Positions 1 to 64,000 of a stretch of DNA of 64,000 nt are shown one piece after another (the stretch's first letter is position 1; each line of letters opens with the position of its first letter). The notes beneath the pieces are model-generated. The model had not been told where the DNA came from and made no database searches. It worked only from the letters and a program-made list of their open reading frames with translations. The stretch is from positions 1,178,001-1,242,000 of the forward strand of contig NZ_CP093312.1 in NCBI RefSeq assembly GCF_023213175.1, written 5' to 3'. The DNA is from Sulfurovum sp. XGS-02 (lineage in GTDB: Bacteria; Campylobacterota; Campylobacteria; Campylobacterales; Sulfurovaceae). Both the position numbers and the translations under genes were made by a program.

Positions 1-24
1 CACTATCATAGTAAAGGATCATAC

Positions 25-654
25 ATGTTTAAAGATCGTAAAGATGCCGGTCAAAAACTGGCTGCTGCACTGCAGAGATATAAAGTAGAGGACCCCTTGG
101 TATTTGCAATTCCAAGAGGCGGTGTGGAATTGGGATATGAGGTTTCAAAAGCACTGAATAGTGACTTTTCACTACTTATCTGTCGGAAACTCCCTTTTCC
201 TGATAATACAGAGAGCGGTTTTGGTGCTATTGCAGAAGATGGTTCACTCTATATCAATGCATCGGCTGCTTCTTCAGTATCTGAAAAAGAGATCGAACAG
301 ATCATTGCAGAACAAAGCCTTGAAATAAAAAGACGTATCCAGACACTAAGAGAAGGAAAGCCGCATCCTACTATAAAAGGGCGTACAGTGATATTGGTCG
401 ATGACGGTATAGCAATGGGATCGACCATGCATGTAGCAGTAGAACTGTGCAAAAAAGCAAAAGCTAAAAAGATCATCGTAGCTGCTCCCGTTGCCGGCCG
501 TCAAACGATAGAAAAGTTTTCCAAAATAGTTGACGGGGTTATAGTATTGGAATCACCTGTGCCTTTTTATGCCGTAGCCCAAGTCTATGAAAACTGGTAC
601 GATGTAAATGATAATGAAGTATTACGTTTCTTTAAAACTCAGGACAATTCTTAA
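25..654 (+). CDS. Phosphoribosyltransferase-family protein
   Basis: A 209-residue type I phosphoribosyltransferase fold. The PRPP-binding loop is visible as VILVDDGIAMGSTM at about residues 120-133, with the two acidic residues followed by the small-residue loop. The N-terminal part (FKDRKDAGQKLAAAL...FAIPRGGVELG) is typical of the stand-alone predicted phosphoribosyltransferases often found near stress or hydrolase genes. The substrate is not known for this subgroup. The start is supported by AAAGGA about 8 nt upstream. The gene stands alone, converging on the hydrolase gene at 696-1481. The fold is confident; the role is open. Confidence 0.85.
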   Translation: MFKDRKDAGQKLAAALQRYKVEDPLVFAIPRGGVELGYEVSKALNSDFSLLICRKLPFPDNTESGFGAIAEDGSLYINASAASSVSEKEIEQIIAEQSLEIKRRIQTLREGKPHPTIKGRTVILVDDGIAMGSTMHVAVELCKKAKAKKIIVAAPVAGRQTIEKFSKIVDGVIVLESPVPFYAVAQVYENWYDVNDNEVLRFFKTQDNS

Positions 655-695
655 TACTATAAAATATTACAATAGCGGATGTTAAATTTTTAAAC

Positions 696-1481
696 CTATC
701 TCATAAACGAAGTAATGATCTTTTTGTAATCGGGATGAAGATGTACAGTGTTGTGCCCGGTATTTTCAAGTGTTACAGCCTCTACCCGTGTTTTGCGAAA
801 AGCCTTGATAAGATCAAGGCTACAACTATGAGGAATAATCCTGTCATCGGCCGCTGCTATGATAAGTGTATCAGCAGTGATATCAGCAGCCCTTCCAGCA
901 GTATCTAACCGTTCCTTCAAAATAAGATCGATCGGGAAAAACCAGTAGTATTTTTTAGCAACATTCACGGCACTGTCAAATGGTGTTATGAGAATAAGCT
1001 TATCAACATTTCGTTTTGAGGCAAGATAGGTCGAAACCGCCGCACCGATACTGCGTCCCATCGTTGAGATTGCCGCATATTGTGTTCTAACATGATCATA
1101 GAGATACAATGCATCATGGTAAAATCCCTGCTCATGAGGTACTCCACTACTTCCACCATAACCTCGATAGTTCACAAGATAGACTGTACGGTCGGCAAAA
1201 AGTGTTTGAAAATCATCGATGTTGTAAGCAACGTTCTCAGCATTACCTCCAAAGTAGATTAGTGCTTTCTTTTTTCCTGGGTTAAGTGTCCATACCTTGA
1301 TACGTACTTCACCTGTATCTAGTATAGTGTATGCCGTATCCGGAACACTTACTTCAGAGGTGGGTAAATAAATCATCTGGCGCTGAAAGACAAAAAGTAA
1401 TACACACAGAAGCACGTAAGAGATACTCAATACAGCTATAAATGAAAGCATTTTTCTACCCTTTATTGCATTCTCCATCAT
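696..1481 (-). CDS. Membrane-anchored alpha/beta hydrolase
   Basis: About 261 residues. One N-terminal hydrophobic segment (LSFIAVLSISYVLLCVLLFVF) anchors an alpha/beta hydrolase domain. The nucleophile elbow is GRSIGA, the acid is probably the Asp of AAADDRIIP, and the catalytic His lies in ENTGHNTVHLHPDY, so the triad looks complete. It resembles the ABHD13/17 or YfhR-like group (serine peptidase S33 clan); the substrate is unknown. I chose the ATG at 1481 rather than the longer frame from 1514 because GAGGA lies 7 nt upstream of it. It follows the slipin gene on the same strand and may be the last gene of that transcript. Confidence 0.8.
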   Translation of the reverse strand: MMENAIKGRKMLSFIAVLSISYVLLCVLLFVFQRQMIYLPTSEVSVPDTAYTILDTGEVRIKVWTLNPGKKKALIYFGGNAENVAYNIDDFQTLFADRTVYLVNYRGYGGSSGVPHEQGFYHDALYLYDHVRTQYAAISTMGRSIGAAVSTYLASKRNVDKLILITPFDSAVNVAKKYYWFFPIDLILKERLDTAGRAADITADTLIIAAADDRIIPHSCSLDLIKAFRKTRVEAVTLENTGHNTVHLHPDYKKIITSFMR

Positions 1482-1559
1482 ACAACCATCCTCAATTGGA
1501 TTCATGAATAGCAACCTTTGTTAAAAAACAAAACTAGCCATCAATAAACCTTGCTTCAG

Positions 1560-2321
1560 TTACTCTTTTACGATCCCCTTCATAAACTGCTGAAAATCAG
1601 ATGGAAAAGGAAAGACCACTGTATTGGTTTTATCATTGGATATATCACTAAGAGTCTGCAGATAACGCAATTGTATTCCATGAGGATTATCACTGAGAAT
1701 TTTAGCCGCTTCAACAAGGTTTTTACTGGCTTCAAGTTCTCCTTTTGCATTGATCACTTTTGCACGACGTTCTCTTTCTGCTTCCGCCTGCTTGGCAATA
1801 GCACGTACCATACTTTCATTAAGGTCTACATGCTTGATCTCAACATTGGATATCTTGATACCCCAGGTATCAGTCTGTTTATCAAGTATCTCCTGTATAT
1901 CATAATTCAATTGTTCCCGTTCTGCAAGCATTTCATCAAGTTCATGGCGACCAAGAACGGAACGAAGGGTCGTCTGTGCAAGCTGACTGGTCGCAGCATA
2001 GAAGTTCTCTACCTGTATGATCGCTTTTTCAGGATCAACTACACGAAAATAGACTACGGCATTGACATTCACAGAAACATTATCATGTGAAATCACATCT
2101 TGTTCTGGTACATCCAAAACAATGATACGCAGGTCCACGCGTTCCATTCTCTGTATAAACGGTATCAATATGATCAGACCGGGGCCTTTTACTCCTGTAA
2201 ATCGACCAAGGGTGAAGATCACTCCTCGCTCATATTCACGTAAAATACGAATGGCAGATGCCAAAAAAATGATCAGTAACATTACGATATAGACAGTTGT
2301 CATTGGTAGTATAGGTACCAT
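1560..2321 (-). CDS. Slipin / stomatin-like SPFH-domain protein
   Basis: 253 residues. An N-terminal membrane segment ([15 protein letters not shown]) is followed by the conserved band-7 opening [14 protein letters not shown], the SPFH core ([13 protein letters not shown]...[10 protein letters not shown]) and an Ala/Glu-rich helical tail ([15 protein letters not shown]) that drives oligomerisation. Prokaryotic slipins are encoded next to NfeD proteases and are membrane-scaffold substrates or partners of them. Here the gene begins 3 nt after the nfeD stop, with AAAGGAG inside the end of nfeD, so the two are very probably cotranscribed and translationally linked. The role in membrane quality control is family knowledge, not shown here. 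Confidence 0.93.
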
Positions 2322-2324
2322 TAT

Positions 2325-3620
2325 TTACTCCTTTTTTGGATTGACGTGCAGCACAAGGCCAGATAGACTCTCTACACGTACTTTTTGACCTATCTGTAGT
2401 ACACTATCAGATTCAGCATACCATACTTCACCGTGGCAGCGGACACGATATCCTTTTTCAGAGGTTTCAAGGACTTCAGCAGTAGAACCGATCATCTCAT
2501 CAACGCCGGTGACTATTTTGACAGACCTTGATTTAATAAGGAAACGTATCACAAAGATGAAAAAAGTCAGACTCACCAAGGTGAAAGCAATAATGAGGGG
2601 AATGGAGACCCCGCTCCCCAGTGTATCGGTATCAAAAAGAAGCAGTGAACCAAATGTAAAAGCAGCCACTCCGCCAACCCCCAAAATACCGAACCCTGCA
2701 ATCAACACTTCGGCAACCATAAAACCAATACCCAAGAGTATCAGCAGTAGTCCCGCATAATTAAACGGAAGCATATTCAGTGCATACAAGGAGATCACAC
2801 CTGATATAACCCCTATCACACCAGGGAATATGGCGCCTGGATTCATTAGTTCAAAAAAGATCCCGTATATGGCTATCAGCAATAGGATATAGGCAATATT
2901 TGGGTCGGTAATGATCATTAAGAGTTGTGTTTTCCAGTCAGGTTCAAAAGTATGAATGACTGCATTTTTTGTGCTGAGTGTGATCTCTTTTCCTGAGACT
3001 CTAAGGCGTGTTCCATCCAGTTTATTCAAAAGTTCAGTGCTATTCTCAGCCATCAAGTCGACCACATGATAGCGCAGTGCATCTTTGGCAGAAATACTTT
3101 TAGCATCTTTTACCGCTTCCATAGCCCATGTAATATTACGATCATTGAGTTCAGCCAGACTTTTGATGTAGGCCATAGCATCATTGATGACTTTTTTCTC
3201 AAGGGATGTGGGTGTAGTGATATTTTCATCGGTCATTTTGGGTACAGGCATCAAACTGACCGGAGTTGCTGCACCAAGATTGGTTCCGGGTGCCATGGCA
3301 GCTACATGAGATGCATAGAGAAGATAGGTTCCCGCACTTGCAGCCCGTGCACCTTTGGGAGAGACATAGGTAACAACAGGAAGGGAACTGTTCGTGATCT
3401 CCTGTATCATCTCCCGCATAGATGTAGAAAGGCCTCCCGGTGTATCAAGCTCTATCAATATCATCTGGGCATTGTCTTGCACTGCGGTTGCCATACCCTC
3501 TTTCAGATAATTACTACTTGCAGGTCCTACTGCACCTTTTATCTCTAATTTGATGACCGTAGTGCTACTGGCCAGAAGAGGTAAGAATGTTATGATGAAG
3601 AAAAAAAGTATGCGTTTCAT
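2325..3620 (-). CDS. NfeD-type membrane-bound ClpP-class serine protease
   Basis: About 431 residues. A signal/anchor segment (MKRILFFFIITFLPLLASS) is followed by a ClpP/crotonase-like protease domain with the nucleophile in RAASAGTYLL. A likely general-base Lys lies further on, about residues 135-180. Several membrane helices follow (TQLLMIITDPNIAYILLLIAIYGI and two to three more), then a C-terminal NfeD OB-fold domain (IGSTAEVLETSEKGYRVRCHGEVW). This is the long, NfeD1b-like form that cleaves the hydrophobic C-terminus of its partner slipin. I prefer the ATG at 3620 because AGAGGT is 7 nt upstream; the frame also has a GTG at 3629. Confidence 0.92.
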   Translation of the reverse strand: MKRILFFFIITFLPLLASSTTVIKLEIKGAVGPASSNYLKEGMATAVQDNAQMILIELDTPGGLSTSMREMIQEITNSSLPVVTYVSPKGARAASAGTYLLYASHVAAMAPGTNLGAATPVSLMPVPKMTDENITTPTSLEKKVINDAMAYIKSLAELNDRNITWAMEAVKDAKSISAKDALRYHVVDLMAENSTELLNKLDGTRLRVSGKEITLSTKNAVIHTFEPDWKTQLLMIITDPNIAYILLLIAIYGIFFELMNPGAIFPGVIGVISGVISLYALNMLPFNYAGLLLILLGIGFMVAEVLIAGFGILGVGGVAAFTFGSLLLFDTDTLGSGVSIPLIIAFTLVSLTFFIFVIRFLIKSRSVKIVTGVDEMIGSTAEVLETSEKGYRVRCHGEVWYAESDSVLQIGQKVRVESLSGLVLHVNPKKE

Positions 3621-3800
3621 CTTATGCACCTCTCATACATTATTAAGATAACTTGTTTCTATAATATCAAATAAGAAAAAAGAAATCAATATATTTGTGT
3701 TAAAATATGTTAAAGACAGCCATATAAAGCTGTACAGTTCAAGAGGTTTGGATGCATTCCTTTATATAGATACATGATATACATGCATGGAGATAGTATT

Positions 3801-4049
3801 ATGGAAAACTATATTTATAATTCTGACGTGGGAACATTTGAGATCGTGCATAAAGGTCTTTTACAGTACGAGCTTTGGATAAATGAAGAACGGCTTGGTG
3901 AATATCAAACTGCAGAAGAGGCTGCAGAAGATGTTGCTACATTTAATACAGACTATATTGAATGGGATAGATTTAAAAATGAGCTTGAAAACTTCCCGAC
4001 AGGCCTTGAAGAATGGACTACTGTCTCCGAGGAAACACCTCGTAAGTAA
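3801..4049 (+). CDS. Small acidic hypothetical protein upstream of Mut7-C gene
   Basis: 82 residues, starting MENYIYNSDVGTFEI. It is acidic, with no membrane segment, and has a predicted beta-rich N-terminal half (GTFEIVHKGLLQYELWINEERLGEY) reminiscent of small single-domain proteins that mark a value and an interval; I do not recognise a family. The ATG at 3801 is preceded by GGAGA at 8-9 nt and is preferred over the upstream ATG at 3774. Its stop overlaps the next start by one base (TAATG), so it is translationally coupled to the Mut7-C gene and probably works with it. Confidence 0.7.
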   Translation: MENYIYNSDVGTFEIVHKGLLQYELWINEERLGEYQTAEEAAEDVATFNTDYIEWDRFKNELENFPTGLEEWTTVSEETPRK

Positions 4050-4537
4050 TGCAGTACTCTCATGATCTTGCTAAAAATAATAACATAAAGTTCATCGCTG
4101 ATTGCCATCTTGGAAAGCTGGCAAAATTTCTTCGACTTCTGGGGATCGACACGCTTTACTTCCCTCATATAGAAGATGATGCTCTGATCCAATTAGCAAA
4201 AGATGAGGAACGCACGATTCTAACCAGGGACCGTTGCCTTTCTCAACGTAAAAATGCTCCTGTATTTTTTTTAGAGCCCAAAGAGACTCAAGCACAGCTA
4301 AAATTATTGATAGAGTTGTACAAGCTGCAGAAACATCCTCTCTCCCTTAGCCGTTGTATCATCTGCAACACTCCACTTCAAATCATCGAAAAAGAGAAGG
4401 TGCTAGAACGTCTGCCTGAAAAGGTCAAAAAGTATTTTAATTATTTTGAATACTGTCCTAACTGTGATCGTATCTACTGGCGGGGTGATCATTACCGACG
4501 TATGAAGAGATATTTAGATCAAGTGTTAGAGTCTTAA
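4049..4537 (+). CDS. Mut7-C domain (PIN-like RNase fold) zinc-ribbon protein
   Basis: 162 residues. The N-terminal half carries the Mut7-C signature FIADCHLGKLAKFLRLLGIDT and RTILTRDR, in which the Asp residues match the PIN-like metal site. The C-terminal half is a zinc ribbon with CIIC (about residue 108) and CPNC (about residue 140) in the usual RC.IC...YCPNCDRIYW arrangement. Stand-alone Mut7-C proteins are widespread in bacteria and are predicted ribonucleases; no substrate is established. The gene starts inside the stop of the preceding small gene. A toxin-antitoxin relationship is conceivable from the arrangement but not supported by known pairs. Confidence 0.85.
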   Translation: MQYSHDLAKNNNIKFIADCHLGKLAKFLRLLGIDTLYFPHIEDDALIQLAKDEERTILTRDRCLSQRKNAPVFFLEPKETQAQLKLLIELYKLQKHPLSLSRCIICNTPLQIIEKEKVLERLPEKVKKYFNYFEYCPNCDRIYWRGDHYRRMKRYLDQVLES

Positions 4538-4572
4538 CAAGACCATCTCTAAACATCCACTTTTCATCATGC

Positions 4573-4578
4573 TATAAT
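4573..4578 (+). promoter_or_regulatory. -10 box (TATAAT) of the 4611 membrane-protein gene
   Basis: A perfect TATAAT lies 33 bases before the chosen ATG, in the short gap after the Mut7-C gene. No clear -35 is visible, which is normal for sigma-70 promoters in Campylobacterota. Confidence 0.55.
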
Positions 4579-4610
4579 AAAAACTATGAATATACCAATG
4601 AAGGATGATG

Positions 4611-5255
4611 ATGTCAAAACAGCTGTTGTGGTTGATAGTATGGGGTATAGTATTTGGATATATGGAATCTGCTGTTGTCGTTTATCTTCGGGAGATATAT
4701 TATCCGGAAGGTTTTGCTTTTCCTTTGGTCAGGATAGAGGATCATATACTGTTGACTGAACTGCTCCGTGAAGCAGCGACACTGCTGATACTCTGGACGA
4801 CAGTATCTCTGGCCTACAACAAAATGCAAAGCCGATTCGCAGCTTTTTTCCTACTCTTTGGCCTATGGGATATTTTCTACTACATTTTTTTAAAGTTGCT
4901 TCTTCATTGGCCGGAAAGTTTGAATACATGGGATATACTCTTTCTTATACCTGCACCTTGGGTTGGACCCGTCTGGGCACCGGTCCTTGTCTCCATAGGA
5001 TTCATCTATGCCGGTACAACCCTACTTTTTCAACATCAGAAAAACCGCTTTTTTCATTTTGGCAGAAGCTTCATCCTGCTTGAGTTGACTTCGGTACTGC
5101 TCATTATTGTTTCTTTTATGATACCCGGATCATCTTTACATGAACAGCACACCGGTATACACTTTCCATGGGCTATTTTTCTCACAGGATTCTTGATGGG
5201 GATAGGCATTTTTCTTTACACTGTTTACCGACCTAGTCAAACAGACAGGTCATAG
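4611..5255 (+). CDS. Multi-pass membrane protein of unknown function
   Basis: About 214 residues with roughly six hydrophobic helices (LLWLIVWGIVFGYMESAVVVYL, LLREAATLLILWTTVSLAY, FAAFFLLFGLWDIFYYIFLKLL, VGPVWAPVLVSIGFIYAGTT, SFILLELTSVLLIIVSFMI and FPWAIFLTGFLMGIGIFLY). Trp-rich motifs such as FGLWDIFYY and PAPWVGPVWAP recur in a small family of uncharacterised bacterial membrane proteins. Three ATGs stand in a row at 4605-4613; the third is used here because AAGGA then sits about 6 nt upstream. Function is unknown. Confidence 0.7.
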   Translation: MSKQLLWLIVWGIVFGYMESAVVVYLREIYYPEGFAFPLVRIEDHILLTELLREAATLLILWTTVSLAYNKMQSRFAAFFLLFGLWDIFYYIFLKLLLHWPESLNTWDILFLIPAPWVGPVWAPVLVSIGFIYAGTTLLFQHQKNRFFHFGRSFILLELTSVLLIIVSFMIPGSSLHEQHTGIHFPWAIFLTGFLMGIGIFLYTVYRPSQTDRS

Positions 5256-5270
5256 TAGTATTCTCCGGAC

Positions 5271-5543
5271 TCAGATCTCTTCATACTCCAGTTCAAAGTG
5301 GTATTCTGAAAAATTCCTCTCAAGCATTTGTTCGATCTTTTCACGATACTGTGTGGATTTAAGCGTATTTGGAGAGAGAAAAACAAAAGCAATGTCTGCC
5401 TCTTTGGCATACTCACCACTGATATCCATCACAGAGACATTAAATGCTTTAAGTTTCTCTTTCATACTGTTTGTAACACTTCTGCGCCCTTTGAGTGATT
5501 GGACATAAGGCAGTTCCAGGTGAATGATACAGCTACAAATAAT
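5271..5543 (-). CDS. DUF503 family protein (YlxP-like)
   Basis: 90 residues with the DUF503 pattern: an initial beta strand (IICSCIIHLELP), the SLKGRRSV.NSMKEKL motif, then FNVSVMDISGEYAKEADIAFVFLS. Members are small ferredoxin-like-fold proteins often found near rbfA and other translation genes; function is undetermined. The frame extends upstream to 5585, overlapping the protease gene, but the ATG at 5543 has GAGAAG about 5 nt upstream and lies 10 nt after the lon-like stop, so it is taken as the start. Third gene of the ald-lon-DUF503 operon. Confidence 0.85.
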   Translation of the reverse strand: MICSCIIHLELPYVQSLKGRRSVTNSMKEKLKAFNVSVMDISGEYAKEADIAFVFLSPNTLKSTQYREKIEQMLERNFSEYHFELEYEEI

Positions 5544-5553
5544 CATACGCTTC

Positions 5554-7941
5554 TCATATCTTTTTTTGTCTGCTCTTATTTGCAAAAAGCTTCAATTTCT
5601 CTTCTACAAGGTAATTGATACTCTCTTTTGGGAAATGACCGTTCTTGTCTTTTATACCGCTTTTTTTGCCTGTAAGTATCTCCAAACCTTCATTGACACT
5701 CTCAATAGCATAGATCTTGAATCTTTTCTTTTTTACAGCTTCTAACACTTCTTCTTTCAACATCAGATGCTTGACATTGGATGCGGGGATAATAATACCA
5801 TGGCGTTTTTTGCTCTTGACCAAGCTACAGACATCAAAAAAACCCTCTATTTTTTCATTGATCCCCCCTACTGCCTGTACCTGACCATTTTGATTGACTG
5901 AGCCGGTCACAGCTATGGATTGATCAAGTGCAACTTCACTCAATGAAGAGAGTAGCGTGAGAAGTTCTGCACATGAAGCACTGTCACCGTCAATCTTTCC
6001 GTAGGATTGTTCAAAGACCAGTGTAGCAGTCATCGTTAAAGGAAAATCCTTTGCATAGGTAGCAGCCAAATAGGCTGACAGTATCATGATCCCCTTATCA
6101 TGGGTCGGACCGCTGAGTTTTGCTTCTCTTTCTATATTGATCACACCATCTTTACCCAAACGTGTCAATGCTGTGATCTTTGAAGGATGGCCGAAGGAGA
6201 AATTTCCAAGATCAAGTACAGCAACCCCATTGATCTGACCTATAGCTGACCCTTCTGTCTCTATCAGTATAGTTCCCCTCTGTATTGCTTCATACATCTT
6301 ATCTTTGATCCTGTCTGATCTTTCTATCTTTTCTTTAATGGCTTGATCTATCTGTACTTTTGAAATATGCTCCATCTGTTCTTGTGAAGCGATAAAATCA
6401 GCCTCATGTAACAGATCACTCAACCCTCCCAGATGTGTGGTAAGCTTTTTGCTGTCCTCTGCCATACGGGAACTGTATTCGATCACCTTGCCGACCGCCT
6501 GTTTGTCCAATGGTAAAAGGCCATTATCTTTTGCGATCATACTTATCATTCTGGTATAAAGCTGAATATTTTCATCATTCCTCTCTGTCTCATTTTCAAA
6601 ATCAGCATTGATCTTAAAGAGTTCTCTGAACTCAGGATCATAATTATAGAGGAGATAGTAGAGCAATCTGTCGCCTATAAGTACGATCTTGATATCCAGT
6701 TCAATGGTCTCAGGCTCCAAAGAGAGCGTACTTATCAAACTCAATGAACGGGCAAGCGGTTCTATACGGATCTCCGAAGATCTCAGCATCCTTTTCAGCC
6801 CTTCCCAGACAAAAGGCTGCATTAAAACCTTTGAAGCATCCAGTATCAGATATCCGCCATTGGCTTTATGTAATGCACCGGCTTTGATAAGATTGAAATC
6901 TGTTAAAAGTGTTCCCATTTGGGCAATGTGCTCGATCTCTCCAAACAGATTTGTATAGGTTGGATTATCCTCATAAACGATAGGCGCACCCTCTTGGTCT
7001 TTATGCGCTACGATAACATTTACATTGTATCTGTTAAATATACCGCTTTGTTTGGCATAGTTCATTCCCATAGCTGCAAGACTGTTTTGAGCAGAAATTA
7101 AAAAATCCTGTGAATTATCTATAATATCTTCTTCCACACTCTCTAAATAGGCTACGACTTTTTCATAGGGGTGATATTTATTTTTCAGTTCCTTGATACT
7201 GGTATCTACAGCTTTTTTAGTCATTTTTCTTTCAAGCTCGCGAATCTCCTTTTGCTGTATTTTACTCTCGATTACAATATCTTGAACGATATTTTCCAAC
7301 TCATTCCTGAATTTGAGTATCTTCTCCTGTATCTGATCTTTATCTTGTGTGCTTAGTGCTTGATACTCTTCTTTTGCAAGTACTTTTCCATCATGGGTCA
7401 TAGGTGAAAGTGTATAGCCCGCAGGCGTATAGTTGATCAATATATCCTCTTCTTTAGCTCTTTTTTTCACTTCCCTTAAGGATTTCTCTTTGGCTTCTGT
7501 CAGCTTATCTATAATTGCCTGTTTTTCTATACGATACTCTTCACTTTCAAAGATAGACGGAATGACCGTTTGCAACTCTTCTATCAGCTCTTCCATATCC
7601 TTTCTGAGCTCTACTCCCATAGAAGATTCAAGCTTAAGATAGATCGGTTTTCTAGGGTCTTCAAAATTATTGACATAACACCAGTCACCCGGTTTATTTT
7701 CATCTTTTGCCTTACTCTGGATAAACTTTTTTACCACTGTATGTTTACCGCTGCCCACTCTTCCCATAGCATAAAGATTGTATCCATCCTTCTTGATACC
7801 TATTCCAAAACTGATGGCTTTGAGTGCTCTATCCTGCCCTATGATCTCATGAGGATCTTCCAGTTCCGCAGTCGTATCAAAATCAAACAATCCCAAGTCA
7901 CACTGGTTATAAAGTTTATCGCTCGTAAGTGCTTTTATCAT
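5554..7941 (-). CDS. Lon-related ATP-dependent protease (YcbZ/LonH type)
   Basis: 795 residues. Walker A is GRVGSGKHT at residues 60-68, followed by a long helical insertion (about 120-300), the rest of the AAA+ module, and a C-terminal S16 peptidase domain. The catalytic dyad is visible: Ser654 in DGDSASCAE and Lys697 in GGINEKIEG, with the 43-residue spacing also found in E. coli Lon. The N-terminal region lacks the classical Lon substrate-binding domain, which fits the YcbZ/LonH group rather than LonA. Its start overlaps the ald stop by 4 nt (ATGA), so the two genes are translationally coupled. Substrates are unknown. Confidence 0.92.
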   Translation of the reverse strand: MIKALTSDKLYNQCDLGLFDFDTTAELEDPHEIIGQDRALKAISFGIGIKKDGYNLYAMGRVGSGKHTVVKKFIQSKAKDENKPGDWCYVNNFEDPRKPIYLKLESSMGVELRKDMEELIEELQTVIPSIFESEEYRIEKQAIIDKLTEAKEKSLREVKKRAKEEDILINYTPAGYTLSPMTHDGKVLAKEEYQALSTQDKDQIQEKILKFRNELENIVQDIVIESKIQQKEIRELERKMTKKAVDTSIKELKNKYHPYEKVVAYLESVEEDIIDNSQDFLISAQNSLAAMGMNYAKQSGIFNRYNVNVIVAHKDQEGAPIVYEDNPTYTNLFGEIEHIAQMGTLLTDFNLIKAGALHKANGGYLILDASKVLMQPFVWEGLKRMLRSSEIRIEPLARSLSLISTLSLEPETIELDIKIVLIGDRLLYYLLYNYDPEFRELFKINADFENETERNDENIQLYTRMISMIAKDNGLLPLDKQAVGKVIEYSSRMAEDSKKLTTHLGGLSDLLHEADFIASQEQMEHISKVQIDQAIKEKIERSDRIKDKMYEAIQRGTILIETEGSAIGQINGVAVLDLGNFSFGHPSKITALTRLGKDGVINIEREAKLSGPTHDKGIMILSAYLAATYAKDFPLTMTATLVFEQSYGKIDGDSASCAELLTLLSSLSEVALDQSIAVTGSVNQNGQVQAVGGINEKIEGFFDVCSLVKSKKRHGIIIPASNVKHLMLKEEVLEAVKKKRFKIYAIESVNEGLEILTGKKSGIKDKNGHFPKESINYLVEEKLKLFANKSRQKKI

Positions 7942-9077
7942 AAAGTATCTCCAAATTCAGGACAATCATACATGATATCTTTTAGCATCTGATAGTCCAT
8001 TTGATGTGCATTGGCTACAGCCTCATCCGTCACAAATCCACCTGCAACATTAACCCCGCTGTAGATAACTGTATCTTCTAAACATGCATTTTTCCACCCA
8101 AGATCAGCAATCTTCTTTACATAGGGTATCGTTGCATTTGCCAATGCCTCTGTAGCTGTGAGAGGGTAATCCCCGGGTATATTAGCTACACAATAGTGCA
8201 GCACACCATCTACCTCAAAAACAGGCTCGTCATGCGTTGTAGGTCTGGATGTCTCTATGCATCCTCCCTGATCTATAGCAACATCAACTAATACTGTCCC
8301 TTTTTTACAATAAGAGAGCATCTTTCTTGTAATGAGTTGCGGTGTCTTTTCACCGGTGACATAGACTGCACAAATCACGATATCGACAATAGGCAAGATT
8401 TTTTCCATATTGTACGCATTGGAGTAAAGTGTTGAGACATTTGAGCCCATAGACGCTTCAATGGATCTCATACTCTGTAGATTTCTTCCCATCACTATCA
8501 CATCCGCACCCATACCTGAAGCGATCTTAGCCGCATTCTTTGCTACATTCCCACTGCCTATGATCAGGACTTTAGAAGGAAGTATACCGGTTGAACCGCT
8601 TATCAATACACCCATTCCCTTATTATGCATGGAAAGAAAATAGCTTGCAACCATAGGAGCCACTCTGCCCGCTATTTGACTCATGGGTGAAAGCAGTGGC
8701 AATCTTCCGTTATCTTGAACTGTTTCATAGCCTAAGGCCGTCACTTTTTTTTCAAGAAGTATCTCCGTTAACTTTTTATTGGGGGCAAGATGCAGATAGG
8801 TAAAGAGTATCTGTCCCGGTTTTAGACTATCATACTCCTCTTGCTGAGGCTCTTTCACTTTTACGATCATTTCACAGATCGAAAATATCTCTTTGGGATC
8901 GTCAAGAATGAACCCTCCTGCCTGCTGATAGTCACTGTCGAAAAACCCGCTTTTCTCTCCGGCATCCTTTTCTATATAGACTTGATGTCCGGCCTCTACA
9001 AGTGACCTCACTCCAGAGGGGATCATTCCTACCCTGTACTCCTTACTCTTTATCTCTTTGGGAATACCAATTTTCAT
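7938..9077 (-). CDS. ald: Alanine dehydrogenase
   Basis: 379 residues, close to the usual length of about 370. It starts with the family hallmark MKIGIPKEIKSKEYRVGM and has the substrate-binding stretch VKVKEPQ, the catalytic region FTYLHLAPNK, a Rossmann NAD site (VLIIGSGNVAKNAAKIASGMGA) and VDVAIDQGGCIETSRPTTH. It interconverts L-alanine and pyruvate plus ammonium with NADH. A strong GAAGGAGA lies 7 nt upstream of the ATG. It is the first gene of an operon with a Lon-like protease and DUF503; why a protease is coupled to alanine metabolism is not obvious. Confidence 0.96.
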   Translation of the reverse strand: MKIGIPKEIKSKEYRVGMIPSGVRSLVEAGHQVYIEKDAGEKSGFFDSDYQQAGGFILDDPKEIFSICEMIVKVKEPQQEEYDSLKPGQILFTYLHLAPNKKLTEILLEKKVTALGYETVQDNGRLPLLSPMSQIAGRVAPMVASYFLSMHNKGMGVLISGSTGILPSKVLIIGSGNVAKNAAKIASGMGADVIVMGRNLQSMRSIEASMGSNVSTLYSNAYNMEKILPIVDIVICAVYVTGEKTPQLITRKMLSYCKKGTVLVDVAIDQGGCIETSRPTTHDEPVFEVDGVLHYCVANIPGDYPLTATEALANATIPYVKKIADLGWKNACLEDTVIYSGVNVAGGFVTDEAVANAHQMDYQMLKDIMYDCPEFGDTL

Positions 9078-9175
9078 CTGAAAATCTCCTTCTCTCTAAA
9101 GTACATCCACGTAACATGTCATGGGACAAAATAAACAATCACCATTGTTTATCATACGCCCCTTTTATTTCTCTA

Positions 9176-9508
9176 CTACACCTTGGTTCTGGCAATAGGG
9201 TTCACTCTTAATCTCTCCTCAGGTATCGGTCTTGCACTCTCTTCACATATGCCGTAGGTTCCGTTTTTTATTTTTGCAAGTGCATGCAGCGTCTCTTTTC
9301 GCTCATTCTCCTGCTGATCTAAGATCGTGTTATCTTTACTGCTGAGACTTTGAAGAGATGCGAGATCTTCCATATCATTGATCCCGTCATCACTTCCGAC
9401 ACTCTCAAGCTCTGATCTAAGCTGTTCAATATTACTCTCGATATGTGCCAATTTTTCTTGTAATATGTTCTCAAATTCATTCAAGTCCAGATCATCTCTC
9501 TTTTTCAT
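9176..9508 (-). CDS. DksA/TraR-family protein with degenerate zinc finger
   Basis: 110 residues. A long coiled-coil hairpin (about 1-85) carries DMEDLAS at the tip, which matches the DxxDxA motif that DksA inserts into the RNA polymerase secondary channel. The C-terminal zinc-finger region is recognisable (YGICEESARPIPEERLRVNPIA), but only the first of four Cys ligands is present: the second is Ser, and the chain ends at ARTKV before the usual third and fourth. Reading the other frames past the stop gives at most one Cys, so a simple frameshift does not restore it. It may act as a zinc-independent RNA polymerase modulator. Confidence 0.82.
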   Translation of the reverse strand: MKKRDDLDLNEFENILQEKLAHIESNIEQLRSELESVGSDDGINDMEDLASLQSLSSKDNTILDQQENERKETLHALAKIKNGTYGICEESARPIPEERLRVNPIARTKV

Positions 9509-9553
9509 ATTTTACCCCTTTGTTTAAATATACTCTTCTATAACCGTATGGGT

Positions 9554-10414
9554 CTACGGTACATATATCAGGACATCTTTTGATGTTTCTCTTAAAATAT
9601 AGTTTGCCACACTTCCCAACAATGCATTCAATCCTACTGTGCCGCGTGATCCAACAATGACAAGGTCATACTGACCGTCCTTGATATAATTGACCAGTGT
9701 CTCTTTCGTATAGAGTTCACCATCGATCACTTTACCTTTTTTGAGAGATACTTCCTGCATAAAATTCTTTAGATCACTTTTTGCACAGGATTTAGCCACA
9801 TCATTATATTGTGACAGATCACGACCTACTACGGCATAAGGCCCTTCCATATAGATCGTATCAAAAGCATTGACTACACTTATTTTTGCGCTCGGAAAGA
9901 TATCTTTGGCAAATAAAATACTTTGCTTTGATTGCATTCCGAAATCTGTTGGTGCTATGATGTTCTTATATGGGGTTTTTGCACTGTTTTTGACGATCAA
10001 CACAGGTATATGGCTTAAATGTGCTACTTTTTGTGCTGTCGTACCTAAGAATCCTTTTCGTCTTTTTGTCTTACTGTGGGCACCTATGATTATCATATCG
10101 ATTTGATTTAATTTTGATTCATAGAGTATGATATCATGGGGATTACCCTCTTTTACAAAGACAAAACAGTTGACTTTAAACTCTCGGTTCAATGGTTTGA
10201 TCTTTTTTTCTATATTTTTAGCGATACTCTGATGATCTATGACAATATCTTTACCACCGAAATAACTTGGTACCCCAATCCAAGGTGTCCGTACTGCATG
10301 AACAATAAAGAGATCAGCTTTATGTTCATTGGCTATGCTTAACGCTCTTTTTAGGACATTATTCGATTTCTCAGTGACATCCAATCCTACTAATACTCTT
10401 TTTAATTCTTTCAT
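9554..10414 (-). CDS. Tandem UspA universal stress protein
   Basis: 286 residues made of two Usp domains. The first starts at KRVLVGLDVTEKSNN and contains the ATP-loop region GAHSKTKRRKGFLGTTAQKVAHL. The second starts at KNIIAPTDFG and contains GSRGTVGLNALLGSVANYIL. Both loops keep the GxxG...G-S/T type of nucleotide-binding pattern. Two-domain Usps act as cytoplasmic stress-survival factors. The ATG at 10414 has AAAGAGGT upstream, so the longer frame from 10444 is not used. It is divergent from the P-type ATPase gene at 10548, and the shared gap of about 130 bp probably holds promoters for both. Confidence 0.92.
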   Translation of the reverse strand: MKELKRVLVGLDVTEKSNNVLKRALSIANEHKADLFIVHAVRTPWIGVPSYFGGKDIVIDHQSIAKNIEKKIKPLNREFKVNCFVFVKEGNPHDIILYESKLNQIDMIIIGAHSKTKRRKGFLGTTAQKVAHLSHIPVLIVKNSAKTPYKNIIAPTDFGMQSKQSILFAKDIFPSAKISVVNAFDTIYMEGPYAVVGRDLSQYNDVAKSCAKSDLKNFMQEVSLKKGKVIDGELYTKETLVNYIKDGQYDLVIVGSRGTVGLNALLGSVANYILRETSKDVLIYVP

Positions 10415-10547
10415 GATTACACCTCTTTCAAAAATTTTAAACATAAATACTATGTAACTATTTATATTCTACTATTAAAAAACTTAATAGTGCAACTCAA
10501 AACTATTAATCAAATTGTTAAAACAAAGAGTGTAAAATAGATTATAT

Positions 10548-13181
10548 GTGAAATATCTATGTACTATATCTAGTCATAAAAAGGGGTGGAATATCCATTT
10601 TCATACCAAAACGATCGAACAGACATTTTTATTATTAGAATCGAATCATTCCGGTTTAACAAGTAATGTTGTGATAAAACGGCAAGAGAAATATGGACTG
10701 AATATTCTACCCTCAGAACCTGATATGTCACTCTTAGAACATTTTCTCCAACAATTTAAAAGTCCGATCATCTATGTTTTACTGATAGCATCATTCATGG
10801 CACTCATGATCCAAGAGTATACAGATGCAGGTTTTATATTCCTTGTTTTACTTCTGAATGCAGTGATCGGGACCTATCAAGAGTATTCTGCATCGCAAAA
10901 AGCAAAACTTCTGCAGAGCCTTATCAAAACCAATGTTATGGTGCTAAGAGACGGCGAGATACAGGAAGTAGATAGCCGATACATTGTTACAGGAGACATA
11001 CTAATATTTGAACCTGGTACGAAAGTGGCTGCAGATGTCAGGATAGTTATGGCTCACAACCTCATGGTCGATGAATCATTGCTTACAGGTGAATCCATTG
11101 ATGTAAATAAAGATGCGCTCTTTGTAAGTGCCAATGAAGATCTTCTCATTCCGGAGCGAAAAAATATGCTCTTCGCAGGTACCTACATTTCCAGTGGTAG
11201 AGGGATAGGTGTTGTGACTGCAATAGGTAAAGATACAGAAGCAGGTAAAATAGCACAGTTACTCAGTAAAAAAAGTAAAGCCAAAATACCTTTGATCGAA
11301 AAAATGGAAAAGCTCTCTTTTACTATTTCTGTTGCCATTGCTATGATGGTTATAGTGCTTTTTTCAGTAGGTTTACTCAAAGGTATGGAGTTTTATGCAC
11401 TGTTTCTTTTTGCTGTAGCACTTGCTGTCTCTACCATACCTGAAGGTCTGCCTGTGGCCATTACGGTTGCCTTGACATCCGCTTCTTTATCCATGTCCAG
11501 GAAAAATGTCATTATCCGAAAACTAACTGCCATTGAAGGGTTGGGCTCCTGTACACTGATAGCCAGTGACAAAACAGGTACACTTACACAGAACAGGCTG
11601 AGTGTGGAGTATTTTATCTCACCGCATATGGTTTTTGATACAGACTCATTAGATGATGTACATGATATGGTTTATCTGGCTTCCGTATTGTGTAATGAAA
11701 TGCATTATAAAGAGTCTGAAGAAGGCGGTGTAGATTTTTATGGTGACCAGGTAGACATTGCCCTGGCGCAGTTTGCTGCAAATGCTGATGAATCCTATAT
11801 CACAAGTTCAAAATCCTATCGAAAGATAGATGAGATACCTTACGAGCCTATCAACCGTTTTTCTGCGGTGATGATGGAGCTTGATGATACTATCTTTCAG
11901 TTTAGTAAAGGTTCACCTGAAACGGTACTGGAACACTGCAATGTGAGCCAGGAAGAGAAAAGAGAGATACTCAAAGAGGTGGATGCTTGGGCACTCAAAG
12001 GCTACAGGACCATTGCACTTGCCTACAAAGAGTCTGCTGAAGAGGCTACTATCAACCTTAGGAACTTTACCTATCTTGGTTTTGTAGCCATCATTGATCC
12101 TGTCAGAGAAGAGAGTCCCGAAGCGATCAAAAAAGCGCAAGAAGCAGGTATCAAAGTGGTCATGATCACAGGAGATCATCCAAATACGGCATTCTCTATT
12201 GCACAAGAGCTTGGTATTGCCACTTCCCGTGAGGAAGTTATGAGTGAAAAAGAGCTTCTGGTATGGGAAGATGGCGGTGCAGTGGCTGAAGCACTGAAAG
12301 ATAAATCCGTATTTTCCCGTGTCACCCCTGCACAGAAGATGATGATCGTCATGGCCTATCAGAGCCTTGGACACTATGTTGCCGTCACAGGAGACGGGGT
12401 AAACGATGCCCCGGCACTCAGACATGCCAATATCGGTGTTGCCATGGGGAAAAGCGGTACGGATATAGCCAAGGCGACCAGTGATATCATTTTAACGGAC
12501 GATAACTTTACTTCCATTGTCAATGGTATTGAAGAGGGAAGACGTGCACATGACAACATCAGGAAAGTCGTCTATTTGCTTATATCAACCGGTTTTGCCG
12601 AGCTGATTTTGGTGATGCTCTCTTTTTTTACAGGTCTTCCTCTGCCACTGCTTCCCGTTCAGCTTTTGTGGCTTAACCTTGTCACCAACGGGATAGAAGA
12701 TGTTATGCTAGGGCTTGAAAAAGCAGAACCGGGACTCTTGCAAAGAAAACCCAGATCACCTAAAGAACCCATATTTAACAGACTTATGATCAGACGTATC
12801 TTTGTTGGAGGTCTCTATATAGGTATCACCTCGTTTATACTTTTTTATTTTTTATTGCAAAGCGGAGAGAGTATAGAGAGTGCAAGGAACATGATACTTC
12901 TACTCATGGTACTTTTTGAAAATGTGCATGTATTTAATGCCCGAACAGAGATCAATTACCTGCATAAGATCGGCTACAGAAGTAGTATGTTCCTGATCCT
13001 TTGGGTCATCTTTACTCAGCTTCTACATTTAGCATGTATGCATATTCCATTGATGCAGAACGTACTTTCTACACAGCCGGTTACGTTTGATATGTGGCTG
13101 GGACTTGCATGGATCACTATTGGATTGGTCATTGTTATGGAAGCAGATAAGTGGTTGATGTCAAAAAGAAGATCAGCATGA
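10548..13181 (+). CDS. P2-type cation-transporting ATPase
   Basis: 877 residues with all P-type ATPase hallmarks: TGES in the actuator domain, PEGLP in M4, DKTGTLT as phosphorylation site and GDGVNDAP in the hinge. Overall order and M4-M6 resemble SERCA/PMR1 (P2A) pumps, but by alignment to SERCA the M5 Asn768 position is Gly (STGFAELIL) and the M6 Asp800 position is Asn (NLVTNGIED). The Glu of PEGLP and of M5 remain. Ion specificity is therefore uncertain. The only start that keeps the N-terminus is GTG at 10548, with no good RBS. TAAAAT at 10533-10538 lies only about 10 nt upstream, so the mRNA may be nearly leaderless. Confidence 0.9.
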   Translation: MKYLCTISSHKKGWNIHFHTKTIEQTFLLLESNHSGLTSNVVIKRQEKYGLNILPSEPDMSLLEHFLQQFKSPIIYVLLIASFMALMIQEYTDAGFIFLVLLLNAVIGTYQEYSASQKAKLLQSLIKTNVMVLRDGEIQEVDSRYIVTGDILIFEPGTKVAADVRIVMAHNLMVDESLLTGESIDVNKDALFVSANEDLLIPERKNMLFAGTYISSGRGIGVVTAIGKDTEAGKIAQLLSKKSKAKIPLIEKMEKLSFTISVAIAMMVIVLFSVGLLKGMEFYALFLFAVALAVSTIPEGLPVAITVALTSASLSMSRKNVIIRKLTAIEGLGSCTLIASDKTGTLTQNRLSVEYFISPHMVFDTDSLDDVHDMVYLASVLCNEMHYKESEEGGVDFYGDQVDIALAQFAANADESYITSSKSYRKIDEIPYEPINRFSAVMMELDDTIFQFSKGSPETVLEHCNVSQEEKREILKEVDAWALKGYRTIALAYKESAEEATINLRNFTYLGFVAIIDPVREESPEAIKKAQEAGIKVVMITGDHPNTAFSIAQELGIATSREEVMSEKELLVWEDGGAVAEALKDKSVFSRVTPAQKMMIVMAYQSLGHYVAVTGDGVNDAPALRHANIGVAMGKSGTDIAKATSDIILTDDNFTSIVNGIEEGRRAHDNIRKVVYLLISTGFAELILVMLSFFTGLPLPLLPVQLLWLNLVTNGIEDVMLGLEKAEPGLLQRKPRSPKEPIFNRLMIRRIFVGGLYIGITSFILFYFLLQSGESIESARNMILLLMVLFENVHVFNARTEINYLHKIGYRSSMFLILWVIFTQLLHLACMHIPLMQNVLSTQPVTFDMWLGLAWITIGLVIVMEADKWLMSKRRSA

Positions 13182-13207
13182 TCATCGATGCCTATCTCTT
13201 TTCCATG

Positions 13208-15718
13208 CTACCTCATTTTCCAGAACTGCTCACCCCATTTACGTAATTCTATCATCGTAAATACCCACAGACCCATGATAGCTATGATCGTTAATGAACC
13301 ACTGTTGAGCGGTAGTGTATGAAATAGATCAGAAAGCAGATAAATGGCACACAACTGTAACACTATTCCTATACCTATACCGTAAAAAATATAAGGGTTG
13401 ATCTGCAATGATTTTTTAATATTTTTAAAAAAAGGTTCATGTTCTTTGAGTGACTGAAGACCATTTACCCATGTAGCTATGATAAAAGCTGTGAAGAGTG
13501 TGGAGATCGCACTCTCCTTGGTATAGTGTTCCAACATCCAGGCATATAAAAAGAGTGCACCTATACTGATGACCATGACGACATAAAGTACACGTAAAAG
13601 CTGTACTTTATCCAAAAACTGTTCATGCAGTTTGCTAGGGGCTCTTTTCATCACATCCTCTTCATCTTTTAAAAAGGGGAATGTTTTATCCAAAGCACTG
13701 TTGGCAACAAGATTGATCCATAAAATCTGTATAGGATAGAGCGGCAGCGGTAATGCCATCAAAATAGCCCCTGTGATGAGGATCACTTCATCCAGACTGG
13801 TTGTAAGCAGAAAATAGATCGTTTTTCGGATATTGTTGGCGATGGAACGCCCCTGCTTGATCGCTTCAACGATGATAGAGAGATTGTTGTCTGCAAGCAC
13901 CATATTTGCAGTAGATTTTGCTGCGTCTGTTCCCTCACCCATGGCTATGCCCAGATCAGCTGCCCTGAGAGCTGGTACATCATTGACACCGTCTCCTGTC
14001 ACGGCAACGATATCTCCTTTTTGTTGCAGTGCTTTTACGATGCGGTATTTGTGCTCTGGAAGTACCCTTGCCCAGACAGTAACCTTTGGCAGGATCTCTT
14101 TGAGTGTTTCATCATCCATCTCATTGAGTTCTTTACCCGTCACAACCAGGTCTCCCTCTTTGTAGATATTGACAGATTTAGCTACAGCTGTCGCAGTAAG
14201 AGCATTGTCACCCGTGACCATCATCACTTTTACTCCCGCTTTTTTCGCTGTGTGGACTGCTTCCAGAACACCTTCTTTAGGAGGGTCTATGAAACCTACA
14301 AGTCCAACGATCTCAATTTCCCATTTTTCTATATTATCTGTTGTATGTTCTCCCATACCCAGCGCTATCACTCTTAAGCCATGGGAAGCCAGCCTGTCAT
14401 GCTCTTTTTGGAGTGTTACAAGATCATCCTGGCTTGTGGCAAACTGTTTTAGGGATTCAAAGGCACCTTTGACAAAAATCTTATGCTCTTTTTCAATCAT
14501 ATTTGAACTTGCCATCAATCGATGCTTCGTATCAAAAGGATAGAGATTGACACGCGGATATTTCTCACGTATATCTTCATAACGTTTTCCCACCCATAAT
14601 GCAAGAGCAGTGTCGACAGGATCACCCTTGCCTTCTTCAGATTCGTTTGCAAGAGATGAAACGGTGTAAGAAAAAGTATCATGGAGCGAAAAGACCTCTT
14701 CTACTTTAAGATTTCCCTGTGTAATGGTACCTGTTTTATCTGAAGCGATGACGGTAGTACTGCCTAACGTTTCAACCGAAGGCAAGTGACGTATGTAGGC
14801 TTTTCTCACACTTAGCCTCATGGCACCTATCGTGAGTACCAGTGTAATAACGATCGGAAGTCCTTCAGGCACAGAGGCAACCAGCAAAGCGATGACCAGA
14901 TAAATGATATCAACGATCTCTTTGCCCCCAAAAAAAGAAAGCACCGCAGTGATGGAGATCAAAATGAAAACTACAAACATATGTTTTCTAATAAACACTT
15001 CCAGTGCTTTGCTCAAAGGAGTCTCTCTTGACTCCTCTTCGGCTTTGGTTGAAATTGATGCCAAATAGGTTTCATGGCCGGTGAAGACGACAAAACCCTC
15101 TGCATTTCCTTTTGTGACCGTGGTGCCGGAGAGTGCCATATTATCCATTTCATAGGGGAGTGTCTCTTTGGGCAAAGTAAGATTCGCATCTTTTTCCACA
15201 GGCAGAGACTCTCCTGTCAGGATCGACTCATCGATGACAAATCCATTCGTATCAAAAAGACGTATATCTGCAGGTACGATATCGCCTTCAGACAAAAGAA
15301 TGACATCTCCCGGTACAAGTTCAGAAGAGGAGATAGTACGTAACTGGCCATCCCGTTTGACCTCTGTTTTACTCTCTGTAAGTTTTCTAAGTGCCCTAAT
15401 GGAACTAAGTGCTTTCAACTCCTGCCAAAATCCTATGAACGAATTGAACAGTAGTATGATCAGTATCAGAATACCTTCATGTATATTTTCCAAAAAGAGA
15501 GAAAGCAGCGCGGCAGCCAAAAGCACATAGACCAAAGGACTTTTAAACTGGGAAAGAAAGAGTAGGAAGATATTATGCTTTTTTTCCTTGATCTCATTCA
15601 AACCATAAATGGAAAGATTTTTCTTTACGTCCTCTGTGCTTAAACCTTCTTTGGATATTTCCATTTTTTGAGCTAGTGACTCACACGTTTCAAAATGGGG
15701 ATACTCTGGAATCATCAT
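13208..15718 (-). CDS. P-type cation-transporting ATPase, divergent M6
   Basis: About 836 residues with TGES, PEGLP, DKTGTIT, TGDNALTA and GDGVNDVP. It is a P2-like pump but not a close copy of the neighbour: M5 reads TTSLDEVIL and M6 reads NLVANSALDKTFPF, so the positions equal to SERCA Asn768, Thr799 and Asp800 are Ser, Ala and Asn. This makes a classical Ca2+ pump unlikely. Transported ion unknown; K+, Na+, H+ or Mg2+ are all possible. The ATG at 15718 is preferred over 15733 because AGGAAAA then lies 7 nt upstream. It is convergent with the ATPase at 10548-13181 and divergent from the hydrogenase genes. Confidence 0.9.
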   Translation of the reverse strand: MMIPEYPHFETCESLAQKMEISKEGLSTEDVKKNLSIYGLNEIKEKKHNIFLLFLSQFKSPLVYVLLAAALLSLFLENIHEGILILIILLFNSFIGFWQELKALSSIRALRKLTESKTEVKRDGQLRTISSSELVPGDVILLSEGDIVPADIRLFDTNGFVIDESILTGESLPVEKDANLTLPKETLPYEMDNMALSGTTVTKGNAEGFVVFTGHETYLASISTKAEEESRETPLSKALEVFIRKHMFVVFILISITAVLSFFGGKEIVDIIYLVIALLVASVPEGLPIVITLVLTIGAMRLSVRKAYIRHLPSVETLGSTTVIASDKTGTITQGNLKVEEVFSLHDTFSYTVSSLANESEEGKGDPVDTALALWVGKRYEDIREKYPRVNLYPFDTKHRLMASSNMIEKEHKIFVKGAFESLKQFATSQDDLVTLQKEHDRLASHGLRVIALGMGEHTTDNIEKWEIEIVGLVGFIDPPKEGVLEAVHTAKKAGVKVMMVTGDNALTATAVAKSVNIYKEGDLVVTGKELNEMDDETLKEILPKVTVWARVLPEHKYRIVKALQQKGDIVAVTGDGVNDVPALRAADLGIAMGEGTDAAKSTANMVLADNNLSIIVEAIKQGRSIANNIRKTIYFLLTTSLDEVILITGAILMALPLPLYPIQILWINLVANSALDKTFPFLKDEEDVMKRAPSKLHEQFLDKVQLLRVLYVVMVISIGALFLYAWMLEHYTKESAISTLFTAFIIATWVNGLQSLKEHEPFFKNIKKSLQINPYIFYGIGIGIVLQLCAIYLLSDLFHTLPLNSGSLTIIAIMGLWVFTMIELRKWGEQFWKMR

Positions 15719-15795
15719 TTGTTTTTCCTGCATTTCATCTATATTAGTGTAACATATTTTATTGATTGTAATTATCTAAGAATGTTACTGTAAAC

Positions 15796-15801
15796 TATAA
15801 A
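15796..15801 (+). promoter_or_regulatory. Probable -10 box of the hydrogenase operon
   Basis: TATAAA lies 22 bases before the ATG of the fused hydrogenase small-subunit gene, followed by CGGAGAG as ribosome-binding site. No -35 is recognisable. Confidence 0.45.
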
Positions 15802-15823
15802 ATATGTTTAACGGAGAGATACT

Positions 15824-18292
15824 ATGCGAATCGTGATCATAGGCGGTGGAATCGCTGCAGCTTACATGGCCAACTCGATTTTAGAACAGGCTCCTAAGCA
15901 TGAGGTGTTGATCGTATCAAAAGAATCAAATCCTCCCTACGATCGCATCCATCTGTGCTCTCTGATCAATGGTACTTCAGATATTAAAGATATTGCCCTT
16001 CCTCTTCCTCCCGGTGTCCAACTTGAACTTGATTCTGAAGTCATCCAAATAGACAAGAATGCCAAACGTATCTACACAAAAAATGCGAGTTTTAGCTATG
16101 ATATCCTTATCATCGCAACCGGTTCTGATCCCAGAACCCTCTTTGATATCAAGGGTATCAAAAATGCCAGGACCTTTAGAAGTGCTGCTGACAGTGAATG
16201 TATAGCTAAATGCAGCAAAGGCAAAAATGTTGTCATGATGGGTGTAGGTCCTATTGGGCTGGAACTTCTAGACACGCTTTGCGGATTGGACGGGCCTGAG
16301 AATATCTATCTTGTCTCACGCGGTATGCATCTTTATGATAAAGCACTTACTCCTGTTGCCGTAGAGATGATGAAGAGAATTTATGAAGAGAGTGACTCCC
16401 GTGTTCATATATTGCTGGAAGAGGAGATCCTCGATAAGAAGATCGAAGGTGATGAGATCACACAGATCATCATGAAGTCACACACTATAGATAATCCTTT
16501 TGTTGTTTTTGGGGTGGGGATCTCTCCGAGTACAGATTGTGCAAAAGGGGCTGTCGATATCGACAAAGGCATCCTTGTGGATGAACATATGCGCACCTCA
16601 GATCCATACATATATGCCGTCGGCGAAGTCGCACAGATGCCCGATGGTTTTATTGCCGGTAGGGTTAGAGAATGTACCCTTCAGGCAGATGCTGCTATAG
16701 CTTCGATCTTAAAGATCGAAAGCGAGGGTTTTAAAGAGTTTGTGACGGTTGATGGACTCAAGGTAGGTTCTTTTTTACTTGCTGATGTCACCTCTACACT
16801 TTATGACCCGAAAGATAAAGCAAATGAAGAGATCGTTCTTTCCTCCAAGCAAGAACAACGTATTGATCAGTATATTATAAATAAAGATAAATTGGTCCGT
16901 TTTATCGGTATCAATACCAACGTTGATGTAATAGAGTTGAAAAAAATGATGGAAGAGGATAAAAAGGTTGATACCTCTTCTTTTTATTCCAACCGTCTTG
17001 TCAGTGAACGCGGTAGACTTATCTGCAGCTGTGCAAGCGGCTATAAGAACGACCTAGTCGATATTATCAAGACCCACTGTGTTGAGAGTTTTTCGGAACT
17101 TAAGCCCTTTAGTGAAGCTGGACGTATATGCGGACGCTGTAAGAAAGATGTGGAGCAGTTGATCATAGATACACCCGTCGATCCCGAAGAGGCACGACGT
17201 ATCAAGGCGGAACGAGAAGAGAAGAAAAAGGCTGAAGAACTGGAACAAGTCCAGCGGCGTATTGACAAATATAATGCCCTGCATCCAAAGAACCAGATAG
17301 AGGGTGAGAATCTCCAAGAAGCAATCAAAGCCTTTGATCTGAAAAAGGAGTACAATAGCTGGGTCTCTATGATCACTGCGAATATGCGCCTGGGTCCGGA
17401 ATATGATGATCTGGTCAGCCAGGGTCTTGAACAGTTGAACAAGATACCGATCATCTGGCTGGAACTGGCCGACTGTACAGGAAACTCGGAGGGCTTTATC
17501 AAGTCCGCTCACCCAAAAGTAGAAGACCTTATTTTGAAATATATCTCTTTGGATTATCATGAACTTCTTATGGCGGCATCAGGAGATCAATCAGAATCGG
17601 TACTTGAGAGTATTATTGATAAGGATGCAGGCAGATATATCCTGATGGTAGAGGGAGCTATTCCTTTGGGGATGGATGGAAAATTTCTGAGGATCGGACC
17701 AAAGGGCGAGACAGGACATGCTTTGCTCAAGCGTGTTGCTAAACATGCAGCGGCAGTCCTTGCTGTAGGTTCGTGTGCTTTTGACGGCGGTGTTGTAGCA
17801 GCAAAGCCCAATCCAACCGGCGCAGTAGGTGTTGCAGAGGCCTTGGGAAGGGATGATATCATCAATCTTCCAGGCTGTCCGGTTAACCCGATCAATATCG
17901 TAGGCACTTTGCTTCACTACATCATGTTCGGTGAACTTCCCAAGCTTGACGAGAAAAACCGTCCTGAATGGGCCTATGGTTTCAGGATCCATGACAATTG
18001 TGAAAGACGCGGCCATTATGAGCTCGGTGAATTTGTTGAAGAATGGGGTGATGAAGGAGCAAAAAAGGGCTGGTGTCTGTTCAAAATGGGATGCAAGGGG
18101 CCTTATGCACATCTGAACTGCTCTTTGGTAAAGTTCAATGAAGGAACAAGCTGGCCGGTGCAGGCAGGACACGGCTGTTTCGGCTGTGGACTTGGAAAGA
18201 TCGCATTTGACCATTTGGCAAACCACAGGGAAGTGGACGATGAGACAAAAAAACTCTTAGAAGGTACAGGGAATAACCATGGCAAGTCGTAA
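15824..18292 (+). CDS. Fusion: FAD/NAD(P) oxidoreductase + BFD [2Fe-2S] + [NiFe] hydrogenase small subunit
   Basis: 822 residues, about twice the size of a normal small subunit. Residues 1-300 form a NirB/rubredoxin-reductase-like flavoprotein with FAD motif VIIGGGIAAAYMA, NAD(P) motif GVGPIGLELL and YAVGEVA. A BFD-type [2Fe-2S] domain follows (Cys401, Cys403, Cys436, Cys439), then a charged helical linker (about 450-500). From about 515 the chain is a hydrogenase small subunit: CTGNSEG (Cys551), GSCAFDGG (Cys651), PGCPVNP (Cys685), then IHDNCERRGH, GWCLFKMGCKGP and WPVQAGHGCFGCG for the distal and medial clusters. The second proximal-cluster Cys is Asn554. There is no Tat signal, so the enzyme should be cytoplasmic. 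One intact frame with no internal stop argues against an assembly artefact. Confidence 0.93.
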   Translation: MRIVIIGGGIAAAYMANSILEQAPKHEVLIVSKESNPPYDRIHLCSLINGTSDIKDIALPLPPGVQLELDSEVIQIDKNAKRIYTKNASFSYDILIIATGSDPRTLFDIKGIKNARTFRSAADSECIAKCSKGKNVVMMGVGPIGLELLDTLCGLDGPENIYLVSRGMHLYDKALTPVAVEMMKRIYEESDSRVHILLEEEILDKKIEGDEITQIIMKSHTIDNPFVVFGVGISPSTDCAKGAVDIDKGILVDEHMRTSDPYIYAVGEVAQMPDGFIAGRVRECTLQADAAIASILKIESEGFKEFVTVDGLKVGSFLLADVTSTLYDPKDKANEEIVLSSKQEQRIDQYIINKDKLVRFIGINTNVDVIELKKMMEEDKKVDTSSFYSNRLVSERGRLICSCASGYKNDLVDIIKTHCVESFSELKPFSEAGRICGRCKKDVEQLIIDTPVDPEEARRIKAEREEKKKAEELEQVQRRIDKYNALHPKNQIEGENLQEAIKAFDLKKEYNSWVSMITANMRLGPEYDDLVSQGLEQLNKIPIIWLELADCTGNSEGFIKSAHPKVEDLILKYISLDYHELLMAASGDQSESVLESIIDKDAGRYILMVEGAIPLGMDGKFLRIGPKGETGHALLKRVAKHAAAVLAVGSCAFDGGVVAAKPNPTGAVGVAEALGRDDIINLPGCPVNPINIVGTLLHYIMFGELPKLDEKNRPEWAYGFRIHDNCERRGHYELGEFVEEWGDEGAKKGWCLFKMGCKGPYAHLNCSLVKFNEGTSWPVQAGHGCFGCGLGKIAFDHLANHREVDDETKKLLEGTGNNHGKS

Positions 18293-19973
18293 AATCGTGA
18301 TAGATCCGATTACAAGGATCGAAGGTCATTTGCGTATCGAGGTCGAAATCGATGAGGACAATATAGTCACTGAAGCCTGGGCTTCGGGACAGTTGTTTCG
18401 CGGTATTGAGATCATATTGAAAGGACGTGATCCTCGTGATGTCGGATTGATCGCCCAGCGTATTTGCGGGGTCTGTACCAATGTGCATTACCGTGCTTCG
18501 ATCAGTGCGGTAGAAGATGCTTACAATATTGCCTTGCCGAAAAATGCAGAGATCATTAGAGATTTGGTAACACTGGCGCTTTTTATTCAGGATCATATTG
18601 TTCATTATTACCATCTGCACTCTCTTGATTATGTTGATGTGGTCTCAGCACTTGAAGCTGACCCCGAAAAAGCATCGCAAGTCGCAAAAGAATACCATGC
18701 GCACCCTTATCTGAGTTCAACTGAACATTTGAAACATGTGCAGGAAAAGCTGGACTCCTTTGTCAAAGCAGGACGGCTCGGTCTTTTTGCCAATGGCTAC
18801 TGGGGTCATTCGGCCTATAAGTTCACTCCCGAAGAGAACCTTGTACATATGAGCCATTATCTCGAAGCTTTGAATATCCAGCGTGAAATGAGCAAGGCTA
18901 TTGCGATCTTTGCGGGAAAAACACCGCATCCTCAAAATCTTGTGGTCGGCGGAGTGACAAGCGTGGCAGATATGCTTAATCCTCAACGGCTGAATGACTT
19001 TATGTTTATCATTAAAGATACGCGTGATTTTATAGAACGCGCTTATATCCCTGATATGAAAATGGCCGTCAAGGCTTATAAAGATGAGATCAAATCCGGT
19101 CTAGGACGGGGTAGCGGTAATTTTATGGCCGTGGGTGGTTACCGTTTTGGCAAGTCAGAACAGCTTTTTGAAGGAGGCGTGATCTATGCACATGATTTTA
19201 ATACTATTGATACGTTTGATGAAACCTATATCACAGAAGAGGCCTCACGCTCCTGGTATGAACAGGATGAACCTTTATCGCCGTATGATGGAGAGACTAC
19301 GCCTTTTTATACGGACCTGAATGATGACGGAAGCCTGAAGACAGAGGGTAAATACAGCTGGGTCAAGGCACCTCGCTATAAAGGAAAACCGATGGAAGTC
19401 GGACCTGTTTCACGTATGATCGTGGGCTATAGCAAAGGATCTAAGAGCATAAAACCTTATATGCAGGAGTTTATGGATGCAACAGGTCTCGAGCTTTTGG
19501 ATTTTTCTACAACATTGGGACGCAATGCAGCACGCGCTGTGGAGTCTCAGATCTGTTGTGACCATATCTTTGATTTTTGCAGCGAGCTTATCGAAAATAT
19601 CAAATACTATGATGAAAAGACATGGACCAAATATATTTTCGAAGCACTTCCTTTAGAGGCTAAAGGTCGTGGGATCTTTGAAGTCCCTCGCGGAGTACTG
19701 TCACATTTTGTCTCTATAGAAGATACCAAGATATCGAATTATCAGGCCGTTGTCCCAACCACATGGAACGCTTCGCCCAAGGATGCTTCAGACATCCGCG
19801 GTCCTTATGAAGAGTCACTTATCGGTATCACACTTGCCGATCCCTCTAATCCTTTGGAAGTGTTGCGGGTCGTGCATTCTTTTGATCCCTGTCTGGCATG
19901 TGCAGTGCATGTCATGGATCTAAAAGGCAATAACATTGCTCAGTATAAGATCAATGCCCCTTGCAGCATCTAA
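18279..19973 (+). CDS. [NiFe] hydrogenase large subunit
   Basis: 564 residues. The Ni-Fe site ligands are RICGVCTNVH (Cys63, Cys66) and DPCLACAVH (Cys538, Cys541, His544); the start IDPITRIEGHLRIEVEID is classical. Twenty residues follow His544, the expected peptide removed by a maturation endopeptidase after nickel insertion. Motifs resemble group 1 enzymes, although the partner has no Tat signal. It overlaps the fused small-subunit gene by 14 nt, so the two are cotranscribed. No hyp genes, endopeptidase gene or cytochrome b subunit lie nearby, so maturation must be supplied from elsewhere. With the partner it probably links H2 to NAD(P)H or ferredoxin. Confidence 0.96.
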   Translation: MASRKIVIDPITRIEGHLRIEVEIDEDNIVTEAWASGQLFRGIEIILKGRDPRDVGLIAQRICGVCTNVHYRASISAVEDAYNIALPKNAEIIRDLVTLALFIQDHIVHYYHLHSLDYVDVVSALEADPEKASQVAKEYHAHPYLSSTEHLKHVQEKLDSFVKAGRLGLFANGYWGHSAYKFTPEENLVHMSHYLEALNIQREMSKAIAIFAGKTPHPQNLVVGGVTSVADMLNPQRLNDFMFIIKDTRDFIERAYIPDMKMAVKAYKDEIKSGLGRGSGNFMAVGGYRFGKSEQLFEGGVIYAHDFNTIDTFDETYITEEASRSWYEQDEPLSPYDGETTPFYTDLNDDGSLKTEGKYSWVKAPRYKGKPMEVGPVSRMIVGYSKGSKSIKPYMQEFMDATGLELLDFSTTLGRNAARAVESQICCDHIFDFCSELIENIKYYDEKTWTKYIFEALPLEAKGRGIFEVPRGVLSHFVSIEDTKISNYQAVVPTTWNASPKDASDIRGPYEESLIGITLADPSNPLEVLRVVHSFDPCLACAVHVMDLKGNNIAQYKINAPCSI

Positions 19974-19981
19974 AAACGTAA

Positions 19982-21184
19982 CTACTCTTTTAGTGATTTA
20001 AACCATTCGAGTTCATCCAATACTTCCCATGGATACTCTGCATAGCCTATCTGCCCTTTTACGGCAATATCTGCATATAAAAAACGCTCTTTCCCTGGAC
20101 GGTCCAAGCCAAATTTTTCTGTGATCCATCTAGGTGTAAGCGGAAATTTGTTAGCAATGATCTGTGACAACTCTTCATCTTTCATCTCCGTGAGACTCGT
20201 ATGCTGGGTATCCACAGTCACCGAAGATGGCCTGGTTTCAGCTATTACATAAGAGAGCTGTACCAGTGCCTTCTTGGATATTCCTGCTGCAACGATATGT
20301 TTGGCCAACCACCTTGCGGCATAGAGTGCTGTACGATCCACTTTTGAATAATCCTTAGAGCTTTGTGATCCTCCTCCTATAGGTGCATATCCGCCATAAG
20401 TATCACAGACCACTTTTCTGCCTGTCAAACCGGAGTCTGCAATAGGTGAATGCTGTACAAATCTGCCCGTATTATTGATATAGAACTCTATACGTTCCTC
20501 ATTAAAATGCCCTGCTTCAAACTTTACGTTCTCTGTAATGATCTTTTTGACTAAACGCTTTACTTCGTCTTGTGCAATATCTTTGTTATGGGCAATAGCC
20601 ACGATGATCTTTGCAATACGCTGAGGCATGCAATGATCAAAGTTCTCTTTGGTTTCGTAGTCCATGACCACTTGTGTTTTCATATCGACACCGAATGTCT
20701 CGGGATGTTCGAGCGCATAGGCATAGAGTACATCTCTTATCTCTCTGGCATAAGCAAAGGCACTGGGCATATGATCCGCTCTTTCACTGCTGGCATACCC
20801 AAACATCATTCCCTGGTCCCCCGCCCCTATCTCATGATCGGCTTTCTCTACTCCCATCGTGATATCCGGTGACTGTGTACTGACATAGACATGTACCTCT
20901 GCCTCATCAGGGAAAAAAGTTTCACCTCTCTCAAACCCTGCTTCAGGATATCCTATATTTTTGAGTGCTTTGATAGCGATCTCTTCATAAAATGCAGTAT
21001 CAACAGGAACTTTGGTTCTCACTTCACCGCCTATAATGACATACTTTCCGCTGATAAATACTTCTGTAGCTACTTTAGCATCAGGGTCACGTTGCAGCAG
21101 CGTATCTACGATGCTGTCCGCAATAATATCCGCACACTTGTCAGGATGGCCTGCTGAAACAGACTCTGAAGCAAAAAGATACAT
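19982..21184 (-). CDS. metK: S-adenosylmethionine synthase
   Basis: 400 residues. It makes S-adenosylmethionine from methionine and ATP. Visible motifs are SESVSAGHPDKCADIIAD, GAGDQGMMFGYA (methionine/ATP loop), DSGLTGRKVVCDTYGG and GGGSQSSKDYSKVDR. The last differs from the GGGAFSGKDPTKVDR of most bacteria but matches the form I associate with Campylobacter, which supports a Campylobacterota host. Two ATGs are adjacent; the second (MYLFASE, 21184) gives better spacing to AAGGA. It is convergent with the hydrogenase genes, with only 8 bp between stops. Confidence 0.96.
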   Translation of the reverse strand: MYLFASESVSAGHPDKCADIIADSIVDTLLQRDPDAKVATEVFISGKYVIIGGEVRTKVPVDTAFYEEIAIKALKNIGYPEAGFERGETFFPDEAEVHVYVSTQSPDITMGVEKADHEIGAGDQGMMFGYASSERADHMPSAFAYAREIRDVLYAYALEHPETFGVDMKTQVVMDYETKENFDHCMPQRIAKIIVAIAHNKDIAQDEVKRLVKKIITENVKFEAGHFNEERIEFYINNTGRFVQHSPIADSGLTGRKVVCDTYGGYAPIGGGSQSSKDYSKVDRTALYAARWLAKHIVAAGISKKALVQLSYVIAETRPSSVTVDTQHTSLTEMKDEELSQIIANKFPLTPRWITEKFGLDRPGKERFLYADIAVKGQIGYAEYPWEVLDELEWFKSLKE

Positions 21185-21248
21185 CATTTTCCTTTTATTT
21201 ATTCTTTACCTGTTCTTATCATAACAAACAATACATTAGCGTGTACTT

Positions 21249-21776
21249 TCATCTTTTACCTTCTATCGCTTTGATAAATAACTCTCTGTTCTTCTCATTG
21301 TGAAATATAAAATACACCTCTATATCCTTGTTTTCTGCCAAAAATTGACTTACCTCTTTATGTGCTATCAATGCAGCTTTCTCTTTAGGATAACCGTATA
21401 TACCTGTAGAAATGGCCGGGAAAGCAACATCCCTACACCCTAATGAGTAAGCCAGTTCAAGTGACTTTCTATAACAAGAAGCCAACAGCTCTGCACACTG
21501 CTCGCCGCATTGATGATAGATCGGTCCTACCGTATGGATGACATAGGTTGAAGGTAAGTTTCCCGCACTTGTGGCTACAGCTTCTCCCGTAGGCAAACCG
21601 TCAGGATAGCTCTCCTGACGTATCTTTTGACATGCTTCCAGGATTACAGATCCCCCTGCTCTGTGGATAGCACCATCTACACCGCCACCGCCCATAAGAG
21701 AACTGTTTGCCGCATTCACGATCGCACAAACATGCTCTTTTGTTATATCACCTGTTTTGAGAATGATCCTATCCAT
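21249..21776 (-). CDS. Macro-domain protein (O-acetyl-ADP-ribose deacetylase type)
   Basis: 175 residues, a single macro domain. The ADP-ribose pocket is clear: GDITKEHVCAIVNAANSSLMGGGGVDGAIH (about residues 9-38), then SAGNLPSTYVIHTVGP and FPAISTGIYGYP. This matches MacroD/YmdB-type enzymes that hydrolyse O-acetyl-ADP-ribose or mono-ADP-ribose. Same strand as metK but 64 bp upstream of it, so it may share the transcript. Divergent from the DUF2905 gene. Confidence 0.93.
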   Translation of the reverse strand: MDRIILKTGDITKEHVCAIVNAANSSLMGGGGVDGAIHRAGGSVILEACQKIRQESYPDGLPTGEAVATSAGNLPSTYVIHTVGPIYHQCGEQCAELLASCYRKSLELAYSLGCRDVAFPAISTGIYGYPKEKAALIAHKEVSQFLAENKDIEVYFIFHNEKNRELFIKAIEGKR

Positions 21777-21803
21777 TTTTTTGCCTTTAAAAAAGATTTA
21801 TCC

Positions 21804-21809
21804 TATAAT
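21804..21809 (+). promoter_or_regulatory. -10 box before the DUF2905/NptA-like pair
   Basis: TATAAT lies 25 bases before the ATG at 21835, with AAGGAG at 21820-21825 in between. It probably drives both the DUF2905 gene and the Na/Pi symporter gene that follows. Confidence 0.6.
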
Positions 21810-21834
21810 ATCATAAAGTAAGGAGCAGATTTAT

Positions 21835-22059
21835 ATGACAGAGATTGGGAAGAGTCTTATCTTTATTGGTGTTGTGATCATCATCATAGGTACTGTTCTA
21901 CTCTTTAGTGACAGGCTTCCTTTTAACCTTGGCAGGCTTCCCGGCGATATCTCCTATAAAAAAGAAAACTTCTCTTTTTACTTTCCGATCACAACCTCTA
22001 TCTTGATCAGTATTTTTTTATCACTTCTGTTTTATCTCTTCAGCAGGTTTTTTAGATGA
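21835..22059 (+). CDS. DUF2905 small membrane protein
   Basis: 74 residues with two hydrophobic helices (LIFIGVVIIIIGTVLLF and FPITTSILISIFLSLLFYLF) flanking the family signature LPFNLGRLPGDISYKKENFSFYFP. DUF2905 proteins are small inner-membrane proteins of unknown function. A good AAGGAG RBS and an upstream TATAAT support expression. It is followed at 45 bp by the Na/Pi symporter gene. Confidence 0.88.
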   Translation: MTEIGKSLIFIGVVIIIIGTVLLFSDRLPFNLGRLPGDISYKKENFSFYFPITTSILISIFLSLLFYLFSRFFR

Positions 22060-22104
22060 TACGATCTCTGATGCCGTAAGCGTATCATTACAATAAGGAA
22101 AGCT

Positions 22105-23706
22105 ATGGAAACCCTCTCTATACTCACAGTGACCAAAGCCTTAGGTGGATTAGGACTTTTTCTGCTCGGTATGATCGTCATGACAGAGGGACTACACGCT
22201 TTAGCGGGAGATACGATAAGAAATGCTTTAATGCGTTTTACCAAAAGTCCCTATTCCGGTGCTGCAACTGGTGCGATCAGTACCGCACTGCTCCAGTCTT
22301 CAAGTGCCACAACCGTAGCAGCCGTTGGATTTGTGGCAGCTGGTCTGATGAGCTTTTCAGAGACGCTGGGCATTATATTCGGTGCGAACATAGGAACCAC
22401 GATCACAGGCTGGATGGTTGCGCTCTTAGGCTTTAAACTCCACCTTGGAACGATCGTACTGCCCGTGATACTTATGGGTGTACTTTTCAAACTTTTTTTT
22501 AAAGATAAAATTGCTTCTTTTGGGTATGCATCAGCTGGATTTGGTCTCATCTTTGTAGGAATATCCGTTATGCAGGAGAGTATGAGCGGTTTTGAGGGTA
22601 TCATCACTCCTGAACATCTACCTTCCGGTTCATGGATAGACATATTGAAGCTGGTAGGATTGGGGATACTTGCGACACTCATCACCCAGTCTTCCAGTGC
22701 CGGTGTTGCAGCCACACTGACAGCACTCTATGCCAATGCGATCCATTTTGAACAAGCTGCCGCACTGGTTATCGGTATGGATGTCGGAACCACTGTCACT
22801 GCGTTAATGGCAACGGTCGGCGGCTCTGTGAACGTTCGTAGAACAGGATTCTCACACGTTATCTATAATCTCTTTACTGCCATGATGGCACTTTTACTAA
22901 TCACCCCATATATCTATTTATGGAATACTCTGCTACCGGGTTATTTGCATCAGCATGCAGAAATAGCACTGGTCGCATTTCACTCCTCCTTTAATATACT
23001 GGGCGTCCTCATCGTCCTGCCCTTTACCCATCATTTTGCACATCTTATGGAAGAGATCATCCCGTCAAAAGAACCGGTATATACAGAGAAACTGGATAAA
23101 AAACTTCTTAAAGAACCGCATTTGGCACTGGAAGCCGCCCGTATCTCAGCCCAAGATCAGTTCACCGCACTGCTTCGACATATAAACTTTATACTAGGAG
23201 ATACTGCCTATGGTAAAAAATGTGACCTTACATTATTGAAATCAGCACTCGACAAGACATACCAATATGTGGATGAGATTAATCCAAAGCAGGAAAAAGA
23301 TGCAAGATGGAAAGAGTTGATCTCACTCATACATTTGATCGATCATGCACAGAGGCTTCATGAACGCTGTGAAGAGGAGGAGTACAGAGCCATACTCGTA
23401 CAACAATCTCCGGATTTATATACAGAAGATCAAAAACTTATCAGTGTGAACAATGAGGTCATCGATGCACTATCGTCTAAAAGATTTTCTGATGCTAAGA
23501 AGATTGCCCGAACCAATGAAAAACAAATTGGAAAATCCATGCTCACTTATAGAAACCTTATCGCAGAAAAAATGGCCAATGATGAAATCACTATACCTTC
23601 AGGTAGAAAAAAACTTGAATCGGCAAGATGGATGACTCGCGTGACGCACCATATATCCCGTATTACCTATCATATGGAAAAGGCTGTTTTGTATACTGCA
23701 AAGTAG
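22105..23706 (+). CDS. Na+/phosphate cotransporter family protein (PNaS) with PhoU-like tail
   Basis: 533 residues. Two repeated QSSS motifs mark the symporter core: TALLQSSSATTVAAVGF in the first half and ATLITQSSSAGVAATLTALY in the second. These are the inverted-repeat sodium/phosphate sites of the NptA/SLC34 family. About eight to nine membrane segments occupy residues 1-320. The last 200 residues are helical, soluble and PhoU-like (LEAARISAQDQFTALLRHINFIL...). The start has AAGGAAAG 4 nt upstream. Phosphate import is the family function; other anions are possible. Confidence 0.9.
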   Translation: METLSILTVTKALGGLGLFLLGMIVMTEGLHALAGDTIRNALMRFTKSPYSGAATGAISTALLQSSSATTVAAVGFVAAGLMSFSETLGIIFGANIGTTITGWMVALLGFKLHLGTIVLPVILMGVLFKLFFKDKIASFGYASAGFGLIFVGISVMQESMSGFEGIITPEHLPSGSWIDILKLVGLGILATLITQSSSAGVAATLTALYANAIHFEQAAALVIGMDVGTTVTALMATVGGSVNVRRTGFSHVIYNLFTAMMALLLITPYIYLWNTLLPGYLHQHAEIALVAFHSSFNILGVLIVLPFTHHFAHLMEEIIPSKEPVYTEKLDKKLLKEPHLALEAARISAQDQFTALLRHINFILGDTAYGKKCDLTLLKSALDKTYQYVDEINPKQEKDARWKELISLIHLIDHAQRLHERCEEEEYRAILVQQSPDLYTEDQKLISVNNEVIDALSSKRFSDAKKIARTNEKQIGKSMLTYRNLIAEKMANDEITIPSGRKKLESARWMTRVTHHISRITYHMEKAVLYTAK

Positions 23707-23756
23707 TCATTTGTCTGTCAAATATTGAAGTTATCTTAGCTTATATTTCTTAGTGT

Positions 23757-23762
23757 TATAAT
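23757..23762 (+). promoter_or_regulatory. -10 box of the YjdF-like gene
   Basis: TATAAT lies 21 bases before the ATG at 23783, with AAGGAG in the short leader. The position argues against the upstream TTG start at 23765, which would sit almost at the transcription start. Confidence 0.6.
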
Positions 23763-23782
23763 ACTTGAACAAGGAGAACTCT

Positions 23783-24382
23783 ATGCCCAAATCACACAAA
23801 ATCGTATTTGCCATATATATCGTAGTTTGGACTATCATGGCAATCGATCCAAAATATCCTCAGGACTGGTTGCTTGAAAATCTATTGGTATTCATTTTTT
23901 TCCCTTTTATTGTTTTAATGGATAAAAAATATCACTATACTTTGCCAAGTCTTGTATTACTTCTCATTTTTGCGAGTCTGCACTCTTTAGGATCACACTA
24001 TACCTATGCTGAGATGGAACACTTCAATGTCATCACACATTTTTTTGGATTTGAAAGAAACCATTTTGATCGTTTGGTACATTTTCTCTTTGGACTTCTT
24101 GTGTTTAGAATCTTGTTTGAGATGATCAGTACTTCAACGATGACACTAAAAACTGCTCTACTGTTTACATTGACAATGGTGATTTCCATTTCCACTTTTT
24201 ATGAAATGCTTGAGTGGTTGGCAGCAGTGATCCTTCACCCAGAACTTGGTATGGCTTTTTTAGGCACGCAGGGAGATGTCTGGGATGCACACAAAGATAC
24301 CGCCTTGGCCATGACTGGTGCTTTGATCAATATGTTTTTTTATCAAAGCTATAAGCAGTTATGGCTATTGAAAAAAGGATAA
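23783..24382 (+). CDS. DUF2238 (YjdF-like) membrane protein
   Basis: 199 residues with about six membrane helices and the DUF2238 motifs HSLGSHYTYAE, GFERNHFDRLVHFLFGLL, STFYEMLEWLAA and GTQGDVWDAHKDTALAMTGA. The conserved His, Asp and Glu residues within membrane segments are typical of the family, whose function is unknown. AAGGAGA 6 nt upstream fixes the ATG at 23783. Confidence 0.88.
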   Translation: MPKSHKIVFAIYIVVWTIMAIDPKYPQDWLLENLLVFIFFPFIVLMDKKYHYTLPSLVLLLIFASLHSLGSHYTYAEMEHFNVITHFFGFERNHFDRLVHFLFGLLVFRILFEMISTSTMTLKTALLFTLTMVISISTFYEMLEWLAAVILHPELGMAFLGTQGDVWDAHKDTALAMTGALINMFFYQSYKQLWLLKKG

Positions 24383-24407
24383 GATCTATATCTAAAAAGG
24401 CTTTTGA

Positions 24408-25133
24408 TTATAAGCCCAATTGTTTTTTCTTGTATTTGACAATGCGTCCATCATCATCTGCAAGATAGACGTTACCATTCGTATCAAAAGCTATACCTTC
24501 CCAGGCTCCCTTCCCCAATTTAACTTTTTGTACGATGTTCTTCTTTTGAAGGTCATATTTGATCAAAAGGTCTTCTTTGTCACTCACCATATATAGATAG
24601 CCCTCATGATATGTCAGTCCTGCTGTATCTGCAACACGATGTTCTATCACATCAACGACCTTTGAAGGGTAAGGTATCAATCTAACCACAGCGATGAAAG
24701 ATTTCTTTTTCTTTTTGGATTGTCTGGCCAGATACACATGATCGCCTACTTTCGCTATGGCCTCTACCCCTGACCTTTTATTAAATAAAGAGAGTTTTTT
24801 CCCATGATACATGGTATGCAAAGGAATTTCCTTCTTTTCACCTGTGTGAGTGTCAACGATCAACACTCCTTTATTTTCAATCGCAAAGATCATCTCTCTG
24901 TCTTCACAGATGACACCTTCAAGATCATACTTTCCCAACTTCATTTTTTGGAGTATCTTTCCTTTTCGGCTGATCTTGTAGTACGTACCTTCATCATTGG
25001 CAACAACTAATGTATCATCACTGATGCAGTGACTGATCCCTGAAGCTTCCGGGATATGTGCGATCACTTTTCCCTTGGGAGCTGCACAGGCACACACCAA
25101 GAATGCAAAAGGTAGCCAAAAATAATATTTCAT
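24408..25133 (-). CDS. Lipoprotein with SdiA-regulated/YjiK-like beta-propeller
   Basis: 241 residues. It starts MKYYFWLPFAFLVCACAAP, a lipoprotein signal with Cys at the lipobox. The rest is repeated beta strands such as GISHCISDDTLVVANDEGTYY, KYDLEGVICEDREMIFAIEN and KGAWEGIAFDTNGNVYLADDDG. The 'EGI/EGV' strands and final 'YLADDDGRIVKY' resemble SdiA-regulated (YjiK) or SMP-30-type propellers; ligand unknown. The ATG at 25133 overlaps the pfkA stop by 4 nt (ATGA), so translation is coupled to phosphofructokinase, an odd pairing of a periplasmic/outer-membrane lipoprotein with a glycolytic enzyme. Confidence 0.75.
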   Translation of the reverse strand: MKYYFWLPFAFLVCACAAPKGKVIAHIPEASGISHCISDDTLVVANDEGTYYKISRKGKILQKMKLGKYDLEGVICEDREMIFAIENKGVLIVDTHTGEKKEIPLHTMYHGKKLSLFNKRSGVEAIAKVGDHVYLARQSKKKKKSFIAVVRLIPYPSKVVDVIEHRVADTAGLTYHEGYLYMVSDKEDLLIKYDLQKKNIVQKVKLGKGAWEGIAFDTNGNVYLADDDGRIVKYKKKQLGL

Positions 25134-26101
25134 ATATGGCAACCGAATTCCATGCCGAGTTTCAACAGCTCCGGGTTTATCTGGTATTTTTTAAACGCAA
25201 CATCTTCTATCTTTTTATGATTGAATCCACCGTTATCATAACAGATAACAGAACTCTTATTCCCTTCAAGCAAACCATCTATCGCTTGTGTAACAAAATG
25301 AAAAGCCATAAGGCGGTCATACACGGTAGGATTCCCACCGCGTTGTATGTGACCCAAGACTGTAATACGGGACTCTATACCTATCTCCTCTTTAAACCAC
25401 TCTGCAACTTGTTCAGAGTTTTTCAAAGATTCGGATACCACAGCGATAAAATACTTTCTGCCCCCTATCCTCTGTTTTTGAAAACATGCTTTATAATCTT
25501 CCAGTTCATAGGGAATTTCCGGTATCAGACACATCTCCGCCCCTGAGGTCAGTGCCGAGACAAGTGCCAGGTATCCACACTCTCTTCCCATCGCTTCTAT
25601 CACAAATGCACGGCTGAATGAGGATGCCGTATCTCTGATAGAGTCTATGGCAGATTTAATGATATTGAGTGCTGTATCTACCCCAAGACAGTACTCTGTC
25701 CCGGCGATATCATTATCGATGGTAGCTGGAATACCGGCGAAACTTAACCCTTCACTCTCGTCACTCAATGCCTGCATCCCTTTAAAAGAACCATCCCCGC
25801 CCAAAACGACCAAATATCCTATGTTGTGTGATTTGAGGTTATCGATTGCCTGTTTGCGATATGAACGCTCCATAAAACGTTTTGAACGTGAAGTGTGTAT
25901 CTTGGTACCTCCTCTGGAAATAATACCTGCAACATCACGGTAACCTGCCTCATAGATGTTGTTATCTATCAACCCTTCAAAACCATGTTCAACAAAATAG
26001 GGTCTAAGTCCTTTTCCAATGCTGTATTCAACAAAACGCTTTAGGGCAGCATTCATTCCTGAAACATCACCACCCGAACAGAGTATGGCTATATTTTTCA
26101 T
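25130..26101 (-). CDS. pfkA: ATP-dependent 6-phosphofructokinase
   Basis: 323 residues, the size of bacterial PfkA. It phosphorylates fructose-6-phosphate to fructose-1,6-bisphosphate. Visible are the ATP loop CSGGDVSGMNAA, GGDGS (Gly, not Asp, at the second discriminating position, so ATP rather than PPi), catalytic PATIDNDI (Ala where PPi enzymes have Lys), MGREC and GHIQRGG. The ATG at 26101 is preferred to the GTG one codon upstream on spacing to AAAGG. Many Campylobacterota lack this enzyme, so its presence with an Entner-Doudoroff set gives two routes for glucose-6-phosphate. Confidence 0.95.
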   Translation of the reverse strand: MKNIAILCSGGDVSGMNAALKRFVEYSIGKGLRPYFVEHGFEGLIDNNIYEAGYRDVAGIISRGGTKIHTSRSKRFMERSYRKQAIDNLKSHNIGYLVVLGGDGSFKGMQALSDESEGLSFAGIPATIDNDIAGTEYCLGVDTALNIIKSAIDSIRDTASSFSRAFVIEAMGRECGYLALVSALTSGAEMCLIPEIPYELEDYKACFQKQRIGGRKYFIAVVSESLKNSEQVAEWFKEEIGIESRITVLGHIQRGGNPTVYDRLMAFHFVTQAIDGLLEGNKSSVICYDNGGFNHKKIEDVAFKKYQINPELLKLGMEFGCHI

Positions 26102-26176
26102 CACATACCTTTTATAAATAATTATAAAAAATTATACCATGAAAAAATATTCAAAGTAATTCGGTTAAAAAATATG

Positions 26177-26182
26177 TATAAT
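26177..26182 (+). promoter_or_regulatory. -10 box of the LOG-family gene
   Basis: TATAAT lies 19 bases before the ATG at 26201. The alternative ATG at 26174 would lie upstream of the transcription start, so it is rejected. Confidence 0.55.
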
Positions 26183-26200
26183 AATCATAGAGGTACCTGT

Positions 26201-27073
26201 ATGAAAAAAAAGTCCAATGATTATTCTGACACATTAAAACAGATCAAAGCAATCATCAACGATGCATCCTATGAAATTGCCGAGGAAGATAAAAATTTTA
26301 TCTATTCTGATGAGGCCAGAGGCGTAAGACTTCAGCTTGACTATCTCAAAGCAGAGGTCAAGATGCAAAAGCAAGGTGTAGACCATACGATCGTTGTCTT
26401 TGGCAGTGCACGCATTGTTGAGTTCGATACGGCAATGAAAGAACTCAAAAAAATAGAAAAAGAGTTGGAGAGTTCACCGCATTCAGACTCACTTCTTCTT
26501 GCACTTAAAAAAGCAGAAAGCATGGTAAGAAAAAGTGTTTACTATGATGAGGCTCGAAATTTTGGCCAACTGGTAGGTCAAAGTGGTAAAAATCCGGAAG
26601 ATGCACACGTCACCTTGATGACAGGAGGCGGACCGGGTATTATGGAAGCAGCCAACCGTGGAGCATCCGATGTAGGTGCCAAATCCATAGGTCTCAATAT
26701 CGAACTTTCGCATGAACAGTTCCCCAACCCATATATCACACCCGAACTCTGTTTCCAGTTTCGATATTTTGCTATGCGTAAACTCCACTTCATGCAGCGG
26801 GCCAAAGCACTGGTTGTCTTTCCCGGCGGATTTGGTACCATGGATGAACTCTTCGAAGTATTGACCCTAATACAAACAAAAAAAACACCCCCTATTCCTA
26901 TTATTCTACTTGGCAAAGAGTACTGGAACCGCATGATCGATTTTGAATTTTTACTCGAGGAGGATGCCATTGAGCCTCATGATCTGGATATCGTAACGTA
27001 TGTTGATAATGCAGAAGAAGCATGGAAAGCCATCATCCAATGGCACAAGAAAAATAAAACCCCTCTCTTTTAA
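26201..27073 (+). CDS. LOG-family (TIGR00730, 'lysine decarboxylase'-like) nucleotide hydrolase
   Basis: 290 residues. The Rossmann-like LOG domain has TGGGPGIMEAANRGA and FPGGFGTMDELFEVLTLIQT, the PGGxGTxxE signature of cytokinin-activating-type phosphoribohydrolases, which cleave nucleoside 5'-monophosphates. An N-terminal helical extension of about 90 residues precedes the domain, as in the longer bacterial type. AGAGGT about 7 nt upstream supports the ATG at 26201. The name 'lysine decarboxylase' in older records is a misannotation. Confidence 0.9.
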   Translation: MKKKSNDYSDTLKQIKAIINDASYEIAEEDKNFIYSDEARGVRLQLDYLKAEVKMQKQGVDHTIVVFGSARIVEFDTAMKELKKIEKELESSPHSDSLLLALKKAESMVRKSVYYDEARNFGQLVGQSGKNPEDAHVTLMTGGGPGIMEAANRGASDVGAKSIGLNIELSHEQFPNPYITPELCFQFRYFAMRKLHFMQRAKALVVFPGGFGTMDELFEVLTLIQTKKTPPIPIILLGKEYWNRMIDFEFLLEEDAIEPHDLDIVTYVDNAEEAWKAIIQWHKKNKTPLF

Positions 27074-27105
27074 ACACGCCCATAAAACAAAAAGCACCAT
27101 TACGC

Positions 27106-27111
27106 TATAAT
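27106..27111 (+). promoter_or_regulatory. -10 box of valS
   Basis: TATAAT lies 30 bases before the valS ATG, in the 68-bp gap after the LOG-family gene. Confidence 0.6.
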
Positions 27112-27141
27112 CGCGGCAATACTATTTATGATGGACAAAAA

Positions 27142-29772
27142 ATGAGCGAAACGACTAAAAAAGGCTACGATCCTAAAGCCACTGAAGATACATACTACAA
27201 GATCTGGGAAGAGCGCGGATATTTTGAAATAGACGGAAACAAAACGATCCAAGAAGAAGGCAAAAACTTTGCAATCATGATGCCGCCACCAAATGTCACA
27301 GGAAGTCTGCATATCGGTCACGCATTAACATTTACACTTCAGGACATCATTACCCGTTACAAGCGTATGGATGGATTTAAAACACTCTGGCAACCGGGGA
27401 CCGACCATGCCGGTATCGCAACACAAAATGTCGTAGAGAAACAACTCTTGGCAGAAGGAACGACCAAAGAGGCACTGGGTAGAGAAGCTTTCCTTGAGAG
27501 AGTATGGAAGTGGAAAGAGTACTCAGGCGGTACGATCGTTCACCAGATGAGAAAGCTTGGGGTTTCACCTGCTTGGAGCAGAGAGCGTTTCACCATGGAT
27601 GAAGGTCTTAAAGAGGCGGTAAAAGAAGCATTTGTACACCTTTATAACGAAGGTATGATCGTACAGAATAACTATATGGTCAACTGGTGTACACATGACG
27701 GTGCACTCTCGGACATCGAAGTGGAGCACGAAGAGGTAAACGGTAAGTTTTATCATATGAACTACCATTTTGCTGATGGAAGCGGACATGTGACCGTAGC
27801 AACAACTAGACCTGAAACCTATTTTGGTGATACGGCTATCATGGTTCACCCTGATGATGAACGCTATAAAGAGATCATCGGTAAAGAGGTGATCCTACCG
27901 CTTACTGATAGAAAGATAAAGATCATTGCTGATGCGCATGTTGATATGGAGTTTGGTACAGGTATCGTAAAAGTAACCCCTGCACACGACCAGAATGATT
28001 ACGAAGTAGGTAAACGTCATGACCTGGAATTCATTACGGTCTTTGATGAAAAAGGTATCCTCAACGAATACTGCGGTGATTTTGCAGGCATGGAGAGACT
28101 TGAAGCAAGAAAACCGATCGTAGAAAAACTGGAAGCGGAAGGCTACATCGTCAAGATCGAAGATCACCAACACCAGGTAGGACACTGCTACAGATGTAAG
28201 AATATCGTGGAACCATACATCTCCAAACAGTGGTTCGTTAGAAGTGAAGTCGCTAAGAAATCTATCGAAAAGACCTATGCGGGAGAAGCACAGTTCCATC
28301 CTCCTCACTGGCTTAACTCTTACAGAGCATGGATGGATGAGCTAAGAGACTGGTGTATCTCAAGACAGCTTTGGTGGGGACATCGTATCCCTGTATTTTA
28401 CTGTGATGCATGCGGTCATCAGTGGGCTGACAAACACGACAACCCGGAAGCATGCCCTCACTGTTCAAGCACAGAGATCCACCAGGACCCTGATGTACTG
28501 GATACGTGGTTCTCTTCTGCACTTTGGGCCTTCTCTCCACTTGGCTGGGGGAATAACGGTAAGATGGAAGGAACATACAACGACAGTGACCTGGCTGACT
28601 TCTACCCGAACTCGCTACTGATCACAGGGTTTGATATCATGTTTTTCTGGGTAGCGCGTATGATGATGATGGGGGAACACTTCAGAGGTGAGCTTCCGTT
28701 CAAAGATATCTATATGCATGCGCTTGTTCGTGATGAACATGGAGCCAAGATGAGTAAGTCCAAAGGTAACGTTATTGACCCGCTTGATATGGTTGAAGAG
28801 CACTCTGCGGATATTATCAGGTTTACACTGGCATTCCTTGCAGTACAGGGACGTGATATTAAGCTTGGTGCAAAGAACCTTGAACAGTTCAGGAACTTTA
28901 CCAACAAGCTCTATAATGCGAGTAATTTTCTGCAGATGAATGTAGATACGTTTGCTGACCTGAAAGATATAGAGATCACTACGCCGCTTGGTAAATATAT
29001 GCAAAGCCGTCTCTCTCGTGCAGTGGAAGAGGTACGTGAAACGCTGGAAACCTATAAATTCAACGAAGCAGCAACTGCACTCTACCGTTTTGTTTGGAAT
29101 GAATTCTGTGACTGGGGTATCGAGTACTCTAAAGCAAGTAAGGAGTCTATCGCAGAACTTGGTGCGATCTTCAAAGAGACGCTTAAGATGGTCTCTCCTT
29201 TCATGCCGTTCATCTCTGAGTATCTCTACCATAAACTTTCCGGTACTGAGCTGGAAAGCGGTAACTCAGTGATGGTGATGAACTTCCCGAAAGAGGTTCA
29301 ACAAGATGCGAATGCCGAAGCGACGTTTGCTATCATCGAAGAGGCCATCACTGCGATAAGAAGAGCCAAAGTCATTATCGATATGGGTAACTCAAAGATC
29401 GCCAAAGCGTATGTAAAACTTGGAACAAATATCGATACGGATGTGGCAAAGCCGTTTATCCAGAAACTGGCAAAGGTAGAAGAGATCGAATTTGTAGATG
29501 CAAAAGTAGAAAATTCGGTAACAGATGTATCGGATAACCTTGAAGTCTATATTCCGACTGAAGAGATCGACTTGAGTGCGATTATCGGCAAGCTCAGTAA
29601 ACAAAAAGAGAAACTGGAGAAAGAGATACAAAAACTCAGTGGTATGCTCAATAATGAAAAATTCGTGGCCAATGCACCGGAACATGTCATTACAGAGAAC
29701 AAAAAAGCGTTAGAGGATGCAGAGGCCAAAATGGAAAAAGTTCAAAATGAACTTACAGGGTTTGGTGCATAA
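27142..29772 (+). CDS. valS: Valyl-tRNA synthetase
   Basis: 876 residues, the usual bacterial length. It charges tRNA-Val. Class I signatures are PNVTGSLHIGHA (HIGH) and KMSKSKGN (KMSKS). The editing domain contains TTRPETYFGDTAIMVHP. Zinc-binding Cys pairs occur at CYRCKN and in CDACGHQW...CPHCSS. The C-terminal 70 residues form the coiled-coil arm (LSKQKEKLEKEIQKLSGML). It ends in a one-base overlap with the Sel1 gene. Confidence 0.98.
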   Translation: MSETTKKGYDPKATEDTYYKIWEERGYFEIDGNKTIQEEGKNFAIMMPPPNVTGSLHIGHALTFTLQDIITRYKRMDGFKTLWQPGTDHAGIATQNVVEKQLLAEGTTKEALGREAFLERVWKWKEYSGGTIVHQMRKLGVSPAWSRERFTMDEGLKEAVKEAFVHLYNEGMIVQNNYMVNWCTHDGALSDIEVEHEEVNGKFYHMNYHFADGSGHVTVATTRPETYFGDTAIMVHPDDERYKEIIGKEVILPLTDRKIKIIADAHVDMEFGTGIVKVTPAHDQNDYEVGKRHDLEFITVFDEKGILNEYCGDFAGMERLEARKPIVEKLEAEGYIVKIEDHQHQVGHCYRCKNIVEPYISKQWFVRSEVAKKSIEKTYAGEAQFHPPHWLNSYRAWMDELRDWCISRQLWWGHRIPVFYCDACGHQWADKHDNPEACPHCSSTEIHQDPDVLDTWFSSALWAFSPLGWGNNGKMEGTYNDSDLADFYPNSLLITGFDIMFFWVARMMMMGEHFRGELPFKDIYMHALVRDEHGAKMSKSKGNVIDPLDMVEEHSADIIRFTLAFLAVQGRDIKLGAKNLEQFRNFTNKLYNASNFLQMNVDTFADLKDIEITTPLGKYMQSRLSRAVEEVRETLETYKFNEAATALYRFVWNEFCDWGIEYSKASKESIAELGAIFKETLKMVSPFMPFISEYLYHKLSGTELESGNSVMVMNFPKEVQQDANAEATFAIIEEAITAIRRAKVIIDMGNSKIAKAYVKLGTNIDTDVAKPFIQKLAKVEEIEFVDAKVENSVTDVSDNLEVYIPTEEIDLSAIIGKLSKQKEKLEKEIQKLSGMLNNEKFVANAPEHVITENKKALEDAEAKMEKVQNELTGFGA

Positions 29773-30356
29773 TGACTCCTCTAGCACAAGAAGCGTACAA
29801 CGCATTACTCGCAAAAGAATACGATAAGGCTCTTGAACTCTACACTGCTTTGGAAAAACAGAAAGACCCTGTCTCCTACTATTACCTGGGGTACCTCTAT
29901 TTTAGAGGTCTTGGCGTAAATCAGGACACGAAAAAAGCCTTTGACTACTACCTCGATTCTGCAACCAGAGAAGTCCCTTTGGCACAATTTGAAGTAGCAT
30001 TGATGTTGGAAAATGGAGAAGGCTGTGAAAAAAATGAGTCAGAAGCAGCCTTCTGGTATGAAGAAGCGGCAAAAAGAGGCAACATAGATGCCTTTAACAA
30101 TTTGGGTGCCATGTACAAAGAGGGCCGTGGTGTCTACCAGGATTACAAAAAAGCATTCATACTCTTCCATAAAGCAGCACAGGCGGGTAATGCCAAAGCC
30201 CAGTTTAATCTTGGTGCACTTTATGATATGGGATTAGGCTGTGAAGAGGACAAAGAAAAAGCCATAGAGTGGTGTAGAAAAGCTGCCTATCAAGGCCATG
30301 AGATGGCAAAAGGTATCATTAAACGTATGCAGCAGGACGGGCAGATCGTTTTTTAG
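29772..30356 (+). CDS. Sel1-repeat (TPR-like) protein
   Basis: 194 residues made of about four to five Sel1 repeats, for example YYLGYLYFRGLGVNQDTKKAFDYY, FEVALMLENGEGCEKNESEAAFWY, NNLGAMYKEGRGVYQDYKKAF and FNLGALYDMGLGCEEDKEKAIEWC. Cys residues recur at repeat turns. No signal peptide, so probably cytoplasmic and a protein-protein adaptor. Its ATG overlaps the valS stop (TAATG), indicating coupled translation; a functional link to ValS is not known. Confidence 0.9.
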   Translation: MTPLAQEAYNALLAKEYDKALELYTALEKQKDPVSYYYLGYLYFRGLGVNQDTKKAFDYYLDSATREVPLAQFEVALMLENGEGCEKNESEAAFWYEEAAKRGNIDAFNNLGAMYKEGRGVYQDYKKAFILFHKAAQAGNAKAQFNLGALYDMGLGCEEDKEKAIEWCRKAAYQGHEMAKGIIKRMQQDGQIVF

Positions 30357-30418
30357 ATCACCATCAATTCTTACTACTTTCATAAAAAATATATCGAAGA
30401 AAAATTTATACATTATTT

Positions 30419-30444
30419 ATGCAGGATGCTTAAGCACCCTGCAT
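30419..30444 (-). terminator. Inverted repeat downstream of the first DUF4382 gene
   Basis: A 26-bp inverted repeat (ATGCAGGGTGCTT/AAGCATCCTGCAT as read on the minus strand). Minus-strand RNA pairs fully with one G-U wobble, whereas plus-strand RNA would have an A-C mismatch. It therefore fits the end of the minus-strand DUF4382 transcript better than valS-sel1. The U-tract is poor and begins about 12 nt later. Confidence 0.45.
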
Positions 30445-30451
30445 AGTCATA

Positions 30452-31300
30452 TTATAGAGCTTGGATATCTATATCCTGAGTTTCTTTTACGTTTTCTGTT
30501 ATAACAACATCTTGAACAGTACCAAGCACAATTGGGTTTTCACCATTCACATCAAACTCTACTACAACAAGGTCGTATGTACCAGCAGCCAACCATGCCA
30601 ATGTATACTTACCATCCGTTGCATCACTGCTTGTTGCTGCATTAGCGAAATCATTTGCTTTCTCATCAGCTTCAATAAAAGTGTCATTCGCATAAGCATA
30701 GACAATTACTGTAGTGTTTCCGTCAACATTAGCTACTGTTCCGGATACTTCACCTACTTGAGAGTTATCAACGATCTTGATAGTTGGTTTGAGTTTATAT
30801 CCTTTATTTTCAAGTACAAGTGATTTTCTTAGATCAAAATCTGCAGTAATATTGATATCTCCACCTGCAGGAACAACAAACCCACCTACAACTTTTTCTA
30901 TCTGACTAGGAACAGTCAATGTTTCGTTAATATCTCCTGCCAATTCAATAAATGTTTTAGCTGGATTAATGATAAAACGTATTTGATTGATTCTACCAAC
31001 AGGGAGTTCAGTCTGAGCTGTAAGCAGTGTACTATTTCCATCTTGTAGGTCAAGAAGGTTGATCACTCTGGTTTCATTAAGCTCTTCTACCACCCACTGA
31101 GATCCTGCAGGTTTATAGTGTACTGCATCAAAAGCTACATGTACACCCAGTACATTCTCATCATCAACCGGTGCATCCGTGATGTTCATTGTCGCTGTTC
31201 CTGAAGTAATATCTGATGTGCTACCGCCGCCACATCCTGTAATAAATGTCATAAGTGTGAACGATACTATCATACCGATCAGAGTGTGAAATCTTTTCAT
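30452..31300 (-). CDS. DUF4382 lipoprotein, paralogue 1
   Basis: 282 residues. The signal MKRFHTLIGMIVSFTLMTFITGCGGG ends in a lipobox Cys, so it is exported and lipidated. The DUF4382 domain follows (ATMNITDAPVDDENVLGVHVAFDAVHY, INLLDLQDGNSTLLTAQTELPVGRINQIRFII). The C-terminal part is a beta-sandwich, carboxypeptidase-regulatory-like (GKYTLAWLAAGTYDLVV). Function unknown; such proteins are surface or periplasmic. It is clearly paralogous to the gene at 31758-32678. The mRNA leader contains two c-di-GMP-I riboswitches in tandem; AAGGAT lies 6 nt before the ATG. Confidence 0.9.
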   Translation of the reverse strand: MKRFHTLIGMIVSFTLMTFITGCGGGSTSDITSGTATMNITDAPVDDENVLGVHVAFDAVHYKPAGSQWVVEELNETRVINLLDLQDGNSTLLTAQTELPVGRINQIRFIINPAKTFIELAGDINETLTVPSQIEKVVGGFVVPAGGDINITADFDLRKSLVLENKGYKLKPTIKIVDNSQVGEVSGTVANVDGNTTVIVYAYANDTFIEADEKANDFANAATSSDATDGKYTLAWLAAGTYDLVVVEFDVNGENPIVLGTVQDVVITENVKETQDIDIQAL

Positions 31301-31354
31301 AAATATCCTTGTGTCATTGAATGTTGCAGTTTCACAAAAGAAATAAATTCATTT

Positions 31355-31426
31355 TGGTAGTCTGGCGATCTTAGTGTTAAGACCCATGACTTTCCGTCCT
31401 TGCTTCACAGCAAGTTTGGCACAACA
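31355..31426 (-). promoter_or_regulatory. c-di-GMP-I (GEMM-I) riboswitch A, proximal copy for DUF4382-1
   Basis: On the minus strand the element reads CCAAA, then a stem CTTGCT/AGCAAG closed by a GTGA (GNRA) tetraloop, then GGACGGAAAG, then a stem GGTCTTA/TAAGATC with loop ACAC, then CGCCAG. This order matches the GEMM-I consensus (GNRA-capped P2, GGACGCAAAGCC junction, receptor stem). Compared with the other copies, the fifth pair of the GNRA stem is C-G instead of U-G, a compensatory change. The G expected for c-di-GMP recognition upstream of CAAA is kept. It lies about 55 nt before the start codon; no U-tract follows, so translational control is more likely than termination. Confidence 0.88.
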
Positions 31427-31507
31427 AAATAGGGTTGAATAAATAATATTTGAAGTTAAAACAGGTAGAGAAAAGACAGCATCGTACATCATACACTCGT
31501 ATGGTAT

Positions 31508-31580
31508 TTGGCAACCTGGCGATCTTACTTCATAAGACCCATGGCTTTCCGTCCTTGCTTCACAACAAGTTTGGCACAAC
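31508..31580 (-). promoter_or_regulatory. c-di-GMP-I (GEMM-I) riboswitch B, distal copy for DUF4382-1
   Basis: Same architecture as copy A, about 80 nt further upstream in the same leader: CTTGTT/AGCAAG with GTGA loop, GGACGGAAAGCC, GGTCTTA/TAAGATC with loop TGAAG, then CGCCAGGTTGCC. The 3' end is closer to the consensus (GGTTGCC) than in copy A (GACTACC). Two aptamers in series would be expected to sharpen the response to c-di-GMP. Confidence 0.9.
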
Positions 31581-31622
31581 AAATAGTATTTAAAATATCT
31601 CTTAAACGTATAAAACGTGCTT

Positions 31623-31628
31623 ATTATA
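31623..31628 (-). promoter_or_regulatory. -10 box for the DUF4382-1 riboswitch leader
   Basis: TATAAT on the minus strand, about 43 nt upstream of riboswitch B. The same spacing relation (TATAAT, then about 30-45 nt, then an aptamer) is seen before the other two riboswitch leaders. Confidence 0.5.
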
Positions 31629-31726
31629 TAAGATAATTGATTAAATAGCTCTTGAGTAGGGAAAGATACGAATGAAGATATACCTGAAAGTATCATGTGG
31701 TGTAGATCAAGATCTATTTATTGAAT

Positions 31727-31749
31727 TCCCCACTTTTAACAAGTGGGGA
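31727..31749 (-). terminator. Hairpin downstream of the second DUF4382 gene
   Basis: A 9-bp stem TCCCCACTT/AAGTGGGGA with a 5-nt loop lies 9 nt after the stop of the 31758-32678 gene. The following minus-strand sequence is A/T-rich (AATTCAATAAATAG) but lacks a long U run, so it is a moderate terminator candidate. Confidence 0.5.
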
Positions 31750-31757
31750 TTGTCTGC

Positions 31758-32678
31758 CTAAGGGAGTGTAGTTAATATTGTTTCGTCCGTAATATCTTGC
31801 GTTGTTGTTTCACCTGGCAATACAACGATATCATTCAAGTATCCTAAGATGTCTTTAAATGTACCATTAACATCCTGTGAAGTGACTACAAGATCATATG
31901 TACCTATAGTGAGCCATGGCAACGTATAGCTTCCATCTGTAGCATCCGTACTTAAAATTGCTTTCCCAAAATTATTGGTTGCATTTGATTCATTAGAATC
32001 CCAGCTTCCATCTTCATAAGCATAAACAATTACAGATGAAACATTTTCATCTAGATTCAATGTCATTGTACCATTGATCTCACCTACTTCTATATTATCA
32101 ATGATCTTGATAGTAGGATTTAACTTATAGGTAACGTTTACATTCTTCTTAACATTTCCGGTCACAGTCACAGATTTTCTTACATCAAAGTCTGCTGTAA
32201 CATTCACCGTTCCACCTGCTGGTATCGTAAATCCTCCGATTGCTTTGTATCCTGTTTGATCACCGCTTGGAACTTCTAAAGGTTGCATACCTCCGACTAC
32301 CAGATCAACATAACACTCATTTGTGTTGATTACAAAACGTACATGATCTATCTCTCCTGCTGGTAACTCAACTTTATTTAAAAGTGTCGTGTTTCCGTCT
32401 TGCAGATCAAGTAAATTAATGGTTCTTGATTCATTCAGGTCCACATCTTTCCACCCCTCACTGCTATCTGCATATTGGTAACGTATCGCATCAAAAGTAA
32501 CATACACACCTTTTACGTTTTTATCATCCGTAGGTGCATCTGTAAGACGTAGAGCAACTGTCCCTGTACTGGCGGTACTATCAGTAGTATCATTAATGAT
32601 ATCACTTCCACATCCGGAGATGAGTGTCATAAGTGTGAACGATAGAAGTATACCGATCAGAGTGTGAAATCTTTTCAT
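31758..32678 (-). CDS. DUF4382 lipoprotein, paralogue 2
   Basis: 306 residues. The signal MKRFHTLIGILLSFTLMTLISGCG is nearly identical to that of paralogue 1, with the lipobox Cys at the end. The domain order is also the same: VALRLTDAPTDDKNVKGVYVTFDAIRY, INLLDLQDGNTTLLNKVELPAGEIDHVRFVI, then the beta-sandwich ending in DGSYTLPWLTIGTYDLVV. Sequence identity is moderate after the signal, so the duplication is not recent, yet the leaders kept the same two-riboswitch design. The start at 32678 has AAGGAT 6 nt upstream; the frame extends to 32723 but without support. Confidence 0.9.
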   Translation of the reverse strand: MKRFHTLIGILLSFTLMTLISGCGSDIINDTTDSTASTGTVALRLTDAPTDDKNVKGVYVTFDAIRYQYADSSEGWKDVDLNESRTINLLDLQDGNTTLLNKVELPAGEIDHVRFVINTNECYVDLVVGGMQPLEVPSGDQTGYKAIGGFTIPAGGTVNVTADFDVRKSVTVTGNVKKNVNVTYKLNPTIKIIDNIEVGEINGTMTLNLDENVSSVIVYAYEDGSWDSNESNATNNFGKAILSTDATDGSYTLPWLTIGTYDLVVTSQDVNGTFKDILGYLNDIVVLPGETTTQDITDETILTTLP

Positions 32679-32724
32679 AAATATCCTTTTTAATTGGATG
32701 TTGCACAAAAGAAGTAAATTCATT

Positions 32725-32797
32725 TTGGCAGCCTGGCGATCTTCCTATTGAAGACCCATAGCTTTCCGTCCTTGCTTCACAACAAGTTTGGCACAAC
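32725..32797 (-). promoter_or_regulatory. c-di-GMP-I (GEMM-I) riboswitch C, proximal copy for DUF4382-2
   Basis: CCAAA, stem CTTGTT/AGCAAG with GTGA loop, GGACGGAAAG, then receptor stem GGTCTTC/GAAGATC with loop AATAG. The innermost pair is C-G here and A-U in copies A, B and D, a covariation that supports the fold. It ends about 47 nt before the start codon. Confidence 0.9.
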
Positions 32798-32872
32798 AAA
32801 ATAAGTTTGAATTAAATAGAATTTGCAGGCAGCACAAGTAGAAAAAGCACAACAATACACGGGTATTGTTAT

Positions 32873-32944
32873 TTGGCAACCTGGCGATCTTAGAGCTAAG
32901 ACCCATGGCTTTCCGTCCTTGCTTCACAACAAGTTTGGCACAAC
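32873..32944 (-). promoter_or_regulatory. c-di-GMP-I (GEMM-I) riboswitch D, distal copy for DUF4382-2
   Basis: CCAAA, CTTGTT/AGCAAG with GTGA loop, GGACGGAAAGCC, GGTCTTA/TAAGATC with loop GCTC, CGCCAGGTTGCC. It is the distal member of the second tandem pair, separated from copy C by about 75 nt, as in the first pair. Confidence 0.9.
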
Positions 32945-32983
32945 AAATAATATTTAAGAATCTCTTTCCTATATAACATGACC

Positions 32984-32989
32984 ATTATA
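32984..32989 (-). promoter_or_regulatory. -10 box for the DUF4382-2 riboswitch leader
   Basis: TATAAT on the minus strand, about 40 nt upstream of riboswitch D. Confidence 0.5.
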
Positions 32990-33063
32990 TATAATGAAAA
33001 ATTAGATACATCTTTAATGATCTAAATTATGAAATGGAGATAAAAATCTAAGAATTTCAGTAA

Positions 33064-35325
33064 CTATTTTAAAAATTGTTCAGTAAATTCTTCTGCATCA
33101 ACAGCTTTGGAGAAATGATACCCTTGATACCTAAGTTTTGGATCTAGTTCTTTAAGCATCTCTTGTTGATGTGCATTTTCAATACCTTCTATAACAATGT
33201 TATAGTCGAATTGTCGTCCTATATCCAAGATACTTGAAATAAGATGTACTTCTTTAGGGGCGGTTTCTATATTTTTTATAAATTCTTTATCTATTTTCAA
33301 TGTATGGAATGAAAGCTTCTTGAGATAAGATAAAGAAGAGTAGCCTATACCAAAATCATCAATGGCACATCTAACTCCTTCTCTACGTAATTCATTAATG
33401 ACATCTTCAGTATTATCAAAATTATCGATCAGTGATCTTTCTGTGATCTCTATCATAATGTCTTGAGTCTTCAGTCCATACTCTGCTAACTTTTTCAGGA
33501 ATTCTCTAGCAAAATCATGTTCTACAAATTGCTGTGCATTGACATTCATCGAAATATACTCAAGGTTCCATCTATTCTCTTTTTTCCACTGAGATATATG
33601 CTGACATACATTGTCAAGAACCCACCATGTAATATGTGAAAGTAGTCCCGCTTTAATGGCCAATGGTATAAAATCCTGTGGTGACAAGAATCCTCTAGTC
33701 GGATGTTCCCAACGTATAAGTGCTTCAGCAGAACTCACGACATTACCATCAATAGAAACTACGGGTTGATACATAAGACCCAACTGATCTTTTTTGACTG
33801 CATAGGCCAGATCATGCTGAAGTATAAAGAGCTCTTTTTGTTGTTTATCCAAAGATGAATCATAATATGCAACATGTCCATTCTCTATCTTTGCCTGATA
33901 CATAGAGAGATCAGCATATCTTATGATCTCGTCGGTATTTGTATAAGTAGGTTCCATAAGAACAATTCCTATACTTGATTTGATATGTAAATGCATCTCT
34001 TGTATAATAAATGGTTCTATGAACAGATCCTGTATCTCACGGGAAAACTCTTCAGCTTCTTTATGTGCTATATTTTTATCTTCTGATACATGTGGAATGA
34101 TAACGATAAACTCATCTCCCCCTAATCTGCTTACCATACGATCATCTCCTAAAAGATAGGTCAAACGTTTTGAAACCGCAAGCAATACATCATCCCCAAC
34201 TTGATGCCCCAAAGAGTCATTAATGCTTTTAAACTGATTAAGGTCAAGATAAAAAAGTATGGAAAAATGCGTTTGATGTTCTACACTCGTTACAAGCTGC
34301 TCAATATAGTTCCTAAAACCTCTACGGTTAAACAAACCGGTAAGTACATCATGCTGCACCATATATTCAAGTTCTGTTAAGGCAACATGTTCATTCGTTT
34401 TATCCTCTATCATACCTACGCCGCCCAAAATATTATTATCCAAGTCAGTAAAAGAAAACATTTTTGCATCTATCCAAAACGACTTGTTCTTAAGAGATAT
34501 ATAAGGACCTTCATAGGACTCTGTACCCTCAGTAATGGCCCTTTCTAATACTTTTACTATATCTCTGTCCGGAAGCAGATGAAGATCCATTCCTATGAGT
34601 TCACCTTGATCATATTCAAATAGTTTATTTAACTGTTCATTACACTCCAATACCTTTAGATCTTTATCATAGGTAAAGATACCAAGCGGTGCATTTTTAA
34701 AGAGACTGTTTAAAAGCATATGTTCCGATTGCAAGACATTAAAAGCATTTTTTTGTTGATACATATTATAGAGATTGATCACTTGTGCAAGAAAATACAG
34801 GATCAATGAAATTGTAAGTACGATATGCAAAGGTGTATCATAAAGAAATGCCATAGTAGAAATAAGAGGCAGTAAAAGAATAGCTGAATACATGATGTTC
34901 AGCCGTGCATCTACCGATAAAGAGACTGTAGAACCTAAAGAGAGGCCTACGAGCACTGCAACGATATAAAGTTGATAGTAGTGATCCACCTGATGGATAA
35001 AAATAAAACCTAATGTTGAGAAAATAAGTGCAGTCAATATGGCATTAAAGACAAATTTCTTATACCATAAGGCCATAGAGTATTTTTTAGGATTATGTTT
35101 AAAGCTATAGGCAGAATAAAGTCTATATCCCATCAAAAGCATCAAACTCAGTGCCCATGCCAGAATAGTTCCATCAAGTATTGGGTATAAAGCGATCATG
35201 ATTAAAATAGCTAACAATATAATAACCAGGAGTGCTCTGGTTGAAAGTGTATAGAGTGCGATGATCACAGAGTCATCAACCGTTTGAAGCTCTTTTATTG
35301 ACAAGAATAATCTTTTTAAATTCAT
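33064..35325 (-). CDS. Membrane PAS-GGDEF-EAL protein (c-di-GMP turnover)
   Basis: About 753 residues: six to seven N-terminal membrane helices (about 25-200), a PAS domain (about 210-330), GGDEF (about 335-490) and EAL (about 505-750). The GGDEF domain has intact RLGGDEF and no RxxD inhibitory site five residues before it. The EAL residues look complete: AEALIRW, MNVNAQQF, IEITER, AIDDFGIGYSSL, LKIDKEF and IEGIE. It may therefore both make and hydrolyse c-di-GMP, with the phosphodiesterase side well supported. It lies directly upstream, on the same strand, of the riboswitch-controlled DUF4382 genes. The start is uncertain; MNLKRLFL is preferred but lacks a strong RBS. Confidence 0.92.
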   Translation of the reverse strand: MNLKRLFLSIKELQTVDDSVIIALYTLSTRALLVIILLAILIMIALYPILDGTILAWALSLMLLMGYRLYSAYSFKHNPKKYSMALWYKKFVFNAILTALIFSTLGFIFIHQVDHYYQLYIVAVLVGLSLGSTVSLSVDARLNIMYSAILLLPLISTMAFLYDTPLHIVLTISLILYFLAQVINLYNMYQQKNAFNVLQSEHMLLNSLFKNAPLGIFTYDKDLKVLECNEQLNKLFEYDQGELIGMDLHLLPDRDIVKVLERAITEGTESYEGPYISLKNKSFWIDAKMFSFTDLDNNILGGVGMIEDKTNEHVALTELEYMVQHDVLTGLFNRRGFRNYIEQLVTSVEHQTHFSILFYLDLNQFKSINDSLGHQVGDDVLLAVSKRLTYLLGDDRMVSRLGGDEFIVIIPHVSEDKNIAHKEAEEFSREIQDLFIEPFIIQEMHLHIKSSIGIVLMEPTYTNTDEIIRYADLSMYQAKIENGHVAYYDSSLDKQQKELFILQHDLAYAVKKDQLGLMYQPVVSIDGNVVSSAEALIRWEHPTRGFLSPQDFIPLAIKAGLLSHITWWVLDNVCQHISQWKKENRWNLEYISMNVNAQQFVEHDFAREFLKKLAEYGLKTQDIMIEITERSLIDNFDNTEDVINELRREGVRCAIDDFGIGYSSLSYLKKLSFHTLKIDKEFIKNIETAPKEVHLISSILDIGRQFDYNIVIEGIENAHQQEMLKELDPKLRYQGYHFSKAVDAEEFTEQFLK

Positions 35326-35375
35326 ACAGCATTGTAGCATGAAACCCTAACAACTTGAGTATATTTTATGCTATT

Positions 35376-36659
35376 TTAAAATTCATTTCCTGTTTTAATG
35401 ATATCCAGCCCAAAACGTGCTCTTAACGCATGTATATTCTGATGTAACTGTTTTGCTTTGCTGTCTTCATTAAAGTCTATCAATGAAAGTGTCTTGAGGT
35501 TGAGTGAAGCAAAATTTGAAACATTCAATGTCAGTTTTATGGCCCCTTTATTGGGCTGGACTATCTCTTCATACATCTCTGAAAGCATGGACTTAAAAAG
35601 TGTTTCAGAGAATACTCTATCTACCGTCAAAGTCTTTTTTACTTTGGTACCATATTCATACCCTATCTTCATATAATAGCTTGTAGGGTTCACCTCCATT
35701 GCCATCACCATATAGATAATATGCCTTGCCATGATCATAATACGTCTCTTTATCTCATCACGGTCATGTATAGCATCAAACGTACGGCTGATACCTATGG
35801 ACTTCCTCTCCCCTCTGCTGCTGATACCTTCATTGTCTGTTCCTGTCACACGTCTGTAAAGTTGAATGCCGGGTTTTTTCCATGATGCAAAAAGTGTTTT
35901 ATGCCGTTTTATATCACCCAGTGTAGAGATATAATGTGCTTCAAGCCTCTTTTGAAATCCTTTTCCTATACCCGGAAACTCTTTGATAGGAATCTTTTCT
36001 ATATAGGCATCTATATCTTTCACCTCATACACACCGTAAGGCTTGGCGGATTCTGTTGCCAATTTAGCGATCCATTTTGCTTTTGCAATGCCTATAGAAA
36101 CAGGAATGTCAAAATCTTCCAGTATCTTTGCCTGTAACTCTTGAGCAAAAGCATACACCTCTTCATCTTTCTTCCATCCGCTGACATCTCCGAAAAACTC
36201 ATCGATGCTGTACTGCTCTACCTGAGGTATATGTGCAAATATAAATGCATGTATCTTATGAGAGAGTTTGTGATAGAGCGGATAATTAGAAGGCACCACC
36301 GTTAACTGGGGACAAAGCTGTAAGGCCTGAGAAATGGGCATGGCTGTCTTCACTCCGTATACCCTGGCCTCATAACTTGCAGTGGTCACGATGCCCCGTA
36401 TCTTTTTCTTTCCTTCAATCTCATCTACAAAGTAAGACGCGAATGTTTTCTTTTTATCATTGTAGAACACAGGTGCTACAAAAGCACCAGAGTTGTCATT
36501 CATAAGCCTTATATGAGTACGTTTTTTGTTAAATATCTCAAGATTACTGCGAGATCCGACACACATAGGTATACCTTTGAGTTTATGGTCCACACTCCGT
36601 TCAGCAGAAGCAAAGAAACTGTCTATATCGATATGCAAAAACAAAGGTTCAGCCTCCAT
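35376..36659 (-). CDS. DinB-like Y-family DNA polymerase with an N-terminal insertion
   Basis: 427 residues. Translesion polymerase signatures are LHIDIDSFFASAER (first catalytic Asp), TTASYEARVYGVKTAMP (nucleotide-binding), YSIDEFFGDV (catalytic Asp-Glu) and IPVSIGIAKAKWIAKLATE. About 50 extra residues (36-86, including NKKRTHIRLMNDNSGAFV and ASYFVDEIEGKKK) sit between GIPMCVGS and the TTASYEAR motif, where DinB normally has only a short turn. The little-finger domain is also divergent. Probably error-prone lesion bypass; assignment to Pol IV sensu stricto is tentative. Confidence 0.85.
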   Translation of the reverse strand: MEAEPLFLHIDIDSFFASAERSVDHKLKGIPMCVGSRSNLEIFNKKRTHIRLMNDNSGAFVAPVFYNDKKKTFASYFVDEIEGKKKIRGIVTTASYEARVYGVKTAMPISQALQLCPQLTVVPSNYPLYHKLSHKIHAFIFAHIPQVEQYSIDEFFGDVSGWKKDEEVYAFAQELQAKILEDFDIPVSIGIAKAKWIAKLATESAKPYGVYEVKDIDAYIEKIPIKEFPGIGKGFQKRLEAHYISTLGDIKRHKTLFASWKKPGIQLYRRVTGTDNEGISSRGERKSIGISRTFDAIHDRDEIKRRIMIMARHIIYMVMAMEVNPTSYYMKIGYEYGTKVKKTLTVDRVFSETLFKSMLSEMYEEIVQPNKGAIKLTLNVSNFASLNLKTLSLIDFNEDSKAKQLHQNIHALRARFGLDIIKTGNEF

Positions 36660-36837
36660 AAAAATATATATCTCAATTATATCGATCGTAAAAATTCATC
36701 TTCAAATATATGACATATTGTCATACTTGTTCTTTATAATGATAAGATTAATGCAACAACACTACTTGTTCAATATAATTTATCATAAGATAAAGTTTTA
36801 CTTAACACTCACTTAACACTTATACAATAAAATTAAA

Positions 36838-36909
36838 ATGGATTGTTTTATAACAATCCATAGGGGGAGATATTAGAATACTAATATCTAATGGTGGACA
36901 CTCAGTGTC
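36838..36909 (+). promoter_or_regulatory. Hairpin-rich 5' leader of the five-haem cytochrome gene
   Basis: Three successive perfect inverted repeats: a 10-bp stem with TTAT loop (36838-36861), a 9-bp stem with AATA loop (36868-36889) and a 5-bp stem GACAC/GTGTC (36897-36909). They are separated by short unpaired stretches including AGGGGG. The gene start follows at 36939. A possible TACAAT -10 is at 36823-36828. No known riboswitch class was recognised. The first two repeats could instead be operators for a dimeric regulator. Confidence 0.55.
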
Positions 36910-36938
36910 TTAACAACATTAGACTAAAAGGAAGAAGA

Positions 36939-39380
36939 ATGAAGTTAAATGTTAAATCATTAATGCTTGTGCTGGGTACAGGTATTATGTTTTCATTAAG
37001 CGGATGTGGTGGTGGCAGCAGCACATCCACGGTAACAACAGATAGTGCACCAGCAACGGAGATAACCTATACTGGCACTGATGGTAGTACACGTACAGCT
37101 GCAATAAACCCAGGTGATGCAGAAGTATTAGCTGGTCAAGGATATCAACATACACTCTTTGACACTGCTGTAGATAAATGTCAGCATTGTCATAATGAAC
37201 TTTTTGATTCATGGAAAACATCTATGCACTCAAAATCATGGAGTGACAAGATATTCCAATCAAAACATCAGGATTTCTTGAGAACACATATTGCTAAAAT
37301 AGGTGCTCAAAATATAGCTGATGATGTAAACTACACAACTGGAACACTTGGTAAAGTTGGTAAAACATGTGCAAAATGTCATGCACCTGCTGCCATTTAT
37401 TCTAATGACTACAATCTTACAGTTTCAGAAATTACTGGTGTTAATTATACAGATCTTAATAAAACTGAATGGGCATCTTTGAAAGATGCACTTGAAAATA
37501 ATACAGTTAGTGATGCTTTAGGAAATCCAAATCCATCATATACACCTCATGAACCAACAACTGTTGTTTCAATAGGTAAAGATAAAAAACTATATTCTGC
37601 AACATATCATATTGGTCATGAAAACAATCGCGAGGGAATTAGCTGTGCCACATGTCACAGTATTGAAACAGTTCGTATGATGACAGATGAAACATATATT
37701 AAAGATGGTGTAGTTGGTACTGGTGGAGATGGGGGTATTTATACTTTAGCTGCAGACATGAGAGGTAATGTGATTGGGCCAATTGTACAAGAAGCTATTA
37801 ATCCTTTAGGTTATTCTCCTGATGCCTCTGAAAGAGATATGAATATCTTCTTCAAGCTAGTAGGTCCAGAAAAGTATGCAGATGTTGCGAATTCACCACA
37901 TGAAACATCAGAATATGATGTAAATAAAAAAGCTGATGGACGTTACACATTCCGTGGAATAGATGAAGACAATAGTACAAATGGTGGTAAAACACATTAT
38001 ACAGGAGGACCATTCTATGGACCATTTGGAGTAACTGGTCTTGATAATTCAAATGCTGATGATGACACGAACCGTAGTGCACAAGTAAATCCATATTATG
38101 ACAAAGAGGAGAACAATCACTTTGGCAATAATGGAAAAGCACTTTGTTTAAGTTGTCACCAACGTTCTGCAGGAGCAATTGTTCCAGGAACAAACCCAGC
38201 AGAGTTTATGGAGCTTTGTACAACATGGACTGCAGTAAGTAATGGAGATGATACAAATGCAAATGATTCTGTCTACTCTCCGAAATGTCAAAAGTGTCAT
38301 ATGCCACGTGTTGATGAAGAGTTTGTACTACACCAATGGGCTAAACCAACTACACTTTTCACACAGGAGTTCATGGCTGCAAATAATAAAACAGCATTAA
38401 CACCAAGTTTTGACCCAGATGACATGACTGCTATCGATAACCCAGTTAGAGATAAATGGATGAATGATCACGCATTTGTTGGAGGTAATAAACTTGGCGC
38501 ACCTAACTCTGGAGCTAAGTTCCAAAGTGGGTTTGACTCTTCACTTATAGTTGAAGATAAAGGGAATGGTGGTCTACAAGTCAAGACTGTACTACGTAAC
38601 AAAACTGCTCATATGTTCCCAGGAGCACATCCAATGCGTCGTGTACTAACTCGAGTTATCGTAACTGACAGTAATGGAGTTGAGCAAAATGTCTCTATTG
38701 CGCATGCAACATCTAAATATGGTGATATTTCTAACAATGTTGTCACAGGTGATGCAACAGATACTATCAGTGAGCATGGTGATGCAGTAGTTGATGTTTG
38801 GTACAATTCAGATAGAGTTATCTCATACCAAGGTAAGGCAGATGAATTAGTTAATACTGAAGTTTATTCTCAAGACTTCAATGGTTCAAAACCTATCCTA
38901 ATTGGCGTTGATGGTACTGTTAAAAATCAAATTGTAACAGATACAAATGTCATTAAAGGTAATGTATTTAATGCTGCGATCATTGATCTTACAGAATATG
39001 ATAGTAGATTCACTCGAATTTATGGTAGACAAACAGGTAAATACTTCGATCTTACAACTGGTGCACCTACAAGTCCTTCGACTCCAGGCGCTGCATATAT
39101 CGTAAGACCTGGTTTTGATTCAAATATAGTACCTGATCAGTATGATAACCGTCTACAACCAAATGAACGTGAAGAATATACAATTAACTATAATGGATTA
39201 GCCGCTGGAGACTATTCAGTTACATTTAAAGTCTATTACATGCTAAAAGGTGCTAATGGTCAATTCCCTGAAGCTCAAGATGGATGGCTTGACCCTGTAG
39301 TAAATGAAGCTAAGAAATTTATTATTAGAGAAATGGACAGTCATACTGAAACAGTGACTGTTACTGACGCTCCGATATAA
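36939..39380 (+). CDS. Five-haem c-type cytochrome lipoprotein
   Basis: 813 residues. The signal MKLNVKSLMLVLGTGIMFSLSGC gives a lipobox Cys at residue 23, followed by a Ser/Thr-rich linker. Five CxxCH motifs bind haem c: CQHCH (81), CAKCH (144), CATCH (236), CLSCH (403) and CQKCH (450). All lie in the first 60 percent; the last 350 residues are beta-rich and haem-free. Extra His residues (HSKSW, HETS, THYTGG) may serve as distal ligands. Probably an envelope electron-transfer protein, partner unknown. The codon use is visibly more A/T-ending than neighbours, hinting at transfer. AAGGAAG upstream fixes the ATG. Confidence 0.88.
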   Translation: MKLNVKSLMLVLGTGIMFSLSGCGGGSSTSTVTTDSAPATEITYTGTDGSTRTAAINPGDAEVLAGQGYQHTLFDTAVDKCQHCHNELFDSWKTSMHSKSWSDKIFQSKHQDFLRTHIAKIGAQNIADDVNYTTGTLGKVGKTCAKCHAPAAIYSNDYNLTVSEITGVNYTDLNKTEWASLKDALENNTVSDALGNPNPSYTPHEPTTVVSIGKDKKLYSATYHIGHENNREGISCATCHSIETVRMMTDETYIKDGVVGTGGDGGIYTLAADMRGNVIGPIVQEAINPLGYSPDASERDMNIFFKLVGPEKYADVANSPHETSEYDVNKKADGRYTFRGIDEDNSTNGGKTHYTGGPFYGPFGVTGLDNSNADDDTNRSAQVNPYYDKEENNHFGNNGKALCLSCHQRSAGAIVPGTNPAEFMELCTTWTAVSNGDDTNANDSVYSPKCQKCHMPRVDEEFVLHQWAKPTTLFTQEFMAANNKTALTPSFDPDDMTAIDNPVRDKWMNDHAFVGGNKLGAPNSGAKFQSGFDSSLIVEDKGNGGLQVKTVLRNKTAHMFPGAHPMRRVLTRVIVTDSNGVEQNVSIAHATSKYGDISNNVVTGDATDTISEHGDAVVDVWYNSDRVISYQGKADELVNTEVYSQDFNGSKPILIGVDGTVKNQIVTDTNVIKGNVFNAAIIDLTEYDSRFTRIYGRQTGKYFDLTTGAPTSPSTPGAAYIVRPGFDSNIVPDQYDNRLQPNEREEYTINYNGLAAGDYSVTFKVYYMLKGANGQFPEAQDGWLDPVVNEAKKFIIREMDSHTETVTVTDAPI

Positions 39381-39388
39381 ATATAAAT

Positions 39389-39419
39389 ACAGTATCTCCT
39401 AAAAGGAGATGCTGTTTTA
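39389..39419 (+). terminator. Rho-independent terminator of the cytochrome gene
   Basis: Stem ACAGTATCTCCT / AGGAGATGCTGT (one mismatch) with a short A-rich loop, followed by TTTTAT, 9 nt after the stop codon. The stretch from here to 39664 shows no gene. Confidence 0.8.
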
Positions 39420-39664
39420 TCCATATAAACTCTCTCATATATCAGACAGAGACTTCTTAACAATCATTTTTTTTAATTCTTTCACATAAAATTCTATTTG
39501 AAACTACTACTGATAATCTAATTCAATTAGATCAATTAATTGATAATATTTCTAGAAATTTTTATTTATAAAATAAAGTGGAGTTAAAAGATTTTGATTT
39601 AGACATGTAAGAACTAAAAAAGTAAAGGTGAAACACCTATATCTTTACGTATGTCTAGGTTTAA

Positions 39665-40099
39665 CTACGGAATAAAAAAAGCCAAAACAGTGCCGACAGT
39701 TATCAACAAATACGCACCGATGGACCATAACTCAATGATAGTAGGCACTTCCTGTACACCAAGAAAGTTACTGATCGACATACCGCCATAGAAGTAAAAT
39801 AAAAAATAGCTAATCGCAAACCCCAGTATGTAAGGGACAAAGACAATACCCAAAAGTAATGAAATTTCGGCATTTTGTTTGAAAAGGTCAGACAATTCAT
39901 TTTTTAGTGTGGACCTAGGAGCCGTATTTATACTGTTGTCACGGTTATTCAAAAGTATTGTCTTTTGCTTAGAAGAAGGATCTTTAGCAGCTTCCTCTTT
40001 CATATCCTCTAAAAGTTTATCTTGATTCTCTTTTGATGCTTCAGTAAGCTCACCCCAGTCTAAATTTTCTTCTTCTATCGTCTCTTCTCTTACGTACAT
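39665..40099 (-). CDS. Small two-helix membrane protein under c-di-GMP riboswitch
   Basis: 144 residues. The N-terminal half (1-80) is hydrophilic and acidic (MYVREETIEEENLDWGELTEAS...), then two membrane helices occupy about 82-144 (LLLGIVFVPYILGFAISYFLFYF and IIELWSIGAYLLITVGTVLAFF). No family recognised. Its mRNA leader of about 230 nt contains one c-di-GMP-I riboswitch 130 nt before the start codon, so expression probably follows c-di-GMP like the DUF4382 lipoproteins. GAGGAT precedes the ATG. Confidence 0.75.
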   Translation of the reverse strand: MYVREETIEEENLDWGELTEASKENQDKLLEDMKEEAAKDPSSKQKTILLNNRDNSINTAPRSTLKNELSDLFKQNAEISLLLGIVFVPYILGFAISYFLFYFYGGMSISNFLGVQEVPTIIELWSIGAYLLITVGTVLAFFIP

Positions 40100-40228
40100 G
40101 ATTATCCTCTAATGTAGGTATTGCACCTTTAAAAACTCTCTTAAAATGTAATGCATTATTTGATATATCCGTTTTTGTTAGAATAAAAAGGAAAGAAAAA
40201 TGTATACATAACAGATATCTATCAGTAT

Positions 40229-40301
40229 GTAGCAACCTGGCGATCTTGATCTACAAGACCCATAGTTTTCCGTCCCTGCTTCACAACAAGTTTGGCCCAT
40301 T
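40229..40301 (-). promoter_or_regulatory. c-di-GMP-I (GEMM-I) riboswitch E, single copy
   Basis: CCAAA, stem CTTGTT/AGCAGG with GTGA loop (one extra G-U pair), GGACGGAAAAC, receptor stem GGTCTTG/CAAGATC with loop TAGAT, then CGCCAGGTTGC. The innermost receptor pair is G-C here, A-U in A, B and D, and C-G in C, so three different Watson-Crick pairs occur at one position. The GCC after AAA is ACT here, a departure from consensus that could alter affinity. Confidence 0.85.
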
Positions 40302-40332
40302 CAATGATATTAAAAATAGCTTTTCGTCATTG

Positions 40333-40338
40333 ATTATA
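40333..40338 (-). promoter_or_regulatory. -10 box for the riboswitch E leader
   Basis: TATAAT on the minus strand about 32 nt upstream of the aptamer. The rest of the gap to 40530 shows no gene or other element. Confidence 0.5.
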
Positions 40339-40530
40339 TTGGATATTTAATTAAACAACTCTTACATACGATACAAGTACCAAGGGCAGTCACAAAGTAA
40401 ATCATTATATTTAAAATCTGTTATTTTTACACTATTGATCACACTATCATCTGGGTACAATGCAAATATATTTCATATCTACACTTGCCCTTATTATTTT
40501 TTAAAAAAATAGACACCTATTCCTATTCTT

Positions 40531-40548
40531 TATAATATATTGTATAAT
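40531..40548 (+). promoter_or_regulatory. Two candidate -10 boxes of the 40570 gene
   Basis: TATAAT occurs at 40531-40536 and again at 40543-40548. The first gives a usable leader with the RBS GGAAGGGAG; the second would place the transcription start close to the RBS. Confidence 0.45.
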
Positions 40549-40569
40549 ATCAAGAAGGAAGGGAGCTGT

Positions 40570-41037
40570 ATGATAGAGATGATTAAAAAACTGTTTGGTA
40601 AGAAAAAAGAACAGCCTGATGTTCCAAATCCTCCTGGAAGAACGTTCAACAGAGTGCTCACAGGTAGATATTTTGGCTTGGAAGATGAAAATGCTGATAG
40701 AGATGCCATTGCCAAAGCAAAGCAGGAAAAGATAGACCAGATCAAAGAACTGAAACTGGTACCAATGTTTAAAAGGTACACTTACGCCAGTAAAAAGAAA
40801 AAAGACTTTAATGCTGAAAAGAATCATCCTACATCTGTTCATGTTGCATTTCAAAAAGAGGTGTTTGCCGAAAATTGGAACATGGTGCATGTCACAGAAA
40901 TTTCATTCACCGTATTATATGCTGATTTTGAAGAATTTGAAAAAATGGCAGGTGTGAGTCTCCACAATGACTTTAGAGACCTATCATCCACAACATTCAA
41001 TGGAAAAGAGAGAAGAAAAGAAAAAAGAGAAGTATAA
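40570..41037 (+). CDS. Hypothetical basic protein
   Basis: 155 residues, starting MIEMIKKLFGKKKEQPDVPNPPGRTFN. It is rich in Lys and Glu, has no membrane segment and ends in a Lys/Arg/Glu tail (GKERRKEKREV). No family recognised. A very strong RBS (GGAAGGGAG) lies 5 nt before the ATG at 40570, which therefore is preferred over the frame start at 40540. It stands alone between the riboswitch E region and a GGDEF-EAL gene; a gap of about 200 nt follows with no visible gene. Confidence 0.65.
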   Translation: MIEMIKKLFGKKKEQPDVPNPPGRTFNRVLTGRYFGLEDENADRDAIAKAKQEKIDQIKELKLVPMFKRYTYASKKKKDFNAEKNHPTSVHVAFQKEVFAENWNMVHVTEISFTVLYADFEEFEKMAGVSLHNDFRDLSSTTFNGKERRKEKREV

Positions 41038-41178
41038 GACGTTCTAGGGAATCTGCGCCTTCTCTATGACACTTTTATTTCTGGGCATCTCTTATATATT
41101 GACATACGATTCTATGAAAAACTACTAAATATCTTTTCACACTTCACCACATATACATTAAAGTTAAGAATAAACTAT

Positions 41179-41184
41179 TATAAT
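41179..41184 (+). promoter_or_regulatory. -10 box of the 7TMR-DISM GGDEF-EAL gene
   Basis: TATAAT lies 57 bases before the ATG at 41241 in an A/T-rich stretch. No -35 seen. Confidence 0.45.
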
Positions 41185-41240
41185 TTAAAATAATCATTTA
41201 AGGGCTTTCATTAACATATACATATACATAGCTGGATAAC

Positions 41241-43889
41241 ATGTTTAGAAAAATATTCGTTTTATTACTTTTATCTGCAGTGACATCCTATGCCACAGTC
41301 ACACTGACAAATAAAACTGAAAAATATGACCGCTTTACACTTTACTACTTTTATGATGAAAGCAGCACACTTGATATTAATGATATCGAGAAGATGGATT
41401 TTACACAGGTTATACCCAACCAGTTTTCTCAGGGTTATTATACAGGAACAGCATGGATAAAACTCAATGTGACCAACCATGGTGACAGTGAAGATTATGT
41501 GCTTTACTTTACAGAACCTTTTTGGTCCATGTTAGATCTCTATACAAAAAACAATGATGCATGGGATATACAGAAGAATGGTCTTAATGCAAGCCTTAAA
41601 GAAAGAAGTATTGAAGATTACAACCCATCCTATAAACTACATATCTCACCGGGTGAAAGTAAGACATATTATATAAAAGGTCAGACACATTCGGGACATA
41701 TAGGGGAATTTAAGATATTCACGGAAGAAGAGTTTTTTAGACCCAACCGTATTGATATCACTGACATCTACATTATCTATGCGTGTATCTTATTCATCAT
41801 AGTCCTGTTCAGTCTGTATAATCTGATCGTCATTAAAAATCGTATCTTTGCTTACTACATCGCATATATACTCTCCTTTATTGTTTTTATAGCGATGAAA
41901 AGTGGGTTTTACTTAGAGTTCGGTTTGTCTGGATGGAGTCAGGGTCTGCATGTTGTAGGTACGATCGTAGTATTGTTTCTGGTACTCTTCTCAGGCCGTT
42001 TTTTGGAATTACGAACACGTATGCCAATGATTAATAGGATCTTTAACGTATCGGCAGGTCTTTTTTTACTTTTTGCACTGCTCATATCACAAGATGTACC
42101 TTATGCCTGTTTAGCATTTAACCTTTATTCCTCACTGTTCTTTACCCTCCTCCTTGCAGTTGCAATCAAAGCCCTGTATCAAGGTCTGATAGGTGCCAGA
42201 TACTATCTCATTGCCCTTATTATCTATATGCCTGCAATGGGCATGATGACTTTAACCTTTAACGGTCTATTGGACAATACAGACATACACAGATACGCTT
42301 TTCTTGCAGGTTCTTTTATAGAGATCCTCTTCTTTACACTGATATTGACTAACAAGTATAATGAACTGAATCTTCAGAAAATACACAGACAAAAGCAACT
42401 TTTAAAAGCACGAAAGAACAATGAAAAGTTTTTAGAAACCAAAATAGAGGAAAAAACAAGTGATCTTATTAAGATCAATAAACAATTGTTAAAGAAAACA
42501 GAAGAACTTGAGATCACAAAAGAGCAGTTAACCAGAGATATTCTTGAACGCACAGAAGCTGAAAAAGAAGTAGAAAAACAAAAAAATGTTTTACATCACC
42601 AGGCCAATCACGATTCACTTACGGGATTGCCCAACAGAGCACTGTTTAGCACTAGATTGAAGCAAGGGATCAAAAAAGCGAAGAAGAAAGAGAAAGGGTT
42701 GGCACTCTTTTTTATCGATTTGGATAAATTTAAAGAGATCAATGATTCATTGGGTCATGACGTAGGAGATAGAGTTTTAACAACAATCACGAACATATTG
42801 AAAAGTTCTATCCGTAAAGAAGATACACTTTCCCGTTTAGCCGGAGATGAATTTACCATCATCATGGAAGATGTGGTCTATTCAGAAGATGTATCTAAAC
42901 TAGGACATGCCATTCTAAATATGTTTGCAGAACCCATACATGTTGACGAGCATCTATTATATATTACCTGCAGTATTGGTATCAGTCTTTATCCCCAAGA
43001 TGCAGACAATGAAAAAGACCTTTTAAAGTATGCAGATACCGCAATGTACAGGGCAAAAGAGAGTGGACGCAACAATTTTCAGTTCTATCGACCCGAAATG
43101 ACAACACATGCACTGGAACAAATGCATCTGAAAACCAGTCTACGTCAAGCGATCGACAATGAAGAGTTTATCATACACTATCAACCTCAGGTCGACATCG
43201 CTACCGATACATTGGTAGGGATCGAGGCTCTATTGCGATGGCAACATCCAGCGAAAGGTCTGCTGACACCTAAAAAATTTATTGCTTTGGCAGAAGAGAC
43301 CGGTATGATACTCGAAATTGATGACTGGGTGATGCATACCACGATGAAACAGGTATCAAAATGGTATCATGACGGCTTAGACCCCGGTATACTCGCATTA
43401 AATATTTCGATGAGACAGTTAGAATCGCCTAATTTCATCCATAGAATCCAACATACTATGGATACCTATGGTTTTAAAGCAGAGTGGCTGGAATTGGAAA
43501 TTACAGAAGGTCATATGATGAAAAATGCTATGGAGATCATCAATAAACTCAAACAGGTCAGCAAACTGGGCATCAATATTTCTATTGATGACTTCGGAAC
43601 AGGATACTCTTCATTGTCCCTTTTAAAACGTCTACCTATCAACAGACTTAAGATCGATAAATCGTTTATTGAAGACATCCCTGAAGATGAAGAGGATATT
43701 GCTATTATTAAATCGATCATAGTGCTTGCAAGAAGTCTCAACCTTAAGGTCATAGCAGAAGGGGTAGAGACGATAGAACAGATCAATTTTCTAAAAAGTA
43801 AAAATTGTAAATATGTCCAGGGACACTACTATTTTTACCCTATGTCAGCAGATGAACTGCAAGAGATACTTTTAGACAATAATAGATAG
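41241..43889 (+). CDS. 7TMR-DISM sensor with GGDEF and EAL domains
   Basis: 882 residues. A signal peptide (MFRKIFVLLLLSAVTSYA) precedes a 7TMR-DISMED2-type periplasmic beta domain (about 25-165, FTQVIPNQFSQGYYTGTAWIKLNV). Seven membrane helices (about 175-385), a coiled coil (390-450), GGDEF (about 455-615) and EAL (about 630-880) follow. The active motif is AGDEF rather than GGDEF, with an RxxD inhibitory site (RKED) five residues before it. EAL residues are complete: IEALLRW, LNISMRQL, LEITEG, SIDDFGTGYSSL, LKIDKSF and AEGVE. It probably couples a periplasmic ligand, perhaps a sugar, to c-di-GMP levels. It may feed the riboswitches nearby. Confidence 0.93.
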   Translation: MFRKIFVLLLLSAVTSYATVTLTNKTEKYDRFTLYYFYDESSTLDINDIEKMDFTQVIPNQFSQGYYTGTAWIKLNVTNHGDSEDYVLYFTEPFWSMLDLYTKNNDAWDIQKNGLNASLKERSIEDYNPSYKLHISPGESKTYYIKGQTHSGHIGEFKIFTEEEFFRPNRIDITDIYIIYACILFIIVLFSLYNLIVIKNRIFAYYIAYILSFIVFIAMKSGFYLEFGLSGWSQGLHVVGTIVVLFLVLFSGRFLELRTRMPMINRIFNVSAGLFLLFALLISQDVPYACLAFNLYSSLFFTLLLAVAIKALYQGLIGARYYLIALIIYMPAMGMMTLTFNGLLDNTDIHRYAFLAGSFIEILFFTLILTNKYNELNLQKIHRQKQLLKARKNNEKFLETKIEEKTSDLIKINKQLLKKTEELEITKEQLTRDILERTEAEKEVEKQKNVLHHQANHDSLTGLPNRALFSTRLKQGIKKAKKKEKGLALFFIDLDKFKEINDSLGHDVGDRVLTTITNILKSSIRKEDTLSRLAGDEFTIIMEDVVYSEDVSKLGHAILNMFAEPIHVDEHLLYITCSIGISLYPQDADNEKDLLKYADTAMYRAKESGRNNFQFYRPEMTTHALEQMHLKTSLRQAIDNEEFIIHYQPQVDIATDTLVGIEALLRWQHPAKGLLTPKKFIALAEETGMILEIDDWVMHTTMKQVSKWYHDGLDPGILALNISMRQLESPNFIHRIQHTMDTYGFKAEWLELEITEGHMMKNAMEIINKLKQVSKLGINISIDDFGTGYSSLSLLKRLPINRLKIDKSFIEDIPEDEEDIAIIKSIIVLARSLNLKVIAEGVETIEQINFLKSKNCKYVQGHYYFYPMSADELQEILLDNNR

Positions 43890-43918
43890 CTCCTATTGAG
43901 AGCTTTATTGAAAATTGA

Positions 43919-44752
43919 TTATTCTGCTTCTTTTTTCAACTTATCGTAAAAATAGTTGGTTGCCTGGACAAAACCGTCAACGCTTCCGCAGTCAAAACGT
44001 TTTCCTTTAAACTTGTAGGCTAAAACCATACCCTTTTTTGCATGATTTAGCAAAGCATCGGTAATTTGTAGTTCCCCATTTTTACCAGGTTCGGTCTCTT
44101 CAATGGTTCTAAAAATATCAGGGGTAAGTATGTATCGTCCAATGATCGCGAGATTCGAAGGAGCATCTTCAAGGTCCGGTTTTTCGACCATATCAGAGAT
44201 CATAAATACATCATCTTGTATCTCTTTTCCATCAATTACACCATATTTGTATGTCTCTTCTTTAGGCACCTCTTGAATGGCCACAACACAACATTTGTAT
44301 TTCTCATAGATCTTGACCAACTGGGCTAATACATTATCCCCTTCCTCATTTACACACAGATCATCTGCCAAGATCACGCCAAAAGGTTCATTTCCGATCA
44401 AAGGTTCACCTTTTAAAATAGCATGGCCCAGTCCCAACATCTCTTTTTGCCTGGTAAACGTAAAGGTACATTTATCCATCATATCGCGTGTACTTTTCAG
44501 TAGATCTTCTTTGGAACTTCCTTTGATTTGATGCTCCAATTCATACGAGATATCAAAATGTTCTACCAAAGCTCTCTTACCGCGACCCGTAATGATCGCC
44601 ATGACATCCATACCGGCATCACTTGCTTCTTCTACCCCATACTGTATCAGTGGTTTGGTCAAGATGGGAAGCATCTCTTTAGGTGTTGCCTTGGTTGCCG
44701 GTAAAAACCGTGTACCATATCCGGCAGCCGGGAATAAACATTTTTTAATCAT
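43919..44752 (-). CDS. galU: UTP-glucose-1-phosphate uridylyltransferase
   Basis: 277 residues. It makes UDP-glucose from glucose-1-phosphate and UTP. Nucleotidyltransferase signature FPAAGYGTRFLPATKATPKEMLPI at the start, then GVEEASDAGMDVMAIITGRGKRALVEHFD and VILADDL (metal Asp). It overlaps the phosphorylase gene by 8 nt and is the last gene of the glucosylglycerate operon, where it would recycle the glucose-1-phosphate released by phosphorolysis into the activated donor. UDP-glucose can also serve other glycan routes. Confidence 0.96.
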   Translation of the reverse strand: MIKKCLFPAAGYGTRFLPATKATPKEMLPILTKPLIQYGVEEASDAGMDVMAIITGRGKRALVEHFDISYELEHQIKGSSKEDLLKSTRDMMDKCTFTFTRQKEMLGLGHAILKGEPLIGNEPFGVILADDLCVNEEGDNVLAQLVKIYEKYKCCVVAIQEVPKEETYKYGVIDGKEIQDDVFMISDMVEKPDLEDAPSNLAIIGRYILTPDIFRTIEETEPGKNGELQITDALLNHAKKGMVLAYKFKGKRFDCGSVDGFVQATNYFYDKLKKEAE

Positions 44753-46487
44753 TTTCCTTTTCTCCTTCTTTTAATGGTTTCAACCACAATATCTCATATG
44801 GCTGCATGATAAATATTCCTTCTTCTATCTGTCGATGTGAAATAATATCCATCAATACACCCTCTTTATAGGGTGATATATCTACATCAATTTCTTTATT
44901 TTGAAAATTATGTAGGGCGATAAGAAATTCATTACTCTCTTGACTATAATGTGTTACAGCAAAGATCTCTTTACCCAGTGATAAAAATTCAAATTTAGCA
45001 AAAGGGTCAAAACAGGGTTCATGAATACGTATCGAAATGAGTTGTTTATAACGTTTAAACATATTATTACGCAGACTTCCTTCTTCACTCAGCTCATCTT
45101 TGATGTTATCAAAATTCAATCTTTCTCGATTAATGGCACGATTTCGTCTCGTTTTTCTTACTGCTTCATGATAATTCCTCGACCCTACAAGTGAATGAAA
45201 ATAGATACCTGGAACCCCAGGCATTGCCAAAACAACAGCTTGCGAAAGTATCATACGTTTGAGTCGTAATGTATCATCCTCTTCAGGACTGGTTAAAATA
45301 TCTATATAGCTACAGTTTAGCTCATAGGGAGATTTCTCCTCCCCACCTATACTCCGATAAGAGACCAATCCCCCATGTGCTTTGCAAGAGTTCACTAAGA
45401 AGTTCAACTCATCCTTATTAAGAATATTACTCACTGCCCTTACACCAATACCATCATGACTGGCTGTAAAATTAAAGAAACAGACCTTATCACTTGGGAG
45501 CCTTAAGGTCTTGGCCCATTCTGTCAACTGTGTGGTATTTCCCGCTAAAATTGAATATGCCAAAAGTGGCGGCAGTGCAAAGTTGTAAACCATATGTGCT
45601 TCATTATCCCCTTTTCCAAAATAGGAGATGTTTTCATCATGCGGGACATTGGTCTCTGTAATGATAATGATCTCAGGAGCCACAGCATGAATCACCTCCC
45701 GCATCAATTGTATCAGTTCATGGGTCTGAGGCAGATGCACACAGCTTGTACCTATCTCTTTCCATATAAAGGCAATAGCATCAAGTCTTAAAAGTGATGC
45801 ACCCTTTTCTACGTAAAAAAGTAACACATCTAAAAGTTTTATCAATACCTTGTAATTCGCATAATTCAAATCCACTTGATCAAAACTGAACGTTGTCCAA
45901 ATATGGCGTATGCCTCCTTCATCATCATTGAACTCCGTGAGTAGAGGTGTGGTACGAGGTCGTACTACAGCTGATAGATCGAGGGAAGGATCAAGTTCGG
46001 TAAAAAAGTTATAATATTCAGGATCATTGGCTAAAAATCTCTCAAACCAATGACTTAGCTGGCTCATGTGGTTAATTACCCCATCAAACATAAGACGGTG
46101 ATTTTGATTCAGTGCTTTAATGTCTTTCCATGAACCTTTTAAAGGGCAGACGCCTTTATAATCGACAATTGAAAAACCATCATCACTCGAATAAGGGTAA
46201 AATGGCAAAATATGTACACTGTTAATGCAGTCTTTCACATACTCATTTAAAAACCGGTTAAGTGTTGCTAACGCCGTTTCCCCATCATGAAAAATCTGAT
46301 CACCGTAGGTAATGAGTATCACATCTTTTTCACTCATTACATAGGGTTTTCTTTCAACTCTCTCTTGATACTCCTTGATCAGTACACTTACAGCATCATA
46401 CGCCAAAGCAGCATCTTCTTTGGCATAGATAAATTCAAGAGAATTTTTAATAAGATCCAATCTTTCTTTACTATCTCTTTCTAACAT
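44745..46487 (-). CDS. GH13_18 glucosylglycerate phosphorylase (or sucrose phosphorylase)
   Basis: 580 residues. A GH13 barrel of the sucrose-phosphorylase subfamily: nucleophile in LLRLDAIAFIWKEIGTSC, acid/base in IITETNVPHDENISYFG, third carboxylate in NFTASHDGIGVR. These motifs are shared by sucrose and glucosylglycerate phosphorylases. Context decides: it lies between a glucosyl-3-phosphoglycerate synthase and galU, with glycerate kinase and a phosphoglycerate-type phosphatase. I infer phosphorolysis of glucosylglycerate to glucose-1-phosphate and glycerate. It overlaps gpgS by 7 nt and galU by 8 nt. Confidence 0.85.
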   Translation of the reverse strand: MLERDSKERLDLIKNSLEFIYAKEDAALAYDAVSVLIKEYQERVERKPYVMSEKDVILITYGDQIFHDGETALATLNRFLNEYVKDCINSVHILPFYPYSSDDGFSIVDYKGVCPLKGSWKDIKALNQNHRLMFDGVINHMSQLSHWFERFLANDPEYYNFFTELDPSLDLSAVVRPRTTPLLTEFNDDEGGIRHIWTTFSFDQVDLNYANYKVLIKLLDVLLFYVEKGASLLRLDAIAFIWKEIGTSCVHLPQTHELIQLMREVIHAVAPEIIIITETNVPHDENISYFGKGDNEAHMVYNFALPPLLAYSILAGNTTQLTEWAKTLRLPSDKVCFFNFTASHDGIGVRAVSNILNKDELNFLVNSCKAHGGLVSYRSIGGEEKSPYELNCSYIDILTSPEEDDTLRLKRMILSQAVVLAMPGVPGIYFHSLVGSRNYHEAVRKTRRNRAINRERLNFDNIKDELSEEGSLRNNMFKRYKQLISIRIHEPCFDPFAKFEFLSLGKEIFAVTHYSQESNEFLIALHNFQNKEIDVDISPYKEGVLMDIISHRQIEEGIFIMQPYEILWLKPLKEGEKEND

Positions 46488-47710
46488 GAGCTATTATCCT
46501 TATTGACAGTCTCTTTAAATCGTTCTGATATCTCTGGACATACAGAACGTATACTGGTCCATGCTGAGAGGGAAGGAACACCGAGAGGATTAGCAAGAAA
46601 ACTTTCACACGCCTCTTTGAGTGCATGATCAAAAGTCTCAACAGCATCTATCTCTTTCTTCCTATCAAAATTCAACGCATTAAATTTAGCCACCGCATCA
46701 TAGCGTCCAATGGCTTTTCGACTCTCATGAAAGAATGAGCTTCGCAGTGTAGTAAGCGACTCTTTGGAAAATGTCACCCCACGCTGCGCCATGACCCTGA
46801 AAATGGTTTGTGCAATATCTATGGCCATCTTTGCCACTCCACCTTCAAGTTCATGCGTAGGAATGTCTCCTGTGAGTTCCTGGTGTTTATGCTCATAACT
46901 CTCCATGATCTCTGTTTGACAAATACGTCGTACAGAGGTTTTATCATAAACTTCACTCAGTGTTGAGACTTCTAAACCCCAAGTAGGAGAAATACGGATC
47001 CCTCGTGCAAGTGTACGTGTAAAAGCAAATTCTCCTGAGAGTGCATACCTGAAACTGTCCATATAGTTTAAATAGTCACTCTCCCCATAGGTATTTTTAA
47101 GAGCCTTTATCAGCGGGGTATAAAAGAGTCTTGTTGCACGTCCATGCAACCTATCTGTAACACGTGAGTAGTAGCCTTTGTTAAATTCAAAATCCAATGC
47201 CGGGTGAATAATCGGGTAAAAAAGTCGTGCAGGAACTTCACGACTGTAATTTACAATGTCACAATCATGCAGGGCAAATGCAAAGGCATTTTTATCTGCA
47301 AGGGCATAGCCCAGCATCGTCCAGACATTTCGGCCCTTTCCTTTAATATTAATACTGCTAAACCCTAGGTCATCAAACTGATTGTAGAGTTTTTGAACGT
47401 TAGGGCCATCATTCCAAAGTACATCTACCCTCACATCAAGATTAGCCATAATAGCTTTAACATTTTCAAATTCTTCTTTCGTTGCCCTGTCTAAACCCAA
47501 AATGATCTTGTAAAGATATTTTACTCCTTTAAGTTCTTTGAGGATCTGTTTCATCGCAGGCGTTTCAAATTCAGAGTAAAGCGCAGGCAGGAGTAGCACC
47601 ATATTGTGTCTTTTTGAGAACTTTTCTAACTCAGTCTCCATCTCTTCAAGCGTTCGATTTGAGAGGTATTGTAGTGTTGTTATCAGTCCGTTTTGAAAAA
47701 AATCTGCCAT
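46481..47710 (-). CDS. gpgS: Glucosyl-3-phosphoglycerate synthase (GT81)
   Basis: 409 residues. GT-A glycosyltransferase of the GpgS type: LLLPALYSEFETPAMKQILKEL, a long helix-loop, then AFALHDCDIVNYSREVPARLFYPI with the metal-binding D-x-D, and GELAFTRTLARGIRISPTWGLEVSTL-type motifs (here GEFAFTR). It transfers glucose from NDP-glucose to 3-phosphoglycerate, the first step of glucosylglycerate synthesis. A mannosyl donor cannot be excluded from motifs alone, but the GH13_18 and GalU neighbours favour glucose. Gene 10 nt after the glycerate kinase stop. Confidence 0.88.
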   Translation of the reverse strand: MADFFQNGLITTLQYLSNRTLEEMETELEKFSKRHNMVLLLPALYSEFETPAMKQILKELKGVKYLYKIILGLDRATKEEFENVKAIMANLDVRVDVLWNDGPNVQKLYNQFDDLGFSSINIKGKGRNVWTMLGYALADKNAFAFALHDCDIVNYSREVPARLFYPIIHPALDFEFNKGYYSRVTDRLHGRATRLFYTPLIKALKNTYGESDYLNYMDSFRYALSGEFAFTRTLARGIRISPTWGLEVSTLSEVYDKTSVRRICQTEIMESYEHKHQELTGDIPTHELEGGVAKMAIDIAQTIFRVMAQRGVTFSKESLTTLRSSFFHESRKAIGRYDAVAKFNALNFDRKKEIDAVETFDHALKEACESFLANPLGVPSLSAWTSIRSVCPEISERFKETVNKDNSSC

Positions 47711-47719
47711 TGCTTTCCT

Positions 47720-48874
47720 TTATTTTTTTAATATGATGATAAAATCCATGACGTTCGTTCCTGTCGCACCTATGGTAAAGTCAGCATCCAACGCTTTGAA
47801 AAACGTGTAACTGTCACTGTTCTTTAAATAGGATTTTGGATCCAAGCCTTTTGTTTTCATTTTTTCATAGATATCTGCTTCTAAAAAGGCGCCTGTTGCA
47901 GGTGAATTTCCATCGATGCCGTCACTTCCTGCGATCAAAATTGAGATCTTGTCCGAGACCAATGCTTTATCCATTAGTCTGAGAGCCAACTCCTGATTGC
48001 GGCCTCCTTTACCGGTACCTTTGACTTCTGTGGTCGTCTCTCCACCAAAAAGCAGGCAAAATGAGTCATATTTCTTATCATACGCTTTTATTTTTTTCAC
48101 GAGATATTTGGCAACTTCTTTCGAAGATCCGCTGAGAGTATTTGTGACTATTATGACCTTATCTACTTTGGGTTTGATATACTTTTTTGCCTCTTTTAAT
48201 GCGATGGTATTGTTTCCTATGATATGATGAGGCATTTTGCCATTCATCATCGGAGCCGAACCGATAGTATTGAGGTCATCACCGATCACATCACTCAATA
48301 CCAGAACCACCCCTTTTGCCTTCGTATAGTCAGCCAATTTGCCGCCTTTTATCTGGGAGATGGATTTTCGTACACTATTGAGTGTTTGGATATCTATACC
48401 CGAACCGAGCAATGCCGAGGATATTTTCTGAAAATTCTCTAAACTGATACCATCTATAGGCTTCTCGATCATGGCTGAAGCTCCACCTGAAAGACAAAAG
48501 ATGAAAAAATCATCTTGACCCATTGTTTGCATCATATCGATCAGTTTCTCCGCCCCTTCAATGCTCTTTTGTGAAACTAGAGGGTGTGTTGAAGTATGGT
48601 GTTCAATAAAACTGCATGAACCTTTTTGATGTGAAATCGCAATCCCTCCTTGGATAAGAGAACCTAAGATCTTTTCTGCAGCCTTTGCCATATTCAATCC
48701 GGCTTTCCCCACGGAGAAGAGGTAGAGTTTGTTGATCTTTTTCAAAGGGTAGGCAGTGTTGCAAACGGTAAGATCTTTTTTATCCAGGGAGATATTGTTG
48801 CGAATGATCGCATCGGCTTTTACCGCTTCAAGGGCCTGATTGTAGATCTCTGTGAGTATTTTTTTATTAGACAT
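47720..48874 (-). CDS. Glycerate 2-kinase (MOFRL/DUF4147 type)
   Basis: 384 residues, shorter than many members. An N-terminal DUF4147 domain (LYLFSVGKAGLNMAKAAEKIL, CLSGGASAMIEKPIDGISL, NSVRKSISQIKGGKLA) is followed by the MOFRL domain (LLFGGETTTEVKGTGKGGRNQELALRL and AGSDGIDGNSPATGAF). Family members phosphorylate glycerate to 2-phosphoglycerate with ATP. Here it would return the glycerate released from glucosylglycerate to glycolysis. It overlaps the gpgP stop by 8 nt and ends 10 nt before gpgS. Confidence 0.92.
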   Translation of the reverse strand: MSNKKILTEIYNQALEAVKADAIIRNNISLDKKDLTVCNTAYPLKKINKLYLFSVGKAGLNMAKAAEKILGSLIQGGIAISHQKGSCSFIEHHTSTHPLVSQKSIEGAEKLIDMMQTMGQDDFFIFCLSGGASAMIEKPIDGISLENFQKISSALLGSGIDIQTLNSVRKSISQIKGGKLADYTKAKGVVLVLSDVIGDDLNTIGSAPMMNGKMPHHIIGNNTIALKEAKKYIKPKVDKVIIVTNTLSGSSKEVAKYLVKKIKAYDKKYDSFCLLFGGETTTEVKGTGKGGRNQELALRLMDKALVSDKISILIAGSDGIDGNSPATGAFLEADIYEKMKTKGLDPKSYLKNSDSYTFFKALDADFTIGATGTNVMDFIIILKK

Positions 48875-49661
48875 ATTTCAATACCATCTCATTCCAGCCT
48901 TTACTCCCTTGGTAGCTTGATTTTTCTATATGAGGTAAACCCGTTTCAAGGTAGCTTCCATCATGTGTTTGAATCAAAATAGGTATATCTACATGCTTTA
49001 GCATTTCAATGTCATTTTGGCTGTCTCCCAATGCCATGGAACGAACCTTATCTTGATACAACACTTCAAAAAGTTCTATGGTCTTGATCACTGCAATCCC
49101 CTTATCTTGGGATTCACCTATTAAATGATAAAACCGTCCGCCTTGCGTGATCTTTAATCCATATGTATGAGCCAACTTTTTCAATGCGTTTAATTTAGTC
49201 GCATCTTTAAGGATAAATGGTTCCGTGAAATCACGCTGTTTTGCAAGGAGAACATCACTCTGGCTCAATTCGGTTAAGTGTATAATTTGCTCATCAGACA
49301 TATCGCTCAAGCCAACCATATCGAATGCTTCTTTATGGGCTCTATAGAACTCCAAAACTTTCGCATAAGATTCACCAAATACCATGACTCTCTTATCATC
49401 ATAATGGCTTAGAAATGACAGATCAAACCCTTGATACCCCTCAGGGATGAAGAGAGCTGCACCATTTTCAACAATAAAAGGTTCTGAGATACCGACTTTT
49501 TCTTGCAGATATTCAACTTCAACTTTCGTTTTACTGGTAGTGAAAATAAGAGGGATCCCTTCTTCTTTGATCTTTTGCAGTGCCTCAAAAGACGCTTCAA
49601 ATGAGTAATCATGGTAATTTAAAAAAGTACCGTCGAGATCGGTAAATATTAAACGTTTCAT
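48867..49661 (-). CDS. HAD-IIB glucosyl/mannosyl-3-phosphoglycerate phosphatase
   Basis: About 264 residues. HAD motifs: IFTDLDGTFLNYHD (nucleophile Asp and acid/base Asp), TTSKTKVEVEYL (Ser/Thr motif II), a conserved Lys and GDSQNDIEML (motif IV). The cap region and FIVENGAALFIP are typical of MpgP-type phosphatases. It would dephosphorylate glucosyl-3-phosphoglycerate made by GpgS to glucosylglycerate. First gene of the five-gene operon. Three in-frame ATGs lie within 12 nt; none has a strong RBS, so the start (49661, 49667 or 49673) is uncertain. TATAGT overlaps the first ATG, favouring a later one. Confidence 0.88.
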   Translation of the reverse strand: MKRLIFTDLDGTFLNYHDYSFEASFEALQKIKEEGIPLIFTTSKTKVEVEYLQEKVGISEPFIVENGAALFIPEGYQGFDLSFLSHYDDKRVMVFGESYAKVLEFYRAHKEAFDMVGLSDMSDEQIIHLTELSQSDVLLAKQRDFTEPFILKDATKLNALKKLAHTYGLKITQGGRFYHLIGESQDKGIAVIKTIELFEVLYQDKVRSMALGDSQNDIEMLKHVDIPILIQTHDGSYLETGLPHIEKSSYQGSKGWNEMVLKYV

Positions 49662-49855
49662 TTTCATACCCATACTATAACATATTAATGAAATATCATT
49701 TATAAATTATTGCATAATATATAAACAATTAAAAATTATTTTCATTATATAACTTTATTTAGAAACCATGCACACTGCTATAGATTGCTATGTTTCTATG
49801 ATAAAGTGTACAGATGTATGCATACTAGCTGCTATTTTCACTTCTCACTATACGA

Positions 49856-51076
49856 TCACAGTTCTTGCAGTTTACTCTTCAAAATAATTTTTCCTGCCTC
49901 TACACCCGGCTGATCATAGGTATTTACATCTATCAGTTCACCCACTAGAGAAGTGAGTAGTTCATAATAGAACATAAGAGAACCGATATTTGATTCTGTC
50001 ACACTTTGAATGGTGAGCGTATCCAAAGGGATATTATTTTGGTCCAACAGTGCTTCGATCACAGAATCACATTGCATATTGATCAGTTTTGAAAAAGGAA
50101 GATTGTTTAAACTGTCAAGCATTTCCAAATGAGGCAGTGTGATATCAGGGATCGTGGTATTATCATGAAAATCTTCGATCTTTATAAAGGTGACTGATTT
50201 ATCCCGGGTACCTTCCATGATCAGTTGTAAAAAAGAGTGTTGGTCTTTAGGACCGATCAGTCCGATAGGTGTAAGCCCTACATGAAAGGCACTGTTACGT
50301 TGGTGTTTTCCCAGACTCTCCCCCCAGAGTTGTACATACCATTGACAGAAGTATTTCAGTGTTTCTGAATAGGCAAATATACAGTTAATACTGTACCGTG
50401 CATGGTTTTCGGCATAATAGACAGCTTTTTCCAGAAGCATATCATAAACATACCCTCTATCAAAGAACCGTTCTTTGATCATTTGTGCACCTGTTAAGAG
50501 ATCTTTGATATCGATCCCGCACAGTGCCAAAGGAACCAATCCTACCGTTGAAAGGACTGAAAACCTACCTCCCACATTATCGGGGAGATAGAGTACAGAA
50601 GCTTCTATCTCTATGGCATATTTTTCAAGCGGAGAATCAGGATCCGTAATAAAGGTATAAAAAGATGGATCTTTTTGTAAAGAATAGATATATTTATAGA
50701 TAGAAAAAGTCTCTACCGTACTACCTGATTTGGAAATCACCAAAAAATGTGTTTTATTGATATCACATTTAGAGAGCAGTTCATTGATATTGATGGGGTC
50801 GGTACTCTCAAAAAAATAGACTTTTCTAGAGAGCTCCTTGACCGGTTTCATGAATTCATAAACTGCTTTGGCCCCTAAAGAACTTCCTCCTATCCCGATC
50901 ACTGCGATGGTTTCTATACTTTCAGGGATCGTACTGCAATACTCAAGTATGGGGCCAATGTCCTGATCCGGCAACGTATAATAGCCTATCGTCTTTTGTT
51001 CTTCTACAATAGCGTCAAATGCTTTTTCTTCTGCTCTTTTACTGATAGAACTAAAATAGAGTTTATTTTTTATCAT
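49856..51076 (-). CDS. pgi: Glucose-6-phosphate isomerase (short form)
   Basis: 406 residues, clearly shorter than the 550-residue E. coli enzyme but typical of Campylobacterota. It interconverts glucose-6-phosphate and fructose-6-phosphate. Signatures: VIGIGGSSLGAKAVYEF, VISKSGSTVETFSIYKY (phosphate-binding), DNVGGRFSVLSTVGLVP and LWGESLGKHQ. It starts one base after the eda stop, with AAAGGAG inside the end of eda. It is the last gene of the zwf operon. The 49677-49855 gap holds only A/T-rich sequence. Confidence 0.96.
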   Translation of the reverse strand: MIKNKLYFSSISKRAEEKAFDAIVEEQKTIGYYTLPDQDIGPILEYCSTIPESIETIAVIGIGGSSLGAKAVYEFMKPVKELSRKVYFFESTDPININELLSKCDINKTHFLVISKSGSTVETFSIYKYIYSLQKDPSFYTFITDPDSPLEKYAIEIEASVLYLPDNVGGRFSVLSTVGLVPLALCGIDIKDLLTGAQMIKERFFDRGYVYDMLLEKAVYYAENHARYSINCIFAYSETLKYFCQWYVQLWGESLGKHQRNSAFHVGLTPIGLIGPKDQHSFLQLIMEGTRDKSVTFIKIEDFHDNTTIPDITLPHLEMLDSLNNLPFSKLINMQCDSVIEALLDQNNIPLDTLTIQSVTESNIGSLMFYYELLTSLVGELIDVNTYDQPGVEAGKIILKSKLQEL

Positions 51077-51077
51077 G

Positions 51078-51710
51078 TTATTTTTCTCCTTTGATGACCT
51101 GTATCGCTTCTCTGCAAAGCTGTGTGATCTGTTTAAAGTTTTTTTCTTTCACTGCCTGCTTGGGGACGATCCAGCTTCCTCCTGCACAGAGTACATTTTC
51201 AAGTGCGAGAAAATCATTGATATTCTCAAGATTCACGCCTCCCGTTGGGCAAAATCTCATACTCGAAAACGGTCCGCTAAATGCCTTAAGTATCTCAACG
51301 CCTCCTGCAAGTGTTGCCGGGAAAAGTTTACAATGTTCAAAACCGTTATTTTTTGCAAGCATCACTTCTGAAGCCGTTGCTACCCCCGGGATCAATGCAA
51401 CATTCAATGCTTTTGAAGTCTGCATCAAATCTTCACTGATACCCGGACTGAAGACAAACTCGGCACCATGGGCCACTGCATTTTCAAACTCTCTGCTATT
51501 GAGTACGGTTCCTGCACCCACATGCATCTGCGGCAGTGCTTTTGAGATAGCCTCTATAGACCCAAGCCCTGCATCCGTACGCAGCGTGATCTCCATGATT
51601 GAGATTCCCCCTTCAAGCAAAGCTTCTGCCAATGGCAGGGCATCTTCAATATGTTCCAATGCGATCACCGGAACGATCGGTGAGATCTGCATCACTTCTT
51701 TGGCTGTCAT
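51078..51710 (-). CDS. eda: KDPG/KHG aldolase
   Basis: 210 residues. It cleaves 2-keto-3-deoxy-6-phosphogluconate to pyruvate and glyceraldehyde-3-phosphate. Seen: IVPVIALEHIEDALPLAEALLEGG, MEITLRT (catalytic Glu), VGAGTVLN, FSPGI, HCKLFPA (Schiff-base Lys) and CPTGGV. Its start overlaps the edd stop by 4 nt (ATGA). Confidence 0.97.
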   Translation of the reverse strand: MTAKEVMQISPIVPVIALEHIEDALPLAEALLEGGISIMEITLRTDAGLGSIEAISKALPQMHVGAGTVLNSREFENAVAHGAEFVFSPGISEDLMQTSKALNVALIPGVATASEVMLAKNNGFEHCKLFPATLAGGVEILKAFSGPFSSMRFCPTGGVNLENINDFLALENVLCAGGSWIVPKQAVKEKNFKQITQLCREAIQVIKGEK

Positions 51711-53536
51711 TCGCGCTCCTTACCTGGAATATCAAAGAGACTGGCACCCTCTTCGGCCATACCGACACTCTGACGCACAGCGACAAAAAGCTCTCTGCCG
51801 AACCCATGAGTATTGGCACTATGATCTGGTCTGACAACCGTACGTGCCTGTAACTCTCTATCGTCAACCAAAAGCATGATCTCTCCTTTTTTCGCATCAA
51901 AACGGATCATATCGCCTGTTTGAACCTTTGCCAACATCCCTCCATCAAGTGCTTCAGGAGAGAAGTGAATGGCAGATGGTACTTTACCCGATGCACCCGA
52001 CATACGTCCATCTGTGATAATAGCCACTTTATACCCCTTGTCCTGAAGTGCTCCAAGCGGCGGCATCAGTCCATGTAACTCCGGCATCCCGTTCGCCTTT
52101 GGCCCCTGATAACGCACAACAGCGATAAAGTCTTTTTCCAGTTCCCCCTGATGAAATGCATCCTGTAAAGCCTCCTGGGATTCAAAGACGATCGCCGGTG
52201 CCTCGATAAAAAACTGTTCAGACTTCAATGCAGAGGTTTTGATGACACTGCGTCCAAGGTTTCCATTAAGAAGTTTCAGTCCCCCCTCTTCACTAAAAGG
52301 TGTTTGTATACTTGAGATCACCTCTTCATTAAGTGAAACCCTTGGACCCGGTTCAAAAGTCAAAGTATCTTTTGTCATACAAGGTTCAGCAATATAGGCA
52401 TCCAATCCTCTACCTACGATCGTCTCCACATCATTATGCACAAGTCCCGCATCAAGCAGTTGTGAGATCACGACACTCATCCCCCCTGCCTCTCTGAAAT
52501 GATTCACATCTGCCTGTCCGTTCGGGTACATTTTACACAGCAGAGGTGTAACCTTGGATATCTCATCAAAATCATCCCAATTAAGTATGATCCCTGCCGC
52601 TCTTGCCATCGCGATCAGGTGGATCGTGTGATTCGTAGAGCCGCCCGTCGCCATCAGACCAACAATGGCATTGACAAAACTCTTTTCATCAATGATCTCT
52701 GCAATAGGTTTGTATCTTCCTTTTAACTCTGTCATCTTAACAACCGTTTTTGCAGCATATGCGGTCAATGCTTCCCGTAAAGGGGTGTTCGTATTGACAA
52801 AAGAACTGTTTGGAAGCTGCAATCCCATCATCTCAAGTAACATCTGGTTGGAGTTTGCCGTACCGTAGAAAGTACAGGTACCACTACTGTGATAGGAAGC
52901 GGATTCTACTTTAAGCAGTGCTTCTTCGCTCACTTTGCCCTGGGCGTAATCCTGACGTACTTTTGCTTTTTGTGCATTGCTGATACCCGAAGGCATAGGA
53001 CCTGCAGGTACAAATACCCCGGGAAGATGGCCAAAGGCCAAAGCACCGATAAATAGTCCCGGAACGATCTTGTCACACACACCAAGATAGAGTGCACCGT
53101 CATACACATTATGCGAAAGTGCTATAGCTGTTCCCATGGCAATATTATCACGACTGAAGAGACTCAACTCCATACCTGGCTGTGACTGTGTCACCCCGTC
53201 ACACATTGCAGGTACACCGCCTGCAACCTGCGCGGTGGCACCCAGATCCATCAATGTACGTTTGATCAAAGGAGGATAGAGTTTATACGGTTCATGTGCC
53301 GAGAGCATATCGTTATAGGCTGTGACGATAGCGATATTGGGACTTTCCGACCCCGAAAGCGATGTTTTTTCACCCACTTCCATCGGTGCCATAGCATGCG
53401 CTAGATTACTGCATCCCAATTTGTTACGGTTGACACCATGTCCTTTGGCTGAAGCAATTCTATCCAGGTAAATGGCTCTGCTCTCTAAAGAGCGTTTGCG
53501 AATTCTCTCTGTTACATTTTGTATAACTTCATTCAT
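51707..53536 (-). CDS. edd: 6-phosphogluconate dehydratase
   Basis: 609 residues. It dehydrates 6-phosphogluconate to KDPG. Family motifs: GGVPAMCDGVTQSQPGMELS, NVYDGALYLGVCDKIVPG, GATGGSTNHTIHL-type LMATGGSTNHTIHLIAM, and DGRMSGASGKVPSAIH. Conserved Cys residues in CDGVT and GVCDKI are the likely Fe-S ligands, so the enzyme should be O2-sensitive. Overlaps pgl and eda by 4 nt on each side. Confidence 0.97.
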   Translation of the reverse strand: MNEVIQNVTERIRKRSLESRAIYLDRIASAKGHGVNRNKLGCSNLAHAMAPMEVGEKTSLSGSESPNIAIVTAYNDMLSAHEPYKLYPPLIKRTLMDLGATAQVAGGVPAMCDGVTQSQPGMELSLFSRDNIAMGTAIALSHNVYDGALYLGVCDKIVPGLFIGALAFGHLPGVFVPAGPMPSGISNAQKAKVRQDYAQGKVSEEALLKVESASYHSSGTCTFYGTANSNQMLLEMMGLQLPNSSFVNTNTPLREALTAYAAKTVVKMTELKGRYKPIAEIIDEKSFVNAIVGLMATGGSTNHTIHLIAMARAAGIILNWDDFDEISKVTPLLCKMYPNGQADVNHFREAGGMSVVISQLLDAGLVHNDVETIVGRGLDAYIAEPCMTKDTLTFEPGPRVSLNEEVISSIQTPFSEEGGLKLLNGNLGRSVIKTSALKSEQFFIEAPAIVFESQEALQDAFHQGELEKDFIAVVRYQGPKANGMPELHGLMPPLGALQDKGYKVAIITDGRMSGASGKVPSAIHFSPEALDGGMLAKVQTGDMIRFDAKKGEIMLLVDDRELQARTVVRPDHSANTHGFGRELFVAVRQSVGMAEEGASLFDIPGKERE

Positions 53537-54228
53537 CGGTAAAATACCTCTATCTCTTTAATCTCTTGGTTCAATACACTGCGTATAGGCATCGCATAGA
53601 TATCTTCTCCTCCGATCGCTTCTTCATAGACAGCGATCTTCTCTTTGCCTTCAAAATGAAGATAGATATGTTTGGCACTCAAGATCGCATGAAGGGTCAA
53701 ACTCATCCGAGTATAAGGTGCAGTATTGGGTTCGATCGAGATGCAAAAATCTGGATTTTTCAGATCAAAAGCCTCTTCAAGTTTGATATTCTCCGGGAAA
53801 AGAGATGCTGTATGTGCATCAGTACCCATACCCAGGATGAGTACATCAAAAGGATAAAGCAACTCTTTCATCTTTCTTGAACACTCCTTTTGCGCCGTAT
53901 AGATATCTCTCTCTTCGCTATACATCCCTATAAAATGCGCATCGGCTGCCTCTTCCTGAAGCAGATATTTCTTGACAAAATGTTCATTGCTCTCTTCTTT
54001 GGAAACATCGATCCATCGTTCATCACAAAGACCGACCGATACTTTATCCCAGTCCAATGCTGCTTTTCTGAGTTTTTTAAACAGTGGTTTTGGTGTACTT
54101 CCCCCTGAAACGATCAAAGAAGCGTTTCCTTTTTCCTCAATCGCTTTTTGAAGATTTGCCACTATACTTTGACTTAATGACTCTATCAGTGCTTCTTGTT
54201 CACTAAAAGTATGTACGGTTCTACTCAT
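53533..54228 (-). CDS. pgl: 6-phosphogluconolactonase
   Basis: 231 residues. It hydrolyses 6-phosphogluconolactone. Seen: LIVSGGSTPKPLFKKLRK, VGLCDERWIDVSKEESNEHF, ILGMGTDAHTASLFPEN (the His-Thr-Ala-Ser-Leu-Phe-Pro motif) and APYTRMSLTL. Two adjacent ATGs (54231, 54228) follow AGGAG at 5 and 8 nt; the second is used. It overlaps the end of zwf by about 8 nt. Confidence 0.95.
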   Translation of the reverse strand: MSRTVHTFSEQEALIESLSQSIVANLQKAIEEKGNASLIVSGGSTPKPLFKKLRKAALDWDKVSVGLCDERWIDVSKEESNEHFVKKYLLQEEAADAHFIGMYSEERDIYTAQKECSRKMKELLYPFDVLILGMGTDAHTASLFPENIKLEEAFDLKNPDFCISIEPNTAPYTRMSLTLHAILSAKHIYLHFEGKEKIAVYEEAIGGEDIYAMPIRSVLNQEIKEIEVFYR

Positions 54229-55684
54229 CATGCCAGCTCCTACCGCTTCTTGCAATCAGCTGTACAGCAGCGCTCGGTCCGTCCGTTCCTGCGTTGTAAC
54301 TTTTCATAGGAACCATATCTTCTGCCCAGCCATCCAGGATCACATCTGCCCATTTCCATGCAGCTTCTACTTCATCCAAACGCATAAAGAGCGTCGGGTT
54401 CGCACGGATCACATCTAAAAGCAAACGCTCATAGGCATCCGGTTTATGGGCTACTTTTAAAGGGGTATTAAGCTCGAGTTCCACAGGTTTTAACATCATC
54501 TGTTCGCTCAGACCCGGTACTTTATTCATCAACTGTAGATGGATACTCTCTTTAGGCTGCAGTGCTATTACAAGTTTATTTTCTGAAATACATTTGCCCT
54601 GGTTGGCAAAAATGGAGTGCGGTACCCCTTTAAAATGTATCACGATCTCAGAATTCCGACGTCTCATACGTTTACCGCTTCTCAGATAAAAAGGTACACC
54701 GTTCCAACGCCAGTTATCAATATCGACACGTAGTGCCGCAAAGGTTTCAGTGGTACTCTCTTCCATACCCTCACCCTCAAGATAACCCGGTACAGGCATA
54801 CCCTCACTGGACCCTTTGGCATATTGAGCACGTACGGTTTTTTGTTCGATATCCGCAGGTGACATCGTACGAAGCGAACGGAGTACTTTCACCTTCTCAT
54901 CACGTACACTGTCAGCATCAAGTGAGCAAGGAGGCTCCATTGCTACCAGACAAAGCAGCTGCATCAAGTGATTCTGCACCATGTCACGCATCGCACCATA
55001 ATCATCATAATATCCCCAGCGTCCTTCAACACCGACACTCTCGGCGACAGTGATCTGTACATGATCAATATGGTTTGAATTCCACAACGGCATGAAAAAT
55101 CGATTTGAAAAACGAAGCGCCATGATATTTTGTACGGTATCTTTACCCAGATAGTGATCGATACGGTAGATCTGCGACTCTTCAAAATACTTCAGTACTT
55201 CAACATTGATCACACGAGAAGATTCAAGATCTCTTCCTATGGGTTTTTCAAGTACGACCCTGCTTTGCGGTGTGACAAGTTCAAGCTCGCTCATGGACCT
55301 GCAGATCGTACCGAAAAAGTCAGGAGCGGTCGAAAGGTAGTTCACTCTCTCTCTTTCAGGGTACTCATCCAATAACTCTTTAAGACCCCGATAGCTCTCT
55401 AAAATATCGAACTCGATAGTGACCACATGCAGTTGAGCCCTGAAATACTCGAATTTTTCCTCATCAAACGCATCATCTGACAAAAACTCTTTCAGTTTGG
55501 ACTTCACCAGATCGCAATGTTCATCATTGCTCATAGGGACCCTGGTCGCTGTGATGATACGACTTTGCTCATCCAGGTAGCCACTGTTGCTCAAATGGTA
55601 CAATGCAGGCATCAACTTCCTGAATGCCAGGTCTCCATGCCCACCAAAAATTGTAATATCGCATAAACTTTCCATTGCATCCAT
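54221..55684 (-). CDS. zwf: Glucose-6-phosphate 1-dehydrogenase
   Basis: 487 residues. It oxidises glucose-6-phosphate to the lactone with NAD(P)+. Motifs: IFGGHGDLAFRKLMPALYHL (nucleotide site; His replaces the usual Ser/Ala of GASGDLA), EKPIGRDLESS, RIDHYLGKDTVQNI (active site) and GVPFYLRSGKRM. The ATG at 55684 is used because GGAAGG then lies 8 nt upstream; a GTG at 55693 would be too close. First gene of zwf-pgl-edd-eda-pgi. Confidence 0.97.
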   Translation of the reverse strand: MDAMESLCDITIFGGHGDLAFRKLMPALYHLSNSGYLDEQSRIITATRVPMSNDEHCDLVKSKLKEFLSDDAFDEEKFEYFRAQLHVVTIEFDILESYRGLKELLDEYPERERVNYLSTAPDFFGTICRSMSELELVTPQSRVVLEKPIGRDLESSRVINVEVLKYFEESQIYRIDHYLGKDTVQNIMALRFSNRFFMPLWNSNHIDHVQITVAESVGVEGRWGYYDDYGAMRDMVQNHLMQLLCLVAMEPPCSLDADSVRDEKVKVLRSLRTMSPADIEQKTVRAQYAKGSSEGMPVPGYLEGEGMEESTTETFAALRVDIDNWRWNGVPFYLRSGKRMRRRNSEIVIHFKGVPHSIFANQGKCISENKLVIALQPKESIHLQLMNKVPGLSEQMMLKPVELELNTPLKVAHKPDAYERLLLDVIRANPTLFMRLDEVEAAWKWADVILDGWAEDMVPMKSYNAGTDGPSAAVQLIARSGRSWHDE

Positions 55685-55757
55685 TTGATCCACCTTCCTT
55701 TCACGCGCTTCGTAAAATCATTGTTCTATCAAATTCCAGTCATTCAGCCATCTTTTT

Positions 55758-55763
55758 ATTATA
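55758..55763 (-). promoter_or_regulatory. -10 box of the zwf operon
   Basis: TATAAT on the minus strand (GTGTTATAATAAA), about 75 nt upstream of the zwf ATG and downstream of glk. It suggests that the Entner-Doudoroff operon has its own promoter. Confidence 0.55.
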
Positions 55764-55863
55764 ACACTTTATTATCTATCAACCATTATAACCCAATATG
55801 AACTATAGGTGATCATTAGGATGCCTATATTTTATGCAATTACTATTTCAAAACGATAACCTT

Positions 55864-56847
55864 TTAAAGTCTGTCACGTGCATAATAGGCAGCCCCCAGC
55901 AGTGCGGTTTCGGGATTTAAAGAGATCTTCACCTGCATCGCCTGTAACATTTCATTAAAACGGCCTTTGCTTAAGAATCCGTTCATAAAATGGTTGTTAG
56001 AGAGTACAGAGAGGATCTTAGGGGCTATACCGCCACCGATATATACCCCGCCAAGCGACATACTTTTTAAAGCAAGATTCCCTGCTTCAGCACCATAGAT
56101 CTCCGCAAAAAGTCTCAATGCCTCCATACAAAGCGGATTATATTCTTTCAATGCACATTCGCTCACCATGGCACTTTTGTCTTTGCCTTCAGGTATGTTC
56201 AACATCGATGTAGGCTGTGCAGCAAAATCAATTTCCGCTAAAAATTCATACAGTGTATAGATACCTGGACCGGAAAGTATCCGTTCAAAACTTACATGTC
56301 CCGGATAGCGGTTACGCATCCATTTCAGCAGTGTATCCTGCTGCAGTGTCAAAGGTGCAAAATCACAATGCCCTCCTTCTGAACCGATAGGATAATAGAC
56401 GTTCCCGTCATAATAGAGCATCGCTTCTCCCAGACCCGTTCCCGCAGCGATCACAGCGCGATTTCCATCCACTTTCCGACCTTTGGGATTAAGGTCTACA
56501 AATTCATCATCAGGCACATAGAGCATACCATAAGCTGTAGCTTCAAGATCATTCAGCAGACGTACTTTTTCAATGCCTAAATGTGCCTGTAGCTCAGCTG
56601 TTGCAATATCCCAGGGTAAGTTTGTCGTACGGCAACGCCCGTCAATCACTGGACCTGCGATACCAAAACATGCTGCATCGATAGAGGGCAGTGAACTCTT
56701 TTGCATAAAGAGCGTGATCACCTCATTGAGACTGCTGAATTCTCTACTGGGGAACTGATGCTGTGCGACCACACTCAATACATTATCTCTAAGTTCAAAG
56801 ATTGCAAGATTCGTTTTTGTGCCACCAATATCTCCTGCCAATATCAT
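55864..56847 (-). CDS. glk: Glucokinase (Glk family)
   Basis: 327 residues. It phosphorylates glucose with ATP. Seen: LAGDIGGTKTNLAIF (phosphate 1), FGIAGPVIDGRCRTTNLPWDI, LLNDLEATAYGM (catalytic Asp), IAAGTGLGEAML (phosphate 2) and GSEGGHCDFAP. It starts 9 nt after the stop of the phosphorylase-kinase-like gene and is probably cotranscribed with it. Its role could be to recapture glucose released by glycogen hydrolysis. Confidence 0.95.
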   Translation of the reverse strand: MILAGDIGGTKTNLAIFELRDNVLSVVAQHQFPSREFSSLNEVITLFMQKSSLPSIDAACFGIAGPVIDGRCRTTNLPWDIATAELQAHLGIEKVRLLNDLEATAYGMLYVPDDEFVDLNPKGRKVDGNRAVIAAGTGLGEAMLYYDGNVYYPIGSEGGHCDFAPLTLQQDTLLKWMRNRYPGHVSFERILSGPGIYTLYEFLAEIDFAAQPTSMLNIPEGKDKSAMVSECALKEYNPLCMEALRLFAEIYGAEAGNLALKSMSLGGVYIGGGIAPKILSVLSNNHFMNGFLSKGRFNEMLQAMQVKISLNPETALLGAAYYARDRL

Positions 56848-56856
56848 ACTTACTCC

Positions 56857-59800
56857 TTATACTGTAAGATCATGCAAAGAATCTTGCGGTGACAGCAAGA
56901 ACATAAAGGCTTCCAAAAATGCCTTGTCTGTCTCTACAGGTGATCGTTGATAAAATGCTTTCCAAGCTTCTGAACGCTGCTCATTGTAATGCTTTGAAGC
57001 ACTGTTCTTCTCCCATGATATACGTACCGCATGACCTATGAGTACATCCATAATGAGGTCATCTTCAAGATGCAAATCAGGGTTTTCCCTAAAGAGTCTT
57101 GCCAGGCTCTCGATCAGTTCGATATTCAACTGACGGTAATCAGGGGCATCGATGCTCTGTAAAAGTGCATCGATCTTCAAAGCAAAGCTCTGTTCACCTG
57201 CAGTTGATTCCAAAGTGAGTTCCGAACCGATCCTGTTTTGTACATTGTATTTATCTCCAATGACCAAGCCGCTGCACTGTCGCAGCAGATACCATATATC
57301 TTTATAGAAAACAGGAGAAAGCGGACCTACCATACCCCTTTGCTGTCTCCAATGCTGCCAGTCAGTGACTTCTCTGAACTCCGAAACTCTCGGACCTATC
57401 TTGATCGATTCAAAAGAAGGTCTAACTCTTGCATGTAGGTTTTCCTGAACAAGGAAGAGTGAAACCTCTCTTTTAAATGTTTTCAGTACTCTGTACAGAC
57501 GCTCATAGATCGTGTGTGGTGCCAGACTGATCAACTTTTCATAAGCATCAGCCATATGCAGGTTCTCCTCCCTGCTTATCTGTCCTACAAGTAACTGAAT
57601 AAAATACCAGGTTCTGATCGTCAGCATATTTTCAAACAGTTCGGGTTCATTTCTGATCATATATCCAAGATGCAAAATGATCTCCTGTGTCAGGACACTC
57701 TCTGCTGTGTTATTACCGCAGAACTCTATGATCGTTTTCACGATATCTATACTTTCATGCGGTTTTGAGAACGTCGCTTTTCCACTATATGCCCGTCCTA
57801 CTGCCAGGCGCTTTTGACGTATCACGATATCAAGAAGTACATCTTCGATACGATCATCATATTTTTCTGTCAGATCAGCGATACGCCGTACCAGATTCCA
57901 CTCATGACACACCGTTGCAGATTCATAAAGATCCTGAGCGACCTGCGACAATGTGATACTGCCTTCCTCCCTATGAAATTCAAAATCTGCACCCTTTCGT
58001 CGCCATAGTTCTTCAAGGACACAGGTCTTATATAATCGGTTTTTCTCACCCAACAGTATCTCTATCAGTAGAGCATCATCCTGAGCTCCAAGATACTCTA
58101 TCTCCTCTGGACTCAAGCGTATCGCATCGGTCTCATTTTCCTTGGAACAGAGGCGTAATCGATCATCCTTTGAGACAATGTCTGCATCCTGCAAGGTAAA
58201 ACCGTGAATGTGATCTATACGTTCCATACACGCTTGCCCCAGTAACCTCTTCAATGGCCCTGTCTGTATAGCAACAGTACCGCTCTGCTCTTTTTGTATA
58301 TTCTCCAACAGTTCAACCAGTGCCTCACGTTCTCTAGCTGAGAACATCGATTCACGAACGAAAAAAGGTATAACAGGCTGACCTTTTACATCCCACTGCA
58401 CAGCAAGGAATCTTAAGGATGCCCGAAAATGTTCTACCAACAATATATTATCCGCCGAAAAATAAAATCCGTGCGGGTTGAAATAATAAGGGAGAAAGAT
58501 TATCTCTTCGCCTTCATAGACGTGTACCCTTGCCGTTGTCATAGTTCTTGCGACCATCAACTCCCTACCGCTTAAAGAGAGTTTTTTATTTTGACCCAGG
58601 AACGTATGGAGCATAGAGAGCTGATCGGCATGGATGATCCGTACGGGTTTGATCTCCTCTATCGTTTCGCTTTCAAAACCAAGTGCTGCCAATTTTTCTT
58701 TCACCGATCTATTTTCTGCGATCACCGGCACCAAAGGTTTTACACTGAAACGGTGTCCGATACGCTTATGGCGTTTTAGAGGATCTATATCTTCCGGGTC
58801 CAGAAGACCGTCAAGCATCATATCGGAGAGCATATAGAGACTTTGGGCCCATACCAGAGGTATATTTTCATTGGCAACACGCATCTGACTTCCAGGATCC
58901 TCTTTTTCTGCATCGATACTTTCTTTAGGAACGATATAGAGTTCAGGCAAGAGTTTTTTCCCCTCCTGTTCGACAAAAAGCGGTTGCAGTTTATGCCTCC
59001 AGTGCTCGACCTCTTCATTCTCACCACGTATCAATGCATCAAGGAGCAGATAGGTGAAAAACAGGGGCCATTCCGATTCAATATGTTCAAATTCACGTAA
59101 CTCCGAAGGTTCGTAGTGTAAGCGACTTGCATCCTCGATACTGCTTTGATGGCCATCGAGTAAAAAACGTTTACATCCGTAATTTCCTGCAAGCTTTTTG
59201 ATGATCTTATCACGTGTACGTTTCACCAATTCTATATCTTCGACCGCATAGGCAGGATATCCTATGATACTCAGCAGTGCGGCATCCGTCTCTTTGGAAT
59301 TGGATTCTCTAGGCAGCAGTCCCTGCAGTGTGAAACGAGAACGGGCGATATCGCTGGGGATCACATGGATTACAGCCTCATGGTTTGGTATATCAGCAAA
59401 AAGGTTAAAACCGTCCAAGGCTTCAAGTGCTGCTTTTGCCATACCTACGGAACTGCCATTGACCTCAGTATTTCCGTGATTGATCTTATTTCCGCGCTCC
59501 CAGATACCATAATCAGGAGTACAATAGGTATGGCTGATATAGTGCACCATATTTTGTACAAAATCAACTTCATCCATCGTGTAGACTATATGTAGTCCCG
59601 AAGCTGTCATTTGCGCGACCATCAATAAAAAAAGAGAGCTTGCATCAAGCTGTAAATGCCCCCATTCGTCATCTCCGACCACGGCCAAGCCTGTTTTTGT
59701 ACCGTACTTCGCATGCAGTGCATCTATAGGGTTGTGTGTTTTTTTGAAGACTTCGATCCTGTCTGACTGTCTCATCATGGCCGTGAGCAGACCCCGCATC

Positions 59801-60057
59801 AATTTCACCACACTTTGGCTTAAAAGATAGGTGCGATGATGCTCAGGATCGAATTTTCTATAGGCAAGTGCAAGGCCCCATACACTCAAAATGCTGTAGA
59901 CATTGTCTCGTACCCAGGCATCGGTATAATCCCCATGGGCATTGACCGCTGTACTTGCAGGCAATAAGCCGGTGATAGGATCCTGGCGTGATAGAATGAT
60001 CTGATCTACAAGATCAAAATGCTTTTTAAGAGAAGACTCAAGTGACTCTACATGCAT
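56857..60057 (-). CDS. GH15-like protein resembling phosphorylase kinase alpha/beta subunits
   Basis: 1066 residues. Residues about 1-430 are a GH15-like (alpha/alpha)6 domain whose blocks closely match animal phosphorylase b kinase regulatory subunits as I recall them: DYTDAWVRDNVYSILSVWGL (43-62), QSVVKLMRGLL, DALHAKYGTKT, GDDEWGHLQLDASS, AQMTASGLHI, SVGMAKAALEALDGFNLF and CKRFLLDGHQSS. The homology seems to continue past the glucoamylase-like part, and the total length is near that of the human beta subunit (about 1090). Other reading: an uncharacterised glucoamylase-family hydrolase. No protein-kinase gene lies nearby. It starts after AAAGGTAAAAC and is upstream of glk. Confidence 0.85.
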   Translation of the reverse strand: MHVESLESSLKKHFDLVDQIILSRQDPITGLLPASTAVNAHGDYTDAWVRDNVYSILSVWGLALAYRKFDPEHHRTYLLSQSVVKLMRGLLTAMMRQSDRIEVFKKTHNPIDALHAKYGTKTGLAVVGDDEWGHLQLDASSLFLLMVAQMTASGLHIVYTMDEVDFVQNMVHYISHTYCTPDYGIWERGNKINHGNTEVNGSSVGMAKAALEALDGFNLFADIPNHEAVIHVIPSDIARSRFTLQGLLPRESNSKETDAALLSIIGYPAYAVEDIELVKRTRDKIIKKLAGNYGCKRFLLDGHQSSIEDASRLHYEPSELREFEHIESEWPLFFTYLLLDALIRGENEEVEHWRHKLQPLFVEQEGKKLLPELYIVPKESIDAEKEDPGSQMRVANENIPLVWAQSLYMLSDMMLDGLLDPEDIDPLKRHKRIGHRFSVKPLVPVIAENRSVKEKLAALGFESETIEEIKPVRIIHADQLSMLHTFLGQNKKLSLSGRELMVARTMTTARVHVYEGEEIIFLPYYFNPHGFYFSADNILLVEHFRASLRFLAVQWDVKGQPVIPFFVRESMFSAREREALVELLENIQKEQSGTVAIQTGPLKRLLGQACMERIDHIHGFTLQDADIVSKDDRLRLCSKENETDAIRLSPEEIEYLGAQDDALLIEILLGEKNRLYKTCVLEELWRRKGADFEFHREEGSITLSQVAQDLYESATVCHEWNLVRRIADLTEKYDDRIEDVLLDIVIRQKRLAVGRAYSGKATFSKPHESIDIVKTIIEFCGNNTAESVLTQEIILHLGYMIRNEPELFENMLTIRTWYFIQLLVGQISREENLHMADAYEKLISLAPHTIYERLYRVLKTFKREVSLFLVQENLHARVRPSFESIKIGPRVSEFREVTDWQHWRQQRGMVGPLSPVFYKDIWYLLRQCSGLVIGDKYNVQNRIGSELTLESTAGEQSFALKIDALLQSIDAPDYRQLNIELIESLARLFRENPDLHLEDDLIMDVLIGHAVRISWEKNSASKHYNEQRSEAWKAFYQRSPVETDKAFLEAFMFLLSPQDSLHDLTV

Positions 60058-60237
60058 GTTTTACCTTTGAAGTGTAAATTCTACCTACATAGTATATAGA
60101 TCCATTATAATCAAATAATCATAGGATGTATAGAGTATATTGCGTCAATTTTAATCAATAGTACTATAGCGTCTGTAGTTCAACAGATGTTATACTGTCA
60201 TAAATGCAATAACAATAACATCTAAAAAAGGTTACTC

Positions 60238-61872
60238 ATGAGTCTTCATCCAAATGCCGGCCAACTCGCACCAAAGTCTATACTGATAAACATCCCGAAG
60301 TTGATCAGTGAGTATTATACGCAAACACCTGATGTCCATAATGGAGCACATCGTATCAGTTTCGGAACTTCCGGGCACCGTGGTTCTTCATTGCGTAAAA
60401 ACTTTAACGAGATGCATATTCTTGCTGTCACACAAGCGGTCTGTGACTACCGTATAAAAGCAGGTATTGAAGGAAAACTCTTTATGGGTATGGATACCCA
60501 TGCTCTCTCTTATCCGGCACAACTCACTGCCATTGAAGTCTTGGCAGCCAACGGTGTCGACCTCTACATTGCCAAAGAGTTTGGCTACACACCGACACCT
60601 GTCATATCCCATGCTATTTTGACACACAATGCAAAAGGCGGAGCGCTCTGTGACGGGATCGTGATCACACCCTCACATAACCCGCCTACAGATGGAGGAT
60701 TTAAATACAACCCTCCCCATGGCGGACCGGCAGATACCGATGTCACGGACTGGATCGAAGCCAGAGCCAATGAAATTCTGAAAAATGATCTGCAGGATGT
60801 CAAGAAATTACCCCTTGAAGAGGCGTTACATGCAGAGAATGTCACCCAATATGACTATGTCACCCCTTATGTAGAGGATCTTGAAAATGTGATAGATATG
60901 GATGCCATTGCTTCATCGGGCATTCTCATCGGTGCAGATGCCATGGGTGGCTCGGGTATGGCATACTATGCTGCGATCAAAGCACGATACGGACTCAACA
61001 TGGAAGTATTTAACGATACATTGGATTCTACCTTCTCTTTTATGCACTGTGACAAGGATGGGAAGATCCGTATGGATTGTTCTTCCCCTTATGCGATGGC
61101 AGGACTGGTCGCTCTCAAAGAAAAGTATGATATTGCCTTTGGAAACGATACAGATTTTGACCGTCACGGTATTGTTACCCAAAGTGTCGGCCTGATGAAC
61201 CCCAACCACTACCTCAGTGTCGCTATCAACTATCTGGCACAAAACCGACCAGAGTGGAAAAGTGATCTGGGTATAGGAAAAACGCTGGTAAGCAGCTCTA
61301 TGATCGACCGTGTTGCCAATGACCTGCAAAAAAAAGTGATCGAAGTACCCGTCGGATTCAAATGGTTCGTTGACGGTCTGATCAACGGCTCCATCTTCTT
61401 CGGCGGAGAAGAGAGTGCCGGTGCAAGCTTTTTACGTAAAGACGGTTCGGTGTGGAGTACCGACAAGGACGGCATCATCATGACTCTTCTGGCTGCTGAA
61501 ATACTGGCAGTGACAGGAAAAGATCCCGGTGTACATTATCAAGAGTTGACCAAAAAATTCGGGGCGCCTATCTATGCCCGTATTGATGCACCTGCGGACG
61601 CGCAGCAGAGAAGTATCCTTAAAAAACTCTCTCCGGCTGACGTCAAGGAAAATGTGCTTTCCGGCGAGCCTATCGAAGCTATCTTGACCAATGCCTCTGG
61701 TAATGGCGCTGCCATAGGTGGATTGAAAGTCGTAGCAAAGAACGGATGGTTTGCACTCCGTCCATCAGGAACGGAACCGATCTATAAGATCTATGCAGAG
61801 AGTTTCATCGATGAAGCACACCTCAAACAGATACAAGAAGAAGCGCAGGCAATGGTCAGCAAACTCTTTTAA
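60238..61872 (+). CDS. pgm: Phosphoglucomutase (alpha-D-glucose)
   Basis: 544 residues, the E. coli Pgm type. It interconverts glucose-1-phosphate and glucose-6-phosphate, the hub joining glycogen, UDP-glucose and the Entner-Doudoroff pathway here. Motifs: [39 protein letters not shown] (phosphoserine loop), [11 protein letters not shown] (metal loop), GGEESAGAS (sugar-binding) and [15 protein letters not shown] (phosphate-binding). Divergent from the phosphorylase-kinase-like gene across 180 bp that should hold both promoters. Convergent with glgB. Confidence 0.97.
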
Positions 61873-61896
61873 GTACTTCTATCACGTACCTACACT

Positions 61897-63819
61897 TCAT
61901 AATACTCTTTTCAGATAGATCACTCCCAAAGGCGGTAGTGTCAGGGTGACGGAGTATTCGCGTCCGTGCATCGGCTCTTTGAGCGCTTGAAGCGATAATG
62001 GATTGCCGATATTCCACCCTTCATACTCACTACACTGAGAGTTAAAGAGCTCGACATACTCACCATCATAGGGCACACCGATCCTATAGTTCTCCCATGT
62101 CTCATCTGCAAAGTTACATGCGACATAGACCGTCTCATCAGGAAGATCACTTTTACGCATAAAACTGATGCAGTTATGCTGATAGTCACCGTCATCGATC
62201 CATTCAAAACCGATATGCTTTTCATCATGCTGGTATAAAGCACGCTCATTTCTATAGAGCAGATTCAGATCACTGAGCATCTTTTGCAGGTTGGCATGGT
62301 AGGGATCTTCAAGAAGATGCCAATCAATGCTCTCCTCAAAATTCCATTCACTGTACTGAGCGATATCTCCTCCCATAAAAAGAAGTTTTTTTCCCGGATG
62401 TGCCATCATATAGGCATACATGGCACGTAGATTAGCAAACTTCTGATTGGTGTCACCGGGCATCTTGTTAATCAGGGAACCTTTCATATGTACCACTTCA
62501 TCATGGCTCAAAGGCAGCATAAAATGCTCATCAAACGCATACCATAGGCTGAACGTGAGCTGATGGTGATGATGCTGACGGTGGATAGGATCAAAGCTCA
62601 TGTACTTGAGGGTATCATGCATCCAACCCATATTCCATTTAAATCCAAATCCCAGTCCCCCGATACTCGTAGGCCGTGTGACCATAGGCCATGCCGTGGA
62701 CTCTTCAGCGATCATCATGATATCAGAGAATTCACCATAGAGACTCTCATTGAGTTTACGCAGGAATGCCACCGCTTCAAGGTTTTCATTTCCCCCGTTG
62801 ACATTGGGTGTCCACTCCCCCTCTTTTCTGGCATAGTTCAGATAGAGCATGGAAGCCACCGCATCCACACGTATCCCGTCAATGTGGTATTTGTCGAGCC
62901 AGAACATCGCAGAGGAGATAAGAAATGATTTGACCTCATTACGTCCATAGTTGAAGATATAACTTCCCCATTCAGGGTGAAAACCCTTTTGCGGGTCCTC
63001 ATGTTCATAGAGTGCCGTACCGTCAAAGTTGACAAGCCCGTGCATATCCACGGCAAAATGGGAAGGCACCCAGTCCATAATGACGCCAAACCCGTTCTGA
63101 TGCAGCACATCGATAAGATACATCAGATCCTGCGGTTCACCAAACCGTGCCGTAGCAGAAAAATACCCCGTCACCTGATACCCCCATGAACCAAAATAGG
63201 GATACTCAGTCAAAGGCATGAACTCCACATGGGTATAATGCATCTGTTTGAGATAGGCCAGAAGTTCTACGGCCAATTCTCTGTAAGTCAGGTAGCGGTT
63301 CTCTTCTTCTACTTTCCGTTTCCATGAACCAAGGTGCATTTCATACACACTGACCGGGCTGTCATGTGCATTGCATTTATGGCGTGCTTTCATCCACGCT
63401 TCATCTTGCCACTCAAACCCTTCAACACTCCAGATACGGGAGGCTGACTTGGAAGGTTTCTCTGAGAAAAAGGCAAAAGGATCGCTCTTGTCATGGACAA
63501 TATGATGAAACCTTGAGACGATATGGTACTTATATGTCAACCCCTGCTCCACACCTTCGATAAATCCTTCCCAGATACCAGAGTCATCTTCCCGTAGTTT
63601 AAGGGGGTGTCTGTCGGCTGCATAGTCATTAAAGTCACCACGTACACTCACACTCTGTGCATTGGGTGCCCACACAGCAAAGTGCACACCATCCACGCCT
63701 TCAATCTGCATGGTATGTGCACCGAACTTTTCATAGAGTTTCGTATGGTTTCCCTCTTTGAAGAGGTAGATATCAAGATCACTCAATGTTGATACATTGT
63801 ACTGCATGTCATGTGTCAT
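61897..63819 (-). CDS. glgB: 1,4-alpha-glucan branching enzyme
   Basis: 640 residues. An N-terminal CBM48 (GVHFAVWAPNAQSVSVRGDFNDY, about 40-60) and a GH13 barrel: DWVPSHFAVD, GIRVDAVASMLYLNY (nucleophile Asp), IMIAEESTAWP (acid/base Glu) and LPLSHDEVVHMKGSL. C-terminal all-beta domain to the end. It introduces alpha-1,6 branches in glycogen. Its ATG overlaps the glgA stop by 4 nt (ATGA), so glgA and glgB are coupled. Confidence 0.97.
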   Translation of the reverse strand: MTHDMQYNVSTLSDLDIYLFKEGNHTKLYEKFGAHTMQIEGVDGVHFAVWAPNAQSVSVRGDFNDYAADRHPLKLREDDSGIWEGFIEGVEQGLTYKYHIVSRFHHIVHDKSDPFAFFSEKPSKSASRIWSVEGFEWQDEAWMKARHKCNAHDSPVSVYEMHLGSWKRKVEEENRYLTYRELAVELLAYLKQMHYTHVEFMPLTEYPYFGSWGYQVTGYFSATARFGEPQDLMYLIDVLHQNGFGVIMDWVPSHFAVDMHGLVNFDGTALYEHEDPQKGFHPEWGSYIFNYGRNEVKSFLISSAMFWLDKYHIDGIRVDAVASMLYLNYARKEGEWTPNVNGGNENLEAVAFLRKLNESLYGEFSDIMMIAEESTAWPMVTRPTSIGGLGFGFKWNMGWMHDTLKYMSFDPIHRQHHHHQLTFSLWYAFDEHFMLPLSHDEVVHMKGSLINKMPGDTNQKFANLRAMYAYMMAHPGKKLLFMGGDIAQYSEWNFEESIDWHLLEDPYHANLQKMLSDLNLLYRNERALYQHDEKHIGFEWIDDGDYQHNCISFMRKSDLPDETVYVACNFADETWENYRIGVPYDGEYVELFNSQCSEYEGWNIGNPLSLQALKEPMHGREYSVTLTLPPLGVIYLKRVL

Positions 63820-64000
63820 ATATGCTCCTTGCTTTTCATTCGCCCCTGAATGATATGACGATAGAGGTCTCCATAAGCATGTGCTGCGACTTCCCAGTTA
63901 AAACGCTTTAACATCGCGTTATGCTGGAGTTGTTCAAAATCCGATCTCTCATGATACCATGTATCGACTGCCCACTGTACTGTTCCTATTAGTGCTTCAG
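63816..64000 (-). CDS. glgA: Glycogen synthase, C-terminal end (partial at window edge)
   Basis: Only the last 61 codons are inside the window. Translation of the minus strand gives TVQWAVDTWYHERSDFEQLQ and then MLKRFNWEVAAHAYGDLYRH, the C-terminal GT5 pattern (compare FSWQVAAKSYRELY of E. coli GlgA). The stop overlaps the glgB start. It would elongate alpha-1,4-glucan from ADP- or UDP-glucose; which donor cannot be told from this fragment. Confidence 0.85.
   Translation of the reverse strand, partial: EALIGTVQWAVDTWYHERSDFEQLQHNAMLKRFNWEVAAHAYGDLYRHIIQGRMKSKEHI

Follow-up and report, generated by a model that had tools for sequence, protein, structure and literature searches.

A stand-alone bacterial relative of the phosphorylase kinase alpha and beta subunits in Sulfurovum, coupled to glucokinase and with an intact-looking glucoamylase-type site

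The family formed by the alpha and beta subunits of phosphorylase kinase (PhK) is already known, as are their glucoamylase-like domains (Pallen, 2003, as cited in PMC10978961). In human PhK alpha, Glu185 and Glu371 have been named as the catalytic pair, and Lys588 and Tyr593 hold or contact the kinase lobe (PMC10978961). Tested on maltose, isomaltose or glycogen, the subunit had no measurable activity, and acarbose activates PhK, leaving the puzzle of a glucoamylase-like domain with an intact-looking site in alpha and no detected activity (PMC10978961). A search of the open-access literature returned no description of bacterial PhK alpha/beta-like proteins, of a coupling to glucokinase or of a phosphorylase-free genome. 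Because no paper found describes a bacterial member, we regard the stand-alone, glucokinase-coupled bacterial form presented here, which appears catalytically intact from its sequence, as new. Such a relative offers a small testable system for the original role of the PhK glucoamylase-like domains.

The gene lies at 56857..60057 on the minus strand of a 64,000-nucleotide stretch of Sulfurovum sp. XGS-02 contig NZ_CP093312.1 (hereafter the window) and encodes, from an ATG start, a protein of 1066 amino acids in which residue n starts at position 60057-3(n-1). Pfam models assign Glyco_hydro_15 to residues 17-816 (E 2.8e-77; 260.9 bits, cut-off 22) and KPBB_C, the PhK C-terminal domains (D4/D5 region), to residues 829-1058 (56884..57573, minus strand; E 3e-78; 262.7 bits, cut-off 27). 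A phmmer search of all PDB chains with E up to 1 gave two matches only, human PhK alpha (1.9e-194) and beta (7e-160); the matched stretches begin at residue 4 and reach residue 1041. When 22 bacterial homologues were combined into a profile, it likewise recovered human PhK alpha (4e-269) and beta (6e-216) alone, ordinary GH15 enzymes being absent among its PDB matches. The likeness to PhK extends beyond the first 430 residues, since the PDB matches span residues 4-1041 and KPBB_C is included; the C-terminal 238 residues searched alone have PhK beta (3.7e-10) and then alpha (2.4e-7) as their top matches. These results, all far above chance, confirm that the gene encodes a full-length relative of PhK alpha/beta. 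They bear out a first-pass annotation made from the sequence, which had proposed an affinity to these subunits above that to ordinary glucoamylases, not confined to the N-terminal region, and a length like that of PhK beta (1066 versus 1093 amino acids).

Domain 1, an (alpha/alpha)6 GH15 glucoamylase-like domain recognised by Pfam, conservation and structural match, occupies residues 1-430 (58768..60057, minus strand; boundary approximate) and shows 55% identity with human alpha and 43.5% with human beta; between the two human subunits the figure for this domain is 47%. With PHKA1 (8jfk, 8z5r) the bacterial protein shares homology across D1-D5, both catalytic glutamates and the DAWVRDN motif, and with PHKB a similar length, full-length homology and part of the ADP pocket. 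Ordinary GH15 glucoamylases, glucodextranases, dextran dextrinase and the 5z3a-e glycosidases have the same fold and an acid/base glutamate pair in common with it, but are only ~10-16% identical, sit on a distant tree branch and lack the D2-D5/KPBB_C region.

A phylogenetic reconstruction of the Campylobacterota PhK-like proteins, human PhK alpha and beta and five ordinary GH15 proteins (from the Campylobacterota genome G040, Paenibacillus, Natrinema, Rhizobium and Halobacterium) placed the bacterial PhK-like proteins and human PhK together, split from ordinary GH15 by a 100/100 branch. Human alpha and beta paired with 100/99 support, separately from the bacterial proteins. With extremely long outgroup branches and human as the sole eukaryote, the tree gives neither a root nor a direction for any transfer. 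AlphaFold2, given 22 sequences, produced a model of modest confidence (pLDDT 66, pTM 0.52), and at that pLDDT it is unfit for active-site geometry. In a Foldseek search with this model, PhK alpha and beta came top along its full length (best E 1.4e-52), and a second structure aligner superposed 851 residues, in the model range 4-1056, on PhK alpha with a Z of 32.4. Model residues 897-1058 matched the D5 fragment of alpha in 8xyb (Z 15.8), and GH15-like glycosidases matched over the modelled domain 1 (Z 14-18, best about 18). That the protein is an ordinary bacterial GH15 glucoamylase with an overstated likeness to PhK would agree with its Glyco_hydro_15 match and with the occurrence of an ordinary GH15 in the phylum (G040), but this identity is ruled out by KPBB_C, the PDB profile search, the tree and the structure search. 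We regard it as refuted, with a negligible residual chance, unless broader sampling were to overturn the tree.

Both GH15 catalytic glutamate positions, which the earlier annotation had singled out for checking, are occupied. Glu187, the predicted general acid, lies in a WERG motif (59497..59499, minus strand) and corresponds to human alpha Glu185, and Glu372, the predicted catalytic base, lies in an LLPELY motif (58942..58944, minus strand) and corresponds to Glu371. The motif D46-A-W-V-R-D51 (59905..59922, minus strand) carries the GH15 sugar-binding Arg50 and Asp51. In the alignment E187, E372, W48, R50 and D51 are identical in 24/24 bacterial PhK-like proteins, the motif as a whole being conserved in every one, whereas human beta has Lys408 at the catalytic base position and K-A-K-I-Q-D for DAWVRD, with Gln replacing the sugar-binding Arg. 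An hhalign alignment drops both glutamates onto the WEE and LLAEQ (LLxEQ) motifs of ordinary GH15; it is supportive and not decisive, because its E is 1.9e-4 and its probability only 48%. The residue after the first glutamate is Arg in the PhK-like protein, and several ordinary GH15 proteins have a second Glu there, a difference that speaks against an active enzyme. Invariant positions make up 44% of domain 1 and 14, 7, 17 and 17% of the parts that follow (domain boundaries approximate), a pattern typical of a domain with chemistry under selection. The domain 3 region (residues 621-740, 57838..58197, minus strand; boundary approximate) is the least conserved, and two homologues (L012 and L014) lack most of it. 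An intact glutamate pair is no proof of activity, because human alpha keeps both residues yet showed none.

Features tied to kinase regulation fared differently from the catalytic residues. A C-terminal CaaX farnesylation motif, which sets both PHKA1 and PHKB apart from the bacterial protein, was found in none of the 24 bacterial sequences. Asn586 and Gln591 stand at the positions of alpha Lys588 and Tyr593, in columns that vary among bacteria, and the segments of human alpha at 618-695 and 972-1042 are skipped in profile alignments with the bacterial proteins. The ADP pocket of beta is partly kept, with Tyr213 in 24/24, Arg274 in 22/24, Arg211 in 15/24 and Arg214 in 0/24; the window protein retains Tyr178 and Arg239 and has His176 where most relatives have Arg, so nucleotide control of the bacterial protein is possible. 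In accord with the earlier impression that no kinase gamma subunit was visible, no Hanks-type kinase was found near the gene, and a crude motif test of 408 neighbouring ORFs turned up none; four Pkinase matches lie elsewhere in the same genome. Those four matches, and the fact that domain 1 of human alpha resembles the bacterial one (55%) more than that of human beta (47%), would suit a PhK gene that bacteria took over from a eukaryote and whose product still regulates an unlinked Hanks-type kinase. We consider this very improbable, given the separate human clade, the missing gamma-contact residues and CaaX tail, the negative outcome of the crude motif test among the neighbours, the lack of a phosphorylase in the window genome and the presence of the gene in several Campylobacterota genera and a cyanobacterium.

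Downstream of the PhK-like gene, after 9 bases, lies glk for glucokinase (55864..56847, minus strand; TIGR00749, 1.1e-76), whose Shine-Dalgarno sequence AAGGAG overlaps the PhK-like stop codon TAA. It is followed on the minus strand by zwf (glucose-6-phosphate dehydrogenase, 54221..55693), which stands beside the PhK-like/glk pair in many loci, pgl (6-phosphogluconolactonase, 53533..54255), edd (phosphogluconate dehydratase, 51707..53536), eda (KDPG aldolase, 51078..51710; TIGR01182) and pgi (glucose-6-phosphate isomerase, 49856..51076; NF003016). On the other side are pgm (phosphoglucomutase, 60238..61872, plus strand; TIGR01132, 1.7e-266) and glgB (glycogen branching enzyme, 61897..63819, minus strand). 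The glycogen/Entner-Doudoroff setting first described for this block therefore holds, with glk, eda, pgi, pgm and glgB identified by family models and zwf, pgl and edd by translation and conserved order. Past the window edge the cluster (L082) continues with two glgA, a galT-like gene, a nucleotidyltransferase-phosphomutase fusion and two GH57 genes, the first close to the solved 4-alpha-glucanotransferase 1k1w (5e-149) and the second to the solved GH57 structures 9jlq/9jlr (amylopullulanase in their Foldseek titles; 3.6e-97). GH13 matches in the window genome (G000) comprise glgB and a sucrose-phosphorylase-like gene, with no other. The latter is one gene of a glucosylglycerate-type operon at 43919-49673, which also has galU, a GpgS-like gene, glycerate kinase and a phosphatase. 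A promoter and terminator scan of the region gave nothing above shuffled background.

The association with glucokinase is the constant element of this neighbourhood. Among 24 loci, the window included, drawn from Sulfurovum, Sulfuricurvum, Sulfurospirillum and other Campylobacterota genomes of several families, glk is the next same-strand gene in 23 (the exception is L046), usually overlapping or fewer than ~30 bases away and about 125 bases away in L039 and L050, while the other neighbours vary. A phosphorylase gene lies directly upstream of the PhK-like gene in L047 and L038.

In a sample of 397 Campylobacterota genomes, a KPBB_C gene is present in 14, belonging to 7 of 68 genera, glgA scores above cut-off in 74 and phosphorylase in 75. 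All 14 KPBB_C genomes are glgA-positive (Fisher p 2e-11, shared ancestry not corrected for), and 13 of them also carry phosphorylase, which rules out a general rule that the PhK-like gene occurs mainly where phosphorylase is missing. The window genome, a single contig that is 99.8% complete, yielded no glycogen phosphorylase by PF00343 or by a TIGR02094 protein query, whereas the latter query, as a positive control, detected phosphorylase in 7 of 10 genomes, relatives included. Only two of the 74 glycogen makers lack phosphorylase, namely the window genome and G040 (p 0.04, ancestry not corrected for), and G040 has the sole other GH15 over cut-off in the sample, an ordinary 642-amino-acid enzyme. 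Sulfurovum sp. AR (L007), to which the window genome is close, is likewise without phosphorylase, so that the phosphorylase-free evidence comprises two closely related genomes and G040. In the sister genome G003, a TIGR02094 phosphorylase is the gene that separates pgm from the PhK-like gene. Most simply, the window lineage lost phosphorylase recently and retained the PhK-like gene. Beyond the sample, a scan of genome contigs returned relatives of the window lineage only, a plasmid collection gave only two weak E. coli matches and IMG/VR no relative by tblastn. The control genome Synechococcus elongatus has a KPBB_C match above the Pfam cut-off, so that bacterial KPBB_C members were already detectable.

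On the sequence and context evidence, the protein is most likely an intracellular GH15 exo-glucosidase rather than a kinase regulator. We put a probability of about 0.6 on it being a stand-alone, single-subunit PhK alpha/beta-type exo-glucosidase that would release glucose from glycogen or dextrins to feed Glk. With no kinase found beside it and the sugar-cutting site intact, release of glucose from stored glycogen is probable. This reading is backed by the invariant catalytic residues, the strong conservation of domain 1, the adjacency of glk, the confinement of the gene to glycogen makers in the sample, the phosphorylase-free window genome and G040 with its ordinary GH15, and the GH57 genes as a source of linear dextrins. 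What follows about hydrolysis, substrate and domains 2-5 is our inference. The GH57 enzymes of the same cluster would debranch and rearrange glycogen and supply linear dextrins; domain 1 would then act on glycogen or on these dextrins, hydrolysing glucose from their non-reducing ends, and the free glucose would be phosphorylated by the translationally coupled glucokinase and enter the Entner-Doudoroff route through zwf-pgl-edd-eda. Domains 2-5, which act as the kinase scaffold in eukaryotes, probably serve in oligomerisation, glycogen binding or allostery. The enzyme would stand in for glycogen phosphorylase in the window genome and act beside a short alpha-glucan phosphorylase in most relatives. 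If it is active, Campylobacterota would have a hydrolytic glycogen-to-Entner-Doudoroff route operating without phosphorylase. With two GH57 genes just beyond the window, the PhK-like protein is not the sole candidate for glycogen degradation in this genome; as a counterpoint to an enzymatic role, the GH57 products could degrade glycogen without it. 4-alpha-glucanotransferases can release some glucose themselves.

The main competing reading makes the protein a glucan sensor or scaffold without catalytic activity: domain 1 would bind glycogen ends or malto-oligosaccharides, and the protein would exert allosteric control over a partner, most plausibly glucokinase and, in relatives, also alpha-glucan phosphorylase. 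Human alpha sets a precedent for it, with an intact-looking yet inactive site in a complex that acarbose activates (PMC10978961), and the full D1-D5 architecture, the constant adjacency of glk and, in L047 and L038, a phosphorylase gene immediately upstream are all compatible with such a role. The occurrence of phosphorylase in 13 of 14 positive genomes, sometimes directly upstream, is as compatible with a regulator as with a partner enzyme. We nevertheless hold the sensor to be unlikely, since the tested catalytic and sugar-binding residues, several of which are gone from human beta, itself non-catalytic, are kept in 24/24 sequences, two homologues do with almost no domain 3, and neither kinase-contact residues nor CaaX are conserved. 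In the window genome a target phosphorylase is also missing, which rules out regulation of that enzyme there. Of the two roles initially proposed for the protein, an enzymatic form of the eukaryotic scaffold is thus favoured by the invariant catalytic residues and glucokinase coupling, whereas control of glycogen breakdown through phosphorylase finds no support here, for want of the phosphorylase, the contact residues and CaaX. With somewhat less than even confidence, the exo-glucosidase reading may be widened to propose that bacteria kept a catalytic PhK-type glucoamylase that passes glucose to a co-translated glucokinase and can replace phosphorylase, and that the regulatory PhK scaffold derived from a glycogen-hydrolysing enzyme.

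The GH15 family includes trehalases, and an active GH15 enzyme might yield glucose from another substrate such as isomaltose-type dextrins, trehalose or glucosylglycerate. Coupling to glk would be explained equally well by glucose released in this way, an archaeal trehalase model matches the protein weakly (E 3.8e-6, far below cut-off), and the glucosylglycerate-type operon described above lies in the same window. We judge this distinctly improbable, and somewhat more so than the sensor, as the PhK-like gene is found only in glgA-positive genomes of the sample and L007 and L047, which are its closest relatives, are the only loci where mpgp of that operon is a neighbour.

In the sister genome G003, an alpha-glucan phosphorylase (TIGR02094, 553 aa; L047 11865-13526) is flanked exactly by pgm and the PhK-like gene, whereas in the window these two genes are separated by only 180 bases (60058-60237) and no phosphorylase was found anywhere in the genome. 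This difference suggests that the window lineage lost its phosphorylase recently. Four Hanks-type kinase (Pkinase) matches were identified in the window genome (G000:C1 376381, 1528633, 1400964 and 811899), none of them close to the window. Domain 3 (approximately residues 632-711 of the window protein) is almost entirely missing from two PhK-like proteins, those of L012 (7989-10949, 986 aa) and L014 (7998-10952, 984 aa), and is therefore dispensable.

The Entner-Doudoroff block adjoins five consecutive genes on the minus strand (43919-49673) encoding GalU, a sucrose-phosphorylase-like GH13 protein, a GpgS-like protein of the glucosyl-3-phosphoglycerate synthase type, glycerate 2-kinase and an MPGP-type phosphatase, likely an operon for synthesis and recycling of glucosylglycerate. 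Past the window, the glycogen cluster ends with an 833 aa fusion protein (L082 11884-14385; 71883-74384 in window numbering), in which a nucleotidyltransferase carrying hexapeptide repeats is joined to a phosphomannomutase/phosphoglucomutase-like half.

An ORF with weak GH15 similarity (~24% identity) is present in NZ_CP134663.1 (L072; 550 aa) and NZ_OL790696.1, which are labelled as E. coli plasmids and, at ~4.8-4.9 Mb, appear to be entire chromosomes.
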